Source: Bacteroidota bacterium (lineage in GTDB: Bacteria > Bacteroidota > Bacteroidia > Bacteroidales > JAADGE01). Taken from it: DNA of 56,033 nucleotides. The stretch lies in NCBI GenBank assembly GCA_024277895.1, contig JAJRUH010000093.1, positions 1 through 56,033 on the forward strand, written 5' to 3'. The translations under genes were made by a program, and so were the position numbers. Below the pieces are notes generated by a model. That model was given only the letters and a program-made list of their open reading frames with translations. It was not told where the DNA came from and searched no databases. Below, piece by piece: positions 1-56,033 of the stretch (within the stretch, counting starts at the first letter, position 1; each line of letters starts with the position of its first letter).

Positions 1-174
1 AATATTATCCGAAAACATATTGCAAGCCGCAAGAAGCAATGCAGGACGAATACGTTTCCCGCCCGATGCCAAAGTATATGAAATCGGTTCATAAAGACCT
101 TTCGGTTCTTTTTCTAAATTTAAAGAACTAATCTTCTGTGAAATAATATCTTGTAATTGTGAAATTGTGTACAT
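1..174 (-). CDS. Polyprenyl (farnesyl/geranylgeranyl-type) diphosphate synthase, N-terminal fragment
   Basis: The first 58 residues of a minus-strand gene that leaves the window on the left. It starts at ATG 174-172. The visible protein contains YTLASGGKRIRPALLLAAC, the N-terminal isopentenyl-diphosphate-binding region (GGKRxRP) of trans-isoprenyl diphosphate synthases; these enzymes elongate allylic diphosphates for quinone and cell-wall lipid carriers. The aspartate-rich motifs lie outside the window, so chain length cannot be judged. A second full-length homologue lies at 20722-21696, suggesting that this one is the short-chain IspA-type enzyme and the other the long-chain one; that split is inference. 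The gene is divergent from the murF-alr gene across about 95 bp, and a CAAATGTA (reverse TACATTTG) at 255-262 could be its -7 element. Confidence 0.85.
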   Translation of the reverse strand, partial: MYTISQLQDIISQKISSLNLEKEPKGLYEPISYTLASGGKRIRPALLLAACNMFSDNI

Positions 175-207
175 AAACACCTTGTAGATTTTAAAATAAT
201 TGAAAAA

Positions 208-237
208 TTGATTTTCAGATAAGAATGATTACTTTTG
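208..237 (+). promoter_or_regulatory. Bacteroidota-type promoter of murF-alr
   Basis: TTG at 208-210, 19 bases, then TACTTTTG at 230-237 match the Bacteroidota -33/-7 consensus (TTG, N19, TAnnTTTG). The motif sits 32 bases before the ATG at 270. Assignment is by consensus and spacing only. Confidence 0.55.
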
Positions 238-269
238 ATAATTACTTTATTTTACAAATGTAATAAATA

Positions 270-2423
270 ATGAATAAAATCTCTCTTGATTCCGTCTCAA
301 AAATCTTAAAAGGCAAGCTTTCGGGGAATAAAAAAATTCTTGTTTCCGAAATTATCATTGACAGTCGAAGTTTAACATCTTCGTCCGAACAGCTGTTCTT
401 TGCTCTCACGGGAAAAAATAATAACGGACATCTGTTTATTCCGGATTTATACGAAAGAGGCATAAAGAATTTTATTGTTTCGGAAATGAGGAATTCATAT
501 AATAATTTATCCGAAGCAAATTTCATCATTGTAAATAATACTTTGGATGCCCTTCATCAATTAGGACACTATTATCGAAAGCAATTTAAAAAACCTCTGA
601 TTGCTCTTGTCGGAAGCAACGGAAAAACTATTGTTAAAGAATGGCTTTTTCAACTTCTGAAAGATGATTTTAAAATTGTAAGAAGTCCGAAAAGTTATAA
701 TTCACAAACCGGAGTTCCTTTATCATTAAGTTTGCTTGATAATAATTATGATTTTGCTTTTATTGAAACCGGTATTTCCCAAAAAGGTGAAATGCAAAAA
801 TTAGAAACAATCGTAAAGCCGGATATCGGTATTTTTGTTTCTTTCGGACAAGCACATCAAGAAAACTTTTCCGATAAGAAAGAAAAAGCAGAAGAAAAAA
901 TGCAAATGATGAATGATGTCAAATCAATTGTTTATTCTTCTGATTATAAGGAGTTAACAAATATCATCTACACCAAAAATAAATACGAGAACAAAAATAA
1001 TTTCACTTGGTCAGTTAAAAATACAAACACAAATTTATACCTGAAAAGCATCAGAAAGAATCATAACTCATCAGAAATTATTACTGTTCACGAAAACAAA
1101 GAAATAACTTATCAAATTCCTTTTGTTGATGAAGCATCCGTAAAAAATTCAATGGTTTGCCTGTCTTTTCTTTTATCTCAAAATCTTTTAACCGATAATG
1201 TTCTGAAACGCTTTGCATCATTAGAACCGGTGGAAATGCGGATAGAGCAAAAACAGGGTATTAACAATTGTTTACTGATAAACGACAGTTATAATTCTGA
1301 TATTATTTCTTTAAAAATTGCTCTGGATACACTTGAATATCAATCTGTTTACAAAGACAGAACTCTTATACTTTCCGATATTTATCAAAGCGGAATTGAA
1401 GATGCTGTTTTATATCAAGAAGTAGCGGAATTTGTTAAGGCGGCAAAAATTACAAAGTTCATCGGAATCGGAAAAGCAATATCAAAACATAAACACTATT
1501 TCACGGATATAAAAAATTCATTTTTTTATCCTTCTACTCTGCAATTTTTAAATACGTTTTCAAAACATTCATTCAGAAACGAAAATATTTTACTAAAGGG
1601 CTCTCGTTACTTCAAATTTGAACAAATATCCGATATTCTGCAACTCAAAAAACACCGAACCGTTCTTGAAATTAATACAGAAGCTGTGGTTCATAATTTG
1701 AATTATTATAAATCTCTGCTGACAAATAATACAAAAATTACGGTTATGGTAAAAGCCCTGTCATACGGCAGCGGAACTTATGAAATTGCAAAACTTTTAC
1801 AACATCACAAAGTTGATTGTCTCGGAGTTGCGTTTACCGACGAAGGCGTAAAATTAAGAAATGCCGGGATTACGACCGAGATAATTGTTATGAACCCCGA
1901 TGATGACGGATTTACCGATATTGTTGATTACAATTTGGAACCCGAAATATACGGATTTCATATTTTAAATGCTTTTGCAAAAAAAACAGAAACATATACC
2001 GGCAAAAAAATGCCTGTTCACATAAAAATTGACACAGGTATGAAACGCCTCGGTTTTTGTGATTATGAAATTGATGAATTAATACAGCAGTTGAAAAATT
2101 ATCCTCAAATTTATGTAAAAACAGTTTTTTCACATCTTGCCGTCTCTGACGAACCCGATGATGATGAATTTACAAAAAAACAAATTTCTAAATTCAAAAA
2201 AATAAGCAAAAAAATTATTTCTGAATTGGGTTACCCTATTGACAGACATATCTTAAATTCGTCAGGAATTGAACGTTTTCCTGAAGCAAATTTTGAAATG
2301 GTTCGGCTCGGTATCGGACTTTACGGTTTTGGTTTTAATCAAGATAAATTAATGAACGTAAGCACTTTAAAAACACGGAATATAAAAATTAAAAAAGTAA
2401 AAAAAGGCGAAACCGTAGGTTAA
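270..2423 (+). CDS. MurF-Alr fusion, interrupted: complete MurF part plus N-terminal half of alanine racemase
   Basis: Bifunctional cell-wall enzyme typical of Bacteroidota. Residues 1 to about 455 are MurF (UDP-MurNAc-tripeptide:D-Ala-D-Ala ligase), with an N-terminal substrate domain, the ATP loop ALVGSNGKT near residues 110-118 and the C-terminal INDSYNS motif near 350. From about residue 463 the protein is alanine racemase (Alr), with the PLP-binding lysine in VMVKALSYGSG (Lys495) and the TIM-barrel segments HIKIDTGMKRLGF, VFSHLA and MVRLGIGLYG. The reading frame ends at TAA 2421-2423, exactly where the family motif VGYGR needs tyrosine (VG-stop-GR). The same frame continues with normal Alr sequence to 2738. 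MurF should be intact. Racemase activity should be lost unless the stop is read through or is a sequencing error. ATG 270 is chosen because the protein begins directly with the MurF N-terminal domain and a promoter lies just upstream. Confidence 0.9.
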   Translation: MNKISLDSVSKILKGKLSGNKKILVSEIIIDSRSLTSSSEQLFFALTGKNNNGHLFIPDLYERGIKNFIVSEMRNSYNNLSEANFIIVNNTLDALHQLGHYYRKQFKKPLIALVGSNGKTIVKEWLFQLLKDDFKIVRSPKSYNSQTGVPLSLSLLDNNYDFAFIETGISQKGEMQKLETIVKPDIGIFVSFGQAHQENFSDKKEKAEEKMQMMNDVKSIVYSSDYKELTNIIYTKNKYENKNNFTWSVKNTNTNLYLKSIRKNHNSSEIITVHENKEITYQIPFVDEASVKNSMVCLSFLLSQNLLTDNVLKRFASLEPVEMRIEQKQGINNCLLINDSYNSDIISLKIALDTLEYQSVYKDRTLILSDIYQSGIEDAVLYQEVAEFVKAAKITKFIGIGKAISKHKHYFTDIKNSFFYPSTLQFLNTFSKHSFRNENILLKGSRYFKFEQISDILQLKKHRTVLEINTEAVVHNLNYYKSLLTNNTKITVMVKALSYGSGTYEIAKLLQHHKVDCLGVAFTDEGVKLRNAGITTEIIVMNPDDDGFTDIVDYNLEPEIYGFHILNAFAKKTETYTGKKMPVHIKIDTGMKRLGFCDYEIDELIQQLKNYPQIYVKTVFSHLAVSDEPDDDEFTKKQISKFKKISKKIISELGYPIDRHILNSSGIERFPEANFEMVRLGIGLYGFGFNQDKLMNVSTLKTRNIKIKKVKKGETVG

Positions 2424-2738
2424 GGCAGAAAATGGACGGCAAATAAAGATACAAAAATCGCAATTTTACCGATAGGATATGCTGACGGATTTAGCCGTGC
2501 ATTAAGTAACGGAGTCGGAGAAGTGTTAATAAAAAACATAAAAATTCCGATAATCGGAAATGTTTGTATGGATATGTGTATGGCTGATATCGGAAGTCTA
2601 AATGCTGAAGAAGGCGATGAAGTAATAATTTTCGGAGATAAATATCCGGCAAGTGAAATTGCAAAAAAACTTAATACGATACCATATGAAATTATTTCAG
2701 GTATTTCGGAACGAGTAAAACGCATTTATTTAGGATGA
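2424..2738 (+). pseudogene. C-terminal remainder of alanine racemase beyond the in-frame stop
   Basis: The frame of the murF-alr gene reads on after the TAA with GRKWTANKDTKIAILPIGYADGFSRAL and then NVCMDMCMADIG, ending at TGA 2736-2738. These are the alanine racemase C-terminal beta domain and catalytic-tyrosine region (PIGYADG) and the substrate-side CMDM motif. No frameshift is needed: one base change turning Tyr TAT or TAC into TAA explains everything. An internal ATG at 2586 and a TTG-type start at 2523 exist, but a free C-terminal piece without the PLP lysine cannot be an enzyme. The whole locus (270-2738) would encode about 822 residues, the usual length for the fusion. Confidence 0.85.
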
Positions 2739-2839
2739 TAAAACAATTATCAACATCTTCCGAAAACAAAATTTTTATTCTTAAATACTCCGGAAATTCA
2801 CTTTTCTTCAGAAAACAACAGATAATTAAATATATTCCT

Positions 2840-2847
2840 TACCTTTG
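2840..2847 (+). promoter_or_regulatory. Promoter -7 element upstream of the DEAD-box helicase
   Basis: TACCTTTG fits TAnnTTTG and lies 73 bases before the chosen helicase start, implying a 5' leader of about 65 nt. This supports a start at 2921 rather than at 2735, because the upstream start would lie before the promoter. Confidence 0.5.
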
Positions 2848-2920
2848 CAACCTATTTAAATCTTACCTTTTCAAAATACCCCTCCATTATTTTTCTCAGG
2901 TAAACAAAATTAACAGATTA

Positions 2921-4174
2921 ATGAAATTTGAAAATATGAATATTATTGAGCCGATATTAAAGGCTCTTAAAGATAAAAATTATACCGAACCTACAAGCAT
3001 TCAAACACAAGCAATTCCGATTATTCTCAAAGGAAATGATGTTCTCGGCAGTGCTCAAACAGGAACGGGAAAAACCGCTGCATTTGCGATTCCGATTATT
3101 CAACACATATACAATACAGAAGTACAACAAGGCGGAAAAATTAAAATAAAAGCTCTGATTGTAACACCGACAAGAGAACTTGCAATTCAAATTGACGACA
3201 ACATCAAAGAATATGGAAAATATACACATACGAAGCATACCGTTATTTTCGGCGGTGTAAAACAGGGCAAACAGGTCGATAAATTAAGAAGCGGAGTACA
3301 TATTCTTACGGCAACACCCGGCAGATTATTAGATCTTATAAATCAAGGATTTGTCAGATTAAACGAACTTGATATTTTTGTTCTTGACGAAGCAGACAGA
3401 ATGCTCGATATGGGATTTATTCACGATATTCGAAAAATTATAAAATTGTTGCCTTATAAAAGACAATCCTTATTTTTTTCTGCCACAATGCCGAGAAATA
3501 TTGTTGAACTTTCTTCTAAAATTTTAAAAAATCCAAAAAAAATTGAAGTAAATCCGGTTTCATCTACGGCTGAAACTATCCGGCAATATGTATATTTCAC
3601 AAATAAATCAACAAAAAAAGATTTGCTTTTACACATTCTTCAAAATATTGAAAATGAGCAAGTTTTATTGTTTTCAAGAACCAAACACGGTGCCGACAAA
3701 ATTGCACGGAATCTTAAAAAACACAAAATAAATTCCGCTGCCATCCACGGAGACAAAGCACAAAATAATCGTCAGAAAGTATTAAAACAATTTAAAGCCG
3801 AAGAAATAAGAGTATTAGTTGCTACCGACATAGCAGCAAGAGGCATTGACATTCAAAAGCTTAAATATGTTATAAATTATGATATTCCGAATGTTGCGGA
3901 AGATTACGTTCACAGAATCGGACGTTCCGGAAGAGCCGGGGAAGCGGGAAATTCAATTTCAATATGCGAACCGGAAGAAAATGTTTACATCAGAGATATT
4001 GAAAAATTAATAAATCTTAAAATTCAGGTCGTAAAAGATAATCCTTTTCCGCAAACCGAAAAACCTATGACACAAGCCGAGAAAAAAGAATTTGAGAAAG
4101 AAAAACAAAGACGAAAGCAAGAGTTTTTTGCAAACAGGAAAAAAAAGCAGGGAAATAATTACAGACGGAGATAG
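2921..4174 (+). CDS. DEAD-box ATP-dependent RNA helicase (RhlE-like)
   Basis: 417 residues. It unwinds RNA duplexes in the cytoplasm, in ribosome assembly, mRNA decay or cold adaptation. Motifs in order: Q motif (EPTSIQTQAIP), motif I AQTGTGKT, Ia TPTRELA, Ib TPGRLLD, II LDEADRMLDMGF, III FFSATMP, then the second RecA-like domain with IV (LLFSRTK), V ATDIAARGID and VI HRIGRSGRAG. It ends in a basic Lys/Arg/Gln tail typical of RNA-binding tails. The open frame extends upstream to 2735, but those 62 residues are non-conserved and precede a promoter motif, so ATG 2921 (MKFENMNIIEPI) is preferred. The family is certain; RhlE is suggested by compact architecture and motif wording. Confidence 0.93.
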   Translation: MKFENMNIIEPILKALKDKNYTEPTSIQTQAIPIILKGNDVLGSAQTGTGKTAAFAIPIIQHIYNTEVQQGGKIKIKALIVTPTRELAIQIDDNIKEYGKYTHTKHTVIFGGVKQGKQVDKLRSGVHILTATPGRLLDLINQGFVRLNELDIFVLDEADRMLDMGFIHDIRKIIKLLPYKRQSLFFSATMPRNIVELSSKILKNPKKIEVNPVSSTAETIRQYVYFTNKSTKKDLLLHILQNIENEQVLLFSRTKHGADKIARNLKKHKINSAAIHGDKAQNNRQKVLKQFKAEEIRVLVATDIAARGIDIQKLKYVINYDIPNVAEDYVHRIGRSGRAGEAGNSISICEPEENVYIRDIEKLINLKIQVVKDNPFPQTEKPMTQAEKKEFEKEKQRRKQEFFANRKKKQGNNYRRR

Positions 4175-4222
4175 GGCTGTATCTTCGTAAAAGTTTATAA
4201 CAATATTTCCCCGGAATTAAGT

Positions 4223-6001
4223 TTACTGCTCTTTAATCCAATTTACCAACCCTCTTTTTTTAATAATTTGCATTAATTTTTCCGGTAAAGGGGCAAAATT
4301 AAATTGTTTCCCTCCTACGGTAATGTTTGAATTATCAAAATCAATATCAACTTTGTCCCCGGGTTTATATGCTTCAACCGCCTGAGGGTGAACTATAAGC
4401 AAAAGTCCTTGATTTATTGAAGAGCGATAAAAAATACGATTAATCGATTTTACGATAACTGCCTTAACACCCAAATATGAAAGCCCTACGGCAGGATGCT
4501 CGCGCGAACTTCCGCAACCGAAATTATCTCCCGCAATTATTATATCGTCTTTTTGTGCGTTTTTATGAAAGTCCGGGTCAAATCCGGCAAAAAGATGCGG
4601 AATAATTGTCTCGGGTTCAGAACTTAACACTTTATATGTCAAATTTCCCGCAAACATTTGGTCTGTATTCAAATCGTCAACATCGGCATAATTCCAGACA
4701 CCGTTTTCCGTCCTTCTGTTTTCATTTTTCGAAATCGTAAGAGTTGCACTTTGTTCTTTTTTATAGAGAAATTTATCATTTTTATCAAAACCGTAAGCTG
4801 CGGTTATTTCTCCTTTAATTGCCGATGCCGCAACATTCGCAGGCGAAGCCAGATAAATACTTGCATTTTTATTCCCCATTCTTCCGAGAAAATTTCTGTT
4901 TGCAGTAGAAATAACATTATATCCGTCGGCGGGAATTCCTTGCCCCGTACCCAAACAAGGACCGCAAGAAGCAGATAAAACATTTGCACCGGCTTCAAGA
5001 AATATTTCTATCAAACCTTCTTTCATAGCTTGCAGATAAATTTTTTGCGAAGCCGGAGTTACCAAAAGTTGAAAACCTTCGGCAATTTTTTTGCCTTTCA
5101 AAATTTCGGCAGCTTGTCGCAAATCTTCAATTCTTCCGTTAGTGCAGGTTCCTATAAATCCTTGCTGTAACGGTGTTCCGGAAACTTCGGCAAGAGCTTT
5201 TACATTATCGACATAGTGCGGTGCAGCAACAACCGGATACAATTCATCAAGATTTATTTCAATTTCTTTTGCATATACGGCATCTTCATCTGCCCAAATC
5301 CCGTCAATTTCTTTTTTCCCGTAAAATTCTGCCAAAACCTCATCGGGAGGAAAAACAGCATTTTTTGCTCCCATTTCCGAAGCTAAATTTGCCAAAGTCA
5401 TTCTTTCGGAAATTCCGAGAGTTTTAACCCCGTTTCCGTGATATTCAATTGACATATAATTTGCTCCGTCGGAACCTATCATTCCTATTATCCACAAAGA
5501 AATATCTTTTGCATAAACACCTTTTCTCAATTTTCCTTTCAAGGTAACTTTCATACTTTCCGGAACACGAAACCACGTTTCGCCCCTTTTCCATAGTCCT
5601 GCAGCTTCGGTTCTGTCAATTCCCGCCGCAAGAGCATTGAAAGCTCCGGCTGTGCAAGTATGACTGTCGCTTCCGACAATTATCATTTTAGGCTCGGCGT
5701 GATACGACATAATTTGATGACAAATACCCTTCCCGGCATCATAAAATTTCTTTATTCCCTGCTCTTTTACAATATCTCTGATTGTTTGGTATTGCGTAGC
5801 CAAAGCTGCAGTTGTCGGCGGAGCATTATGGTCTAACACGATTAACAGTTGATTGGGGTCGGCAACTTTTGTTCCGCCCATTTTTTCAAAAGTTTTTTTT
5901 ATGCTTGAAGTATTGTCGTGTGTAAGAATAATATCCGGTTTTTTAAACACTACGGCACCTGTTTCGGCTCCTAAAATTTTTTCTGCAAAAGTTCTTCCCA
6001 T
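4223..6001 (-). CDS. Single-chain aconitase/3-isopropylmalate dehydratase family hydro-lyase (LeuC-like plus LeuD-like)
   Basis: 592 residues from ATG 6001; an in-frame ATG at 6049 adds 16 unlikely residues. The N-terminal 420 or so residues are the LeuC/aconitase iron-sulfur domain, with DHNAPPTT, GKGICHQ and GSDSHTCTAGAFNALAAG. The [4Fe-4S] ligand cysteines appear as Cys286 (FIGTCTNGR) and Cys346/Cys349 (SASCGPCLG). The C-terminal part is the LeuD-like swivel domain with AGDNFGCGSSREHPAVG. Most bacterial isopropylmalate isomerases are two proteins; here both parts share one chain, like aconitase but much shorter and with LeuC-like wording. No leucine genes are adjacent, so substrate (isopropylmalate, homoaconitate, dimethylmalate) remains open. 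It is convergent with the helicase gene and divergent from the gene at 6112. Confidence 0.88.
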   Translation of the reverse strand: MGRTFAEKILGAETGAVVFKKPDIILTHDNTSSIKKTFEKMGGTKVADPNQLLIVLDHNAPPTTAALATQYQTIRDIVKEQGIKKFYDAGKGICHQIMSYHAEPKMIIVGSDSHTCTAGAFNALAAGIDRTEAAGLWKRGETWFRVPESMKVTLKGKLRKGVYAKDISLWIIGMIGSDGANYMSIEYHGNGVKTLGISERMTLANLASEMGAKNAVFPPDEVLAEFYGKKEIDGIWADEDAVYAKEIEINLDELYPVVAAPHYVDNVKALAEVSGTPLQQGFIGTCTNGRIEDLRQAAEILKGKKIAEGFQLLVTPASQKIYLQAMKEGLIEIFLEAGANVLSASCGPCLGTGQGIPADGYNVISTANRNFLGRMGNKNASIYLASPANVAASAIKGEITAAYGFDKNDKFLYKKEQSATLTISKNENRRTENGVWNYADVDDLNTDQMFAGNLTYKVLSSEPETIIPHLFAGFDPDFHKNAQKDDIIIAGDNFGCGSSREHPAVGLSYLGVKAVIVKSINRIFYRSSINQGLLLIVHPQAVEAYKPGDKVDIDFDNSNITVGGKQFNFAPLPEKLMQIIKKRGLVNWIKEQ

Positions 6002-6085
6002 CTTTTTATTTTTTAGTAATTTACCGCAAATATCAAAATTTGAAAACAAATATCAAAAAAATTTAATTGAATTAATGTTCTTTTG

Positions 6086-6093
6086 TATATTTG
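6086..6093 (+). promoter_or_regulatory. Promoter -7 element upstream of the PD40/OmpA gene
   Basis: TATATTTG matches TAnnTTTG, 18 bases before the ATG at 6112. A TTG at 6067-6069 lies 16 bases upstream, slightly short of the usual 19. It likely drives 6112 and the closely spaced gene at 8180. Confidence 0.5.
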
Positions 6094-6111
6094 TAAGATA
6101 AATATTTTTAT

Positions 6112-8169
6112 ATGGGGTTAAAAATTTTTACAAAGAAAAATATTTCGGTTATTATTTCCCTGATGTTTTCAGTTATCGGATTTTCTCAAACAGCGGAATT
6201 ACTTCCCGAACCGATTAACTCTGAAAATCAAAGAACTATAGCACCTTATGTCAGTTACGACGGGAAAAGTATTGTATTCATCCGACAAACTAAGAAATTC
6301 AGACATATGTTTGAATGTAAAAAACAAGCTGACGGGAAATGGTCGTTGCCTGTTCCGATTAATTCTGTCAACGTTTATGATTCTTTAGATTATTTTATTG
6401 ATGCTCCCACATACAATCATGATGCAACTGTTATATATTTCAGCATGTTACATGATGACAGACATGCCAGTTTTGATATTTATTACACAAAAAAAGAAGA
6501 CGGTATTTGGATGAAACCTGTTAAAATGAAAGCCCCCATTAACGGTTATGCCGATGAAACAGACCCTTTTATTAGTTTTGACGGAAAATATTTATTTTTT
6601 GCCAGACGATTCGAAGATAAGGAATTTGAAGATTATGAATGTTATCAAATATATGTTTCTCAAAAAAATGATACAGCCTGGGGAATACCTAAAGCTCTGC
6701 CCAATCCGATAAACTCTGGTTGTGATCGTGCTCCGAGAATGGCTGCCGACGGAAAAACACTTTATTTTATGTCAGTAAGAGGTAATAAGAAAACCGGAAT
6801 TGATTTATATTATGCGAAAAAAATAACAAAAAATGCTTGGTTAACGCCAATTCCTATTGACACAATAAATAATTCGGAAGACGAAGCCTATCCGAGTATT
6901 CCTTTGTCCGGGAATTTTCTGTATTATCAAATAAAAAGAAAAAAGAAAAATGCAAAAGATGAAAAAGTTGTAAAATATCCGCTTCCGATTAGTTTACAAC
7001 CGGAAAAAACAACTCATTTTTACGGCTATGTAACAGATTTGAAAAGCGGCAAGCCATTGAAAGCCTCTGTTAATATTATAGACCCGAATACATCTGAAAT
7101 ATTATCGCAAGTTACTTCAGATGAAGAAACCGGAAAATACAGTCTGTTTCTGCAAAAAGGTAAAAAATATCGTATTGAAGTGTTTAATAAGAACTCATCT
7201 CATTACTTTTTTTATTTCGATGCTCGAAAAATTAATAAATTTCAGGAAATTCAAAAAAACATACAGCTTTATCAAAATGTTAACCTGATTTTAAATGTAT
7301 ATGATACCGAGATTTACGAACCAATTCCGGCAAATATTTCCGTGATTAATAAAAAAACAAATGCAAAAATACAAGTGCCGATTAAAACTCTCGGAACAGG
7401 ACGTTTTTATATTACCTTGGCAATAGGTAAAAAATATAAAATTGAAGCAGAACAGAAACACTTTAAAAATAATTCTTTTGATTTAGATTTGACCGGGGTT
7501 GTTCAATTTAGTGAATTTGAACGAGATTTGGAATTACAGGTTAAGAAAGTTGATTATGAAATTAATCTTTCAAACCAAGAAACCGGAGAAGCTGTTGAAA
7601 CTGTTGTTGAAATAACAAACCTTTCTACGAATGAAAAAATTATCAGAAAAATAAAAACCGGCAAAAACGGTAAATTAAAAATTAAATTACGTGACGGAGA
7701 ACAATATGAAATCAGCGTTAAACCAAAAGGATATGCTTTTTACAACACAACTGTAAACTTAGTTGATGAAGATGCAGATTATACCTTAAACGCAGAACTC
7801 AAACCTCTCAAAAAGAATTCTAAGGTTGAATTACACGATATAAACTTTGAAAGTAATTCTGCAGATTTGAACGAAAGTTCATATGCAGAATTAAATCAGT
7901 TATTTGAACTGTTAACCATAAACCCGCAAATGAAAGTCGAAATTTCCGCTCATACGGATGATGTGGGATCAAAAGCATACAATTTAAAATTATCCGATCG
8001 AAGAGCTGCTTCGGTAAAAGAATATTTAACCGATAACGGTATTCCGAACGAACAAATTATTTCAAAAGGATACGGAGAAAGCAGACCCGCTTATCTGCCG
8101 GTAAATACCAAAGAAAACAGAGCCAAAAACAGGCGAGTTGAATTAAAAATAATTGACATAAAATCATAA
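6112..8169 (+). CDS. PD40 beta-propeller / OmpA peptidoglycan-binding envelope protein
   Basis: 685 residues with an N-terminal signal peptide ending around GFSQ (residues 1-26). Residues 30-290 hold WD40-like PD40 repeats (AAPYVSYDGKSIVFIR, DPFISFDGKYLFFAR, APRMAADGKTLYFMS, AYPSIPLSGNFLYY). Residues about 303-570 are three successive beta-sandwich modules of carboxypeptidase-regulatory or transthyretin-like type (THFYGYVTDLKSGKPLKA, NLILNVYDTEIYEPIPA, YEINLSNQETGEAVET). The last 110 residues are an OmpA domain, with DINFESNSADL, ISAHTDDVG, LSDRRAASVKEYL and NRRVELK. Such proteins anchor outer-membrane assemblies to peptidoglycan; PorE of the T9SS has a related plan, but nothing here proves that role. 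The next gene follows after 10 bp, so the two are probably co-transcribed. Confidence 0.88.
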   Translation: MGLKIFTKKNISVIISLMFSVIGFSQTAELLPEPINSENQRTIAPYVSYDGKSIVFIRQTKKFRHMFECKKQADGKWSLPVPINSVNVYDSLDYFIDAPTYNHDATVIYFSMLHDDRHASFDIYYTKKEDGIWMKPVKMKAPINGYADETDPFISFDGKYLFFARRFEDKEFEDYECYQIYVSQKNDTAWGIPKALPNPINSGCDRAPRMAADGKTLYFMSVRGNKKTGIDLYYAKKITKNAWLTPIPIDTINNSEDEAYPSIPLSGNFLYYQIKRKKKNAKDEKVVKYPLPISLQPEKTTHFYGYVTDLKSGKPLKASVNIIDPNTSEILSQVTSDEETGKYSLFLQKGKKYRIEVFNKNSSHYFFYFDARKINKFQEIQKNIQLYQNVNLILNVYDTEIYEPIPANISVINKKTNAKIQVPIKTLGTGRFYITLAIGKKYKIEAEQKHFKNNSFDLDLTGVVQFSEFERDLELQVKKVDYEINLSNQETGEAVETVVEITNLSTNEKIIRKIKTGKNGKLKIKLRDGEQYEISVKPKGYAFYNTTVNLVDEDADYTLNAELKPLKKNSKVELHDINFESNSADLNESSYAELNQLFELLTINPQMKVEISAHTDDVGSKAYNLKLSDRRAASVKEYLTDNGIPNEQIISKGYGESRPAYLPVNTKENRAKNRRVELKIIDIKS

Positions 8170-8179
8170 TTTTCACATT

Positions 8180-10387
8180 ATGACAAAATATAAAATTATA
8201 ATAATTTTTGCTTTTTTATTAATTGTAAATAAGTCGTTTTCAAGTTCGAGACTAAAATATGACGATATTTATAAGGTAATTTTAAGCGGAGATAAAGATA
8301 AGGCTTATACCCTGTTAACAGCTTATCAAAAACAAAACCCAAACTTTGCCAACACCTATTTTCAATTAGGAATAATAGCAAAAGAATGGGCAAAAAATTT
8401 CAACCCTTTTACAGAATTTGAATATACTAAATTATTCATTTACAACACAAAGCTATACTTTAGTTTAGCTAAATTGAAAATGAAAGACGAAAAAAACAAA
8501 AATCGTTATTATTATAAAAATGCTCCGATTATTCCTAAAGGTAAAAAATTAAAATTAGATGATATTAATGCCTATATTGATTCACAAATTGAGGATATAA
8601 CAGATTATGAAAATAACATCGTTAAAATTATTAATTATTACAATAAAAGCAGCGACTCTTACAACGAATGTGTCAGTATCTTTATGAAAATAAATTCTGA
8701 CTATGCTAAAATCAAAAACATTTATTTAAGTGATGACGACAGTCTTAATTTTGATTTAAAAAATTTGGAAACTAATTTTGATTCTACCCTAATATATTTT
8801 AACTTATATAAAGAAGCATTAAAAAAATTCCCGATACCCGGTTATGACCAAACTTATAAACTGAAAGACATCGTAACATACAGATTAGACGGTTTAAATT
8901 ATTCTGATTTTTTAAAAAATAATATCATTCTTTGGAATTATAAAAAATGGATACAAGGTGTAAGAACCGTTAAAAATAAGGTTATTAAAAATAACAGAAC
9001 AGATATTGCCGATGAAGACAAAAAATTAAAAAGCAAAATTAACACTCTGGAAACAGGCATTTACTCTGATGAGTATAAACACTTTAAACTTTCCCCTAAG
9101 TTTGTTTACAAAATTGAAAAATTTGATAATAATTCTTTGCTTGTAAAACTGTTTAAACTCAACGAAACAAAAATAAATTATCTGGTAAATATTAAAAAAG
9201 CAATAAACGATCCCGTAACTATTACAAAATTTCCGATTTTAAAACGTGCGGAATATTGTTTTAATCTGCTGAAAGAAAAAGAAATTGCAGACAGCATCAA
9301 TAAAATTTTCATAAATGCAATTACTCCGGAGCAAGTTAAAAAATACAAAAATTTTTATGTTTCAAAATACGAAGGAATGCAAGGTTTACAAAAATATTCT
9401 TTCAGACAAGAATTGTTTTTTGAAGCCAAACTTAATGATGCTTTATTAAACCTCAAAAAGCAATTATATTATACATCTTTTAAAATTAATACCGACTCAT
9501 TAATTTATCAAAACAAATCTATTTCAACTGAAATCGTCAACCCGGCAACAAATCTTTCGGATTCGGGAAAATATCATATTACAAATTTCATTCAAACAAA
9601 AAATAATCATCTTTGGTTCACAGGATTTGAAGTCTCTAAAGATAATAAAAAACACGGATTTACCGGCTATACCGAAGATTTCAAACATGTTAAATTCATT
9701 AAAAATGTAACACCGAAAAATTCCTCCGAAACATACAATACTGTTTGTGCCTCATATCAAGGCGGTTGTTTTATTATTTCAACCGAAACGGGCTCGCAAA
9801 TCACAAACACTTTAATAAATTATAATAATAAAGGAGATGTTATTTTTAAAAATGAATTACCCTATCATAAAATTCCGCGTTTAATGAAATACGACGATAT
9901 TAATAATGTGCTTTTAATTGTTTTTAACGGACAAACATTTAACAACATACCCGATGACCCCGAACAAATAATTTATCACTATAATCCGGACGATCAACTG
10001 CAAACTTACGAAGTAAAAATATCGGCAAAAGCCGAAATCTTTGATATGATTCGTGTAAATAATAAAATGTTACTTTTCAGTAACTTTATAAATTATACAG
10101 ATTTAAACGGAAATATTGTAAGCTCAAAAGCAGGAAACAACAACAAGAATACAAATGTTCTGGTAACAATCATATCAAAAGGTTTAATTAAAAAACAAAT
10201 ACCCTTTTTCAGTTCAAATTCTTTTTTCGGTGTTAAAGCCTTAAAAATAAACAGTAATACAATAAATATCTTAGGCTATAAATCCGAGATGATAACATCT
10301 GATTTTAAATCTCTAAACTTAAACGAATTATATTATGAATTAATCAATCCTGCAGCACATAAAATTTATTCTGCTTGGCACGATTAA
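8180..10387 (+). CDS. Unknown secreted protein, 735 residues, probably TPR-like N-terminus
   Basis: I do not recognise a family. The first 22 residues are a signal peptide (hydrophobic IIIIFAFLLIV, then NKSFSSS). Residues 28-65 (YDDIYKVILSGDKDKAYTLL then NTYFQLGIIAKEWA) resemble one or two tetratricopeptide helices. The middle is helical, rich in Lys, Asn, Ile and Tyr. The C-terminal third (from about 455) alternates short hydrophobic strands with turns (NHLWFTGFEVSKDN, CFIISTETG, KMLLFSNFINYTDLNG) and could be a beta-propeller. It starts 10 bp after the PD40/OmpA gene and is followed 57 bp later by a propeller/SpoIIE gene, so it may be a periplasmic or outer-membrane partner of the OmpA protein. 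No catalytic motif is visible. Confidence 0.75.
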   Translation: MTKYKIIIIFAFLLIVNKSFSSSRLKYDDIYKVILSGDKDKAYTLLTAYQKQNPNFANTYFQLGIIAKEWAKNFNPFTEFEYTKLFIYNTKLYFSLAKLKMKDEKNKNRYYYKNAPIIPKGKKLKLDDINAYIDSQIEDITDYENNIVKIINYYNKSSDSYNECVSIFMKINSDYAKIKNIYLSDDDSLNFDLKNLETNFDSTLIYFNLYKEALKKFPIPGYDQTYKLKDIVTYRLDGLNYSDFLKNNIILWNYKKWIQGVRTVKNKVIKNNRTDIADEDKKLKSKINTLETGIYSDEYKHFKLSPKFVYKIEKFDNNSLLVKLFKLNETKINYLVNIKKAINDPVTITKFPILKRAEYCFNLLKEKEIADSINKIFINAITPEQVKKYKNFYVSKYEGMQGLQKYSFRQELFFEAKLNDALLNLKKQLYYTSFKINTDSLIYQNKSISTEIVNPATNLSDSGKYHITNFIQTKNNHLWFTGFEVSKDNKKHGFTGYTEDFKHVKFIKNVTPKNSSETYNTVCASYQGGCFIISTETGSQITNTLINYNNKGDVIFKNELPYHKIPRLMKYDDINNVLLIVFNGQTFNNIPDDPEQIIYHYNPDDQLQTYEVKISAKAEIFDMIRVNNKMLLFSNFINYTDLNGNIVSSKAGNNNKNTNVLVTIISKGLIKKQIPFFSSNSFFGVKALKINSNTINILGYKSEMITSDFKSLNLNELYYELINPAAHKIYSAWHD

Positions 10388-10444
10388 TGTTTTTAAATTA
10401 TTTACTTTACATAATTATTAACTGATACCTCTAATATTACTATA

Positions 10445-13400
10445 ATGGATATTAAAAAATACATTTTCACACTATTCTTGCTTTTCTCAGTTTCAATCTC
10501 TTTTTCACAAATTGAAAGTAAAGGCATACCATACATAAAAAATTATACCAGAGTTGATTATGACGGAAACAATCAAACATTTTCAATCGTTCAGGATAAT
10601 CGGGGTATTATGTATTTTGCAAACCAAACCTATATTTTAGAGTTTGACGGTAACACCTGGCGAAAAATATTTTTACCCGGCGACCCGAATATATATTCAA
10701 TGGTAAAAGATAAAAACGGACGAATATATGTAGGTGCCAGTGTCGGTGAATTCGGATATTTAAAAATCGGCAAAAAAGGAAATATGAAATACCAATCTTT
10801 AACCTCTGAAATACCCGAAAAAAAGAAGCAATTTACGATTGTCCGGAAAGTTCAGATAACAAAAAATAATCATGCAGTTTTTATTACACCTCAAACAATT
10901 TACATATATGAAAACGACACAATAAAAACAATTGATATAGAAAAACCGGAAAATAATTTCAGCGGTTCATTTAAAATTAACGACCGAATTTTTATCCATG
11001 AAAAAGGTCGGGGAATTCTCGAATTCAAAAATGACAAATTAGAACTTGTAAAAGGAACCGCTGATTATTACTCAAAAAAACAACCTTTAGGCATGTTTCC
11101 CGCTCCGGGTAATGCCTTATATATAACAAGTTGGCAAGACAGTGTAAAAATCTTGTCTGACGGCGAGCTGAAAAATATCAACAGAAATCCTTTACTTTTT
11201 AATTTAATCTATCCTTCCGTTTATAATGATAAATATTATTTAGGCGGCTTATACGGAAAAGGAATGATTATTACCGATAATAAACTTCACATAATAAAAC
11301 ACCTCTCTACCGATAACGGACTGCAAAACAACACTGTATGGTGTATATATACCGATCGGGATAAAAATATATGGATCGGAACAAATGACGGAATTTCAAT
11401 CATTTATGCAAACTTGCCCTATACTGTATTTTCAGCTCAATCAAATTTAAGCGAAGCCGTTCATGCATCCCTTCTCTTTAATAATACGCTGTTCGTAGGC
11501 ACTGCCGGAGGATTATTTTACAGAAACTTTACTTTTAATAACAATACCGATAATGAAAATTTTACCCAAATTGAAAATCCGACAGGACATACACAAATCT
11601 GGAAAATTGATACTCTGAACCATACCCTTCTTTTTGCCGGGCAATCAGGATTATTCGAAGTTAAAGATAATAAAGCCCTGCTGATAGGACCTAATGTCAG
11701 TGTAAAAAGCTTCATTAAACTTACCGATTATCCTGATAAAATTCTTGCAATCGGCGGTCATGGTTTATCAATTTTTTCATTCCATAACAACGCTTGGAAA
11801 TTTAATTATGCCGTTAAAAACTTCAAAGGAAATTTTCGCCATTTAGAAGAAGACTCTGACGGAACATTTTGGATTTCTGACAGAAGCAAAGGAATTTTCA
11901 GATTAAAATTGAACAAAAATCTCGATTCGGTTATTGAAAACAAAACATTCTCGGAAAAAGACGGATTACCGAGCATATACGGAAATTATGTTTTCAAAAT
12001 TAATAATCAAATTGTTTTTACAACGAAAAAAGGTGTTTATCTTTTTGACAAAAAAACCGGAAAGTTTATTAAAGACCCGTTTTTCAATAAAATCTTCAAA
12101 AGAGATATTAAAATTACAAACCTTTATCAGGCAAAAAACGGAAATATTTGGTTTAAAGAAGCTATTGATGATCCTAAAATAAAAAATAAACAATCCTGGG
12201 AACTCGGTTTAATCAAGTTTAATCCTAACGGTATCCGACCTATTATCAAAACACCTTTCTATAAAGTAAAAAACAACATTTTCAGTATCAATCAAATCTC
12301 TGATAACGAGCTAATTGTCGGGACCGAAAGTGGTTTTGTTCTGTATAATTTACATATGAAAAAACAATTTGAAGAACCTTTTGCAGCATTAATCCGAAAA
12401 GTAGAGTTTATCAAAAACGATTCTCTTCTGTTCGGCGGTGCATTTAAAAACGATTCCGGAAAAGTTGCACTTCTGCAAAACCCTAATAATATCCCTAAAA
12501 TTCCATACGAATTTAATGATTTACGATTTACTTTCTCATCTGTTTTTTATGAAGAACCCGAAAAAACACAATATAAGTTTATTTTAAACGGTAATGACAC
12601 AAAATGGTCCGACTGGAAATTTAAAATTGATAAAGAATATTCCAATTTAGGTCCGGGAACATATACATTTATCGTAAAAGCGAAAAATTTATACAATGTT
12701 GAAAGTAATACTGCCGAATATACATTTGAAATTTTACCGCCTTGGTACAGAACTTTCGGTGCATATTTAGGCTACTTTATTTTATTTATTCTGTTTATTT
12801 ACGGAGTAATTCAATTAAGTATTTTTCGATTAAAAAAACAAAGAGAAAACTTAAAACGCATTGTAGAAGAACGAACTCAGGAAATTCAACTTCAAAAAGA
12901 AGAAATTGAAGCCAAAAATGAAATTTTGTCGGAACAAAATGACGAAATAAGCCAAAAAAATGCTTCCATTACGGCAAGTATCAACTATGCAAAAAGAATT
13001 CAAGAAGCAATGTTGCCTCTGAAAGAAAAAATTACTGCCGGTTTACCCGAAAATTTTATTTTATTCAAACCTCGCGATATTGTCAGCGGCGATTTCTATT
13101 GGTATGCCGAAAAAAACAATAAAATTATTTATACTGCTGTTGATTGTACCGGGCACGGCGTTCCGGGAGCTTTAATGAGTATGATAGGCGGACAAATTTT
13201 AACAACCCTTGTTAATGCAAACGGAATTACAAAAGCAGATGTAATTCTCGAAAAAATGAATGACTATGTTATAAAAGCCCTGAAACAGGAAAAAGAAGGT
13301 TTGTCGCAGGACGGAATGGATATGGCATTATGTGTTATTGACAAAACAAATAAAACAGTTGAATTCGCCGGTGCAAAAAATCCGCTTGTTTATATAACAA

Positions 13401-13714
13401 ACGGAGAATTAAAGCAAATTAAAGCAAGCCGTAGCGGTATAGGAGGCTATCAATCCGAAGCTAAAGACTTTAATGTTAACATAATACATTACGAATCACC
13501 AACTTGGTTCTATATGTTTTCTGATGGTTTTCAAGATCAATTCGGAGGTCCGAAAAATCGTAAATTTATGATAAAACGATTAAAAGAAGTTTTATTGGAT
13601 ATTCATTACAAACCAATGGAAGAACAACATGAAATATTAAGCAAAATAATTGAAAAATGGATGGAAAACACCGCACAAACCGATGATATTATTTTATTAG
13701 GATTTAAACTTTAA
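10445..13714 (+). CDS. Two-component-type beta-propeller / Y_Y_Y sensor with SpoIIE-like serine phosphatase output
   Basis: 1089 residues. A signal peptide (1-22, ending SFSQ) is followed by periplasmic propeller repeats to about residue 680 (GNTWRKIFLPGDPNIYSMVKD, NTVWCIYTDRDKNIWIGTNDGIS, WKFNYAV...FWISDRSKGIF) and a Y_Y_Y domain (KYSNLGPGTYTF-like segment near 735-765). One membrane helix lies near 770-795 (YLGYFILFILFIYGVIQL), then a coiled coil at about 800-855. The cytoplasmic domain is a SpoIIE/PP2C-like phosphatase with all expected acidic motifs: SGDFYW, VDCTGHGVPGA, DGMDMAL, SDGFQDQFG and QTDDI. The usual hybrid histidine kinase of such propeller sensors is replaced by a phosphatase, so the output is probably dephosphorylation of an anti-sigma-antagonist-like protein; no such partner lies in the window. 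Confidence 0.9.
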   Translation: MDIKKYIFTLFLLFSVSISFSQIESKGIPYIKNYTRVDYDGNNQTFSIVQDNRGIMYFANQTYILEFDGNTWRKIFLPGDPNIYSMVKDKNGRIYVGASVGEFGYLKIGKKGNMKYQSLTSEIPEKKKQFTIVRKVQITKNNHAVFITPQTIYIYENDTIKTIDIEKPENNFSGSFKINDRIFIHEKGRGILEFKNDKLELVKGTADYYSKKQPLGMFPAPGNALYITSWQDSVKILSDGELKNINRNPLLFNLIYPSVYNDKYYLGGLYGKGMIITDNKLHIIKHLSTDNGLQNNTVWCIYTDRDKNIWIGTNDGISIIYANLPYTVFSAQSNLSEAVHASLLFNNTLFVGTAGGLFYRNFTFNNNTDNENFTQIENPTGHTQIWKIDTLNHTLLFAGQSGLFEVKDNKALLIGPNVSVKSFIKLTDYPDKILAIGGHGLSIFSFHNNAWKFNYAVKNFKGNFRHLEEDSDGTFWISDRSKGIFRLKLNKNLDSVIENKTFSEKDGLPSIYGNYVFKINNQIVFTTKKGVYLFDKKTGKFIKDPFFNKIFKRDIKITNLYQAKNGNIWFKEAIDDPKIKNKQSWELGLIKFNPNGIRPIIKTPFYKVKNNIFSINQISDNELIVGTESGFVLYNLHMKKQFEEPFAALIRKVEFIKNDSLLFGGAFKNDSGKVALLQNPNNIPKIPYEFNDLRFTFSSVFYEEPEKTQYKFILNGNDTKWSDWKFKIDKEYSNLGPGTYTFIVKAKNLYNVESNTAEYTFEILPPWYRTFGAYLGYFILFILFIYGVIQLSIFRLKKQRENLKRIVEERTQEIQLQKEEIEAKNEILSEQNDEISQKNASITASINYAKRIQEAMLPLKEKITAGLPENFILFKPRDIVSGDFYWYAEKNNKIIYTAVDCTGHGVPGALMSMIGGQILTTLVNANGITKADVILEKMNDYVIKALKQEKEGLSQDGMDMALCVIDKTNKTVEFAGAKNPLVYITNGELKQIKASRSGIGGYQSEAKDFNVNIIHYESPTWFYMFSDGFQDQFGGPKNRKFMIKRLKEVLLDIHYKPMEEQHEILSKIIEKWMENTAQTDDIILLGFKL

Positions 13715-13838
13715 ATCCGCGTCGGAAGCGCTGTTCTCGAAAGCTAAAATTACTGATATACAGCAGGTTAACCCTTGTCAGAATTCATATATTTATGACT
13801 TTTGACTTTTCGAAATAAATTCAACTTTTAAAAATATT

Positions 13839-14885
13839 ATGAAAAAAAACTATATTATTTTATTCACACTGATTTTAGGAACAGGTTTCTTTTCCTGCAA
13901 AACAAAATCACTTTCAGTAAAGGTGCTGAAACCGGCTGAAATTTTTATCCCTGCACATATTAAAACTTTGGCAGTTGCAAACAGAAGTTTACCTGCAAAA
14001 GGAAACGGTAATCAATTTCGCAATGTGGTAGAAGGAATTCTCAGCGGAGAGGAATTATTTCTTGACCGCGAAGCTTCGGAAAGAGCAATCAGCGGTCTGG
14101 TAAACGGACTGCAAAATTCTCCGAGATTCAACGTTACCGTTCCCGACGGTTTAAACTTAAAAGGAACCGGAACAGCAACATTTCCTGCTCCCTTAAATTG
14201 GCAGAAAATCAGTCAAATTTGTAACAATTATTCTGCTGATGCCTTAATTTTACTTGAAACTTTTGATTCTAACACATCAAGACATTTTGATTCACACCAA
14301 AAAACAGTAAAGAAAGATAATAAAGATATTACTTATACTGAATACATTGCATCAATTGATATTGCCGTAAATGCCGGTTGGCGAATTTACGACCCCGTAA
14401 ATCATAAAATAATTGACCAAAACATTTATGTTGACCACAAAGGTTGGGACAAAAAAGGCAGAACAAAAACAGAAGCCGAAAATAATCTCCCAAAACAAGC
14501 TGATGCTGTTAAAGAGGCAGGTTATTATGCCGGAAAACGCTATGCCCGAAGAATTTCTCCTACTTGGATTTGGGTTTCAAGACATTATTACATAAAAGGA
14601 AATGATGACTTTAAAAATGCAAAATATAAAGCTGATGCAAAACTATGGGAAGATGCTGCAGATATATGGAAACAATATGTTAACGACCCCGATTATAAAA
14701 TTGCCGGTCGTGCTTGTTACAATATGGCATTAGCCTCTGAAATATTAGGAAAATTTGATATCGCTTTAGATTGGGCTCAAAAGGCATATGCCGATTATCA
14801 TCTGAAAGATGCCAAATCATACATTAATATATTAGAAAACAGAATTAGAGATGCCGAACGTTTAGACAGACAAATGAATAATTGA
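13839..14885 (+). CDS. DUF6340-like lipoprotein with C-terminal TPR helices
   Basis: 348 residues. A lipoprotein signal is visible at the N-terminus: a hydrophobic stretch then GTGFFSC, with Cys20 as the likely lipidation site. The opening after the signal (VKVLKPAEIFIPAHIKTLAVANRSLPAK) and the body (FNVTVPDGL, YSADALILLETFDS, IDIAVNAGWRIYDPVNHKIID) follow the pattern of Bacteroidota DUF6340 lipoproteins, whose function is unknown. The C-terminal 100 residues (YKADAKLWEDAADIWKQYVND, RACYNMALASEILGKFDIALDWAQKAY) are two TPR-like helical pairs, suggesting protein-protein contacts in the periplasm. It stands 124 bp after the phosphatase gene. Assignment to DUF6340 is from memory of the family pattern. 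Confidence 0.75.
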   Translation: MKKNYIILFTLILGTGFFSCKTKSLSVKVLKPAEIFIPAHIKTLAVANRSLPAKGNGNQFRNVVEGILSGEELFLDREASERAISGLVNGLQNSPRFNVTVPDGLNLKGTGTATFPAPLNWQKISQICNNYSADALILLETFDSNTSRHFDSHQKTVKKDNKDITYTEYIASIDIAVNAGWRIYDPVNHKIIDQNIYVDHKGWDKKGRTKTEAENNLPKQADAVKEAGYYAGKRYARRISPTWIWVSRHYYIKGNDDFKNAKYKADAKLWEDAADIWKQYVNDPDYKIAGRACYNMALASEILGKFDIALDWAQKAYADYHLKDAKSYINILENRIRDAERLDRQMNN

Positions 14886-14960
14886 AAAATTTTTCAGCAA
14901 TAAAATAAAAAAAACACGTTTAACAAAAAAACTGATTTATAATAAACCAAAATCAAACAA

Positions 14961-15959
14961 ATGAATTTTAAACAAACTTTGTTTACGGGAATATTAATTT
15001 TTGTAAGCATCTTAAGTTTTGCAAAAAACGCAACCTTAAAAGGAAAGGTTATTAATAATGATAAATTTACCGAAATAAAACTTCAGGATATTGCACACAA
15101 TACCATTGAAACTCAAAAATTGGATGCTTCCGGAAATTTTACTTTTAAAACAACCTTTGATAAATTTAATTTTTACTTATTAGTTCTCGACAAACAAAAC
15201 TTTACGGCATTTTTTCCCGAACCGGGCGAACAAACAAAAATCATCATAGATATTAAAAATATAAGAAACCCGAAAATCACAAATTCTGTTCAAACTCAGT
15301 TATACTATAATTACAATAATAAATTCAGTAAACTGAAAACCAATAAAGCAAAAATTGAATTCGTTAAAAAAATGATTGACGAAAATCCGTCTTCTCCGGT
15401 TTGTATTTTTTTCGTTAATATTTTAAATACCGACAAATATTATTCTTACCATAAGAAATTAAGTGTCGGCTTGGCAAAATATTCCGACAATAAAATAGTT
15501 AAAGATTATATTACAAAAACTGAAAATATTAAAAATTTATCCGTAGGAAAGCTTGCTCCGGAAATAGCCCTTCCGAATCCCGACGGAAAAACAATAAAAT
15601 TATCTTCACTCAGAGGTAATTATGTTTTAATTGATTTCTGGGCATCTTGGTGTCGCCCCTGTCGTGCCGAAAATCCCAATAATGTAAAATTATATAAAAA
15701 ATATCACGATAAAGGTTTTGAAATTTACGGCGTTTCACTTGACAGAGACAAAAATGCTTGGCTTAAAGCAATAAAAGATGACAATTTAACCTGGACACAA
15801 GTCAGCGATTTAAAATTTTGGCAATCTGAAGGTGCAAAAACATATAACGTCCGTTCAATTCCGCATACGGTTCTCATTGATAAAGACGGTAAAATTATTG
15901 CTGCCGGTTTAAGAGGTAACAGTTTAACTGAAAAATTAAAAGAAATTTTTGGAGAATAA
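14961..15959 (+). CDS. TlpA/ResA-like thiol-disulfide oxidoreductase with DUF4369-like N-terminus
   Basis: 332 residues with a signal peptide (1-21, ending SFAK). Residues 22-110 form a beta domain of the DUF4369 type common before Bacteroidota thioredoxins (ATLKGKVINNDKFTEIKLQD, LDASGNFTFKTTFDKFNFYLLVLD). From about 195 a TlpA-like thioredoxin fold follows: GKLAPEIALPNPDGKTIKLSSLRGNYVLIDFWASWCRPCRAENP, split here by its key parts. The redox motif is WCRPC, and the cis-proline is in VRSIPHTVLID. It should reduce or oxidise periplasmic disulfides, for example during cytochrome maturation or oxidative repair; the substrate is unknown. Its last codons carry a GGAG that may serve as ribosome site for the next gene. 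Confidence 0.88.
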   Translation: MNFKQTLFTGILIFVSILSFAKNATLKGKVINNDKFTEIKLQDIAHNTIETQKLDASGNFTFKTTFDKFNFYLLVLDKQNFTAFFPEPGEQTKIIIDIKNIRNPKITNSVQTQLYYNYNNKFSKLKTNKAKIEFVKKMIDENPSSPVCIFFVNILNTDKYYSYHKKLSVGLAKYSDNKIVKDYITKTENIKNLSVGKLAPEIALPNPDGKTIKLSSLRGNYVLIDFWASWCRPCRAENPNNVKLYKKYHDKGFEIYGVSLDRDKNAWLKAIKDDNLTWTQVSDLKFWQSEGAKTYNVRSIPHTVLIDKDGKIIAAGLRGNSLTEKLKEIFGE

Positions 15960-15960
15960 A

Positions 15961-16296
15961 ATGCCTGAACTTCCGAAAAACCCGACTTTAAAAGATTTGC
16001 AGGATTATATTAAAACTGTTGCAAATGAGCGTGGTTGGGATAAAAATAATCATTTGGAAATTTTTTTGCTCTTATCAGAAGAAATGGGCGAATTAGCTAA
16101 AGCAATAAGAAATAAAACAGGATTATATTCAGAAAACAATAAAGAATCAAGCAAGGAAGAATTAGAACTTGAATTTGCAGATGTTTTAAATTATCTTTTT
16201 GATCTGGCTAACTGTTTCAATATAAACTTAGAAGAAGCTTTCAGAAAAAAAGATACAATTAATTCAAAAAGAATCTGGACATCAACAACTTTATAA
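15961..16296 (+). CDS. MazG-like nucleotide pyrophosphohydrolase
   Basis: 111 residues from ATG 15961, which is preferred over an upstream TTG at 15949 because a GGAG at 15951-15954 sits at correct spacing before this ATG, unusual in Bacteroidota. The sequence has the MazG/dUTPase-like all-alpha NTP pyrophosphatase signature: LLSEEMGELAKAIRNKTG (EExxE) and, in the second helix pair, ELEFADVLNYLFDLA (ExxD). These enzymes hydrolyse aberrant or stress-related nucleoside triphosphates using magnesium bound by the acidic residues. It starts one base after the stop of the thioredoxin gene, so the two are likely translationally linked, though their functions do not obviously connect. Confidence 0.85.
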   Translation: MPELPKNPTLKDLQDYIKTVANERGWDKNNHLEIFLLLSEEMGELAKAIRNKTGLYSENNKESSKEELELEFADVLNYLFDLANCFNINLEEAFRKKDTINSKRIWTSTTL

Positions 16297-16316
16297 AATA
16301 ACTAAAATTCGGTGCG

Positions 16317-17036
16317 GTGAAAACAAAACAAACTCTCTTAATTACTGTATTTCTGCTGTTATCATATTTCGGAAATACACAAACAATAATAAACAATGTA
16401 AGTTTACTCAAATCTGAACTTGATACTATCTCTGCACAAAAACTGCCGATTACTTCCGCAGCATTGAATCAAAACGGTAATTGGATTATTTTCTATGGTG
16501 ATATCGGCTTCTCTTTTGTAACAATGCCGGCGAAATTATCTGCAAAATTAGATACATTAAACACAAAACAAATCCCTTTGAAAGACATTGATTTTGTCGG
16601 CAATTCCGGTTGGGTTTTATTGGCTGAAGACAATGCTTTTTATTCCGACTCTCTTCCTGCTAAAATTTTATCGGGTCTTAAAAGAATTAACCAACAAGGA
16701 AAAATAATTAAGTGCATAAGTATTTATAATGATAAAAGTGTGGTTTTATTTACACCAAAAGCTCATTATCAACACAATATTTCATCTTTATTAAAAAAGA
16801 AATTATCCGATTTAAAATATCGTAACCAACGAATAAAAAATATTGCTCTTACAAAAAAGGACGGATGGATTGTTTTATACGCAAAAAAAGGATTTTCATA
16901 CTATAATATTCCGCTTTCAATGTCAATAAAAATAAAAGAACTTGTTCAAAACGGCTCAACCCTCAACAAAGTATTTTTCTTGGGAGATAAATGGATTGTA
17001 GTATATGACAACTATAAATATATCAGCAACTTATAA
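16317..17036 (+). CDS. Secreted protein built of about 43-residue repeats, unknown function
   Basis: 239 residues, starting at GTG 16317 with a signal peptide (TLLITVFLLLSYFGNTQ). After it the protein is almost entirely repeats of about 43 residues with a pattern of W-I-hydrophobic-Y, then aromatic strand, then xLxxKLxxL helix, then IKxIxF strand. Copies begin at NWIIFYGDIGFSF, GWVLLAEDNAFYS, SVVLFTPKAHYQ, GWIVLYAKKGFSY and the partial KWIVVYDNYKY. The alternation suggests a repeat beta fold with linking helices, reminiscent of WG-repeat proteins but with its own helix segment. I do not recognise a named family. It sits 20 bp after the MazG-like gene and 9 bp before the next secreted protein, so an operon of 14961-17870 is plausible. 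Confidence 0.75.
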   Translation: MKTKQTLLITVFLLLSYFGNTQTIINNVSLLKSELDTISAQKLPITSAALNQNGNWIIFYGDIGFSFVTMPAKLSAKLDTLNTKQIPLKDIDFVGNSGWVLLAEDNAFYSDSLPAKILSGLKRINQQGKIIKCISIYNDKSVVLFTPKAHYQHNISSLLKKKLSDLKYRNQRIKNIALTKKDGWIVLYAKKGFSYYNIPLSMSIKIKELVQNGSTLNKVFFLGDKWIVVYDNYKYISNL

Positions 17037-17045
17037 ATTTTCAAT

Positions 17046-17870
17046 ATGCGGTTTTTTATTTTGAGTATTGTTTTATTTTTCAATTTACAATTAAGCTCTG
17101 CCCAAAATACTTTAACTGCCGAATTATCATTACCGTCTCAAATAAAAAACAATAAAAACTTTACGGTAATATTAACAATAATAAAGCCCGAAAATCTCCA
17201 TTCTTTTGCCGTTTTCACACAAAAAATTCCGAACGGATTTTTCGTTAACCCGGAAATTCTTAACGGGGCAAAATTTTCTGTTAAAGACAATTTACTTACA
17301 ATAAAATGGTTGCGATTTCCCGGAAAAAAACTTCTTACAGTTTCGTACACTTTTTCTTATCTTAAAGGAATATCCGGAATATTTTCTCTTTCCGGAAATC
17401 TCAATTACCTTATAGGAAATAAAAAAGGTGAATACAAACTTAATAAATACCGTTTTTCAATAATACCCGAAAATTTAAAAACTGTTGAAAATTTAAATAA
17501 TTACAGTGTCAATTATGAAACTTTTCAAAATGTTAAATGTTTCAGAAAAATTATACCGCAACCCGACAAAAGCTATTTAACAGAAATAAAAATAATTAAT
17601 TTGCCGAAAAAAACTCAATGTATTATCGTCGAAGAAATATCTTCCGATTTTAAAATTCAAAGTTCCCGCTCGGTAAATGTAAAAATTGCCGAAAATAAAA
17701 GACTGATTCAATTTAATAAAGTAACTTCCGTTAATAATAAAAGTATTTTGCTTTCGTACCTTTTAATTCCGAAACAACGAAATGAAACAAAAACACCGGT
17801 TATTTTCGGTAAAATGTCTTTTATAAAAAACGATCAAATAATTAATATTCCGATTGAGAATTTACCGTAG
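17046..17870 (+). CDS. Secreted hypothetical protein with beta-sandwich N-terminus
   Basis: 274 residues with a clear signal peptide (FFILSIVLFFNLQLSSAQ). The N-terminal half (AELSLPSQIKNNKNFTVILTIIK, NPEILNGAKFSVKDNLLTIKWLRFPG, LTVSYTFSYLKGISGIFSLSGNLNYL) has the strand pattern of an immunoglobulin-like or cohesin-like sandwich, similar to domains found in gliding and T9SS-related periplasmic proteins. The C-terminal half (ETFQNVKCFRKIIPQPDKSYLTEIKI, FDKVT-like and SILLSYLLIPK segments) looks like a second sandwich. No enzymatic motif is seen. The last 29 bases overlap the convergent CPBP gene tail-to-tail (17842-17870). Confidence 0.7.
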   Translation: MRFFILSIVLFFNLQLSSAQNTLTAELSLPSQIKNNKNFTVILTIIKPENLHSFAVFTQKIPNGFFVNPEILNGAKFSVKDNLLTIKWLRFPGKKLLTVSYTFSYLKGISGIFSLSGNLNYLIGNKKGEYKLNKYRFSIIPENLKTVENLNNYSVNYETFQNVKCFRKIIPQPDKSYLTEIKIINLPKKTQCIIVEEISSDFKIQSSRSVNVKIAENKRLIQFNKVTSVNNKSILLSYLLIPKQRNETKTPVIFGKMSFIKNDQIINIPIENLP

Positions 17871-18786
17871 ATGTTCCGGTTTGTGAAATCTTAAAAAAGT
17901 AATACAACAAAGTTCCGACAATTAATATCGAAAATAATACCGCCGGCAACGAAGCAAAATCACTGCCTATTTTATCTGCTTTATCATACAAATCGCTGCC
18001 TTTCATAAAATAATACATAAGAACGGCAAGTCCGTTGTTAAAAAAATGTACTGCCGCGGGAACCCAAATATTTTTTGACCAAACAAATAAATAACCGAAT
18101 AAAGTTCCCAGCAAAAATCGAGGTAAAAATCCGTAAAACTGCATATGAACAGCACTGAAAATAAATGCTGAAATTAAAATTGCCGCATGTTTATTTTTTG
18201 TCCATTCTCTGAAAAGTTTCAACAAAATTCCCCTGAATAAAAACTCCTCTCCTATTGCCGGCAATAAAGCCACTATAATTAAATTAATAAAAAGTCCGCC
18301 GATAGTTTTAACATTTAAAAATGCTTCGGTTATTTTTCCGGCGGATTCTTCCATCGCTTTTAATTTATCTTCAAAACCTGAAAACCCTGCAGGTAAAGTC
18401 ATTTTGGCATTTATTGCAGCAGTAAAATTAATAAGGGGTATTGCAAAAAAAATTATTAAAACAGCTAATAAATAAATATTCAAATTGCTTTTTGTATTAA
18501 CTCTTAAATAAGTTGCGGGATTTTTTGAAAATACATAAGCTGCAACAATCGGCGGCACAACAAAAATGCCGAGATGCTGAATAAACTGCATATATTTTAT
18601 CAAACCGATATTTCCCGGATTGTTAACATTCATCGCCTCACTGAAAGATGACAAATTCAATCCGAAAAAAGGTATTGCCGTTATCAAACCCAATATCAAA
18701 AATACCGAGAATGATGCAACAATAATAAATAACAAAAATATAACCCGTGTAAAAGGGTGCGAATGTTCAAATAACGGATTTTTCAT
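17842..18786 (-). CDS. CPBP family intramembrane metalloprotease
   Basis: 314 residues with about eight hydrophobic segments. The CPBP (Abi/CaaX protease) motifs are present in order: GEEFLFRGILLKLF (EExxxR), FSAVHMQFYGFLPRF (FxxxH) and VHFFNNGLAVL (HxxxN/B). Eukaryotic relatives cleave prenylated proteins; bacterial ones have been tied to signal-protein processing and to bacteriocin self-immunity, but here it is far from the peptide locus at 49 kb and probably housekeeping. Its ATG overlaps the stop of the MscS gene by one base (TAATG), which implies translational coupling in an mscS-CPBP operon. Confidence 0.88.
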   Translation of the reverse strand: MKNPLFEHSHPFTRVIFLLFIIVASFSVFLILGLITAIPFFGLNLSSFSEAMNVNNPGNIGLIKYMQFIQHLGIFVVPPIVAAYVFSKNPATYLRVNTKSNLNIYLLAVLIIFFAIPLINFTAAINAKMTLPAGFSGFEDKLKAMEESAGKITEAFLNVKTIGGLFINLIIVALLPAIGEEFLFRGILLKLFREWTKNKHAAILISAFIFSAVHMQFYGFLPRFLLGTLFGYLFVWSKNIWVPAAVHFFNNGLAVLMYYFMKGSDLYDKADKIGSDFASLPAVLFSILIVGTLLYYFFKISQTGTSTVNSQSEY

Positions 18787-19853
18787 TAATTCGATTGTAT
18801 TTCTTGTGTTAAAATTGTTTGTGTGGGGAAAGCAAAATCTAATCCGGCTTGGTTAAATTTTTGTAAAATTTGCAAATTAATTTCATTTGGTGCTAAAAAC
18901 CAATAATCCGGTTTGCTTAAAATATAATATGTAAAACTAATATTTAAAGAAAAGTCTCCGAATGATTGAAAATACACAACACAGTTATTCTGTGTATATT
19001 CACACTTTTCATTAATCATTTTAAGAATCTCCGTTCCTTTTTTAATATCATCAGGTGTTGTTTCGTAATTTAAGCCTAAAGTAATATTCATTTTACGACT
19101 CGGTTCCGAACTGATATTTTCAATATATTTTTCAGTAAAGTTTTTATTCGGAATTGTAACCGTTCTTCCGGCAAGTGTTCTTAATTTCGTACTGCGTAAG
19201 CCCATGTCAAAAACAGTACCGTCATATCCGTCAATCACAATTCGGTCTCCTATTTTAAACGGCTTATCCATAAAAACCGTTACTCCGCCGAAAAGATTTG
19301 CCACCGAATCTTTTGCCGCCATTGCAAATGCCAAACCTCCCAATCCGAGTCCGGCAAGTAAAGCCCCCACATCATAGCCCGCATTATTTAATCCTATAAC
19401 AATTGCCATTGCCCAAATAAGTGCTTTCAAACTTTTTCTTACTATCGGCATAAGTTGATCATCAAGGCTGCCTTTTGTTTTTTTAACAAGCGGACTTAAA
19501 TATTCAACTAATATAGAATCAACCAAGCGTACAACCAACCAAGACACATCGAAAGTAAATGCAACATAAAAAGCTTTATCGGCAAAATGTGCAAAGCCTT
19601 CCGATACATTCAAATATGAAACGGCATACCAAATTCCGCCCAGAACCAATGCCAAAATTACAGGTTCTTCAATTTTATCAATAATTAAATCGTCTAATTT
19701 TGATTTTGTCTTTTTTGTAATTTTTTTTATAATGTTTCCCGAAAGCCAATAAATTGCCTTTGCCAAAATAAATGTTCCTAAAATTATTAAAAATGCAATA
19801 CTCCATTCTGCAATCGTATTTCCGTAGAAAGTCTTCTCAAAAAATTCACTCAT
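18786..19853 (-). CDS. Small-conductance mechanosensitive channel (MscS family)
   Basis: 355 residues. Four or five membrane segments in the first 190 residues end with the pore-lining glycine/alanine-rich helix AGYDVGALLAGLGLGGLAFAMA, followed by the conserved beta domain (AKDSVANLFGGVTVFMDKPFKIGDRI, DGTVFDMGLRSTKLRTLAGRTVTIPN). The C-terminal alpha-beta domain is shorter than in large MscK-type channels. It should release solutes from the cytoplasm under hypo-osmotic shock. It is the first gene of a two-gene minus-strand operon with the CPBP protease, and a TAGATTTG -7 element lies just upstream at 19875-19882. Confidence 0.92.
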   Translation of the reverse strand: MSEFFEKTFYGNTIAEWSIAFLIILGTFILAKAIYWLSGNIIKKITKKTKSKLDDLIIDKIEEPVILALVLGGIWYAVSYLNVSEGFAHFADKAFYVAFTFDVSWLVVRLVDSILVEYLSPLVKKTKGSLDDQLMPIVRKSLKALIWAMAIVIGLNNAGYDVGALLAGLGLGGLAFAMAAKDSVANLFGGVTVFMDKPFKIGDRIVIDGYDGTVFDMGLRSTKLRTLAGRTVTIPNKNFTEKYIENISSEPSRKMNITLGLNYETTPDDIKKGTEILKMINEKCEYTQNNCVVYFQSFGDFSLNISFTYYILSKPDYWFLAPNEINLQILQKFNQAGLDFAFPTQTILTQEIQSN

Positions 19854-19874
19854 ATCTTTTTTTTAATTGTTTTG

Positions 19875-19882
19875 CAAATCTA
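19875..19882 (-). promoter_or_regulatory. Promoter -7 element upstream of the MscS gene
   Basis: CAAATCTA on the plus strand is TAGATTTG on the minus strand (TAnnTTTG), 21 bases before the MscS start. No convincing -33 TTG is seen at the right spacing. Confidence 0.4.
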
Positions 19883-19951
19883 TTAAAGAAAATTTATTTA
19901 AAAAATCGAAAATCTTTTTACTTTTATCCTTTCAAACTAAAATTACTTAAA

Positions 19952-20713
19952 ATGAAAAAATTTATTTATTTATTCATTGCATTTTTACTTCTTTTTCAAT
20001 ATGCTGATGCTCAAAGAAGAAAACAAACCATCAAGTGGTTCAGTATAGCAGCAAAAGCCGGTTACGGCAATTCTGTTCTTTTAAATGTTAATAATATTGA
20101 AGACAAACATACTACTTTTAACTATTTGACACCGAGTTTATCATACGGCGGTCGTTTTACATTTACTTACGGAAATAAAATAGGTTTCGGTGTCGATGTG
20201 TTACTGTCATCTTTCGGTCAAAAATACACAATTGATAATAACGGTGATATTTATGATAAAAATTTAAAAGTAAAATCACTTGATATTTTACCGTTTTTTA
20301 GATATTCCGGAGAAAAAGGCGGCTATTTTGAAATAGGTCCTAAATTTTCAACCGTAAAATCAATGACGATTACAAACTCAATAAGCAATCCGAATCCGCC
20401 GTTTAAACCTACGGATAATATTGCCGATAATTATGCTCCCAAATTCACAAGTTTAGTCTTAGGTTTTGGTCTTGCCGTATATAAAAACGAACGTATGGAT
20501 ATTAATCTCGGTACGCGTTTTGCATATTCATTTACGGATTTTACACCGGGATATTCATACAATGTAGTTGATGACGGATACTATATCCCGTCAAAAGACA
20601 TCATAACTCCGACAAATCCGCTCTCAATTCAATTTATTTTAGAAGTGAATTATTATTTTGCATTTTACGGAGATGCTACCTGCGGCAAAGGTCGATTGAT
20701 GCTTTTTAAATAA
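19952..20713 (+). CDS. Outer-membrane beta-barrel protein (porin-family, PorT-like fold)
   Basis: 253 residues from ATG 19952. The open frame runs upstream to 19772, but a classic signal peptide begins at 19952 (MKKFIYLFIAFLLLFQYADAQ), which fixes the start. Mature sequence consists of amphipathic strands with aromatic ends (FSIAAKAGYGNSVLL-like opening, YGGRFTFTYGNKIGFGVDVLLSSFGQKY, PFFRYSGEKGGYFEIGPKFSTV, MDINLGTRFAYSFTDF, IQFILEVNYYFAFYG), as in eight-stranded OMP_b-brl proteins. Function unknown. It ends 8 bp before the polyprenyl synthetase gene and may share a transcript with it. Confidence 0.8.
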   Translation: MKKFIYLFIAFLLLFQYADAQRRKQTIKWFSIAAKAGYGNSVLLNVNNIEDKHTTFNYLTPSLSYGGRFTFTYGNKIGFGVDVLLSSFGQKYTIDNNGDIYDKNLKVKSLDILPFFRYSGEKGGYFEIGPKFSTVKSMTITNSISNPNPPFKPTDNIADNYAPKFTSLVLGFGLAVYKNERMDINLGTRFAYSFTDFTPGYSYNVVDDGYYIPSKDIITPTNPLSIQFILEVNYYFAFYGDATCGKGRLMLFK

Positions 20714-20721
20714 AAAAATGA

Positions 20722-21696
20722 ATGTCAGAAATAAACGAGATAAGGGCTTTTATTAAGCCCGAAATGGATAAATTCAATCCCTTTTTTAAAAAAGCCGTTA
20801 AAAGTAATGTCCCGCTTTTGGATATTATTATGAATTATATTATCAGGCGAAAAGGCAAACAAATGAGACCGATGTTTGTCTTTCTCTCAGCAAAACTTGT
20901 CGGAAAAGTTACCGAAAGCACCTATACAGCTGCAGCACTTATCGAACTTATGCATACGGCAACATTAATTCACGATGATGTTGTTGACAATTCACATAAA
21001 AGACGCGGATTTTTCTCAATAAATGCTTTGTGGCGATCTAAAATTGCCGTTCTTGCCGGAGATTTTTTATTATCAAAAGGACTTCTCCTTGCCGTTCAAA
21101 AAAAAGAATTTGAATTACTCGAAATTGTTTCGGAAGCAGTTAAAGAAATGGCCGAAGGAGAACTTTTGCAAATTGAAAAATCTCGAAAATTAGATATTAC
21201 AGAGGAAACATATTTTGAAATAATTTATAAAAAAACCGCAACACTTATTGCCTCTTGTACTGCTGCCGGTGCCGCTTCCGCCGGTGCCGACAAAGAAACA
21301 ATAAGTAAACTTAAACAATTCGGGAAATATGCAGGAATTACGTTTCAAATAAAAGACGATCTTTTCGATTATCAAAAAACTAACCTTACGGGAAAACCTG
21401 CCGGAAACGATATACAAGAAAAAAAAATGACTTTACCGCTGATTTACGCTTTAAAAAATGCAAATAATTCCGAAAAAAGACATATCTTAAAATTAATTGT
21501 AAAATTTTCCGAAAAGCAATCTTCCGTTAATGAAATTTTGAATTTTGTTAACAATAAAGACGGTTTAAAATATACTGAAAAAGTTTTACACGAATATAAA
21601 AATAAAGCACTGAAAAATATTGAAGACATTCCGGATTCTATTCCGAAAAAACATCTTTCTGCCCTTGTCGAATACATTACTGTTCGAAAAAAATAG
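20722..21696 (+). CDS. Long-chain polyprenyl diphosphate synthase (octaprenyl-type)
   Basis: 324 residues. It elongates farnesyl diphosphate with isopentenyl diphosphate to make the side chain of menaquinone. Visible motifs: the IPP-binding RRKGKQMRPMFV near residues 34-45, the first aspartate-rich motif LIHDDVVDNSHKRRG near 80-94, and the second IKDDLFDYQ near 210-218. The lack of bulky residues just before the first motif (MHTATLIHDD, with alanine and threonine at the -5/-4 positions) favours a long product over farnesyl diphosphate. Together with the partial homologue at 1-174, the window carries two paralogous prenyl synthases. Product length is inference. Confidence 0.9.
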   Translation: MSEINEIRAFIKPEMDKFNPFFKKAVKSNVPLLDIIMNYIIRRKGKQMRPMFVFLSAKLVGKVTESTYTAAALIELMHTATLIHDDVVDNSHKRRGFFSINALWRSKIAVLAGDFLLSKGLLLAVQKKEFELLEIVSEAVKEMAEGELLQIEKSRKLDITEETYFEIIYKKTATLIASCTAAGAASAGADKETISKLKQFGKYAGITFQIKDDLFDYQKTNLTGKPAGNDIQEKKMTLPLIYALKNANNSEKRHILKLIVKFSEKQSSVNEILNFVNNKDGLKYTEKVLHEYKNKALKNIEDIPDSIPKKHLSALVEYITVRKK

Positions 21697-21739
21697 TAAA
21701 TTATATCAAATTTGTTAACCTTTTGCTTACCTGAATAAC

Positions 21740-21770
21740 TTGAGTTATAATACTTTTTGCTTTAAATTTG
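21740..21770 (+). promoter_or_regulatory. Promoter of the giant surface-protein gene
   Basis: TTG at 21740-21742 and TAAATTTG at 21763-21770 fit the Bacteroidota consensus with a 20-base spacer. The start codon is at 21922, so the mRNA would carry an untranslated leader of about 145 nt. I see no recognisable riboswitch in it. Confidence 0.5.
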
Positions 21771-21921
21771 CAATATTACAAATAATTTAAGACAGAAAAT
21801 ACTTTGTTTATCATAAAATTTAAGAACCTTATCAAAAAAAACAACATAAAACAAACTAAATAACCAATATTGTATGTTATAATGCGATTTTATAAAGATT
21901 TGAATAAAACATTTATATACT

Positions 21922-24900
21922 ATGAAAAATATATCCGTCAAAACAACACAACTTAGAATTCTTATTCTGATATTTTTTTTAGGTTTCACAACCGTTATAA
22001 CAGCACAAACAGGACCTGCAGGTGTCGGAAATACCGGCGGAACAAACGGACAACCTAAAAATGTATTATGGCTTGATGCAAGTTCATTATCTTTTGCCGA
22101 CGGTGCTGATCTTAATATATGGACAGATCTTTCCGGCAATAATAACAATTTAAGCCAGCCGACTGCCGGGTTTACACCTGTTTTTCAGAATGATGCAAGC
22201 AATTTAAACGGACATCCGAGAGCAGAATTTTCTAAAGTAAATAATCGTATCGTTATTAATCCCTTTAATGATATGCCGACATCAGGTATTACTTCGTTTA
22301 TTATTTATAAAACTACGGATAGCGGAGACGGTCTCCTTTCTTATGCAACCGGTTCCGGAACTGCAAGTAATGAATTTTTATTGTATAATAACAGCAATTT
22401 AACAACCTACTTTCAGGCAAACAGTGATAATTCAGGAGTTGTACTAAACTCAGGCAACTGGCAATTTGTTTCTCATGAATGGCAAAGCAGTAACGGAAAT
22501 CTTAAAATTTATACTGACGGAGATCAAGTCCGTTCAACTGTTTTTCAAAGCGGTCATTCAATACTGTCCGGCGGATCTCTTGCTATAGGCGGAGAACAAG
22601 ATGATGTTGACGGCGGTTATACGTCCGGTCAGGCATTTCAAGGTGAAATTGCAGAAGTTATAATGTATAATTCTTTTTTAAACTCTGCACAAAGACTTAT
22701 CGTAGAAAATTATCTCAGCGAAAAATATAATATTGCATTTGCTACAGCCGGAAACGATAAATTCGGAAACGATGCAAATTTTAATTCAAGCTATGTTTAT
22801 AATATCGCCGGTATCGGAAAAGAAGCCGACGGCAGCCATACGCAAACAAGTTCGGGAGGTTTATATTTATACGAATGGAATTCAACACTTGCAGACGGAG
22901 AGTATATAATGCTGGGACATGATAACACAACCAATAACTCAACAACAACATATACGGGGTCTGACTTACCCTCAGGAACAGAAGCATCATGGGCAAGGCA
23001 ATGGTATCTCGAAAAAACATCATCAGACGGAGTTGATGCAAAACTTATTTTTGATTTTAAAGAAGCTTTAACAGACGGTCAATACCCTGCAAATGTTGCA
23101 AATTATGTTTTATTATACAGAAGCACTGTAACAGGCTCATATTCAGTCGTAACTGTTGCCGGACAAGGCACTTTTGATGCTGATCAAGTTTATTTTAATG
23201 TAGCTGATGCTGATTTGCAAACCGGTTATTACACCATCGGAACTACAGATGAAACCAACAGTCCTGTTGAAGGAATTTCAGGAAGAACATGGTATGCACT
23301 TGCAAGCGGAGATTGGGATAATTGGGAATATTGGACACTCGATCCTGCCGGAGCATTACCTAATAATCCCGGTCACGAAACTCCTTCTTCTCAAGATAAA
23401 GTTGTCATACAAACAGGAAAAACTATTACCGTTTCTTCAAATAATAAAAAAACTGCAGGAATTACCGTTGACGGAATCCTTCAGCTCGGAACAACAACCG
23501 GTCATAACTTTACAGAAATTAAAGGAAGCGGAAGAATAAAATTATCAAGTGATAACTTTCCGCTCGGCGATGCAACTGATTTTATAACTGCCGGTCAAGG
23601 TGAAGGAACTGTTGTTTGGCAAGGTGGTTCATACAACCTTTCAACAGCTCACACCTTTTTTAATATGGAGGTTAATTTGGGTAACTCGGCAAATACTCTT
23701 ACAATGCTTGCTGATTATACCATTAACGGGAATTTAGTTGTGGAAACGGGAATTTTTCAAATTAATGATAATGCAAGTACGACAAATTTAAATCTTACTG
23801 TAAACGGTAATGTATTTGTTGAAGCAAACGGACAAATTTTAACAGGTTCTGCAAATGCTCGTCATCAATTTAATATGTACGGAGATTTAACAAATAACGG
23901 AACAATCAAATTTACAAACCGAACTGCTGCCGATTATACAAACGAAGCAACTGACGGAATTGTTGATGCTAATTTTCTAAGTGCCGATAAAAATCAAACA
24001 ATACAATGTAACGGAATTACAAATTTTTACCGTATTAAAATTGATAAAGGAACGGATATGACATATGAATTGTCAATATCAGCAAGTTCAACTGCTAATT
24101 TTAATTTATTCGGTTATGCAAGCCAGGGGCATCCGGTAGCAGCCCAGTTAACTACAAATAATAATGCTCTGGGCTTGTTAAGAGGAACCGTAAAAATTGG
24201 TGCGAATATTAATATTCCGGTATTAAGTACTGCTTCAAATTATAATATTTCAGAATCTGCACGATTACTGGTAGCCGGCGGCAGTGTTATGAAAAATTCC
24301 GGTAATGCAATTGTACCTTACGGTATTATTGAAGTTTCAAGCGGTTTGCTCGAAGCAAAAGTTACCAGCGGAATTACAACCAGAGCCAATGGTGTAATAA
24401 AAATTGAAGGAGGAACAATCAATACCAATCAAATAAGAACATCTGTGTTTGGTACGGCAAATGTTGGCGGTTATATTCAATCCGGCGGAACGGTGAATAT
24501 TATTAATCCGGGAAATACGAATGCAAATTACTATCATTTTTCTATGACCTATCCGGGAAATGTCTTTAATATGTCGGGAGGAACACTGCATGTTTATGAT
24601 GCAAACGGAAATGATTCCAATTCGGGAGGTATCTTTATTGCTTCCGACCCGGCAAATGTAAATGTAACCGGAGGAACGGTAATAGCTGAAATTGCCGGAA
24701 CAAGTAATAATTTTAAAATTACATCAACCGCACCGTTCTATAATTTAATCTTAAGAAATACATATGATAATACGACAGATCATATTTTAGATGCCGGAAC
24801 AAATATTAACGGAAATTCCGATGCTGATCTATCTGCTCAGCCTCTTGTTGTCCTTAATGATTTGACCATTGAGGATAATTGTTTTCTTGATCATAACGGA

Positions 24901-27900
24901 CAAGATATTACAATAGGCGGCGGTTTTTCAATTGCTGAAAATTCCCAAAAACAAGGAACAAATAACTACGGATTATTATACAACTCTGCAAAACCAAACA
25001 CTTTAACTTTCAACAGCGATAAAAGTGATACCTTATATATCGGACATAATGTTGATGACGGTTATGAGCTGTATTTATGGAATATGACTGTTAATAAAAC
25101 AAACGGTGCAGAAATAGTTTTAAAAGGAGACCCGAATAAAGATCCCACACAAACAACTTTAACTCAAGAGTACTATAACAGATTAATAAACGTACAAGGA
25201 ACAATTGATATTATCAGAGGTACATTTAATCAAGGACATCAATCCGTCAGACTTTACGGACCTGTTAAAGTAAAAAAGAACGGTATTTTAGGTGTTTATA
25301 TTGACGGTACAACTGAAATAACCGCCTATATTATGCTTAAAGATAATGATACGGTATTAGAAACAGAAGACGGAGCACAACTCGGTAATTTTAAACTAAA
25401 TCCGCAGGGAAGTGCAGTTGTTTCTCTCGGAAGTAATGTGTATATAAAACGAATTGGTTATTTCCGAGGTTTGTTAAATTTGAAAAAATACAAGCTGAAA
25501 GTTGATTTTTTACACAGAAATTCAACCACAACAAATTTCAGATATACTAACGGCAGTACAACTAAAATGATTTTCAGTGATGCAAATGCTTCCGACGGAG
25601 GTATAGAACTGTACATCCCCGGAGGAATAAGCAGCAATACAGATTTTGCATTACCTTTGGGAACACAAACAACAACAACAAGATATACTCCCGTAAGAAT
25701 AAGAGTAAGCAGTTCTGCAGATGACGGATATATTCAAATAAGACCGGTTGACGGAATATTACAAACTACAAATTTATCCGGAGGTAATATTTTATCTTAT
25801 TATTGGAGAGTAGGTCATTCCGGTTTTACAACATTACCGACGGTAAGATATCGTTTTGTTTATGATGATACAGATGATGATGCCGGTGACGAAGCAAATT
25901 TTATTGCCGGAAAAGTATTGGATGAAGACCCTTTTACGCGTTCTCCCCAATCCGGAACAATAGGCAGTATCACTACAAGTAATAACAGAATAAATTTTAA
26001 TGCAATTACCCTTGAAAAAGCCAATTATACTGCGGGTGTTTCGAACAGATTTACGGGAAGCGTAGACAAATATTACTCATACTATGATTATGAAGGAGGA
26101 ACCGGTAACGGATGGTATAATAATTGGGACGATGCAAATACTTGGGATAAAGGAAGTGTCGGTTCTGGTGTTCATGAAGTTCCTTCAGCCGGAAGTATTG
26201 TTTTTATTCAAGACAGAGCAAGAGTTTGGGGGAATATTATTCCAAATATTCCGGCCGGAGTAATCTTTGAGTTTAATTCCGGCGAATACACTAATGCCGA
26301 TACAGAAAATGTTCCGAGATTACAATTTAATACTTCAGGAAATTTTTATTTAGGTAATTTATCCGGAGCCGGTATGATTTCCATAAATAATTCTGCCAAT
26401 CCTACTGTAAATGCAGATTTTGGAGAATGGGCAAATAACTCTCAGGCATATCTAATGTATTGGGGCGGCAATAAAACTCATACAGCCGTGATTCAGCCTT
26501 GTCCGTCACTTATGATTGAAGGAAGTACTCAAGAAATCGATCAAAACATTGTAGTTAACGGTGATTTTATATTGCAATCTAATACAAATTTTACGCCTTT
26601 ACAAAATATGTATATTAAGCGTAATTTATATATAGGAGCATGGAGTAACGGTACATTTCATTTTCCGGGAACAGCCCCGGCAGTTGAAATTACTGTTGAC
26701 GGAAACCTTGATTATACATATATTCACTCAAGCGGTACAAGAGATATTATTGTTGATGATCCCGGAGTCGTAAGTTCTTTAGAACATAAATTAATTATTA
26801 AAGGAAGTATAATCCACGGAAGTGATAATGATTATAAATTAAATTTATATAATACAACTGACAGACCTGCTGTTATACTTGAATTACAAGGAGAAACCAA
26901 TGAAAGATATTACAGAACATCAACGAGTGTTCCGAATCTGTATCGAATTGTACTGGATAAAGGTTTTAATCAAGACAGCACATTTATTTTCAGCAATAAC
27001 TTTAATTTAAACGGTCCTACATCCGGAGCAGGAGTTTCAAAAGCACTTGAGATGAAAAACGGAACTTTAATCCTTGATGACCCTGCTATAAATATTGATA
27101 TAAATACCGGAGATGATAATTTTGAAATTCCTGCAAGTGCCTGTTTGGAAGTCAGACAAGGACAAGTAAATGTTTCCGGAGATGATACCGGTATTTTACT
27201 TGACGGAAAACTACTCGTCAGCGGCGGAACAGTTAACATGGATGATGTAAATTTCCCTTCTACGGCTAACGGAAATAATTATATAGAATATTCAGCTTCG
27301 GGAAATGCTGAGTTAGAGATAACCGGTGGTTCTCTAATCGTAGGTTCCCAAATAAGACGCGGGATGAAAAGTAACGAAGGTATTTTAAAATACACACAAA
27401 CCGGGGGGTCTGTTGTTATAGGTAAAAACGCAGCACCCGAAGGGAAAAGAGGTATCTTTGAAATACTGAATGCCGGAAGTTCATTTACACATTCAGCCGG
27501 AAGTTTAACTATTGTCAGGCAGCAAACAAATCCGACTTTTGCAAGTCTGTATCTTGACCCCGGAACAAGCAACATAACATCCGGAACAACAATTACTCTC
27601 GGAAACGGAGATACTCCCGCAAATCAAGAATTTGGTATTTATTCTGTCGTAAATCTTCAAAACTTAACATTAGATAATACAAGCACAAATGACCCGAAAG
27701 CTAAAATGTGGACAGTTCCCCTAACTTTGGACGGTACACTTTTAATAAACAACGGAACAGAATTCAAAGCAAACGGTTTAGACTTGAATTGTTACGGCAA
27801 TTTCACAAATTACGGAACATTTACAGCAAACCAAAATACAACATATTTTAAAGGTTCGACCAATCAAATAATTGAAGGAAATACATCTTTTTATAATTTA

Positions 27901-30900
27901 ACCGATCAAAATACGCAAAATCTCAATCTTAATGCCGGGAATACAGATATTATCGTTGAAAACATTCTAAATCTTGAAAGCGGAACTTTCAATGATAATG
28001 CGAATGAAATTCGAGTTTACGGAGATATAAATAATGATGCAACTCATGTGTACGGCGGAACAGGTATTGAAGACGGCATTTCGTTAGTCGGAACATCACA
28101 ACAAACTATGACCGGCAGCGGAACCTACGGCAAATTAACCGTAAATAACGGTAACGGAATCGTTCTTCCTGTAGGAAATACACCCACAATATCCGATTAT
28201 CTTAAATTAGAAGCCGGGGTTCTGAATATTGGCGGTAATATTTTAACACTCGGAGTGAATTGCCGAATACAAGAAGCAAATCCGTTCGGAATAAACAATA
28301 TGATAGGAACAAATGTATCATTTACTGACTACGGTGTTAAAAAAATGTTCCCTTCAGGAACAGGAACATTCACTTTTCCCGTCGGTTCCGTCAGCGGAGC
28401 AGCTAATAAATACACTCCGGCAATTGTTACAATCACACAAAATTCAAGCCCAACAGGCTATCTTATCGTAAAACCTGCCGATGAAATACATCCGAGTATT
28501 ATTGATGATTCCGAAGGTTCTGATCCCGATATTGTTGATATGGATAATGTGTTACAATATTACTGGGTTTTAACGGCAAACGGTTTCACAGATTTTTCCG
28601 GAACAACCGAATTCTATTATAATGAAAATGATGTAAAAGTTACGGCTCCTTATGATGTATATGATTATATTACTGCAAAATTATTAAATAACGGGACCGG
28701 TAGTTGGGACAAATACGATGATGTCAGTAAATTCGACGAAACGAATAAAAAATTAATTTTTGACTACAGCAATGTAACTGATGCCGATATTTCAGGTGAT
28801 TATACAGCAGGTGTTGACGGATCAACTTTTCTCGGTGCCATACCTGACGAAGTCCCCTTATATGCCTCAAACGGATCCGGCGGAACATTAGATTGGCATA
28901 CGGCAAATACTTGGCGAGTTGATGACGGTACAGGAAATTGGGTTCTGCCTGCAACATTAGGTTTACCTGAAATTCCGTACGGTGCCAGAGTAAGAATTCT
29001 TGCCGGAGACAGAGTTGTTACCGCAACAAATTATATTTGTGCATATACTACAGAAATACTCGGAACACTTGATGTCGGAACAACTTTCGGAAACAGAACA
29101 GGAAATGTAACAGGCACAGGAACCTTATATTCGGAAAGAGGCACTTTACCGGCAGGTTACTACGAATCATTCTTTTCTGCAAGCGGCGGAACCGTTGAAT
29201 TCGGAGGCACTGCTAATTACAGTATTTTAAGTCAAATTGCACAAGTAAATAATTTAACATTCAGCGGTACCGGAAACAGAGAATTACCGAACCTGCATTT
29301 AACAATTTTAGGTGATGTACTTTTCTCTGACAGCGGAACAAGTTCTCCGGATATAATTAATGAATTTGATCAAACAACAGAAATAAAAGGTGATATAATT
29401 TATAATGCCGGAACTTTTGATGCCGGTGTCGGAACTGATGCCGTTGTTGAATTTGCAGGAAATTCATCTCAAACAATTCTGGGAACAAACAGTTTTACGG
29501 GTACTAATGCTTTTAATAATTTAAAAATAAACAATTCATCCGGTCTTACTTTATCACGCCCGGCAGATATTGATAATAATCTTATTTTTACAACAGGAGT
29601 TATTCATACAACAACAACAAATATTCTTACATTAGAAAACACAAATGAAACAATTGTCACCGGTGCGGGAACAGGCAGCTATGTTGACGGTCCGTTGAAT
29701 AAAAACATCATAATCGGGGGGAAATTCTTATTCCCGATAGGAAACAGTACCAGATACGGCTATATGATTCTTGACAATGTAAGCTCATCAGATTATTGGC
29801 AATCAGAATATTACAATCACAATCCCGGAAATGACGGTTATAATCCGGCAAATTTCCTTGCTCCGATTAAAGTTGTAAGTGAAAATGAATTTTGGAGAAT
29901 AACCGGACCTGCAAGCAGTTCATCTTATGTTGAATTAAGATGGGATGCTGTCAGCGGAGTATCTTCTGATGCAACAGAAAGAAATGATTTAAGAGTTGCC
30001 GAATGGATTTCCGGTAACAACAGATGGGAAGAATCTCATTCAACAGCAACCGCAAGCGGAACTGCTCTCAGCGGTACTGTTACTACAAATCCTTCAAGCC
30101 CGGCATTAAACGGTAATCACATTTTCACACTTACATCACAATTATTAATTACAAATACGTGGGAAGGAAATAATTCAACTGCTTGGAGTGATGCCGGAAA
30201 CTGGTCTGCCGGAACTGTTCCTACCGGAAGCTCCGATGCAATAATTCCTACAAATCCGATTGGTAACAGATTCCCCGGAATTGATATTGCGGCACACTGT
30301 CATAAGCTTGAAATTCAAAATTCTGCAACAGTTACAATTAATGCTGCAAAATCTCTGACGTTAAACAGTGATTTTACAAATGACGGAATACTTATTTTAA
30401 AATCGCCTTCAAATGAAACCGCTTCAGCTTCATTTATTGATAACGGAACAATAACAGGAACCGGTACAATTCATGTCGAACGTTGGTTTTCAGCAAATAA
30501 ATTTCATTATGTATCATCACCGATTCAAGCCGGAGGAAATGCCGGAAGTGATTTATTTACAAAGTCAAATTCATCAGGCAACTTTAATCCGAATTTTTAT
30601 ATTTATGATGAGACTTTCGATTTAGACGGAAACGCTGGAACAGCACCCTCAGGAGCTTTTAATTCCGATAATTTAGTTCCCGGTTGGGCTTATGCTTATC
30701 CCGATCAAACAACAAATGATCCTATGGAAACAAAAACCGGGTATGCTTTCTATACAGATGAAAATCAATTAATAACATTTATCGGGAAACCGAATACCGG
30801 TAACATAACTGTTAGCGGATTAACATACACAAATAACGACCCGATAAGCGGAACTCTCCCGAATTATTATGACGGTTGGAATCTTGTTGCAAATCCCTAC

Positions 30901-32442
30901 CCTTCTGCTGTTGATTGGGATTTAATCAAAAGCAGCAGAACAAATCTGGATGACGCCATTTATGTTTGGGACGGAACACAATATGCAAGTTATGCCGAAG
31001 GTGTTAAAGGCGGCAGTTTGAATTTATCAAACGAAATTGCTCCTATGCAGGCATTTTTTGTTCATGCAACAGCAAATTCTGCAAGTTTTTCATTACAAAA
31101 TTCAAATCGAATACATTCATCTCGAAATTACTTAAAATCGTCTGATACAAATGAAGATATACCGAATTTTATAAGACTTAAAATGCAGGCAAACGGGTAC
31201 TCCGATTATACGGTTATTTATTTTAAACCTAATGCAACCTCCCGATTCGACGGGAACTGTGATGCTTTGAAATTATTCAGTAATATAACATCGGTTCCTC
31301 ATATTTATTCAACAATTAAAAATGAGCAAACACCTCTTTCAATAAATGTTTTACCGGAGAATAATATGCGTAATCTTATTATTCCTTTATCCGTTAAAAT
31401 CGGGCAGGCAGGAACATATACAATCTCGGCAGATAAATTTAACTTTAAAAACTCTCATGTTTATTTTATTGACAAACAAGAAAATGCAGAAATATATCTG
31501 AATGAAAACTCTCTTGAAAATTATTCTTTTTATTGTAATGCAGGGATTCTTTCCGACAGATTTGAATTACATTTCTATAAAAATAATGCACCCGCAGTTC
31601 TTAATAAAATAAATGACACAAATGTTTTTGAAGATCAGGCATTTAATTTCACTCTGCCGAAAAATTCTTTTATTGAAACAGATAAAAATGATACAATATC
31701 AGGTTATTATGCAAAATTAGAAAACGGTAACGATTTACCGGAATGGCTTACTTTTAATAATAAAACATTGACATTCTCAGGTATTCCCGAAAATGAAGAT
31801 GTCGGTATTTTAACAATTAAGGTCTATGCTTTTGATAAAATGGGTGCAACAGGATATCAGGAATTTAACTTATCGGTAATTAATACAAACGATGCTCCTT
31901 TTGTAGAAAATTCTATTCCTGATATGGAAACATATATAACTGAATTATATACTTATACAATACCGAATAATATTTTTAATGATGTTGATTTAGGAGATAT
32001 ATTAACATATTCGGCACAATTAGAAAACGGAACGGAACTACCGGATTGGTTAAACTTTAATTCAGATACCAAAACATTCTCCGGAATACCGGAAACTTCA
32101 GATGTATATCAAATAGAGGTTAAAGCAACCGACATTGCCGGAGCAAATACTTCCGACATTTATACTCTTACAGTTAAAGGAAGTTCAGGCATTTCAAATG
32201 TTTCCGAACCCGATTTTAATATATATCCGAATCCGACAAGAGGTAAATTTTTTATTGTAAATTCAAAACCGGCTGAACTGCATTATATAGTTACAAACAT
32301 AACCGGAAGTATTATAAAAGAAGCAAAAACTTTTACAAATAAAGAAGATGTAGATTTAACAGGATTTGGTGCAGGAATATATTTTGTTAAAATACAAAAT
32401 GAAAAAGAAACTTTAAGTTTTAAAGTAATTCTTCAAAAGTAA
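21922..32442 (+). CDS. Giant T9SS-exported cell-surface protein (LamG-like, repeat modules, Ig-like domains, type A sorting domain)
   Basis: 3506 residues. Order: signal peptide (1-29, ending VITAQ); a LamG/concanavalin-like jelly roll at about 45-255 (VLWLDASSLSFADGADLNIWTDLSGN to IAEVIMYNSFLNSAQRLIVENYLSEKY); a DUF8202-like segment at about 275-445 (YNIAGIGKEADGS, EYIMLGHDN); then long Gly/Asn/Thr-rich right-handed beta-solenoid-like stretches. Four tryptophan-rich start modules (GDWDNWEYW, YNNWDDANTW, LDWHTANTW, SDAGNW) fall near residues 460, 1395, 2320 and 2750. Two cadherin/He_PIG-type Ig-like domains (about 3225-3425) contain the paired DLPEWLTFN/ELPDWLNFN and LTFSGIPE/KTFSGIPE motifs. 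The last 75 residues are a type A T9SS sorting domain (NIYPNPTRGKFFI, DLTGFGAGIYFVKI). It should be cleaved and anchored at the cell surface, probably for adhesion. A shared hairpin terminator follows at once. Confidence 0.93.
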   Translation: MKNISVKTTQLRILILIFFLGFTTVITAQTGPAGVGNTGGTNGQPKNVLWLDASSLSFADGADLNIWTDLSGNNNNLSQPTAGFTPVFQNDASNLNGHPRAEFSKVNNRIVINPFNDMPTSGITSFIIYKTTDSGDGLLSYATGSGTASNEFLLYNNSNLTTYFQANSDNSGVVLNSGNWQFVSHEWQSSNGNLKIYTDGDQVRSTVFQSGHSILSGGSLAIGGEQDDVDGGYTSGQAFQGEIAEVIMYNSFLNSAQRLIVENYLSEKYNIAFATAGNDKFGNDANFNSSYVYNIAGIGKEADGSHTQTSSGGLYLYEWNSTLADGEYIMLGHDNTTNNSTTTYTGSDLPSGTEASWARQWYLEKTSSDGVDAKLIFDFKEALTDGQYPANVANYVLLYRSTVTGSYSVVTVAGQGTFDADQVYFNVADADLQTGYYTIGTTDETNSPVEGISGRTWYALASGDWDNWEYWTLDPAGALPNNPGHETPSSQDKVVIQTGKTITVSSNNKKTAGITVDGILQLGTTTGHNFTEIKGSGRIKLSSDNFPLGDATDFITAGQGEGTVVWQGGSYNLSTAHTFFNMEVNLGNSANTLTMLADYTINGNLVVETGIFQINDNASTTNLNLTVNGNVFVEANGQILTGSANARHQFNMYGDLTNNGTIKFTNRTAADYTNEATDGIVDANFLSADKNQTIQCNGITNFYRIKIDKGTDMTYELSISASSTANFNLFGYASQGHPVAAQLTTNNNALGLLRGTVKIGANINIPVLSTASNYNISESARLLVAGGSVMKNSGNAIVPYGIIEVSSGLLEAKVTSGITTRANGVIKIEGGTINTNQIRTSVFGTANVGGYIQSGGTVNIINPGNTNANYYHFSMTYPGNVFNMSGGTLHVYDANGNDSNSGGIFIASDPANVNVTGGTVIAEIAGTSNNFKITSTAPFYNLILRNTYDNTTDHILDAGTNINGNSDADLSAQPLVVLNDLTIEDNCFLDHNGQDITIGGGFSIAENSQKQGTNNYGLLYNSAKPNTLTFNSDKSDTLYIGHNVDDGYELYLWNMTVNKTNGAEIVLKGDPNKDPTQTTLTQEYYNRLINVQGTIDIIRGTFNQGHQSVRLYGPVKVKKNGILGVYIDGTTEITAYIMLKDNDTVLETEDGAQLGNFKLNPQGSAVVSLGSNVYIKRIGYFRGLLNLKKYKLKVDFLHRNSTTTNFRYTNGSTTKMIFSDANASDGGIELYIPGGISSNTDFALPLGTQTTTTRYTPVRIRVSSSADDGYIQIRPVDGILQTTNLSGGNILSYYWRVGHSGFTTLPTVRYRFVYDDTDDDAGDEANFIAGKVLDEDPFTRSPQSGTIGSITTSNNRINFNAITLEKANYTAGVSNRFTGSVDKYYSYYDYEGGTGNGWYNNWDDANTWDKGSVGSGVHEVPSAGSIVFIQDRARVWGNIIPNIPAGVIFEFNSGEYTNADTENVPRLQFNTSGNFYLGNLSGAGMISINNSANPTVNADFGEWANNSQAYLMYWGGNKTHTAVIQPCPSLMIEGSTQEIDQNIVVNGDFILQSNTNFTPLQNMYIKRNLYIGAWSNGTFHFPGTAPAVEITVDGNLDYTYIHSSGTRDIIVDDPGVVSSLEHKLIIKGSIIHGSDNDYKLNLYNTTDRPAVILELQGETNERYYRTSTSVPNLYRIVLDKGFNQDSTFIFSNNFNLNGPTSGAGVSKALEMKNGTLILDDPAINIDINTGDDNFEIPASACLEVRQGQVNVSGDDTGILLDGKLLVSGGTVNMDDVNFPSTANGNNYIEYSASGNAELEITGGSLIVGSQIRRGMKSNEGILKYTQTGGSVVIGKNAAPEGKRGIFEILNAGSSFTHSAGSLTIVRQQTNPTFASLYLDPGTSNITSGTTITLGNGDTPANQEFGIYSVVNLQNLTLDNTSTNDPKAKMWTVPLTLDGTLLINNGTEFKANGLDLNCYGNFTNYGTFTANQNTTYFKGSTNQIIEGNTSFYNLTDQNTQNLNLNAGNTDIIVENILNLESGTFNDNANEIRVYGDINNDATHVYGGTGIEDGISLVGTSQQTMTGSGTYGKLTVNNGNGIVLPVGNTPTISDYLKLEAGVLNIGGNILTLGVNCRIQEANPFGINNMIGTNVSFTDYGVKKMFPSGTGTFTFPVGSVSGAANKYTPAIVTITQNSSPTGYLIVKPADEIHPSIIDDSEGSDPDIVDMDNVLQYYWVLTANGFTDFSGTTEFYYNENDVKVTAPYDVYDYITAKLLNNGTGSWDKYDDVSKFDETNKKLIFDYSNVTDADISGDYTAGVDGSTFLGAIPDEVPLYASNGSGGTLDWHTANTWRVDDGTGNWVLPATLGLPEIPYGARVRILAGDRVVTATNYICAYTTEILGTLDVGTTFGNRTGNVTGTGTLYSERGTLPAGYYESFFSASGGTVEFGGTANYSILSQIAQVNNLTFSGTGNRELPNLHLTILGDVLFSDSGTSSPDIINEFDQTTEIKGDIIYNAGTFDAGVGTDAVVEFAGNSSQTILGTNSFTGTNAFNNLKINNSSGLTLSRPADIDNNLIFTTGVIHTTTTNILTLENTNETIVTGAGTGSYVDGPLNKNIIIGGKFLFPIGNSTRYGYMILDNVSSSDYWQSEYYNHNPGNDGYNPANFLAPIKVVSENEFWRITGPASSSSYVELRWDAVSGVSSDATERNDLRVAEWISGNNRWEESHSTATASGTALSGTVTTNPSSPALNGNHIFTLTSQLLITNTWEGNNSTAWSDAGNWSAGTVPTGSSDAIIPTNPIGNRFPGIDIAAHCHKLEIQNSATVTINAAKSLTLNSDFTNDGILILKSPSNETASASFIDNGTITGTGTIHVERWFSANKFHYVSSPIQAGGNAGSDLFTKSNSSGNFNPNFYIYDETFDLDGNAGTAPSGAFNSDNLVPGWAYAYPDQTTNDPMETKTGYAFYTDENQLITFIGKPNTGNITVSGLTYTNNDPISGTLPNYYDGWNLVANPYPSAVDWDLIKSSRTNLDDAIYVWDGTQYASYAEGVKGGSLNLSNEIAPMQAFFVHATANSASFSLQNSNRIHSSRNYLKSSDTNEDIPNFIRLKMQANGYSDYTVIYFKPNATSRFDGNCDALKLFSNITSVPHIYSTIKNEQTPLSINVLPENNMRNLIIPLSVKIGQAGTYTISADKFNFKNSHVYFIDKQENAEIYLNENSLENYSFYCNAGILSDRFELHFYKNNAPAVLNKINDTNVFEDQAFNFTLPKNSFIETDKNDTISGYYAKLENGNDLPEWLTFNNKTLTFSGIPENEDVGILTIKVYAFDKMGATGYQEFNLSVINTNDAPFVENSIPDMETYITELYTYTIPNNIFNDVDLGDILTYSAQLENGTELPDWLNFNSDTKTFSGIPETSDVYQIEVKATDIAGANTSDIYTLTVKGSSGISNVSEPDFNIYPNPTRGKFFIVNSKPAELHYIVTNITGSIIKEAKTFTNKEDVDLTGFGAGIYFVKIQNEKETLSFKVILQK

Positions 32443-32460
32443 AGTACTGATAATTGACAA

Positions 32461-32492
32461 AAAAAGAGGATTAAATGTTAATCCTCTTTTTT
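32461..32492. terminator. Bidirectional rho-independent terminator
   Basis: AAAAGAGGATTAA, loop ATG, TTAATCCTCTTTT: a near-perfect 13-bp stem flanked by A-run and T-run. It lies 19 bases after the giant gene on the plus strand and two bases after the tRNA 3' end on the minus strand, so it can serve both. Confidence 0.9.
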
Positions 32493-32493
32493 G

Positions 32494-32567
32494 TGGAGCA
32501 TATCGGACTCGAACCGATGACTTCCACACTGCCGGTGTGACACTCTAGCCAACTGAGTTAATGCCCC
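32494..32567 (-). tRNA. tRNA-Ala (anticodon GGC)
   Basis: 74 nt on the minus strand with a full cloverleaf: acceptor GGGGCAT/ATGCTCC with a G3-U70 wobble pair (the alanine identity element), D arm ACTC/GAGT with AGTTGGCTA loop, anticodon stem TCACA/TGTGG with loop CCGGCAG, variable AAGTC, T arm ATCGG-TTCGAGT-CCGAT and discriminator A. Anticodon positions 34-36 read GGC. The 3' CCA is not encoded. Position 33 is C where nearly all tRNAs have U. A TATTTTTG -7-like element lies at 32579-32586. Confidence 0.93.
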
Positions 32568-32578
32568 TTTATTTTGTA

Positions 32579-32586
32579 CAAAAATA
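32579..32586 (-). promoter_or_regulatory. Promoter -7 element of tRNA-Ala
   Basis: CAAAAATA on plus is TATTTTTG on minus, matching TAnnTTTG, with its inner edge 11 bases before the tRNA 5' end. Weak -33 context. Confidence 0.4.
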
Positions 32587-32764
32587 CATAAATCTTTCAA
32601 AATTCATAATATTTTAAAAATTATTTCAGTTTGTAAATCCCCGCAACCATAACGGGTTTTAACGTTTTACAACTTATCATTACGTTATAAAATGTATCCT
32701 TCAGTTGTTTTATTGAAATAATAGTTGTACTTTTACGTTGTATTAATAAACAAATCATAAAATT

Positions 32765-33127
32765 ATGGAAGAATTAACAAACAGAGAAGAGGAAATAATG
32801 CAGATTTTTTGGGACATAAAAAAAGGTTTTGTTAAAGACATAATTGCAAAACTCTCCGGGAATCCGCCCTATAATACTATTTCTTCAATCGTAAGAATTC
32901 TGGAGAAAAAGGGATTTCTAAAATACAAACAATACGGAAACACATATGAATACAGCCCTAAAATTTCAAAAACCCGATACAGGAAACATATTTTTAAAAA
33001 TGTTTTGTCCGGCTATTTTGATAATTCTTATAAAAACATTGTTTCCTATATGGTAAAAGAAAACAAATTAGATAAAAAAGACATTGAAGAAATGATGAAA
33101 ATAATTGAAAAAAGCAAAGAAAGATGA
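32765..33127 (+). CDS. BlaI/MecI/CopY family transcriptional repressor
   Basis: 120 residues. A winged-helix repressor: LTNREEEIMQIFWDIKKGFVKDIIAKL is the family start, PPYNTISSIVRILEKKGFLKYKQYGNTYEYSP the recognition helix and wing, and the C-terminal half (YFDNSYKNIVSYMVKENKLDKKDIEEMMKII) is the dimerisation helix region. The family's proteolysis-sensitive segment lies between. Its stop overlaps the ATG of the M56 sensor gene (ATGA at 33124-33127), the standard BlaI-BlaR1 pairing: on signal, the membrane metalloprotease relieves repression of its own operon. No beta-lactamase is present; the downstream targets visible are TonB-like genes. A TACTTTTA at about 32729 is an imperfect -7 element. 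Confidence 0.9.
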   Translation: MEELTNREEEIMQIFWDIKKGFVKDIIAKLSGNPPYNTISSIVRILEKKGFLKYKQYGNTYEYSPKISKTRYRKHIFKNVLSGYFDNSYKNIVSYMVKENKLDKKDIEEMMKIIEKSKER

Positions 33128-34455
33128 TGCTGAATACAATAATATATTTGCTCGAAGTTACTCTTTTAACAAGTATTTTATACCTGTTCTACAGATACTT
33201 ATACTTCAAACTTGCATATTTTGTCTGGAGCAGGTATTATTTCTGTGCCGTTTTACTTTTCAGCTTAATAATTCCGTTATTACCAAGTTTTGTTAACTAT
33301 GAAAGTATCGGGATAAATATTTCTCAAATTTTTAAGGAAACTCATTCCGGGAAAATAAACGCACTTATCAAAATTAATCAAAATTTCGCACATTCTGAAT
33401 ATTGGTTTTTTAACATTCATTTTATTATTAAAATACTGTTAATAGTCTGGCTATCAGGCGTTGTACGATATTTATTTGTTTTGCTTAAAAATATTTATTC
33501 TGTAATAAGACTTATAAAAAAAGGTCAAAAATTTAAGCATAAGAATTTCACAGTTGTAAAAAGTAACTTTAACGGCAATGTATTCTCATTTTTTAAATTC
33601 ATTTTTATTAATAACGAATTTGAATTACTAAACGAACAAGAAAAAGAACAAATTATTAAACATGAAAAAATTCACGGACAACAATTACATACAATTGATA
33701 ATCTGATATTTGAACTTTTTAGATGTATATTTTGGTTTAATCCGGTTTCAAAACTTATTGCTGCAGAAGTAAAAATTATACACGAATTTATTGTCGATAA
33801 TATCATTACGGGAAATAAAAACAAACCCGATTATTCAAAACTAATCGTAAAATTATCAGCATCTGAAAATAATTTCTTAACAGCCAGTAATTTTTCAAAA
33901 GAAGAAATTAAAAACAGAATAAAAATAATCAGTTATCCCGAAAATGAAAACATCAGAAAAAAACGTTTTATAATTTCCGTTCCGGTATTAATTTTAACAT
34001 TATTTGCATCATGGTTTATTTTTTCCACAATAAACAGTTATCTGAAAATTCCGAAAAAACCGGAAAAAATATTCGGCAAACCTTTCGACAACAACTCATA
34101 TAAAATAATTAGTCCTTATTTTACCGATAAGCAATTTGACGGAATTACGGTTTCTCACAAAGAAGTCAGCTATGAAATAAAAAGTTTTTCAAATATATAC
34201 GCTGTTGAAAGCGGAACAATATCACATACAGAAACAAAAAATATTTTCGGCTTAAAAGAAATTACTGTTACGGAAAAATTAAAAAACGGATATAAAATTC
34301 ACTATTCCGGTCTTTACAAAATATTTATTAAGCCAAGTATGAAAGTGGAAAAAGGAGAACTCATTGCAAAAAGCGGAGACATCAGATTATATCCGACAAT
34401 AAACATAAAAATATCAAAAAATGACACAACTTATAATCCGGAAAAACTATATTAA
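33124..34455 (+). CDS. BlaR1/MecR1-like M56 membrane metalloprotease sensor with degenerate M23-like C-terminal domain
   Basis: 443 residues. Three or four membrane helices in the first 130 residues, then the cytoplasmic M56 protease with the zinc site HEKIH (residues 180-184) and downstream HEFIVDNIITG helix. A further helix near 287-308 leads to a periplasmic part. The C-terminal 130 residues (YAVESGTISHTE, LKNGYKIHYSGLYKIFIKPSMKVEKGELIAKSGDI, split by its repeats) resemble a lysostaphin-type M23 peptidase domain in strand order, but the zinc histidines are absent (IHYSGLY, TINIKISK in place of HxH), so it is more likely a ligand- or peptidoglycan-sensing domain than an enzyme. Coupled to the repressor upstream by ATGA overlap and to a TonB-like gene three bases downstream. 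Confidence 0.85.
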   Translation: MMLNTIIYLLEVTLLTSILYLFYRYLYFKLAYFVWSRYYFCAVLLFSLIIPLLPSFVNYESIGINISQIFKETHSGKINALIKINQNFAHSEYWFFNIHFIIKILLIVWLSGVVRYLFVLLKNIYSVIRLIKKGQKFKHKNFTVVKSNFNGNVFSFFKFIFINNEFELLNEQEKEQIIKHEKIHGQQLHTIDNLIFELFRCIFWFNPVSKLIAAEVKIIHEFIVDNIITGNKNKPDYSKLIVKLSASENNFLTASNFSKEEIKNRIKIISYPENENIRKKRFIISVPVLILTLFASWFIFSTINSYLKIPKKPEKIFGKPFDNNSYKIISPYFTDKQFDGITVSHKEVSYEIKSFSNIYAVESGTISHTETKNIFGLKEITVTEKLKNGYKIHYSGLYKIFIKPSMKVEKGELIAKSGDIRLYPTINIKISKNDTTYNPEKLY

Positions 34456-34458
34456 AAA

Positions 34459-34986
34459 ATGAACAGAAACAAATATAAAAATAATAAATTAGAACAACAT
34501 AGGGGTTTATTGCTGCAAATAAGCATTATTATTTCATTGATGATAGTTTTAGGAGCATTCAATTACAAAACCAAAAATAAAAATAAAATTACGGGGAATT
34601 TTGTTGAAATAAATCTTGAACTCGACACAAACAAGATTAACAACAAACGAACTATCAAACCATTGCCTACATTTATAAATTTACATGTTGACACTCCGGC
34701 ACAATTTCCGGGCGGAGAAATTGCATTACAAAAATATTTTAAAAAAAACTTACAATATCCCGAAAAAGCAAAAAAACAAAACATTCAAGGTCGTATTTAT
34801 GTAAAATTTACAATTACGCGACACGGAAAAATAAAAAATATAAAAATCGTACGAAGCATCAATCCGTTGATTGATACAGAAGCAGTAAGATTAATAAAAA
34901 ATATGCCCGATTGGACACCGGCAAAATCAAAAAACGAACAAGTTGAAAGCAAAAAAATTTTACCTGTCATTTTTATGAACAACTAA
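34459..34986 (+). CDS. Energy transducer TonB-like protein, operon partner of the M56 sensor
   Basis: 175 residues. One N-terminal membrane helix (LLLQISIIISLMIVLGAFNY, about 17-36) and a C-terminal TonB domain (FPGGEIALQKYFKKNLQYPEKAKKQNIQGRIYVKFTI, split at its turns, then NPLIDTEAVRLIKNMPDWTPAK). The linker is short and lacks the long proline-rich stretch of a canonical TonB, so it may not span the periplasm and may instead sense or dock to envelope proteins. It starts three bases after the M56 gene, forming a BlaI-M56-TonB operon, an arrangement repeated in many Bacteroidota genomes. Role is inference. Confidence 0.85.
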   Translation: MNRNKYKNNKLEQHRGLLLQISIIISLMIVLGAFNYKTKNKNKITGNFVEINLELDTNKINNKRTIKPLPTFINLHVDTPAQFPGGEIALQKYFKKNLQYPEKAKKQNIQGRIYVKFTITRHGKIKNIKIVRSINPLIDTEAVRLIKNMPDWTPAKSKNEQVESKKILPVIFMNN

Positions 34987-34997
34987 AATTAAACATA

Positions 34998-35177
34998 ATG
35001 AAAAATCAAAAAAGGTACAAGCGAAAAACCATAATTCTTAATAACTCATTTGATAAATTATTACAAAACGAAGCAATAAGAGTTATAAAAACACTGCCGA
35101 AATTTAAACCCGGCATACAACCCGCAAAGTCTGTCAGTGTATGGTTTTCATTGCCGATTTCATTTAAATTATATTAA
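34998..35177 (+). pseudogene. TonB C-terminal remnant
   Basis: A 59-residue reading frame with ATG at 34998. From residue 21 it matches the end of the next gene: LLQNEAIRVIKTLPKFKPG here against LLDNEAIKVIKSLPRFKPG there, and VSVWFSLPISFKLY against VSVWFSIPVTFKLN. The first 20 residues are basic and unrelated, and the membrane helix, linker and first half of the TonB domain are missing. It looks like the tail of a third TonB paralogue lost by deletion, lying between two intact ones. It could in principle be translated, but no function is evident. Confidence 0.8.
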
Positions 35178-35274
35178 AAATAAAATTAGTTTGTATAAAA
35201 AATAAAAAATCATTAACTTTATCGGCTCAAATGTTAATGTTTAAACTATTATTTAACATTTAAAAAACAAAACA

Positions 35275-35946
35275 ATGGAAATTAAAAAAAATCCCAAAGC
35301 AAATCTGGAAAAATATAAGCTGATGTTTTTAGCAATCGGTTTAATAATCAGTATCGGTGTATTAGTTTCAGCTTTTAATTGGTCTTCTACATCTGCCAAA
35401 TCTGATTTAGTTGTGAATCAAAATATCGAAGAAGAAGATATGGTGGAGATTACTCGTCAAGATCAAAAGAAACCGCCGCCGCCGCCGCAGCAACAACAAC
35501 AGCAACAAACAATTGAGGTTATTAATATCATTGATAATAACGAAGATGTTAACGACGATGTTGAATTAAACCTTGAATTTGATGAAAATGAAGATATAGA
35601 TCTTGAAGACACAAATAACGGAGAAGAAGATCAAATTTTTTTGTATGTTAAAAATATGCCTGAATTTCCGGGCGGCGTTGTTGCATTAAAACGCTACATT
35701 GCAACTCATGTTGTTTACCCTGCTATTGCCAGAGAAAACGGAATTGAAGGTACTGTATTTTTAAGATTTGAAGTTACAAAAACCGGAAAAATAGGTAAAG
35801 TAGAACTCCAAAAAGGTGTGGATCCTCTGCTTGACAACGAAGCTATTAAAGTTATTAAAAGTTTGCCGAGATTTAAACCGGGCGAACAAAACGGCAAAAA
35901 AGTAAGTGTTTGGTTTTCAATACCTGTTACATTTAAATTAAATTAA
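35275..35946 (+). CDS. Energy transducer TonB
   Basis: 223 residues. N-terminal membrane anchor (FLAIGLIISIGVLVSAF, about 20-37), a linker beginning KKPPPPPQQQQQQQ followed by an unusually acidic Asn/Asp/Glu stretch (about 85-120), then the TonB C-terminal domain (FPGGVVALKRYIATHVVYPAIAREN, GTVFLRFEVTKTGKIGKVEL, DPLLDNEAIKVIKSLPRF). It should transmit proton-motive force from ExbB/ExbD to outer-membrane receptors; none of these partners is in the window. A TAACTTTA 60 bases upstream of the start is an imperfect -7 element, and a strong terminator follows at 35970. Confidence 0.88.
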   Translation: MEIKKNPKANLEKYKLMFLAIGLIISIGVLVSAFNWSSTSAKSDLVVNQNIEEEDMVEITRQDQKKPPPPPQQQQQQQTIEVINIIDNNEDVNDDVELNLEFDENEDIDLEDTNNGEEDQIFLYVKNMPEFPGGVVALKRYIATHVVYPAIARENGIEGTVFLRFEVTKTGKIGKVELQKGVDPLLDNEAIKVIKSLPRFKPGEQNGKKVSVWFSIPVTFKLN

Positions 35947-35969
35947 ATTAGTAAAATTTTTATATTTTA

Positions 35970-35999
35970 AACAGCCGTATTTACACGGCTGTTTTTTTA
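35970..35999 (+). terminator. Rho-independent terminator after tonB
   Basis: AACAGCCGT, loop ATTTA(C), ACGGCTGTT followed by seven T. Nine-base stem, 24 bases after the TonB stop codon. Confidence 0.9.
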
Positions 36000-36047
36000 T
36001 TATTTTACAAAATATCAGTTTTAAATAACACAACCTCTGCACTAATA

Positions 36048-37238
36048 ATGATTGCAAAAAAATCACATAATATACAAACAGAAACAGCCGTTGTCGTTGG
36101 TATCATAAGGCAAGAGCAGTCAACAGAACAGGTTGACGAATACCTTGCGGAATTAGACTTTTTAGCAAGAACAGCCGGAGCCGTTGTTAAAAAACATTTT
36201 ACACAAAAAAGAAATTTTGCTGACAAAAAAACATTTGTCGGCAGCGGAAAATTTGCAGAAATTAAAACTTATGTCGAAGAAAATAATATCGACACAGTAA
36301 TATTCGATGACGAATTATCGCCCTCTCAACTTCGCAATACAGAACAAGAATTAAATTGTAAAGTACTCGACAGAACGAATCTTATTTTAGATATTTTTGC
36401 AAGTCGTGCGAGAACAGCACATGCCAAAACTCAAGTTGAACTTGCTCAATATGAATACCTTATGCCCAGATTAAAAGGTATGTGGACTCATCTCGAACGA
36501 CAAAGAGGCGGAATCGGAATGCGAGGTCCGGGAGAGAAAGAAATTGAAACCGACCGACGAATTGTAAAAGATAAAATTGCTTTACTTAAAACTAAACTCG
36601 AAAAAATTGACAAACAAAAAACTGTTCAACGAAAAAATCGCGGTAAATTAGTTCGTGTAGCTTTAGTCGGATATACCAATGCCGGAAAATCAACATTAAT
36701 GAACCTAATCAGCAAATCTGACATTTTTGCCGAAAATAAATTATTTGCCACATTAGACACTACTGTTCGTAAAGTGGTCATAGAAAATTTGCCGTTTTTA
36801 TTAGCAGATACAGTCGGATTTATAAGAAAATTACCGCATCATCTCGTAGAATCCTTTAAATCAACACTTGATGAAGTTCGAGAATCTGATCTGCTGCTTC
36901 ATATTGTTGACATATCTCACCCGAATTTTGAAGAACAAATTACAATTGTGAACAGAACACTTGCCGATATCGGTGCCGGAGATAAAAAAATTATAACCGT
37001 TTTTAATAAAACAGATGCTTACAAATTCATTCAGAAGGACGAAGATGATTTAACTCCCGTAAAAAAAGAAAACTATTCACTTGAAGAATTACAAAAAATG
37101 TGGTTTGCAAAAGAAAAAGATTCTATCTTTATTTCTGCCAAAAAAAAGATCAATATCAATTCATTAAAATCATCTCTTTATAAAGAAGTTGTAAAAATCC
37201 ATAAAATTCGATATCCCTATAATGATTTTTTATATTAA
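36048..37238 (+). CDS. hflX: Ribosome-associated GTPase HflX
   Basis: 396 residues. The N-terminal nucleotide-binding domain (TAVVVGIIRQEQSTEQVDEYLAELDFLARTAGA, split at its loops, and FIGSGK-like FVGSGKFAEI) precedes the HflX linker (ILDIFASRARTAHAKTQVELAQYEYLMPRL, then GGIGMRGPGEKEIETDRR). The G domain follows near residues 203-370: G1 GYTNAGKST, G3 ADTVGFIRKLPHHLVESFKSTL, G4 FNKTD. HflX splits stalled 70S ribosomes under heat and stress. Wording is textbook for the family and length is normal. Standalone gene after the tonB terminator. Confidence 0.95.
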   Translation: MIAKKSHNIQTETAVVVGIIRQEQSTEQVDEYLAELDFLARTAGAVVKKHFTQKRNFADKKTFVGSGKFAEIKTYVEENNIDTVIFDDELSPSQLRNTEQELNCKVLDRTNLILDIFASRARTAHAKTQVELAQYEYLMPRLKGMWTHLERQRGGIGMRGPGEKEIETDRRIVKDKIALLKTKLEKIDKQKTVQRKNRGKLVRVALVGYTNAGKSTLMNLISKSDIFAENKLFATLDTTVRKVVIENLPFLLADTVGFIRKLPHHLVESFKSTLDEVRESDLLLHIVDISHPNFEEQITIVNRTLADIGAGDKKIITVFNKTDAYKFIQKDEDDLTPVKKENYSLEELQKMWFAKEKDSIFISAKKKININSLKSSLYKEVVKIHKIRYPYNDFLY

Positions 37239-37243
37239 CTTTG
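37236..37243 (+). promoter_or_regulatory. Possible -7 element for the gene at 37269
   Basis: TAACTTTG fits TAnnTTTG and overlaps the hflX stop codon, 25 bases before the next ATG. No clear -33 TTG. Confidence 0.35.
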
Positions 37244-37268
37244 AAAAGATAAATTTTAAAGCATATAA

Positions 37269-38153
37269 ATGAATCAATTTTACACTTTTATTTTCGTTCT
37301 CATTTCACTTCCTATATTTTCTCAAAAGAAAATTGACCTAAGGTATAATTTCCAAAATCCTGATACATATTCAGTTACGACAAACATTGTATCACAAAGC
37401 ACACAGAAAGTTGCAGGCAGTCCGCAAGATGTTTCTACAAATCAACAAATTTTGTACACCTTAAAAATTACCGAAATCCCGTCTGATTTAAACTATCATA
37501 TGAATATAAAATTTAATAAAATATCAAGTTCAGTTAATCAGTCCGGGCAAAAACAATTTTTCAGTTCCGACAGTTCAAATAATCAAGTTTCTGAATTTTT
37601 CAAATATTTCCTGACAAAAAAACTGAATTTTCAACTCTCGAAAAAAGGCAAAAAAACACCTCTTTTTACAATTAACAAACTATTTTCAGATTCTTCGGAA
37701 GAATCACAAAAATTTATTTTTTCACAATCTGTTGAACAAAAGATTATTAATGATTTACCTGTAAATATTATTTTTCCGGACACATCAATAAGCCCGGGTA
37801 ATTCGTGGTCTGTTCCGGACACATTAACTTCAGGAATTTTTAACTTTTATAATAAAACATATACATTGGATTCAATTTCAGAAAAAAACTATTTTATCTC
37901 AGAAAAAAGCAACTTTTCATCCTATAAAAACAAACTGATTCCGATAAATCGAGTTTTTATTTCATACAATATTAAAGGAACTGCCGAAAATAAATTTGTT
38001 CTTGATAAACGTTCTTGTATTATTAAAGAAGGGCTTATAAAGCAATTCGGAACAGGAAGCGTAAATATGCTGTATACAAAAAATACCAAACCTGCATATA
38101 CATGGGATATGACCGTTAATAATATCGTGAAACTTAAGACATCTAAACAATAA
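37269..38153 (+). CDS. Secreted DUF6263-like protein
   Basis: 294 residues with a signal peptide (TFIFVLISLPIFSQ, ending near residue 18). The mature protein opens KKIDLRYNFQNPDTYSVTTNIVSQSTQ, alternates short beta strands (ILYTLKITEIPSD, YHMNIKFNKISSSV) and contains LPVNIIFPDTSISPGNSW near 165-182. This resembles the DUF6263 pattern, in which a porin-like or lipid-binding beta structure is expected, but I know of no function. It ends 11 bp before the AI-2E permease gene and may be co-transcribed with it. Confidence 0.65.
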   Translation: MNQFYTFIFVLISLPIFSQKKIDLRYNFQNPDTYSVTTNIVSQSTQKVAGSPQDVSTNQQILYTLKITEIPSDLNYHMNIKFNKISSSVNQSGQKQFFSSDSSNNQVSEFFKYFLTKKLNFQLSKKGKKTPLFTINKLFSDSSEESQKFIFSQSVEQKIINDLPVNIIFPDTSISPGNSWSVPDTLTSGIFNFYNKTYTLDSISEKNYFISEKSNFSSYKNKLIPINRVFISYNIKGTAENKFVLDKRSCIIKEGLIKQFGTGSVNMLYTKNTKPAYTWDMTVNNIVKLKTSKQ

Positions 38154-38164
38154 AAACAAGTTCG

Positions 38165-39253
38165 ATGAATAAATTTAATTTATCCTTACAAGACATTTTT
38201 TTCTTTTTGATTTTGATTGTTTTAACAATTGCTTTCTACAATATACTGGAACCGTTTATCGGAGATGCTTTTCTGGCTTTAATTCTTGTTATTTTATTTA
38301 AAAGACCGTTTCGTTGGCTGCGTAAAAAATTTAAAAATAATACCAAGCGTGCAGCCGGTATTACAACTTTTCTTGTTGTAATCGTCATAGTTATTCCGAT
38401 TATGCTTGTGGGACTTGTTATTGCAAATGAAGCTGGTGAAAATTATTCAAAAATTAAGAATCAATGGCCCGATATAAAAAAAGAACTTTCCGAAACAAAT
38501 ATTAAAGCCCGATTTAAAGATGTTCCGTATATAAATAAATATGTGGAAAGAATTAAATTTGAAGATTTAGAAAAAAAACTCGACGATTTTATCGGAACAG
38601 CAACCGGTTGGACAGTTTCTCTTTTGCAAAACACATTTACCGGTTTAACTTATATGCTGATTCATACTTTTTTTATGTTATTTATATTGTATTTTTTATT
38701 TGCCGACGGCGACATACTGCTAAAACGGCTGCAATATTTGATACCCTTGCAAGATTCCGATGAACAGACATTAATTGATAATATTGAAAAGGTAACGGAC
38801 GGGATTGTTTTCAATTCATTTTTACTTGGTGCAATTGAAGGAACATACGGCGGAATATTATTTTATCTTGTCGGGGTTCCGTCTCCTGTATTTTGGGGTA
38901 TTGTTATGGTTGCACTTTCCATTATTCCTATCGTAGGAACAAACAGCATAATGGTTCCGGCTGTTATTATTTATTTTTTAATCGGCAATTATACAACAGG
39001 AACACTTTTACTCATTTTCGGAGTTGGTGCTGTTCTGGTAAATCAAAATTTAATACGCCCGAGGCTTGATGCCAACAGAAGCGGAATGCACACGGCAATG
39101 GCTCTTATTGCAAGTCTCGGCGGATTATTATGGCTCGGTGTTATCGGTTTTCTTGCCGGACCGATTTTAACAGCATTGTTTATTGTAATGTGGGATCTTT
39201 ACGGAAAAAAATACAATAAAGATCTTGTGATAATGAATAAAGGCGATGACTAA
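38165..39253 (+). CDS. AI-2E family transporter (putative permease)
   Basis: 362 residues with seven or eight membrane segments. Two N-terminal helices, a helical loop (about 95-145, RFKDVPYINKYVERIKFEDLEKKLDDF), then the conserved C-terminal half: NIEKVTDGIVFNSFLLGAIEGTYGGILFY, PSPVFWGIVMVALSIIPIVGTNSIMVPAVI, and QNLIRPRLDANRSGMHTAMALIASLGGLLWLGVIGFLAGP, each shown in pieces. The family includes TqsA and cation/proton antiporters; substrate cannot be told. Convergent with the HAMP/GAF gene after about 50 bp. Confidence 0.88.
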   Translation: MNKFNLSLQDIFFFLILIVLTIAFYNILEPFIGDAFLALILVILFKRPFRWLRKKFKNNTKRAAGITTFLVVIVIVIPIMLVGLVIANEAGENYSKIKNQWPDIKKELSETNIKARFKDVPYINKYVERIKFEDLEKKLDDFIGTATGWTVSLLQNTFTGLTYMLIHTFFMLFILYFLFADGDILLKRLQYLIPLQDSDEQTLIDNIEKVTDGIVFNSFLLGAIEGTYGGILFYLVGVPSPVFWGIVMVALSIIPIVGTNSIMVPAVIIYFLIGNYTTGTLLLIFGVGAVLVNQNLIRPRLDANRSGMHTAMALIASLGGLLWLGVIGFLAGPILTALFIVMWDLYGKKYNKDLVIMNKGDD

Positions 39254-39305
39254 ATTTACCCGTTAAATCAATCCTTCGGAAAATATTATTTTAATTGAAT
39301 ACAAT

Positions 39306-40970
39306 TTAGGTTTCAAGAATATTCTGCAAACGATTATTTTCTCTTTCGAGTCGGGTAATTTTGCGTGTTAAGTTTTTAATTTCACTTAAACTTTTTTCAA
39401 GTTCTTTTTCTGTTTGTTGTAATAATTCTACACGTTCCCGAAATTGTGCGTTCAATTTTGTCGTTTGCATATTTATTTTAGCACTCGAAAGTGAACCGGC
39501 AATACTTTCTGCAATTTTCTCAACTGTTTTGATTTCTTCTTTGTTAAATTTATTAAACGATGCCAATTCTATAACTCCCAATACCTTATCTTCAATTTTT
39601 AAAGGCACAATAAGTATCGACTTCGGATTTGCTTTTCCGGTACCGGATTCAATTTCAATATAATCTTCCGGAACTTCTGTCATATAAACAGTATATTTTT
39701 CCAATGCAACGGCACCGATTAAACCTTCTCCCGGTTTTATTTCTTTAGAAAGATATTTTTTACGATTATAAGCATATGCACCGATTAATTCATAAAATAT
39801 GTTTTCGGAATTTTCATCATTAAGAAAAAACAAAGCCCCTTGATTTGCACCTGTAAAATTAACCAACGCAGAAATTACTTTGTCTGCTAATTCCTGAAGA
39901 TTATCGGAATGACGACGCAGAATTTCTGCAAACATCGTTAATCCTTCATTTGTTTTTTGTCTTTGAGTTTCTTCTGTTTTTCTTTTATCTTCTTCTGTTT
40001 TTGATTTTTGTAAATTTTCTTTTAATGAAAGCAATGTATTTCCGAGAGAATCCTTGTCTCCGGCAGGTTTAAATTCCGATGAAAAATTTCCCTTCCCTAA
40101 TTCTTCTGAGAAAATAACAGCTTTTTTTAAATTCGCCACAACTTTATTTAAAGACGATGAAATATTAATAATATCTTTACCTGCAATAAAATGTTCCTCT
40201 TCCGGCAAAGCTCCCGCAGCTAATATATCAACAAAATTTTGAATTTTTGCAGTCGGCTGAAAAATATACTTTGATATATACGCATAAATTAAAGCGAGTA
40301 AAATAAATACAATAATGACAAAAATCAACAAACTTAATTCAGCATTTCTTAACAAATTGTTTTTTTGTTCTGACAAAACAGATGCCTTTTTTTTAATAAT
40401 ATTTTTTGCCGTAATTAAATTATCCGAAACAATCTCGGAAGTTTCATTAATTTGATTGCTCTCTTCATGAATATTTGCATATAAAATATTAAAATCCTTT
40501 GAGTTAATACTTTTCGGAAAATCGTTTTGAATTTCCGTAAGTTTTTCTTTTTGTTTAATTAAGGATAAAATTAAAGGGTCAATCTCTTTATTATACAATT
40601 TTGAAGCATCTTCAATAATACGAAGTAATTTTAAATTTCCGGGATCTGCATTTACGCCGGAAAGCAACAGTCTTAATCTGTCTTTGTTCTTATTAAATTT
40701 TGTTGAATTTTCCTGATGTTTTTTTTGAAGATTGTTTAGTTCCGTTTTCTTTTCGGTAATCATTAATATTTGAGTGAGATTTACATCCGTTTCAAAAACA
40801 AAATTTAATTCTTCAATCAATTTCTCTTGCGTAAAAATTGATTGAATTTCAGCATCCGTTTTTGTATAATTGTATATATAAACAAGTTCACTAACAGAAA
40901 AAAACAAAACTGTCAGAAAAAAAACAGTAAAACTTATAAAAAGAATGACATGAAGTGTTAATTTTTTCAT
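39306..40970 (-). CDS. Membrane sensor with HAMP-like and GAF domains, no output kinase
   Basis: 554 residues. A first membrane helix (LHVILFISFTVFFLTVLFFSV, 5-26), a helical periplasmic domain to about residue 205, a second membrane helix (LLIFVIIVFILLALIYAYI, about 212-232), a HAMP-like segment, a short coiled coil and a GAF domain at about 365-505 (TGANQGALFFLNDE, GEGLIGAVALEKYTVYMTEVP, SILIVPLKIEDKVLGVIELASF, KIAESIAGSLSSAKI). It ends in a coiled coil (about 510-554). No histidine kinase, GGDEF or phosphatase domain follows, so it must signal through a partner bound at the coiled coil. Related proteins in Bacteroidota often precede PP2C-type partners; none is adjacent here. Confidence 0.82.
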   Translation of the reverse strand: MKKLTLHVILFISFTVFFLTVLFFSVSELVYIYNYTKTDAEIQSIFTQEKLIEELNFVFETDVNLTQILMITEKKTELNNLQKKHQENSTKFNKNKDRLRLLLSGVNADPGNLKLLRIIEDASKLYNKEIDPLILSLIKQKEKLTEIQNDFPKSINSKDFNILYANIHEESNQINETSEIVSDNLITAKNIIKKKASVLSEQKNNLLRNAELSLLIFVIIVFILLALIYAYISKYIFQPTAKIQNFVDILAAGALPEEEHFIAGKDIINISSSLNKVVANLKKAVIFSEELGKGNFSSEFKPAGDKDSLGNTLLSLKENLQKSKTEEDKRKTEETQRQKTNEGLTMFAEILRRHSDNLQELADKVISALVNFTGANQGALFFLNDENSENIFYELIGAYAYNRKKYLSKEIKPGEGLIGAVALEKYTVYMTEVPEDYIEIESGTGKANPKSILIVPLKIEDKVLGVIELASFNKFNKEEIKTVEKIAESIAGSLSSAKINMQTTKLNAQFRERVELLQQTEKELEKSLSEIKNLTRKITRLERENNRLQNILET

Positions 40971-41072
40971 ATGTCTGTATTAATAATTTTTCACCAAAAG
41001 TTTCAAAAACTTAATTTAATTTTCTATTAAAAGGTTAAAAATATAAAAAATAACTAAGTCGGTAACAAAAAA

Positions 41073-41090
41073 GGACGGAAAAATCCGTCC
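41073..41090 (-). terminator. Terminator of the ileS-lspA operon
   Basis: GGACGGA, loop AAAA, TCCGTCC on plus; on the minus strand the stem is followed by a T-run (AACAAAAAA on plus). It lies 24 bases past the lspA stop codon. Confidence 0.85.
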
Positions 41091-41113
41091 GATAAAAATT
41101 TCAGTAAGTCAAT

Positions 41114-41719
41114 TTACTCTTTTACAAATCGTTTTCTGAATAAAATAACTAAAGTTACACCTATAGTAATACAAGAATCCGCAACATTAAAAACCGGGCT
41201 GAAGAATACAAAATTTTCGCCGCCGTATATCGGAATCCAAGAAGGCAAAATACCGTGAAACATCGGAAAATAAAACATGTCAACAACAGACCCGTGTAAA
41301 AATCCGGCATATCCGCCTGATGCAGGAAACAGCTGAGCTACAGTATAATATGTTGAATTTGAAAAAATTAATCCGTAAAAAGCACTGTCTAAAATATTTC
41401 CTATTGCACCGGTTAAAATTAAAGCAACACTAAAAACAGCAATCTTAGGCAGCTTCTTTTTTGATATTGAATATAAATACCAAATTAATGCTGCAATGGC
41501 TGCTAATCTGAAACTGCTCAATAATAATTTTCCTGTATCTCCGCCCCATTTCAAGCCAAATGCCATTCCGGGATTTTCAACAAAATTAATTTTTGCCCAA
41601 TTTCCGAATACAGGAAAACTTTCTCCGAGAGTAAAATGTGTTTTAATCCAAATTTTTACTGTCTGATCAATCAGCAAAAGTAAAAAAACAAGTATTAATG
41701 ATTTTTTAAATAAAGACAT
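41114..41719 (-). CDS. lspA: Lipoprotein signal peptidase (signal peptidase II)
   Basis: 201 residues from ATG 41719, which gives the normal length and an N-terminal membrane helix (LILVFLLLLIDQTVKIW); an ATG at 41827 would overlap the upstream gene. Four membrane helices and the family boxes are present: NPGMAFGL, GAIGNILDSAFYG, GSVVDMFYFP with one catalytic aspartate, and FNVADSCITIGV with the other. It cleaves lipoprotein signal peptides at the lipobox cysteine in the inner membrane. It lies 14 bp after the DksA-like gene in an ileS-dksA-lspA operon. The usual GNxxDR box reads GNILDS here, with arginine replaced by serine. Confidence 0.92.
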   Translation of the reverse strand: MSLFKKSLILVFLLLLIDQTVKIWIKTHFTLGESFPVFGNWAKINFVENPGMAFGLKWGGDTGKLLLSSFRLAAIAALIWYLYSISKKKLPKIAVFSVALILTGAIGNILDSAFYGLIFSNSTYYTVAQLFPASGGYAGFLHGSVVDMFYFPMFHGILPSWIPIYGGENFVFFSPVFNVADSCITIGVTLVILFRKRFVKE

Positions 41720-41733
41720 TATTACAGTTTCGG

Positions 41734-42126
41734 TTAATTCTGATTTTTTTTGGCCGCTATACTCAAAGTTGCATGTGGCACAGCTCTTAATCGTTCTTTT
41801 GAAATTAATTTTCCGGTTTCTCGACATATTCCGTAGGTTTTATTCTCAATACGAACCAATGCAGCTTCCAAATGAGAAATAAACTTAAGTTGCCTCTGTG
41901 CCAGTCGCCCCGTATGTTCTCTTGACAAAGTTGTTGCACCTTCTTCCAAGACTTTAAAAGTCGGCGAAGTATCCTGAATATCATTAGAACCTTCATGTGA
42001 AAGGGTACTGCTCAATAATTGATAATCTTTTCGAGCTCTTTCGAGTTTTTCTTCGATAATCTCCTTAAATTCCTGTAATTCTTCATCAGAATAACGATTT
42101 TTTTCTAGTTTACTTTTGTTTGACAT
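41734..42126 (-). CDS. TraR/DksA-type protein with degenerate zinc finger
   Basis: 130 residues. An N-terminal coiled coil (DEELQEFKEIIEEKLERARKDYQLLSSTL, in two heptad blocks, and LAQRQLKFISHLEAALVRIENKTYG) precedes a DksA-like C-terminal segment (YGICRETGKLISKERLRAVPHATLSIAAK). The four-cysteine zinc site of DksA is reduced to a single Cys, as in many Bacteroidota relatives. DksA-like proteins bind the RNA polymerase secondary channel and mediate ppGpp effects; the acidic tip residues at the coiled-coil turn cannot be assigned with certainty. Located between ileS and lspA, a conserved Bacteroidota order. Confidence 0.88.
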   Translation of the reverse strand: MSNKSKLEKNRYSDEELQEFKEIIEEKLERARKDYQLLSSTLSHEGSNDIQDTSPTFKVLEEGATTLSREHTGRLAQRQLKFISHLEAALVRIENKTYGICRETGKLISKERLRAVPHATLSIAAKKNQN

Positions 42127-42141
42127 GACTTATCTGTTAAA

Positions 42142-45100
42142 TTATTGAATTTTATTTACCGAAACCTTTGCATAAAGGTTTTCATCAATTTCTATTTTTT
42201 CAGTCTCTTTTCCGTTATGATTAAGACTGTCTTTTATATTTATTTCATTCGCAAGTACCTGAGATTTAATATAATCTTCGTATTTATTAATTGCCTGATT
42301 AATCGGTTCATTACTTTCAATATCAATATTTATTTTGTCCGTTACCTCAAATCCGGAATCTTTTCTGATATTTTGAATTTTATTTACAATCTCGCGTGCT
42401 ATTCCTTCCGACTTTAATTCAGCTGTAATTTGCGTATCCAAAGCAACCGTTAAAGTTCCTTTATTTGCAGCCAATAATCCGGGGATATCTTCTGTTACAA
42501 CCTGAACCTCATCAATGTTTATTGTTAACTCGTCTCCTTCGAGATTAAGTATAACATTTCCGCTTTGTTCAAATTTTGAAATGTCTTCTTGTGAAAATTC
42601 AGACAGTAATTTAGAAATAGCTTTTACAAATTTACCGTATTTTTTCCCCATTACTCGAAAATCCGGTTTCAGCTTTTTAATAATAATTCCGCTGCTGTCT
42701 TTAAGATATTCGATTTCTTTAACGTTAATTTCGGTTAAAATTATATCTTTTACGGCTTCAATTTGTTCTTTAAATTCATCATTCAATATCGGAATCATAA
42801 TTTTTTGAAGAGGTTGACGTACTTTCAGCTTACTTTTTCTTCTTAAACTTAAAGTTAAAGATGAAATTTGCTGTGCCAAATCCATTCTTTCTTCCAATTT
42901 TTTATCGACATATTCCTCTTTATATTCAGGAAATTCGGAAAGATGAACTGATTTATTGTTTTTTCCGGAAACCAAATTCAAATCGGCAAATAGTTGTTCG
43001 GAATAAAAAGGTGCTGCGGGAGACATTAATTTGGCTACGGTTTCCAAACAAGTATATAAAGTTTGATATGCCGCAATTTTGTGTGTGTTATATTCTTGTC
43101 CCCAAAAACGTTTTCTGTTAAGGCGAACATACCAATTACTCAAATTATCCGTTACAAAATTTTGAATTAATCTTCCTGCTGTCGTAGGTTCGTAGTTATC
43201 CATCGAACTTTTGACATCTTTAACCAAAGTGTTCAATAATGAAATAATCCATTTGTCAATTTCGGGTCTGTCTTTCATCGGCACTTCTGCTTCTTCGTAC
43301 TTAAAACCGTCAAGATTTGCATAAAGCGCAAAAAATGAATATGTATTATAAAGTGTGCCGAAAAATTTTCGTTTTACTTCGTCAACTCCGCCGAGGTCAA
43401 ATTTCAAATTATCCCAAGGGCGTGCATTTGTCAGCATATACCAGCGAAGCGGGTCGGAACCGTATTTTTCGATTGTTGAAAACGGGTCAATAACATTTCC
43501 CAAACGTTTGGACATTTTTACCCCTTTTTTATCAAGCAACAATCCGGTAGCAATAATATTTTTGTATGCAACGGAATCAAACAACATTGTTGAAATTGCG
43601 TGCAAAGTAAAAAACCATCCTCGTGTTTGGTCAACACCTTCGGCAATATAATCTGCCGGAAATGCGTGTTTTAAATTGTCTTTATTTTCAAAAGGATAGT
43701 GCATTTGAGCATAAGGCATTGATCCGGAATCAAACCAAACGTCAATCAAATCGGTTTCGCGATACATTTTCTTACCGGAAGGAGAAACCAAAATAATTTC
43801 ATCAACATACGGGCGGTGCATATCAAATTTAAGATAATTTTCTTTTGAAAAATCGCCCGGAACAAAATCTTCCAAAGGATTTTCTTTCATAAATCCGGCT
43901 TTTACCGCTTTTTCCGCTTCGTTTTTCAGTTCTTCCAAAGAACCTATGCAAATTTCTTCGGAAGCATCTTCGGTTCGCCAAATAGGCAAGGGTGTTCCCC
44001 AGTATCTTGAACGAGATAAGTTCCAATCAATCAAATTTTCAAGCCATTTTCCGAAACGCCCTTCTCCGGTAGCCGGCGGTTGCCAATTAATGGTTTTATT
44101 CAGCTCCAACATTCTGTCTTTCATCGCCGTTGATTTAATAAACCAAGAATCCAAAGGATAATATAAAATAGGTTTATCGGTTCGCCAACAATGGGGGTAT
44201 GAATGCTCGTATTTTTCGCTTTTGAAAAGTTTGTTTTCTTGTTTCAACTTAACGAGAATATCGACATCAACACTCGGAGTATTTTCCGGAATTGACGGGT
44301 CATAAGAATTTTTTACGGGTCTTCCGCTGAATTCTCCTACACCTTCGATAAATTCGCCTTTTTTATTTACCAAAGTAAGCGAACCTATTCCGTTTTGTTT
44401 CGCTACAAAATAGTCGTCGGCACCGAAACTCGGAGCTATATGCACAATTCCCGTTCCGTCTTCTGTTGTAACAAAATCGCCGTTAAGAACTTTAAATGCA
44501 TCACCGTCTTCGGGTTGTTTATAGGGTAAAAGTTGCTCGTATGAAATTCCGGCAAGCTCTTTTCCTTTATATTTTCCGAGAAGTTTATACGGTATATTTT
44601 TGTCTCCCTTACTGTAATCTTCAAATTTTAAACCTTCATTCTTTTCGGGAAATAATGTTCTGAAACGATCTTCCGCCATTATTACCGTTACCGGAATTCC
44701 CGTATAGGGATTAAAGGTTTTGATTTTCAGATAGGTAATTTTTGCTCCCGTTGCCAATGCCGTATTTGAAAGCAGTGTCCAAGGTGTTGTTGTCCAAGCT
44801 AAAAAATATAAATCGGTATCTGTATCTTTAAACAAAAATTCGGATTTTTCGTTTCTGACAACTTTAAATTGTGCAATTCCCGTGTTATCCTTTACGTTGC
44901 GATAACAACCCGGCAAGTTTAATTCGTGAGAACTTAATCCTGTTCCGGCAGCCGGCGAATAAGGTTGAATAGTATAACCTTTATAAAGCAATCCTTTATT
45001 ATACAGCTGTTTAAGCAGCCACCAAACACTTTCAATATATTTATTATCATAAGTAACGTAGGGGTCGTTCATATCAACCCAATAGCCCATTTTTTCCGTA

Positions 45101-45507
45101 ATATCTTCCCATTGTGCAGTATATTTCATTACTTCCTTACGGCAAGTATTGTTATATTCTTCTACGGATATTTTTGTTCCTATATCATCTTTCGTAATCC
45201 CGAGTTTTTTCTCAACGGCAAGTTCAACGGGCAATCCGTGAGTATCCCAACCGGCTTTTCTTTTTACCTGAAAACCTTGTAATGTTTTGTATCGGCAAAA
45301 AGTATCTTTAAGCGTTCGAGAAATAACGTGATGAATACCCGGCATTCCGTTAGCAGACGGCGGACCTTCATAAAAAACAAATTCGGGATTTCCTTCGCGT
45401 GAAGATATACTTTTTTCAAAAGTTTTTTCTTCTTTCCATTTTTTCAGAATATCTTTATTTACCTGCGATAAATCTAATCCTTTATATTCCTGAAATTTCT
45501 TACTCAT
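42142..45507 (-). CDS. ileS: Isoleucyl-tRNA synthetase
   Basis: 1121 residues. Charges tRNA-Ile in the cytoplasm. Class I signatures: the HIGH-type motif as GIHHVISR after PPSANGMP near residue 55, and KMSKRLGN near residue 667. The CP1 editing domain lies between (TTTPWTLLSNTALA, GIVHIAPSFGADDY). The RGWFFTLHAIS and anticodon-binding C-terminal region follow, with a long C-terminal extension typical of the eukaryote-like IleRS type that confers natural mupirocin resistance in some lineages; whether it does so here is not shown. First gene of the operon, with a TATCTTTG promoter at 45538-45545. Confidence 0.96.
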   Translation of the reverse strand: MSKKFQEYKGLDLSQVNKDILKKWKEEKTFEKSISSREGNPEFVFYEGPPSANGMPGIHHVISRTLKDTFCRYKTLQGFQVKRKAGWDTHGLPVELAVEKKLGITKDDIGTKISVEEYNNTCRKEVMKYTAQWEDITEKMGYWVDMNDPYVTYDNKYIESVWWLLKQLYNKGLLYKGYTIQPYSPAAGTGLSSHELNLPGCYRNVKDNTGIAQFKVVRNEKSEFLFKDTDTDLYFLAWTTTPWTLLSNTALATGAKITYLKIKTFNPYTGIPVTVIMAEDRFRTLFPEKNEGLKFEDYSKGDKNIPYKLLGKYKGKELAGISYEQLLPYKQPEDGDAFKVLNGDFVTTEDGTGIVHIAPSFGADDYFVAKQNGIGSLTLVNKKGEFIEGVGEFSGRPVKNSYDPSIPENTPSVDVDILVKLKQENKLFKSEKYEHSYPHCWRTDKPILYYPLDSWFIKSTAMKDRMLELNKTINWQPPATGEGRFGKWLENLIDWNLSRSRYWGTPLPIWRTEDASEEICIGSLEELKNEAEKAVKAGFMKENPLEDFVPGDFSKENYLKFDMHRPYVDEIILVSPSGKKMYRETDLIDVWFDSGSMPYAQMHYPFENKDNLKHAFPADYIAEGVDQTRGWFFTLHAISTMLFDSVAYKNIIATGLLLDKKGVKMSKRLGNVIDPFSTIEKYGSDPLRWYMLTNARPWDNLKFDLGGVDEVKRKFFGTLYNTYSFFALYANLDGFKYEEAEVPMKDRPEIDKWIISLLNTLVKDVKSSMDNYEPTTAGRLIQNFVTDNLSNWYVRLNRKRFWGQEYNTHKIAAYQTLYTCLETVAKLMSPAAPFYSEQLFADLNLVSGKNNKSVHLSEFPEYKEEYVDKKLEERMDLAQQISSLTLSLRRKSKLKVRQPLQKIMIPILNDEFKEQIEAVKDIILTEINVKEIEYLKDSSGIIIKKLKPDFRVMGKKYGKFVKAISKLLSEFSQEDISKFEQSGNVILNLEGDELTINIDEVQVVTEDIPGLLAANKGTLTVALDTQITAELKSEGIAREIVNKIQNIRKDSGFEVTDKINIDIESNEPINQAINKYEDYIKSQVLANEINIKDSLNHNGKETEKIEIDENLYAKVSVNKIQ

Positions 45508-45537
45508 AATAATTTTATTGTCATTTTAAACAATTTG

Positions 45538-45566
45538 CAAAGATAATTTTATTTTTATAATAACAA
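45538..45566 (-). promoter_or_regulatory. Promoter of the ileS operon
   Basis: On the minus strand TTG (45566-45564), 18 bases, then TATCTTTG (45545-45538), 30 bases before the ileS ATG. One of the best matches to the Bacteroidota consensus in the window. Confidence 0.6.
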
Positions 45567-45588
45567 ATTAATAAAATCGTTAAAAAAC

Positions 45589-45620
45589 AAAGCCCCTTTT
45601 CCGTTAAAAAAGGGGCTTTT
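45589..45620 (-). terminator. Terminator of riboflavin synthase gene
   Basis: AAAGCCCCTTTT, loop CCGTTA, AAAAAGGGGCTTTT. Lies 19 bases past the ribE stop on the minus strand and before the ileS promoter, so it insulates the two. Confidence 0.9.
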
Positions 45621-45638
45621 GTAAAAACTTTTTTCTCT

Positions 45639-46235
45639 TTATTTCCCCATATATTGCTTAACAATTTTTGTAATATATTTCCCTATTATATCAAATTCGA
45701 TATTTACGACGGTTCCTTTTTTTATATTATGAAAATTAGTTATTTCGTGCGTAAAAGGAATAATGGCAACCTGAAAAGAGTTGTCTTTTGAATTTACCAC
45801 CGTAAGACTTACTCCGTTTACCGAAACCGAACCCTTTTCAACCGTCAGGTTATCGTCTTTCGGTTCGTATTCAAATGTGTAATACCAACTTCCGTCGGCT
45901 TCTTCAACGTTTGTGCAAACGGCGGTTTGGTCAACATGTCCCTGTACGATGTGTCCGTCAAGTAAACTGTCGGGTTTCATACTTCGTTCCAAGTTTACCT
46001 CATCACCGACTTTTAATAAACCGAGATTTGATTTTATAAGCGTTTCTTTAACTGCCGTTACGGTATATGTTTTATCTGTTACCTCCACAACTGTAAGGCA
46101 TACACCGTTATGCGACAAACTTTGGTCAATTTTCAGTTCATTTACAAAATCACAAGTTAATTTAAAATGAACGTTTTCGCCGTCTTTTATTATTTCTTTT
46201 ACCGTTCCGGTTTTTTCAACTATTCCTGAAAACAT
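45639..46235 (-). CDS. ribE: Riboflavin synthase, alpha chain
   Basis: 198 residues. It dismutates two 6,7-dimethyl-8-ribityllumazine molecules into riboflavin. Two lumazine-binding repeats are visible: MFSGIVEKTGTVKEI with SHNGVCLTV in the first, and GHIVQGHVDQTAVC with VSVNGVSLTVV in the second. The C-terminal helix (VNIEFDIIGKYITKIVKQY) mediates trimerisation. Length is normal. No FMN riboswitch is seen in the 50 bp upstream. A TATCTTTG at 46258-46265 is the likely -7 element. Confidence 0.95.
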   Translation of the reverse strand: MFSGIVEKTGTVKEIIKDGENVHFKLTCDFVNELKIDQSLSHNGVCLTVVEVTDKTYTVTAVKETLIKSNLGLLKVGDEVNLERSMKPDSLLDGHIVQGHVDQTAVCTNVEEADGSWYYTFEYEPKDDNLTVEKGSVSVNGVSLTVVNSKDNSFQVAIIPFTHEITNFHNIKKGTVVNIEFDIIGKYITKIVKQYMGK

Positions 46236-46257
46236 AATCTTTATTTTAATTTTTCGG

Positions 46258-46265
46258 CAAAGATA
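46258..46265 (-). promoter_or_regulatory. Promoter -7 element upstream of ribE
   Basis: CAAAGATA on plus (TATCTTTG on minus), 23 bases before the ribE start; -33 element not clear. Confidence 0.45.
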
Positions 46266-46284
46266 TAAATATCATTACGGCATA

Positions 46285-48234
46285 TTAATTTTTTACAAAC
46301 TTTTTGGTAATATTTTTTCCCTTATCGTAAAATGAAATATAATATAATCCGGACGGCAAATCTGAAATATCAAACTCAAATTTATAGTTGCTTTCAGTAC
46401 TTTTTGAATATGATTTCAATATCTTTCCTGAAGTATTACAGATTACTGTTTTTTGGGGAATTATTTTTTCCAGGAAAGTAACCGTTATTTTATTTCTTGC
46501 CGGATTCGGCATAACAAAAACTTTATTTGCTTTATCAAATGTATCAATTTTTAACACTGTTGAACCACCGGAAATAATATCGTGATTGGGATCAAACATT
46601 GCAGCCGTAACCGGAAAATCAAGATTAAAATTAAACTGTTCTCCGTTAACATTATTATCAAACCAAATCGTTGTGTCTTTATCAACACCTTCAAACTTAA
46701 CCGGCACTTTCATATTAAAAAAATCAACAGAATTATTCGACTGCGTTTGATTAATCGTTACGGTTACGTCTTTATTTTGATTTTGAGAGTAATAAATATT
46801 ATAAATCGGATACCCTTCGCCGTAATACCAATCGTTAAAAAATTCAGTTAATGAACTTCCGTAAGTCTGTTCAATATGAAACTGTAAATCAGAAGTGTGT
46901 GCATAAGCATTTGCAATTTGCGAGTCATTAAGATAATTTTTTATTCCGTTAAAAAATGCTTCGTCTCCCACATATTTTCTGAGCATATGTAAAACCATTG
47001 CTCCTTTATCATAAGATAATCTTCCGTTGAAAATACGCCACACATCAGTAGTGTCATCAACAAAAACAGAACCGTCGGGTTTTGATATTATACTGTTAAT
47101 TCTGTCTTGTTTCCAATCATCAAAACTAATGCCGTCATCATTTAGCTTGTGCTCTTGTGTCATTCCGTCAAGATAAGTGGCAAAACCTTCGTTAAGCCAT
47201 ATATCGTGCCAACTCCCGCATGTAACAAAATCGCCGAACCACTGGTGTGCTAATTCGTGAGCCATTAAATGATGACTGAAACCCGACATAAAACTCATAG
47301 TTTGATGTTCCATTCCGCCTCCCCAACTAAATTGTGCATGTCCGTATTTTTCATCTGCAAAAGGATAAGGAATAAACAAATCGCTGTATAATTGAATAAC
47401 ATCCAAAACATTAGGTGTACTTGATTGTGCATAAGCCAGATTTTCGGGGTAAACATAGTTTAAAACTTCAACATTTTCACCTGTTGAAAGCGTAACGTTA
47501 TCGGAGTAGGAAGAATAATTCGTAACGGCAATTGCTATAAGATAAGCCGCTATCGGGTGGCGATGCTTCCAATGTGCCGTTTTCATTCCGCCGGAAATTG
47601 TTTCGGAAACTAAAATTCCGTTACTTGCCGCTTTATATGCTTCCGGGTTTGTAACATAAACATCAATCGAATCAATTTTATCGTCTAAACTTTGTTTGCA
47701 CGGCCACCAATCTTTAGCACCGTAGGGTTCAGATAAACTCCAAACAATCGGTACTCCGTTATGGGAGCTTTGTTCAAAAGACCCGAAACCGTTTGTGTCG
47801 GGAACGCCTTGATAAAAAACGGTTAAAGAATCTAATGTATTTTGCGGTAATGTTGTTTCTAAATTTATTGTCAGTTCATCATTGCTTAATGTAAAATTTG
47901 TTAACTTATTTTGATGAAGAAAAACGGAATCAACCGTCATATTATCTGCCAAATCAAAAGAAATTTGATTAAAATTGCTCGTTTCCGGAATAAAATATGA
48001 CGTTATTTTACCTTTTATATATTTTACGGAAATATCATCAAAGAAAAATTCCAACCGATGATATTTTAAATCGTATTGAAACGATGCTTTTTCTTTATAT
48101 TTCTTCTGAAGTTCAGGTTTAAATTTTAAAAAATGTTTGATTTTAAAATCGGAACAAGTTTCTTCCTGAGCTTTCAAATTATTAACCGAAAAAATAAGGA
48201 TAAAACTCAAAATTATTTTAAATGAGGTTTTCAT
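46285..48234 (-). CDS. M1 family aminopeptidase with T9SS sorting domain
   Basis: 649 residues. Signal peptide (1-22, ending NNLKAQ); an N-terminal beta saddle domain; the gluzincin catalytic domain with GGMEHQTMSF (substrate N-terminus recognition) and HELAHQWFGDF followed by WLNEGFATYLDG (HExxH-18-E zinc site). A short helical region follows, then a beta linker and a C-terminal T9SS type A sorting domain from about residue 575 (VFVMPNPARNKITVTF, FDISDLPSGLYYISFYDKG). It removes N-terminal residues from peptides outside the cell, probably surface-bound. The gene ends close to ribE; its 5' side faces the left repeat of the peptide-export island. Confidence 0.92.
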   Translation of the reverse strand: MKTSFKIILSFILIFSVNNLKAQEETCSDFKIKHFLKFKPELQKKYKEKASFQYDLKYHRLEFFFDDISVKYIKGKITSYFIPETSNFNQISFDLADNMTVDSVFLHQNKLTNFTLSNDELTINLETTLPQNTLDSLTVFYQGVPDTNGFGSFEQSSHNGVPIVWSLSEPYGAKDWWPCKQSLDDKIDSIDVYVTNPEAYKAASNGILVSETISGGMKTAHWKHRHPIAAYLIAIAVTNYSSYSDNVTLSTGENVEVLNYVYPENLAYAQSSTPNVLDVIQLYSDLFIPYPFADEKYGHAQFSWGGGMEHQTMSFMSGFSHHLMAHELAHQWFGDFVTCGSWHDIWLNEGFATYLDGMTQEHKLNDDGISFDDWKQDRINSIISKPDGSVFVDDTTDVWRIFNGRLSYDKGAMVLHMLRKYVGDEAFFNGIKNYLNDSQIANAYAHTSDLQFHIEQTYGSSLTEFFNDWYYGEGYPIYNIYYSQNQNKDVTVTINQTQSNNSVDFFNMKVPVKFEGVDKDTTIWFDNNVNGEQFNFNLDFPVTAAMFDPNHDIISGGSTVLKIDTFDKANKVFVMPNPARNKITVTFLEKIIPQKTVICNTSGKILKSYSKSTESNYKFEFDISDLPSGLYYISFYDKGKNITKKFVKN

Positions 48235-48259
48235 ACAAAATTATATTAAGGTAAAACGG

Positions 48260-48367
48260 AATATTTTTTTAATATGACTGATTTTTTATTTAAAGTTGCA
48301 CGGTAAAATTACTTAAGTTTTAATAAAATGAACAAACCGGATAAAAAAATAACAGAATTTATTCTTA
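48260..48367 (+). repeat. Left copy of the direct repeat flanking the peptide-export island
   Basis: 108 bases match 55926-56033 with five substitutions and no gaps (offset 7666). Both copies hold the promoter region (TAAAGTTGCAC at 48291) and the first codons of a YhbP-like gene. The three coding differences are all synonymous third-position changes (ATA/ATT, ACA/ACG, CTT/CTC). The match may continue to the right beyond the window end. Confidence 0.95.
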
Positions 48368-48489
48368 AACATCATGTGCTTACACTTGCAACATCTGCAG
48401 ATAACTCTCCTTGGTGTGCCAATTGTTTTTATGTTTATTCCTGTTCTTTAATAATACCTCTTAAAAATTCAACTTCTTTTTTTAAATGA
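48328..48489 (+). pseudogene. Truncated YhbP-like gene (pyridoxamine phosphate oxidase-like fold), 5' remnant
   Basis: ATG 48328 opens a frame of 53 residues ending TGA 48487-48489. Residues 1-37 are the N-terminus of a YhbP-type flavin-binding split-barrel protein: ITEFILKHHVLTLATSADN then PWCANCFYVY, compare the LWCANAFYLF of E. coli YhbP. After YVY the frame reads unrelated sequence (SCSLIIPLKN) that is the complement of the regulator gene's 3' end. The break therefore falls at about 48436-48440. The same start and promoter recur at 55994. Confidence 0.85.
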
Positions 48490-48791
48490 GAAATTTGTTC
48501 TTCATATAATTTTCTTTCATTTTCCGAGCAGTTTTGCAACATAACACTTGCAGCATTTCCGCCTTGTTGGTTAGTATTATTAAAAACATGGCTCTCATCA
48601 AAAGTTATTAATTTTAAAGGGTCTATCTCAAGAATTTTTGAAATATTTCGAAGTTTCTCAAAATTAACATATTTATCATCTTTTTCAAATTTGCTGTATG
48701 CAACCTGTGAAATGCCTAACTGTGTTGCCATATATTCTTGCGAAAATCCTTTTAATTCTCTGATTTTTCTTATTTTTGATGCAATTCTCAT
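48435..48791 (-). CDS. XRE-family transcriptional regulator of the peptide-export island
   Basis: 118 residues. A Cro/C1-type helix-turn-helix spans about residues 5-62 (IRKIRELKGFSQEYMATQLGISQVAYSKFEK, with recognition helix QVAYSKFE, then YVNFEKLRNISKILEID). The C-terminal 30 residues are a coiled coil (ERKLYEEQISHLKKEVEFLRGIIKEQE) that probably dimerises it. It is divergent from the double-glycine peptide gene across 176 bp, and the intergenic space has two identical 10-bp repeats at 48825 and 48845. Its stop codon lies at the junction with the truncated YhbP remnant, so its end may have been formed by the insertion. Confidence 0.85.
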   Translation of the reverse strand: MRIASKIRKIRELKGFSQEYMATQLGISQVAYSKFEKDDKYVNFEKLRNISKILEIDPLKLITFDESHVFNNTNQQGGNAASVMLQNCSENERKLYEEQISHLKKEVEFLRGIIKEQE

Positions 48792-48824
48792 AATAAAACT
48801 TTTTAATTTAAGTTGTAAAAATAG

Positions 48825-48854
48825 TTATAATTTAGTTAATTCGCTTATAATTTA
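48825..48854. promoter_or_regulatory. Putative operator: tandem TTATAATTTA repeats
   Basis: TTATAATTTA occurs at 48825-48834 and again at 48845-48854, start to start 20 bp (about two helical turns), between the divergent regulator and peptide genes and 36 bp upstream of the peptide promoter -7 element. Spacing and location suit a dimeric XRE repressor. AT-rich background makes chance repeats more likely, so this is a candidate. Confidence 0.45.
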
Positions 48855-48890
48855 TAACAGAAATTATATTTTAAGATATGTTAAACATTT

Positions 48891-48898
48891 TATGTTTG
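48891..48898 (+). promoter_or_regulatory. Promoter -7 element of the double-glycine peptide gene
   Basis: TATGTTTG fits TAnnTTTG, followed by CACTG. It would give a leader of about 63 nt before ATG 48968. No good -33 TTG is seen, which suits a regulated promoter. Confidence 0.5.
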
Positions 48899-48967
48899 CA
48901 CTGAATTCAAGAATTGAATTCTCTCAAACCGGTTGAGATTTTTTATTAAATTCGTAAAATTATCAAA

Positions 48968-49126
48968 ATGGAAACATTAAAAAATTACGGTGTTCTGGAA
49001 ATGAACACGGAAGAATTAATTAATATTGACGGAGGCAGATTAACTTTTGCTGAAATAGGAGCAATAATTGCTGCGGGAGTAGTTGTTCTCGGAACAATTA
49101 TTCTTTCTTGGTATTATGCTCAGTAA
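48968..49126 (+). CDS. Double-glycine leader peptide, candidate class II bacteriocin or signalling peptide
   Basis: 52 residues. The first 23 form a double-glycine leader (NYGVLEMNTEELINIDGG): hydrophobic and acidic residues at the expected places (L, M, EEL, I) before Gly22-Gly23. Cleavage would release a 29-residue peptide RLTFAEIGAIIAAGVVVLG followed by TIILSWYYAQ, with a glycine-rich helical core (AxxGxxxxG-like GAIIAAGVVVLG) and an aromatic C-terminus. This fits unmodified membrane-active class II peptides (the lactobin/cerein type naming used for Bacteroidota homologues). No cysteine and no modification enzyme is present nearby. A C39-peptidase exporter follows in the same cluster. A hairpin sits 15 bases after the stop. 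No separate immunity gene is recognisable. Confidence 0.8.
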   Translation: METLKNYGVLEMNTEELINIDGGRLTFAEIGAIIAAGVVVLGTIILSWYYAQ

Positions 49127-49140
49127 TTCAGTAATAACGA

Positions 49141-49180
49141 AACTGTTGAGTAGTTTACTCTGCTTAACAGTTTTTTTTTA
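49141..49180 (+). terminator. Terminator/attenuator between peptide and export genes
   Basis: AACTGTT with inner GAGTA/TACTC and closing AACAGTT followed by nine T. It lies 15 bases after the peptide stop and 35 before the next ATG, so most transcripts may stop after the peptide and only some read through to the exporter. Confidence 0.8.
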
Positions 49181-49214
49181 AATAAAACATAAAATTTAAC
49201 AAAAAAATGATATT

Positions 49215-50480
49215 ATGTTTATAAAGTTTAAATTGTTCTTTATTATTTTGTTATTATTTTCTTCACAGATTTTCGGACAACAGACAATAACAATAAAAGG
49301 TAAATTAACAGATAAAAAAACTAATAAAAAAATTGCATTTGCTTCCGTTGGAATAAAAAATTCTAATATCGGAACAATTTCAAACATTGATGGTTATTTT
49401 GAATTGTCATTTACACAAAAAAACAATTATGACACTATTTTCTTTTCGCACCTAAACTACCAATACACAGCAAAAAAAACATCTTATTTCAAAGACGATT
49501 CTATTTATAATATTTATTTAACGCCTGAAAATTATAAATTAGAAGAAGTTGTTGTTACAAGCGTACCTGTTAGTGAAATTTTATTAAAAGCAATAAATAA
49601 TTCTCAAAGTAAGATTACCGTTCCAATCTTATTTAACACATACTACAGAGAATTTGTAAAAAAAAACGGTGTTTACACAAAATTTTCTGACGGTATTCTT
49701 GATTTCTATATAAAAGGGAAACCTAAAAAAATTAAACATTCGTTAATTGTAAAAGAATCACGTGCTTTTGAATTAGACAACAGTTCTTTTGAAAAACTCG
49801 GATCTTTCTACAAAATAGAAGACGCTTTGTTCGGATATGATTTTAAAAATATCAGAAGATTCTTTAAAGAGAAAAATTTTGATAAATATATTTATAGTAT
49901 AAGCTACAAAAGAGGACAAAATAATAATGATAAAAAAATTATTACAATAAAACCCAAAAAAGAAGCAAAAGAACAACTATATAATGCAAAAGTTATAATT
50001 GACGATAAAACAAACTTGATATTAAAAATTGAATATGATTTTTCAAAATCTCATCAAAAATATGCAGATACAGTTAATGTCGTTGTTGCAAAAGCAAGAA
50101 GGTTTAAAGATAAAACTATTTTGCAATATAAAGTCTCACCAAATTTTTATACAATTTCACATATTGCAAATAATATCAGCATTGTCATGTGGGCAGCAGG
50201 GAATAAATATTATTTAGATTTCATAAATGACTTAATTGTTACGGATTTTAAAACTAAAGAAATTGATTTTAACAAAAAGAAAAAGTATAAAAACAGGTCT
50301 TTATATGAAAACGACAGTAATTACAGTTATGAATTTTGGAAAAACAATAATACAATACCATTAACAAAAGAAGAAGAAAATATTATTAAGATACTTAATA
50401 AAAAAACACAAAAAACAAATGTTCAAAAAACAAACAAAATCAAAAACCTGCATAAAAGCAACATACAAACTAACAATTAA
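49215..50480 (+). CDS. Carboxypeptidase-regulatory-like domain protein of the peptide-export cluster
   Basis: 421 residues. Signal peptide (1-22, LFFIILLLFSSQIFGQ). Residues 24-105 are a carboxypeptidase D regulatory-like beta sandwich (TIKGKLTDKKTNKKIAFASVGIKNSNIGTISNIDGYFEL, in its four strands, and LEEVVVT as in TonB-receptor plug-preceding regions). The rest is a DUF5686-like or related beta-rich region without TonB-receptor barrel length (about 300 residues; TVPILFNTYYREFVKKNG, ESRAFELDNSSFEKLG). Outer-membrane or periplasmic location is likely. Such proteins recur in Bacteroidota peptide-secretion clusters and might help cross the envelope or give immunity; neither is shown. The last 62 bases overlap the next gene in another frame. 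Confidence 0.75.
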   Translation: MFIKFKLFFIILLLFSSQIFGQQTITIKGKLTDKKTNKKIAFASVGIKNSNIGTISNIDGYFELSFTQKNNYDTIFFSHLNYQYTAKKTSYFKDDSIYNIYLTPENYKLEEVVVTSVPVSEILLKAINNSQSKITVPILFNTYYREFVKKNGVYTKFSDGILDFYIKGKPKKIKHSLIVKESRAFELDNSSFEKLGSFYKIEDALFGYDFKNIRRFFKEKNFDKYIYSISYKRGQNNNDKKIITIKPKKEAKEQLYNAKVIIDDKTNLILKIEYDFSKSHQKYADTVNVVVAKARRFKDKTILQYKVSPNFYTISHIANNISIVMWAAGNKYYLDFINDLIVTDFKTKEIDFNKKKKYKNRSLYENDSNYSYEFWKNNNTIPLTKEEENIIKILNKKTQKTNVQKTNKIKNLHKSNIQTNN

Positions 50481-51003
50481 CAACAAACAAATTGAACAAA
50501 CTCACCACTTTACGGAAAATTATGTTTATACGGAAGCAGGAGGTAAAAAAATAATATTTTTACCCGAAAAAGGTGAACAATATATAATTGATACAGAAAA
50601 CAAAAAACTAAAAGAACTTGACATATCAGCACAAATGATGCAAATTAATCAATTAAAAAGCATGATAGGAGAAATAAGCAAAGAGGAAAAAACAGAAAAT
50701 AATATTCGGCATATTTCAATGCAAAATAATTCTGAAAATCCCGCACAATTAAATGTTAATTTGCAAGCTGTTAAGTTTGTAGGATTGAAAAATACTATGT
50801 ATCAGCGATTTGGCGAATTTCAGGAAAGCACGCAAATGGTTGGTTTAAATTTAAAAGCAAATGAAATAATAAAACTTTCAGAAACCGTTTTTACGATTAA
50901 CGGACAAGAACAAAAAACAAAACTTGAACTTGTTAATATTGAAAATTATACGGATGATATTTCTGAAATTGATGCGTATTATAATTATAAAATTGCAAAA
51001 TAA
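50419..51003 (+). CDS. Unknown protein of the peptide-export cluster (DUF4412-like strand pattern), no signal peptide
   Basis: 194 residues. The body (IKATYKLTINNKQIEQTHHFTENYVYTEAGGKKIIFLPEKGEQYIIDTENKKLKELDI, in beta hairpins) has the alternation of DUF4412-type periplasmic lipid- or ligand-binding sandwiches, which usually carry a signal peptide. Here the N-terminus (MFKKQTKSKTC) is basic without a hydrophobic stretch, and upstream in this frame a stop occurs at 50362 with no better start. The gene overlaps the previous one by 62 bases. Either the protein acts in the cytoplasm or at the membrane face, or its secretion signal has been lost. It is a fair candidate for an accessory or immunity factor by position only. 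Confidence 0.65.
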   Translation: MFKKQTKSKTCIKATYKLTINNKQIEQTHHFTENYVYTEAGGKKIIFLPEKGEQYIIDTENKKLKELDISAQMMQINQLKSMIGEISKEEKTENNIRHISMQNNSENPAQLNVNLQAVKFVGLKNTMYQRFGEFQESTQMVGLNLKANEIIKLSETVFTINGQEQKTKLELVNIENYTDDISEIDAYYNYKIAK

Positions 51004-51082
51004 CAATGGTTCATATAAACTTTACACTTTAAAAAATAAGGTTTAAAATAATTATAAAATCATCAATAATCAATCCAAAACG

Positions 51083-52243
51083 GTGTCTCAAAAGAACATT
51101 TTTCCTGCCGAAATTATAGAATTTTCAAAAGAATATCATCAAACCGTAAATACCGTTAAAACTCAAATAATTTACACCGTAATTGTTTTATCGGTAATTT
51201 CGGCTTTAATTTCATTACCTTTTATATATGTTGACGTAACAATTCAGGCAGACGGTCTTATACGTCCGGTAAACGAAAAAACCGAAGTAAAGTCTATGCA
51301 ATCCGGAATAGTTAAAAATATTTTTATAAAAGAAGGGCAAATAATAAAAAAAGAGGATACAATTTTAAGTATTATAAATGATGATATTACAGGCAAAATT
51401 GAACTTGTAAAATATCAAATTAAGCAAGACTCAGATTTTATTAAAGATATAAAAGAACTTTTAAGAAACAGATATTCAAAAAAATTGAAAACTGCATATT
51501 ATATGCAAAAAAATGCAGAATATAATTCACAACTTTCTGAAATAAACAATGAAAAAATAAAAGCAAGAATTGATTTTAACAGAAATATTACACTTTACAG
51601 CAAAGGTGTTATTTCAGATCAACAATTTGAAAATTTACAATTAGCTTTAAAAGCAAGTAAAAATAAAATTCGGTCATTTAAAGAAAGCTATAAGAATATA
51701 CTTCAGGCAGATTTAGTACAAAAAAAAGACGATATTAAAAAGAACATTTCGCAACTTGAACAATTAAAACAACAGGAAAAATATTTTATAATAAAATCTC
51801 CCGTTACGGGAACAGCAGAACAATTTACGGGAATTTATACCGGAACAAATATTCAGTCAGGACAAACAATTATTATAATAAGTCCGCAATCAGAACTTAC
51901 GGCAGAAATTTATGTAACACCAAAAGATATAGGATATATAAAAAAAGGAAGCAAAGCAAATATTCAAATAACGGCATTTAACTATAACGACTGGGGAATG
52001 CTCAAAGCAGAAGTTAAAGAAATTTCAAACGATTTTATTTCTATTAATAACAGACCTATTTTCAGAGTAAGATGCAAGTTAGAAAAAACATATTTACAAC
52101 TAAAATCCGGCTTTAAAGGCAGAATTAAAAAAGGAATGACCGTTCGTGCTCGTTTTATTATAACAAAACGTTCACTTTGGCAATTATTATTCGATAATGT
52201 TAATGATTGGATGAATCCGGCTATGAATAAAATTAAGAATTAG
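51083..52243 (+). CDS. HlyD-type periplasmic adaptor (membrane fusion protein) of the peptide exporter
   Basis: 386 residues, starting at GTG 51083. One N-terminal membrane helix (IIYTVIVLSVISALISLPFIYV, about 30-50), a lipoyl half-motif (DVTIQADGLIRPVNEKTEVKSMQSGIVKNIFIKEGQIIKKEDTIL, in strands), a long coiled coil at about 110-235, and the second half with beta-barrel domain (YFIIKSPVTGTAEQFTGIYTGTNIQSGQTI, then LTAEIYVTPKDIGYIKKGSKANIQI). It links the inner-membrane ABC transporter to the TolC channel. It precedes that transporter by 86 bp. Confidence 0.9.
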   Translation: MSQKNIFPAEIIEFSKEYHQTVNTVKTQIIYTVIVLSVISALISLPFIYVDVTIQADGLIRPVNEKTEVKSMQSGIVKNIFIKEGQIIKKEDTILSIINDDITGKIELVKYQIKQDSDFIKDIKELLRNRYSKKLKTAYYMQKNAEYNSQLSEINNEKIKARIDFNRNITLYSKGVISDQQFENLQLALKASKNKIRSFKESYKNILQADLVQKKDDIKKNISQLEQLKQQEKYFIIKSPVTGTAEQFTGIYTGTNIQSGQTIIIISPQSELTAEIYVTPKDIGYIKKGSKANIQITAFNYNDWGMLKAEVKEISNDFISINNRPIFRVRCKLEKTYLQLKSGFKGRIKKGMTVRARFIITKRSLWQLLFDNVNDWMNPAMNKIKN

Positions 52244-52329
52244 TTAACATATGCACATGATGACGTTAATAGCATAGTAAACATAAGGTTACAGCAGTTA
52301 CAATTCACGTCCTGACTGTCAGCAAAAAA

Positions 52330-54507
52330 ATGAACAAAAAAATTAAATATAAGCAACATGATATTACCGATTGCGGAGCGACTTGTTTAGCTTCTGTTTT
52401 ATCATATCACGGATTAAAGTTCCCGATTTCTCGCATCCGTCAATACGCATCAACAGATAAAAAAGGAACAAATGTTCTCGGAATGATTGAAGCAGCCGAA
52501 AAACTCGGTTTAACGGCAAAAGGTGTTAAAGGAACTTTTGAAAGTCTTTTTAAAATTCCAAAACCAAGTATTGCTCATGTTGTAGTAAAAAATTATTTGC
52601 ATCATTACCTTGTTATTTACAAAACAACAAAAAAGTATATTGTTGTTATGGATCCCGGAGACGGTAAAACTCACAAAATAACACACAAAGAATTTAAAAA
52701 GCAATGGACGGGTGTTTTGATTTTACTTCTTCCTTCGGAAGAATTTGAAATAGGAAATAAACAAACCTCAATAAAAAAACGCTTTTGGCAACTTATCAGA
52801 CCACATAAAACAGTAATGATACAGGCATTAGTCGGTGCAGGTGTTTTTAGCATTCTTGGTTTATCAACTTCAATTTACGTACAAAAGATTGTTGATAATG
52901 TTCTTGTTGATGCAAATTATAACTTGTTGAATTTGTTAAGTATTGCAATGATTTTAATTCTTATTTTAAGAATTTTTATAGGCAATATGAAAAGTATTTT
53001 TGCTCTGAAAACAGGTCAAAAAATTGATTCAACTTTAATTCTCGGATATTACAATCATTTAATGAAACTGCCTCAGCAATTTTTTGATACAATGCGTGTA
53101 GGTGAAATAATTTCACGTGTTAATGATGCCGTTAAAATAAGACGTTTTATAAATGACGTTTCATTAGAACTTATCGTAAATGTTTTGATGATAATATTCA
53201 CGGTTTTGTTGATGTTTGTATATTCTTGGAAATTAGCGTTGCTTGTTTTGTTTTCAATTCCTGTTTTTATAATTATCTATTTTTTGTATAATAGATTTAA
53301 TAAAAAATTTCTGCGAAAAATAATGGAAAATTCAGCAGAATTAGAAACTCAATTAGTTGAGTCTGTAAGTTCTGCTGGAACAATTAAAAGATTTGGCTTG
53401 GAAGAGTTTTCAAATCTAAAAACAGAAACACGTTTTATTGCTTTGCTAAAATCAACCTACGAAACAGGAAAAGCTGCAATTTTCAGTACAAATGCCGGAG
53501 ATTTTACGGCAACTGCCGCAACAGTTGCACTACTATGGTTTGGAGCAACAAAGGTAATGGTTCAAGATATAACCCCGGGCGAATTAATGTCTTTTTATGC
53601 ACTTATAGGATATTTAATAAATCCGGTAAAATCATTAATTCAAATGAATCAAAGCATACAAGATGCCGTTATTGCCGCCGATCGTCTTTTTCAAATTATG
53701 GATTTGGAAAGAGAAGAAACCGAAAAAGAAAAAATTGAATTAACAGCAGATATGATTGGAGATATTACATTTAAGAATGTAGACTTCAGATATGGTTCTC
53801 GTGTAGATGTTTTTAACGATTTTAGTTTAAATATTGAAAAAGGGGAAATGACAGCAATTGTCGGCGAAAGCGGTTCAGGAAAAACAACTTTAATTTCTCT
53901 TTTACAAAATATTTATCCCATACAATCCGGAAGCATAGAAATAGGACAATATAATTTAAGACATATAAGCAATGAAAGTTTGCGTAAAATTGTAAGTGTT
54001 GTTCCGCAAGATATTGATTTATTTGCAGGAAGTGTATTAACAAATATTGCTGTGGGAGAATTTGAACCTAATCTGAAAAAAGTAACGGATATTTGTAATA
54101 TGATTTCAATAACAGACTTTATAGAAAAACTACCTAACGGATTTCATACTTACATAGGTGAAAACGGAACATCACTTTCTGGTGGTGAAAAGCAACGAAT
54201 TGCTATTGCAAGAGCATTGTATAAAAATCCTGAAATATTAATTCTTGACGAAGCAACATCATCTCTTGATTCTGCATCGGAACAATATATTCAACAAGCA
54301 ATCAATGTATTGAAAAAACAAAATAAAACAATAATAATTATTGCTCACAGATTAAGCACCGTTATGAAAGCTGACAATATTGTATTAATAAAAGAAGGGA
54401 GAATAATTGAAACGGGAAACCATAAAAATTTAATGCGGAAAAAAGGAGAATATTTTAAACTGTGGGAACAACAATTTCCGATTGATGAAGATGATTTTTG
54501 GTTATGA
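52330..54507 (+). CDS. C39-peptidase ABC exporter of the double-glycine peptide
   Basis: 725 residues. Residues 1-135 are a C39 cysteine protease: Cys15 in HDITDCGATCLASVL, His92 in LHHYLVIY and Asp108 in VVMDPGDG, the full catalytic set. Residues about 150-440 hold six membrane helices (ABC type I exporter fold). The nucleotide-binding domain has Walker A GESGSGKT (about 515-522), the signature LSGGEKQR (about 616-623), Walker B ILILDEATSSLD (about 636-647) and the IIAHRLST switch histidine. It should cut the leader after Gly-Gly and pump the mature peptide through the adaptor and TolC. The next gene starts within its stop codon (ATGA, 54504-54507). Confidence 0.95.
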   Translation: MNKKIKYKQHDITDCGATCLASVLSYHGLKFPISRIRQYASTDKKGTNVLGMIEAAEKLGLTAKGVKGTFESLFKIPKPSIAHVVVKNYLHHYLVIYKTTKKYIVVMDPGDGKTHKITHKEFKKQWTGVLILLLPSEEFEIGNKQTSIKKRFWQLIRPHKTVMIQALVGAGVFSILGLSTSIYVQKIVDNVLVDANYNLLNLLSIAMILILILRIFIGNMKSIFALKTGQKIDSTLILGYYNHLMKLPQQFFDTMRVGEIISRVNDAVKIRRFINDVSLELIVNVLMIIFTVLLMFVYSWKLALLVLFSIPVFIIIYFLYNRFNKKFLRKIMENSAELETQLVESVSSAGTIKRFGLEEFSNLKTETRFIALLKSTYETGKAAIFSTNAGDFTATAATVALLWFGATKVMVQDITPGELMSFYALIGYLINPVKSLIQMNQSIQDAVIAADRLFQIMDLEREETEKEKIELTADMIGDITFKNVDFRYGSRVDVFNDFSLNIEKGEMTAIVGESGSGKTTLISLLQNIYPIQSGSIEIGQYNLRHISNESLRKIVSVVPQDIDLFAGSVLTNIAVGEFEPNLKKVTDICNMISITDFIEKLPNGFHTYIGENGTSLSGGEKQRIAIARALYKNPEILILDEATSSLDSASEQYIQQAINVLKKQNKTIIIIAHRLSTVMKADNIVLIKEGRIIETGNHKNLMRKKGEYFKLWEQQFPIDEDDFWL

Positions 54508-55916
54508 TTATTAAAGTAAAAATATACATTTTATTAACTATTTTTTTCTGTAATTCAAATTTCGGATACAGTCAAAAAATATGGACTTTAAACGATTGCT
54601 TAAAATATGCACTTGAAAACAATATTCAAATAAAACGCAAAAATATTCAAATAAAAGCCGGTAAACTCGCAATAAAAGCTGCAAAAAGTAATATTTTACC
54701 ATATTTGAATTTTAATGCTTCGCAAGAATTCTCTTTTGCCAAAACAACAGATCTAATTTCAAATGATTTAAAAGAAAATAATATCTCGGTAAATAAATAT
54801 AATATTTCCGGCAGTATTGTATTATTCAACGGCTTCAAAAATTATAATATCATAGAGCAAAAAAAACTAAATTTATTTACAGTTTTGCAAGAAATTGAAG
54901 CATTAAAAGACGATATTAAATTAAATGTTTTGTCTGCATATATGCAGATTCTTTTTTCTGAAGAAGAACTGGAAATTTCAAAAAGACAATTATATATAAC
55001 AGAAGAAAACCTTACAAATGCAACCCTTTTAAAAACCGCAGGTATTATTGCCGATAATGAAATTTATGAAATAAAAGCACAAATTGCTTACGAAAAATAT
55101 CAAATAATTGTTGCCGAATCAAATCTTAAAAATGCAAATTTGCAATTAACAAAATTACTTGAACTGCAAACAAACTCTATCCAAATAGAAAAACCTAAGG
55201 TTAAAGTTACAAATTTAGATTTCTATATACCTGATTTTAACAGGATATATAGAATTGCACAAAATTTACCGTTGATAAAAAAAGAAGAAAAGAAACTTAA
55301 AAGTATAAAAAAAGAAACAGATATAAATAAAAGTCTTTTATATCCGAAAATTTCACTAAATCTCGGAATAAACACAAATTGGACTAATGCTGGTTATTTA
55401 TACGATACGACAAATATAATAAACTCGCCCATCGGCTATACAAGCTTCACGGGAGAAGTTGTTTATTCAAAATCATACGGCACTAAAAAATATCCTTATT
55501 TTTATCAAATAAAAAACAATTTCTTTCCTTCAATTTCAATTAATATTTCATATCCTGTTTTTGACAAATTCAGATACAAACAGAACAAAGAAAAAATAAA
55601 GCTAAACATAAACGAAGTCGAATTACAAATTCAACAAAGAAAAAATAATTTATATCAAGATATTCAACAGCTATATTCAGATTTAAAAATTGCAATTGCA
55701 AAATATAAAAGTGCTGAACAATATCTGAATTCTTATGAAAAATCATATAAAAATGCCGAATTAGAATATAAAGCCGGCAAAATTACTTCTTTTGAATACA
55801 GCACTTCCGTTAATAAACTTATCAATGCGAAGTTAGATTTCCTGAAAACTAAATACGAAATAAAATTCAATCAGAATATTTTGAGATTTTATCAAAACTT
55901 ACCGTTTGCTCTTTAA
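54504..55916 (+). CDS. TolC-family outer-membrane efflux protein of the peptide exporter
   Basis: 470 residues from ATG 54504. A TTG at 54498 is possible, but the ATGA overlap with the exporter stop indicates coupling. Signal peptide (IYILLTIFFCNSNFGYSQ) then the TolC opening IWTLNDCLKYALENNIQIKRKNIQI, and the doubled helix/strand pattern of the family (NISGSIVLFNGFKNYNIIEQKKLN, SINISYPVFDKFRYKQNKEKIKLNINEVELQIQ, each split). The second half repeats the first (AEQYLNSYEKSYKNAELEYKAGKITSFEYSTS). It supplies the outer-membrane duct of the tripartite export machine. Length is normal. Confidence 0.92.
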   Translation: MIIKVKIYILLTIFFCNSNFGYSQKIWTLNDCLKYALENNIQIKRKNIQIKAGKLAIKAAKSNILPYLNFNASQEFSFAKTTDLISNDLKENNISVNKYNISGSIVLFNGFKNYNIIEQKKLNLFTVLQEIEALKDDIKLNVLSAYMQILFSEEELEISKRQLYITEENLTNATLLKTAGIIADNEIYEIKAQIAYEKYQIIVAESNLKNANLQLTKLLELQTNSIQIEKPKVKVTNLDFYIPDFNRIYRIAQNLPLIKKEEKKLKSIKKETDINKSLLYPKISLNLGINTNWTNAGYLYDTTNIINSPIGYTSFTGEVVYSKSYGTKKYPYFYQIKNNFFPSISINISYPVFDKFRYKQNKEKIKLNINEVELQIQQRKNNLYQDIQQLYSDLKIAIAKYKSAEQYLNSYEKSYKNAELEYKAGKITSFEYSTSVNKLINAKLDFLKTKYEIKFNQNILRFYQNLPFAL

Positions 55917-55925
55917 TAAAAGAAA

Positions 55926-56033
55926 AATATTTTTTTAATAAGACCGATTTTTTATTTAAAGTTGCACGGTAAAATTACTTAAGTTTTAATAAAATGAACA
56001 AACCGGATAAAAAAATTACGGAATTTATTCTCA
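55926..56033 (+). repeat. Right copy of the direct repeat flanking the island
   Basis: Same 108 bases as 48260-48367 with five substitutions. It starts 10 bases after the TolC stop codon and runs past the window end, so its true length is unknown. Confidence 0.95.
55994..56033 (+). CDS. YhbP-like protein, start of the apparently intact copy (partial)
   Basis: ATG 55994 opens MNKPDKKITEFIL, identical in residues to the truncated left copy, and continues out of the window. Family assignment rests on the longer left copy (HHVLTLATSADN, PWCANCFYVY). Pyridoxamine-phosphate-oxidase-like split barrels bind flavin or heme; the function of YhbP is not established. The gene has its own copy of the promoter region (TAAAGTTG at 55957). 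Whether the copy is complete cannot be seen here. Confidence 0.7.
   Translation, partial: MNKPDKKITEFIL

Follow-up and report, generated by a model that had tools for sequence, protein, structure and literature searches.

A compact double-glycine peptide export module in a Bacteroidota genome and its companion protein p194

A gene block of about 7.5 kb within the last 7.8 kb of a Bacteroidota contig seems to combine one small peptide with a double-glycine (GG) leader and the machinery for its maturation and export. Two questions are raised by this locus: whether the block is as complete and as unusual as it looks, and what its peptide is for. The window analysed here is the whole contig (C70, 56,033 nucleotides) of a genome that is 95.7% complete.

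The first-pass annotation, made from the DNA alone, described a self-contained module for one peptide. All of its listed parts were recovered at about the expected positions from open reading frames (ORFs), Pfam and NCBIfam. Between the two copies of a direct repeat lie, in order, an XRE regulator, a GG-leader peptide, a terminator, CarbD, p194, HlyD, a C39-ABC exporter and TolC (Table 1). The Pfam and NCBIfam matches of these genes also support the description as a unit of peptide, maturation and tripartite export. As annotated, no modification enzyme occurs among the Pfam hits of the seven genes. According to the ORF list, their frames are intact. The GC content (0.273) is lower than in all 82 windows of equal size from the left flank (0.296-0.373), and the composition is foreign-looking. 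Judged by its sequence, the block is an intact-looking GG-peptide type I export module.

Table 1. Features of the module and its borders (positions in the window)
Feature	Position	Strand	Remarks
Left repeat copy	48260-48441	+	PNPOx-like gene up to codon 38, with its upstream region; truncated by the module
XRE-type HTH regulator, 118 aa	48435-48791	-	HTH_3; divergent from the peptide gene
GG-leader peptide gene, 52 aa	48968-49126	+	Leader 23 aa (48968-49036), core 29 aa
Intrinsic terminator	49139-49184	+	15-pair stem (49139-49174) plus T tract
CarbD	49215-50480	+	CarboxypepD_reg-like domain; signal-peptide-like N-terminus (by eye)
p194, 194 aa	50419-51003	+	Overlaps the end of CarbD; predicted LolA/RseB-type fold
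HlyD-type periplasmic adaptor	51083-52243	+	GTG start; HlyD_3 over the Pfam cut-off
C39 peptidase-containing ABC exporter (PCAT), 725 aa	52330-54507	+	TIGR01193, PF03412
TolC-type outer membrane factor	54498-55916	+	OEP over the Pfam cut-off
Right repeat copy	55925-56033	+	Runs into the contig end; identical over 109 nt to contig C31

Peptide, regulators and exporter

The peptide frame is real, as shown by an exact GG-leader pattern, a score over the cut-off of an NCBI model and a terminator directly behind the gene. GG leaders follow a consensus with a hydrophobic residue at -12, E at -8, L at -7 and I at -4 ahead of the two glycines, and the end of this peptide's leader (MNTEELINIDGG) carries every one of them. 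The core has no Cys, a net charge of 0 and a GRAVY of 1.38. TIGR03949, the model of the lactobin A/cerein 7B class IIb family, is matched with 23.6-24.9 bits (cut-off 21.5) over residues 10-42, mostly leader. With 20.3 bits, the peptide stays below the cut-off of PF10439 (27.1), and TIGR03949 had no match in any other of the 60 genomes searched. Since the peptide passes an NCBI model, the view that it would be missed by gene calling proved too strong; GG peptides of 42-58 aa are also annotated, mostly as hypothetical proteins, on the plasmids pAT7 and pBACSA02. Leaders are more alike than cores (median scores against the window's peptide of 50 and 18.5, respectively). The window's core has no relative beyond chance, its best score being 42 against a mean of 32.3 (sd 3.5, maximum 46) for the best scores of 200 shuffled cores.

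The terminator, also claimed in the first-pass annotation, is well supported, with a folding energy of -18.9 kcal/mol (z -5.24 against shuffles). Three terminator-like sites were found in 48780-49260, against a shuffle mean of 0.0. The XRE regulator scores 45.1 bits against HTH_3 (cut-off 23) and has no domain besides the HTH over a Pfam cut-off. In 6 of 85 other loci (L073, L096, L112, L113, L126 and L138), a related XRE gene is found shortly upstream of a peptide or HlyD gene, in divergent orientation. The Bacteroidota -7 motif is TAnnTTTG. Its occurrence at 48891 was rejected as promoter evidence because 38 such sites are found on the + strand of the window.

The exporter reaches 543.5 bits against TIGR01193 (cut-off 523.85) and is also over the cut-off of PF03412. 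HlyD and TolC pass their Pfam models and lie below the NCBIfam type I cut-offs. Residues 4-714 of the exporter align with the solved bacteriocin transporter 4ry2 (E 2.5e-168), and ComA is among the related solved structures. The Cys, His and Asp that had been read as intact are all in register with 4ry2; we take them to be the catalytic residues of the C39 domain. This is the sole C39 exporter found in the genome.

A scan of genomes with five exporters gave 551 relatives, the best 80 of which were kept and, with the five earlier ones, made up 85 loci. HlyD is present in 81 of these 85. The initial reading had been staked on GG frames beside the C39 exporters of relatives, and such frames are abundant: a strict pattern found 124 of them, spread over 55 of the 85 loci (the window's among them), and one control, shuffled in two-base blocks, contained 2. 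This pattern undercounts, as both peptides of G016 were missed. G016, a genome of the same family as the window's organism, holds the nearest exporter relative found (74% identity over 517 residues) and two GG peptides recognised by eye. Of 86 entries, with the window and G016 counted, 10 have TolC together with the exporter, many loci being cut by contig ends. Among the matches listed, exporters of the same genus show 30-37% identity, except for one piece of 110 residues at 48%, and no orthologous exporter was seen in the genus. PCATs with 62-64% identity are found on plasmids of Aureibacter and Phocaeicola. Related exporters and GG peptides are common, also on plasmids; the module thus appears to be a member of a known, mobile and common kind in Bacteroidota. 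The idea that the arrangement is special as such was not borne out.

Most other C39 loci carry a GG-tailed HTH regulator rather than an XRE protein. On pAT7, for instance, an HTH protein of about 107 aa (L195:4475-4798) beside a C39/HlyD exporter ends in a GG-leader-like motif. Further GG-tailed HTH proteins of about 105 aa are encoded at L087:4438-4752, L090:2898-3224, L110:3764-4096 and L134:9187-9498 and in the unbiased loci L197-L220. Relatives of the pAT7 protein number 49 in 44 of 90 exporter loci; the strict tail pattern is present in 26 of the 49 and a looser one (hydrophobic-x-[GA]G) in 35 of 46. An HTH search independent of exporters matched 60 of 395 phylum genomes, many weak matches being longer proteins. 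Among the 30 loci retrieved, 20 have HlyD or C39 within about 1.5 kb, as do 18 of the 24 strongest. In this set the strict tail was seen in 7 of 30 and the looser one in 20 of 22 complete proteins. Across 66 distinct sequences, the tail columns hold L/I/M at -12 (87%), E at -8 (77%), I/L/V at -4 (89%), G/A at -2 (96%) and G at -1 (93%); beyond the motif the sequence varies. No NCBIfam model passes in the six proteins tested, and Pfam recognises only HTH_11 in one of the six. The window and its genome hold no match. One hypothesis is that the C39 domain binds or cleaves the regulator, which would put transcription under the control of export. A widespread regulator family with a built-in exporter-recognition motif would tie peptide export to gene control and may outweigh the module in importance. 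Among the titles and abstract openings listed for open-licence PMC papers, none describes an HTH regulator with a GG tail.

The probable insertion site

Both copies of the direct repeat announced in the first-pass annotation are present, with 96% identity over 106 nt. Rather than marking the end of an anonymous element, the repeat corresponds to the 5' end of a PNPOx-like gene together with the DNA upstream of it. By comparison with contig C31 of the same assembly, the doubled stretch measures about 182 bp. C31 carries an intact PNPOx beside a MutL-like gene and the start of a second M1 peptidase. This start, 96 codons at the end of C31 (G000:C31:13505-13792), is about 90% identical to the window's M1, and the remainder was not found.

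In the genus, M1 and PNPOx are neighbours. Of 14 relatives, nine have the two genes in divergent orientation no more than about 220 bp apart, four have them about 0.8-1.0 kb apart and one is interrupted by a contig edge; HlyD, C39 and TolC gave no match in these short loci. The gene order in G009 is lspA-TraR-ileS-ribE-M1-PNPOx-MutL-like (names by eye). The same order is seen in the left flank of the window (host gene names likewise by eye), which places the module at the M1/PNPOx boundary. The best reading of the sequence is that the low-GC module landed between M1 and PNPOx, and it may have done so by a duplicative event or by recombination of a circle. The evidence for insertion comes from an assembly in which the contig ends within the right repeat. 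Since the M1 copies share only about 90% identity, and the second could not be traced beyond its first 96 codons, strain mixing is possible; a strain with an empty site, present alongside in the sample, would explain the second M1 well, though this is unproven.

The XRE stop codon (window 48435-48441) lies inside the PNPOx-derived repeat DNA of the host, so the final XRE codons may have been set by the insertion event. Elsewhere in the window, at 21922-32442 on the + strand, a protein of 3,506 aa is encoded with a Pentaxin-type match, putative Ig domains and a Por_Secre_tail (type IX secretion) sorting domain.

The accessory proteins CarbD and p194

CarbD had been labelled an outer-membrane-type protein, which is unproven. 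Its structural model is weak (pLDDT 66.7, C-terminal part poorly modelled), and the fold search supports the N-terminal domain only (9hfj). Among the C39 loci, 10 besides the window hold a CarbD relative scoring at least 190 bits; in 8 of these it comes after a same-strand GG peptide, at a distance of no more than about 600 bp. Relatives drawn without this bias gave a same-strand GG frame within about 1.5 kb in 0 of 29 loci (CarbD itself was re-found in 28), and unrelated control loci gave one in 1 of 27. The CarbD family is therefore not peptide-specific, and a role as peptide-specific partner was ruled out. Two CarbD relatives stand in tandem on contig C15 of G394 (L166:1168-2355 and L192:34-1146; E 5.6e-46 and 2.4e-32). 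No GG frame occurs close to them.

The small protein p194 is rare. Nothing over a cut-off was found for it in Pfam or NCBIfam, nor in Pfam for the two relatives tested. A p194 profile gave three hits in 394 other phylum genomes. Two of them (E 2.5e-13 and 1.8e-10) are confident, and in each case the gene comes immediately after a GG peptide, with HlyD and C39 following; the third was taken to be spurious. Three further relatives occur in L091, L127 and L128. These loci were originally fetched by their C39 exporter, so the unbiased linkage evidence consists of the two phylum hits only. All five other confident relatives are adjacent to, or one gene from, a GG peptide within a C39 locus: in L127 and L128, near-identical loci of two Aquimarina species, p194 follows the GG peptide, and in L091, as in the window, CarbD stands between the two. 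A search in 397 genomes of the family of G375 returned the same two relatives and one weak hit. In the plasmid collection, p194 is absent at E 0.01.

Two matches were discarded as spurious, one in a nucleotide-kinase-like gene (named by eye) of G253 (E 7.2e-6; 27 bits) and one in a phage-like stretch of G147 (E 1.7e-5), neither with a convincing GG frame nearby. A frameshifted CarbD-p194 fusion was likewise rejected because p194 stands alone in four loci (L127, L128, L158 and L159) and its profile finds no match in long CarbD proteins. In two genomes of one genus (L158:7926-9522 and L159:6601-7912), a GG peptide and a p194 relative are followed by a protein of about 190 aa with a hydrophobic stretch, then HlyD and C39; this protein is another immunity candidate.

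The fold of p194 is predicted to be LolA-type, at modest scores. The AlphaFold model, built from four sequences, has a pLDDT of 87.5. Foldseek matched it to the LolA-type structure 4mxt with an E of 1.1e-6 and a TM-score of only 0.42. The VIA list gave a LolA-type Z of 8.7, with LolA, RseB or ependymin-type structures in 15 of the 16 rows of Z at least 8; a Z of 8-9 is modest by the tool's own note, and the best-placed structure is not LolA but 2yzy, an uncharacterised protein from Thermus. A signal-peptide-like N-terminus was not evident by eye in six aligned members, and strand 1 begins at residue 11 of the model.

The p194-linked cores are hydrophobic and net neutral in 5 of 5 cases. They are more hydrophobic than the others among 117 distinct cores (medians 1.38 and 0.39, p 0.0054), with fewer charged residues (p 0.0052) and a shorter length (p 0.031), in post hoc comparisons with n=5 and four uncorrected measures tried. 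A hydrophobe-binding fold, presumably cytoplasmic, beside membrane-helix-like peptides suggests immunity or chaperoning. Gene linkage, fold and the lack of an evident signal peptide thus make p194 a candidate immunity protein or keeper. Possibly, although this is less likely than not, p194 founds a new cytoplasmic LolA-fold family devoted to membrane-helix-like GG peptides, in which the lipid-chain half-barrel keeps the bacteriocin soluble before export or neutralises it. If true, this would be a type of chaperone or immunity protein undescribed for bacteriocins. Among the titles and abstract openings listed for open-licence PMC papers, none describes a LolA-fold immunity protein.

Proposed function and comparison with known systems

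The best explanation for the locus is probably a class II (microcin-like) bacteriocin module obtained by horizontal transfer. It would have entered between the M1 peptidase and PNPOx, leaving the 5' end of PNPOx doubled. The XRE protein would control the divergent promoter region. Much transcription would stop at the computed terminator behind the peptide gene, and read-through would serve the accessory and export genes. From the mechanism of the family, the GG leader is expected to bring the precursor to the C39 domain of the ABC exporter and to be cut off after Gly-Gly, and the neutral, membrane-helix-like core to leave via HlyD and TolC. The core would then probably insert into the membranes of competitors, the weakest step of the scheme. 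Inside the producer, p194 would most likely bind the hydrophobic peptide as an immunity protein or export chaperone. Many bacteriocins are cationic, and the short, neutral core counts against this reading.

The same machinery could serve a signalling peptide, sensed by the producer or its kin with the XRE protein in the response. C39-ABC exporters handle pheromones too, ComA being an example, and the regulator adjoins the peptide gene. However, the XRE protein has 118 aa and, over a Pfam cut-off, nothing but an HTH, the module has no sensor kinase, unlike pBACSA02, and so hydrophobic a core is odd for a diffusible signal; a pheromone is considered unlikely. It is quite improbable that the target of the peptide is the envelope or biofilm of the producer itself, with CarbD as its partner in the envelope. 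The N-terminus and domain of CarbD and its position behind GG peptides in C39 loci would fit such a role, but its independently found relatives are not near GG frames and no orthologous exporter was seen in the genus among the matches listed. Finally, the foreign composition and the seat at a broken PNPOx copy could mark a recent passenger, poorly expressed or decaying and without current function. Intact frames, the C39 motif residues and a strong terminator make this very improbable. If the bacteriocin reading is right, the cassette is a compact and complete system for bacteriocin production in a lineage where few such producers have been characterised, and p194 is a first handle on how such Bacteroidota protect against, or solubilise, membrane-helix-like peptides.

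Several known classes share parts of this design. A lanthipeptide was ruled out, as the core has no Cys and no modification enzyme was found among the module's Pfam hits. Class IIb bacteriocins consist of two complementary peptides. The window's peptide resembles the lactobin A/cerein 7B family in scoring over the curated cut-off of TIGR03949, with a match that is mostly leader, and differs in being a single peptide with an exporter of Gram-negative type. For a second peptide, the strict pattern, which undercounts, found one GG frame in 46001-56033, and the genome holds one TIGR03949 match.

Class II microcins typically have a core longer than the 29 residues seen here. Like the window, class II microcins and colicin V combine a GG peptide with a PCAT, a membrane fusion protein and TolC; unlike the window, where the TolC gene lies inside the module, colicin V export uses a TolC encoded elsewhere (PMC10352776). 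Bacteroidetocins also occur in Bacteroidetes and lose a GG leader at a C39-ABC exporter (PMC6671954). Their leaders measure 15-16 aa and their mature peptides 42-48 aa with at least two Cys, and they come with a TM protein and in most cases a thiol oxidoreductase. In contrast, the window's peptide has a leader of 23 aa and a Cys-free core of 29, and no gene for a TM protein or thiol oxidoreductase accompanies it. Leader length and lack of Cys ruled out a class IIa/bacteroidetocin reading.

The two plasmids carry modules of the same kind. Like the window, pAT7 of Aureibacter tunicatorum (NZ_AP025312.1) carries TolC, HlyD, a PCAT (64% identity) and small GG peptides. It differs in gene order and in its regulator, which is the HTH protein with the GG-like tail, not XRE, and gave no hit for CarbD or p194. 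On pBACSA02 of Phocaeicola salanitronis (NC_015168.1), five GG peptides were counted by eye; it has a two-component system, and a CAAX-type protein stands in place of CarbD and p194. This plasmid shares with the window an HTH regulator, GG peptides, one of them annotated 'bacteriocin-type signal sequence', and HlyD, PCAT (63% identity) and TolC in the same order.
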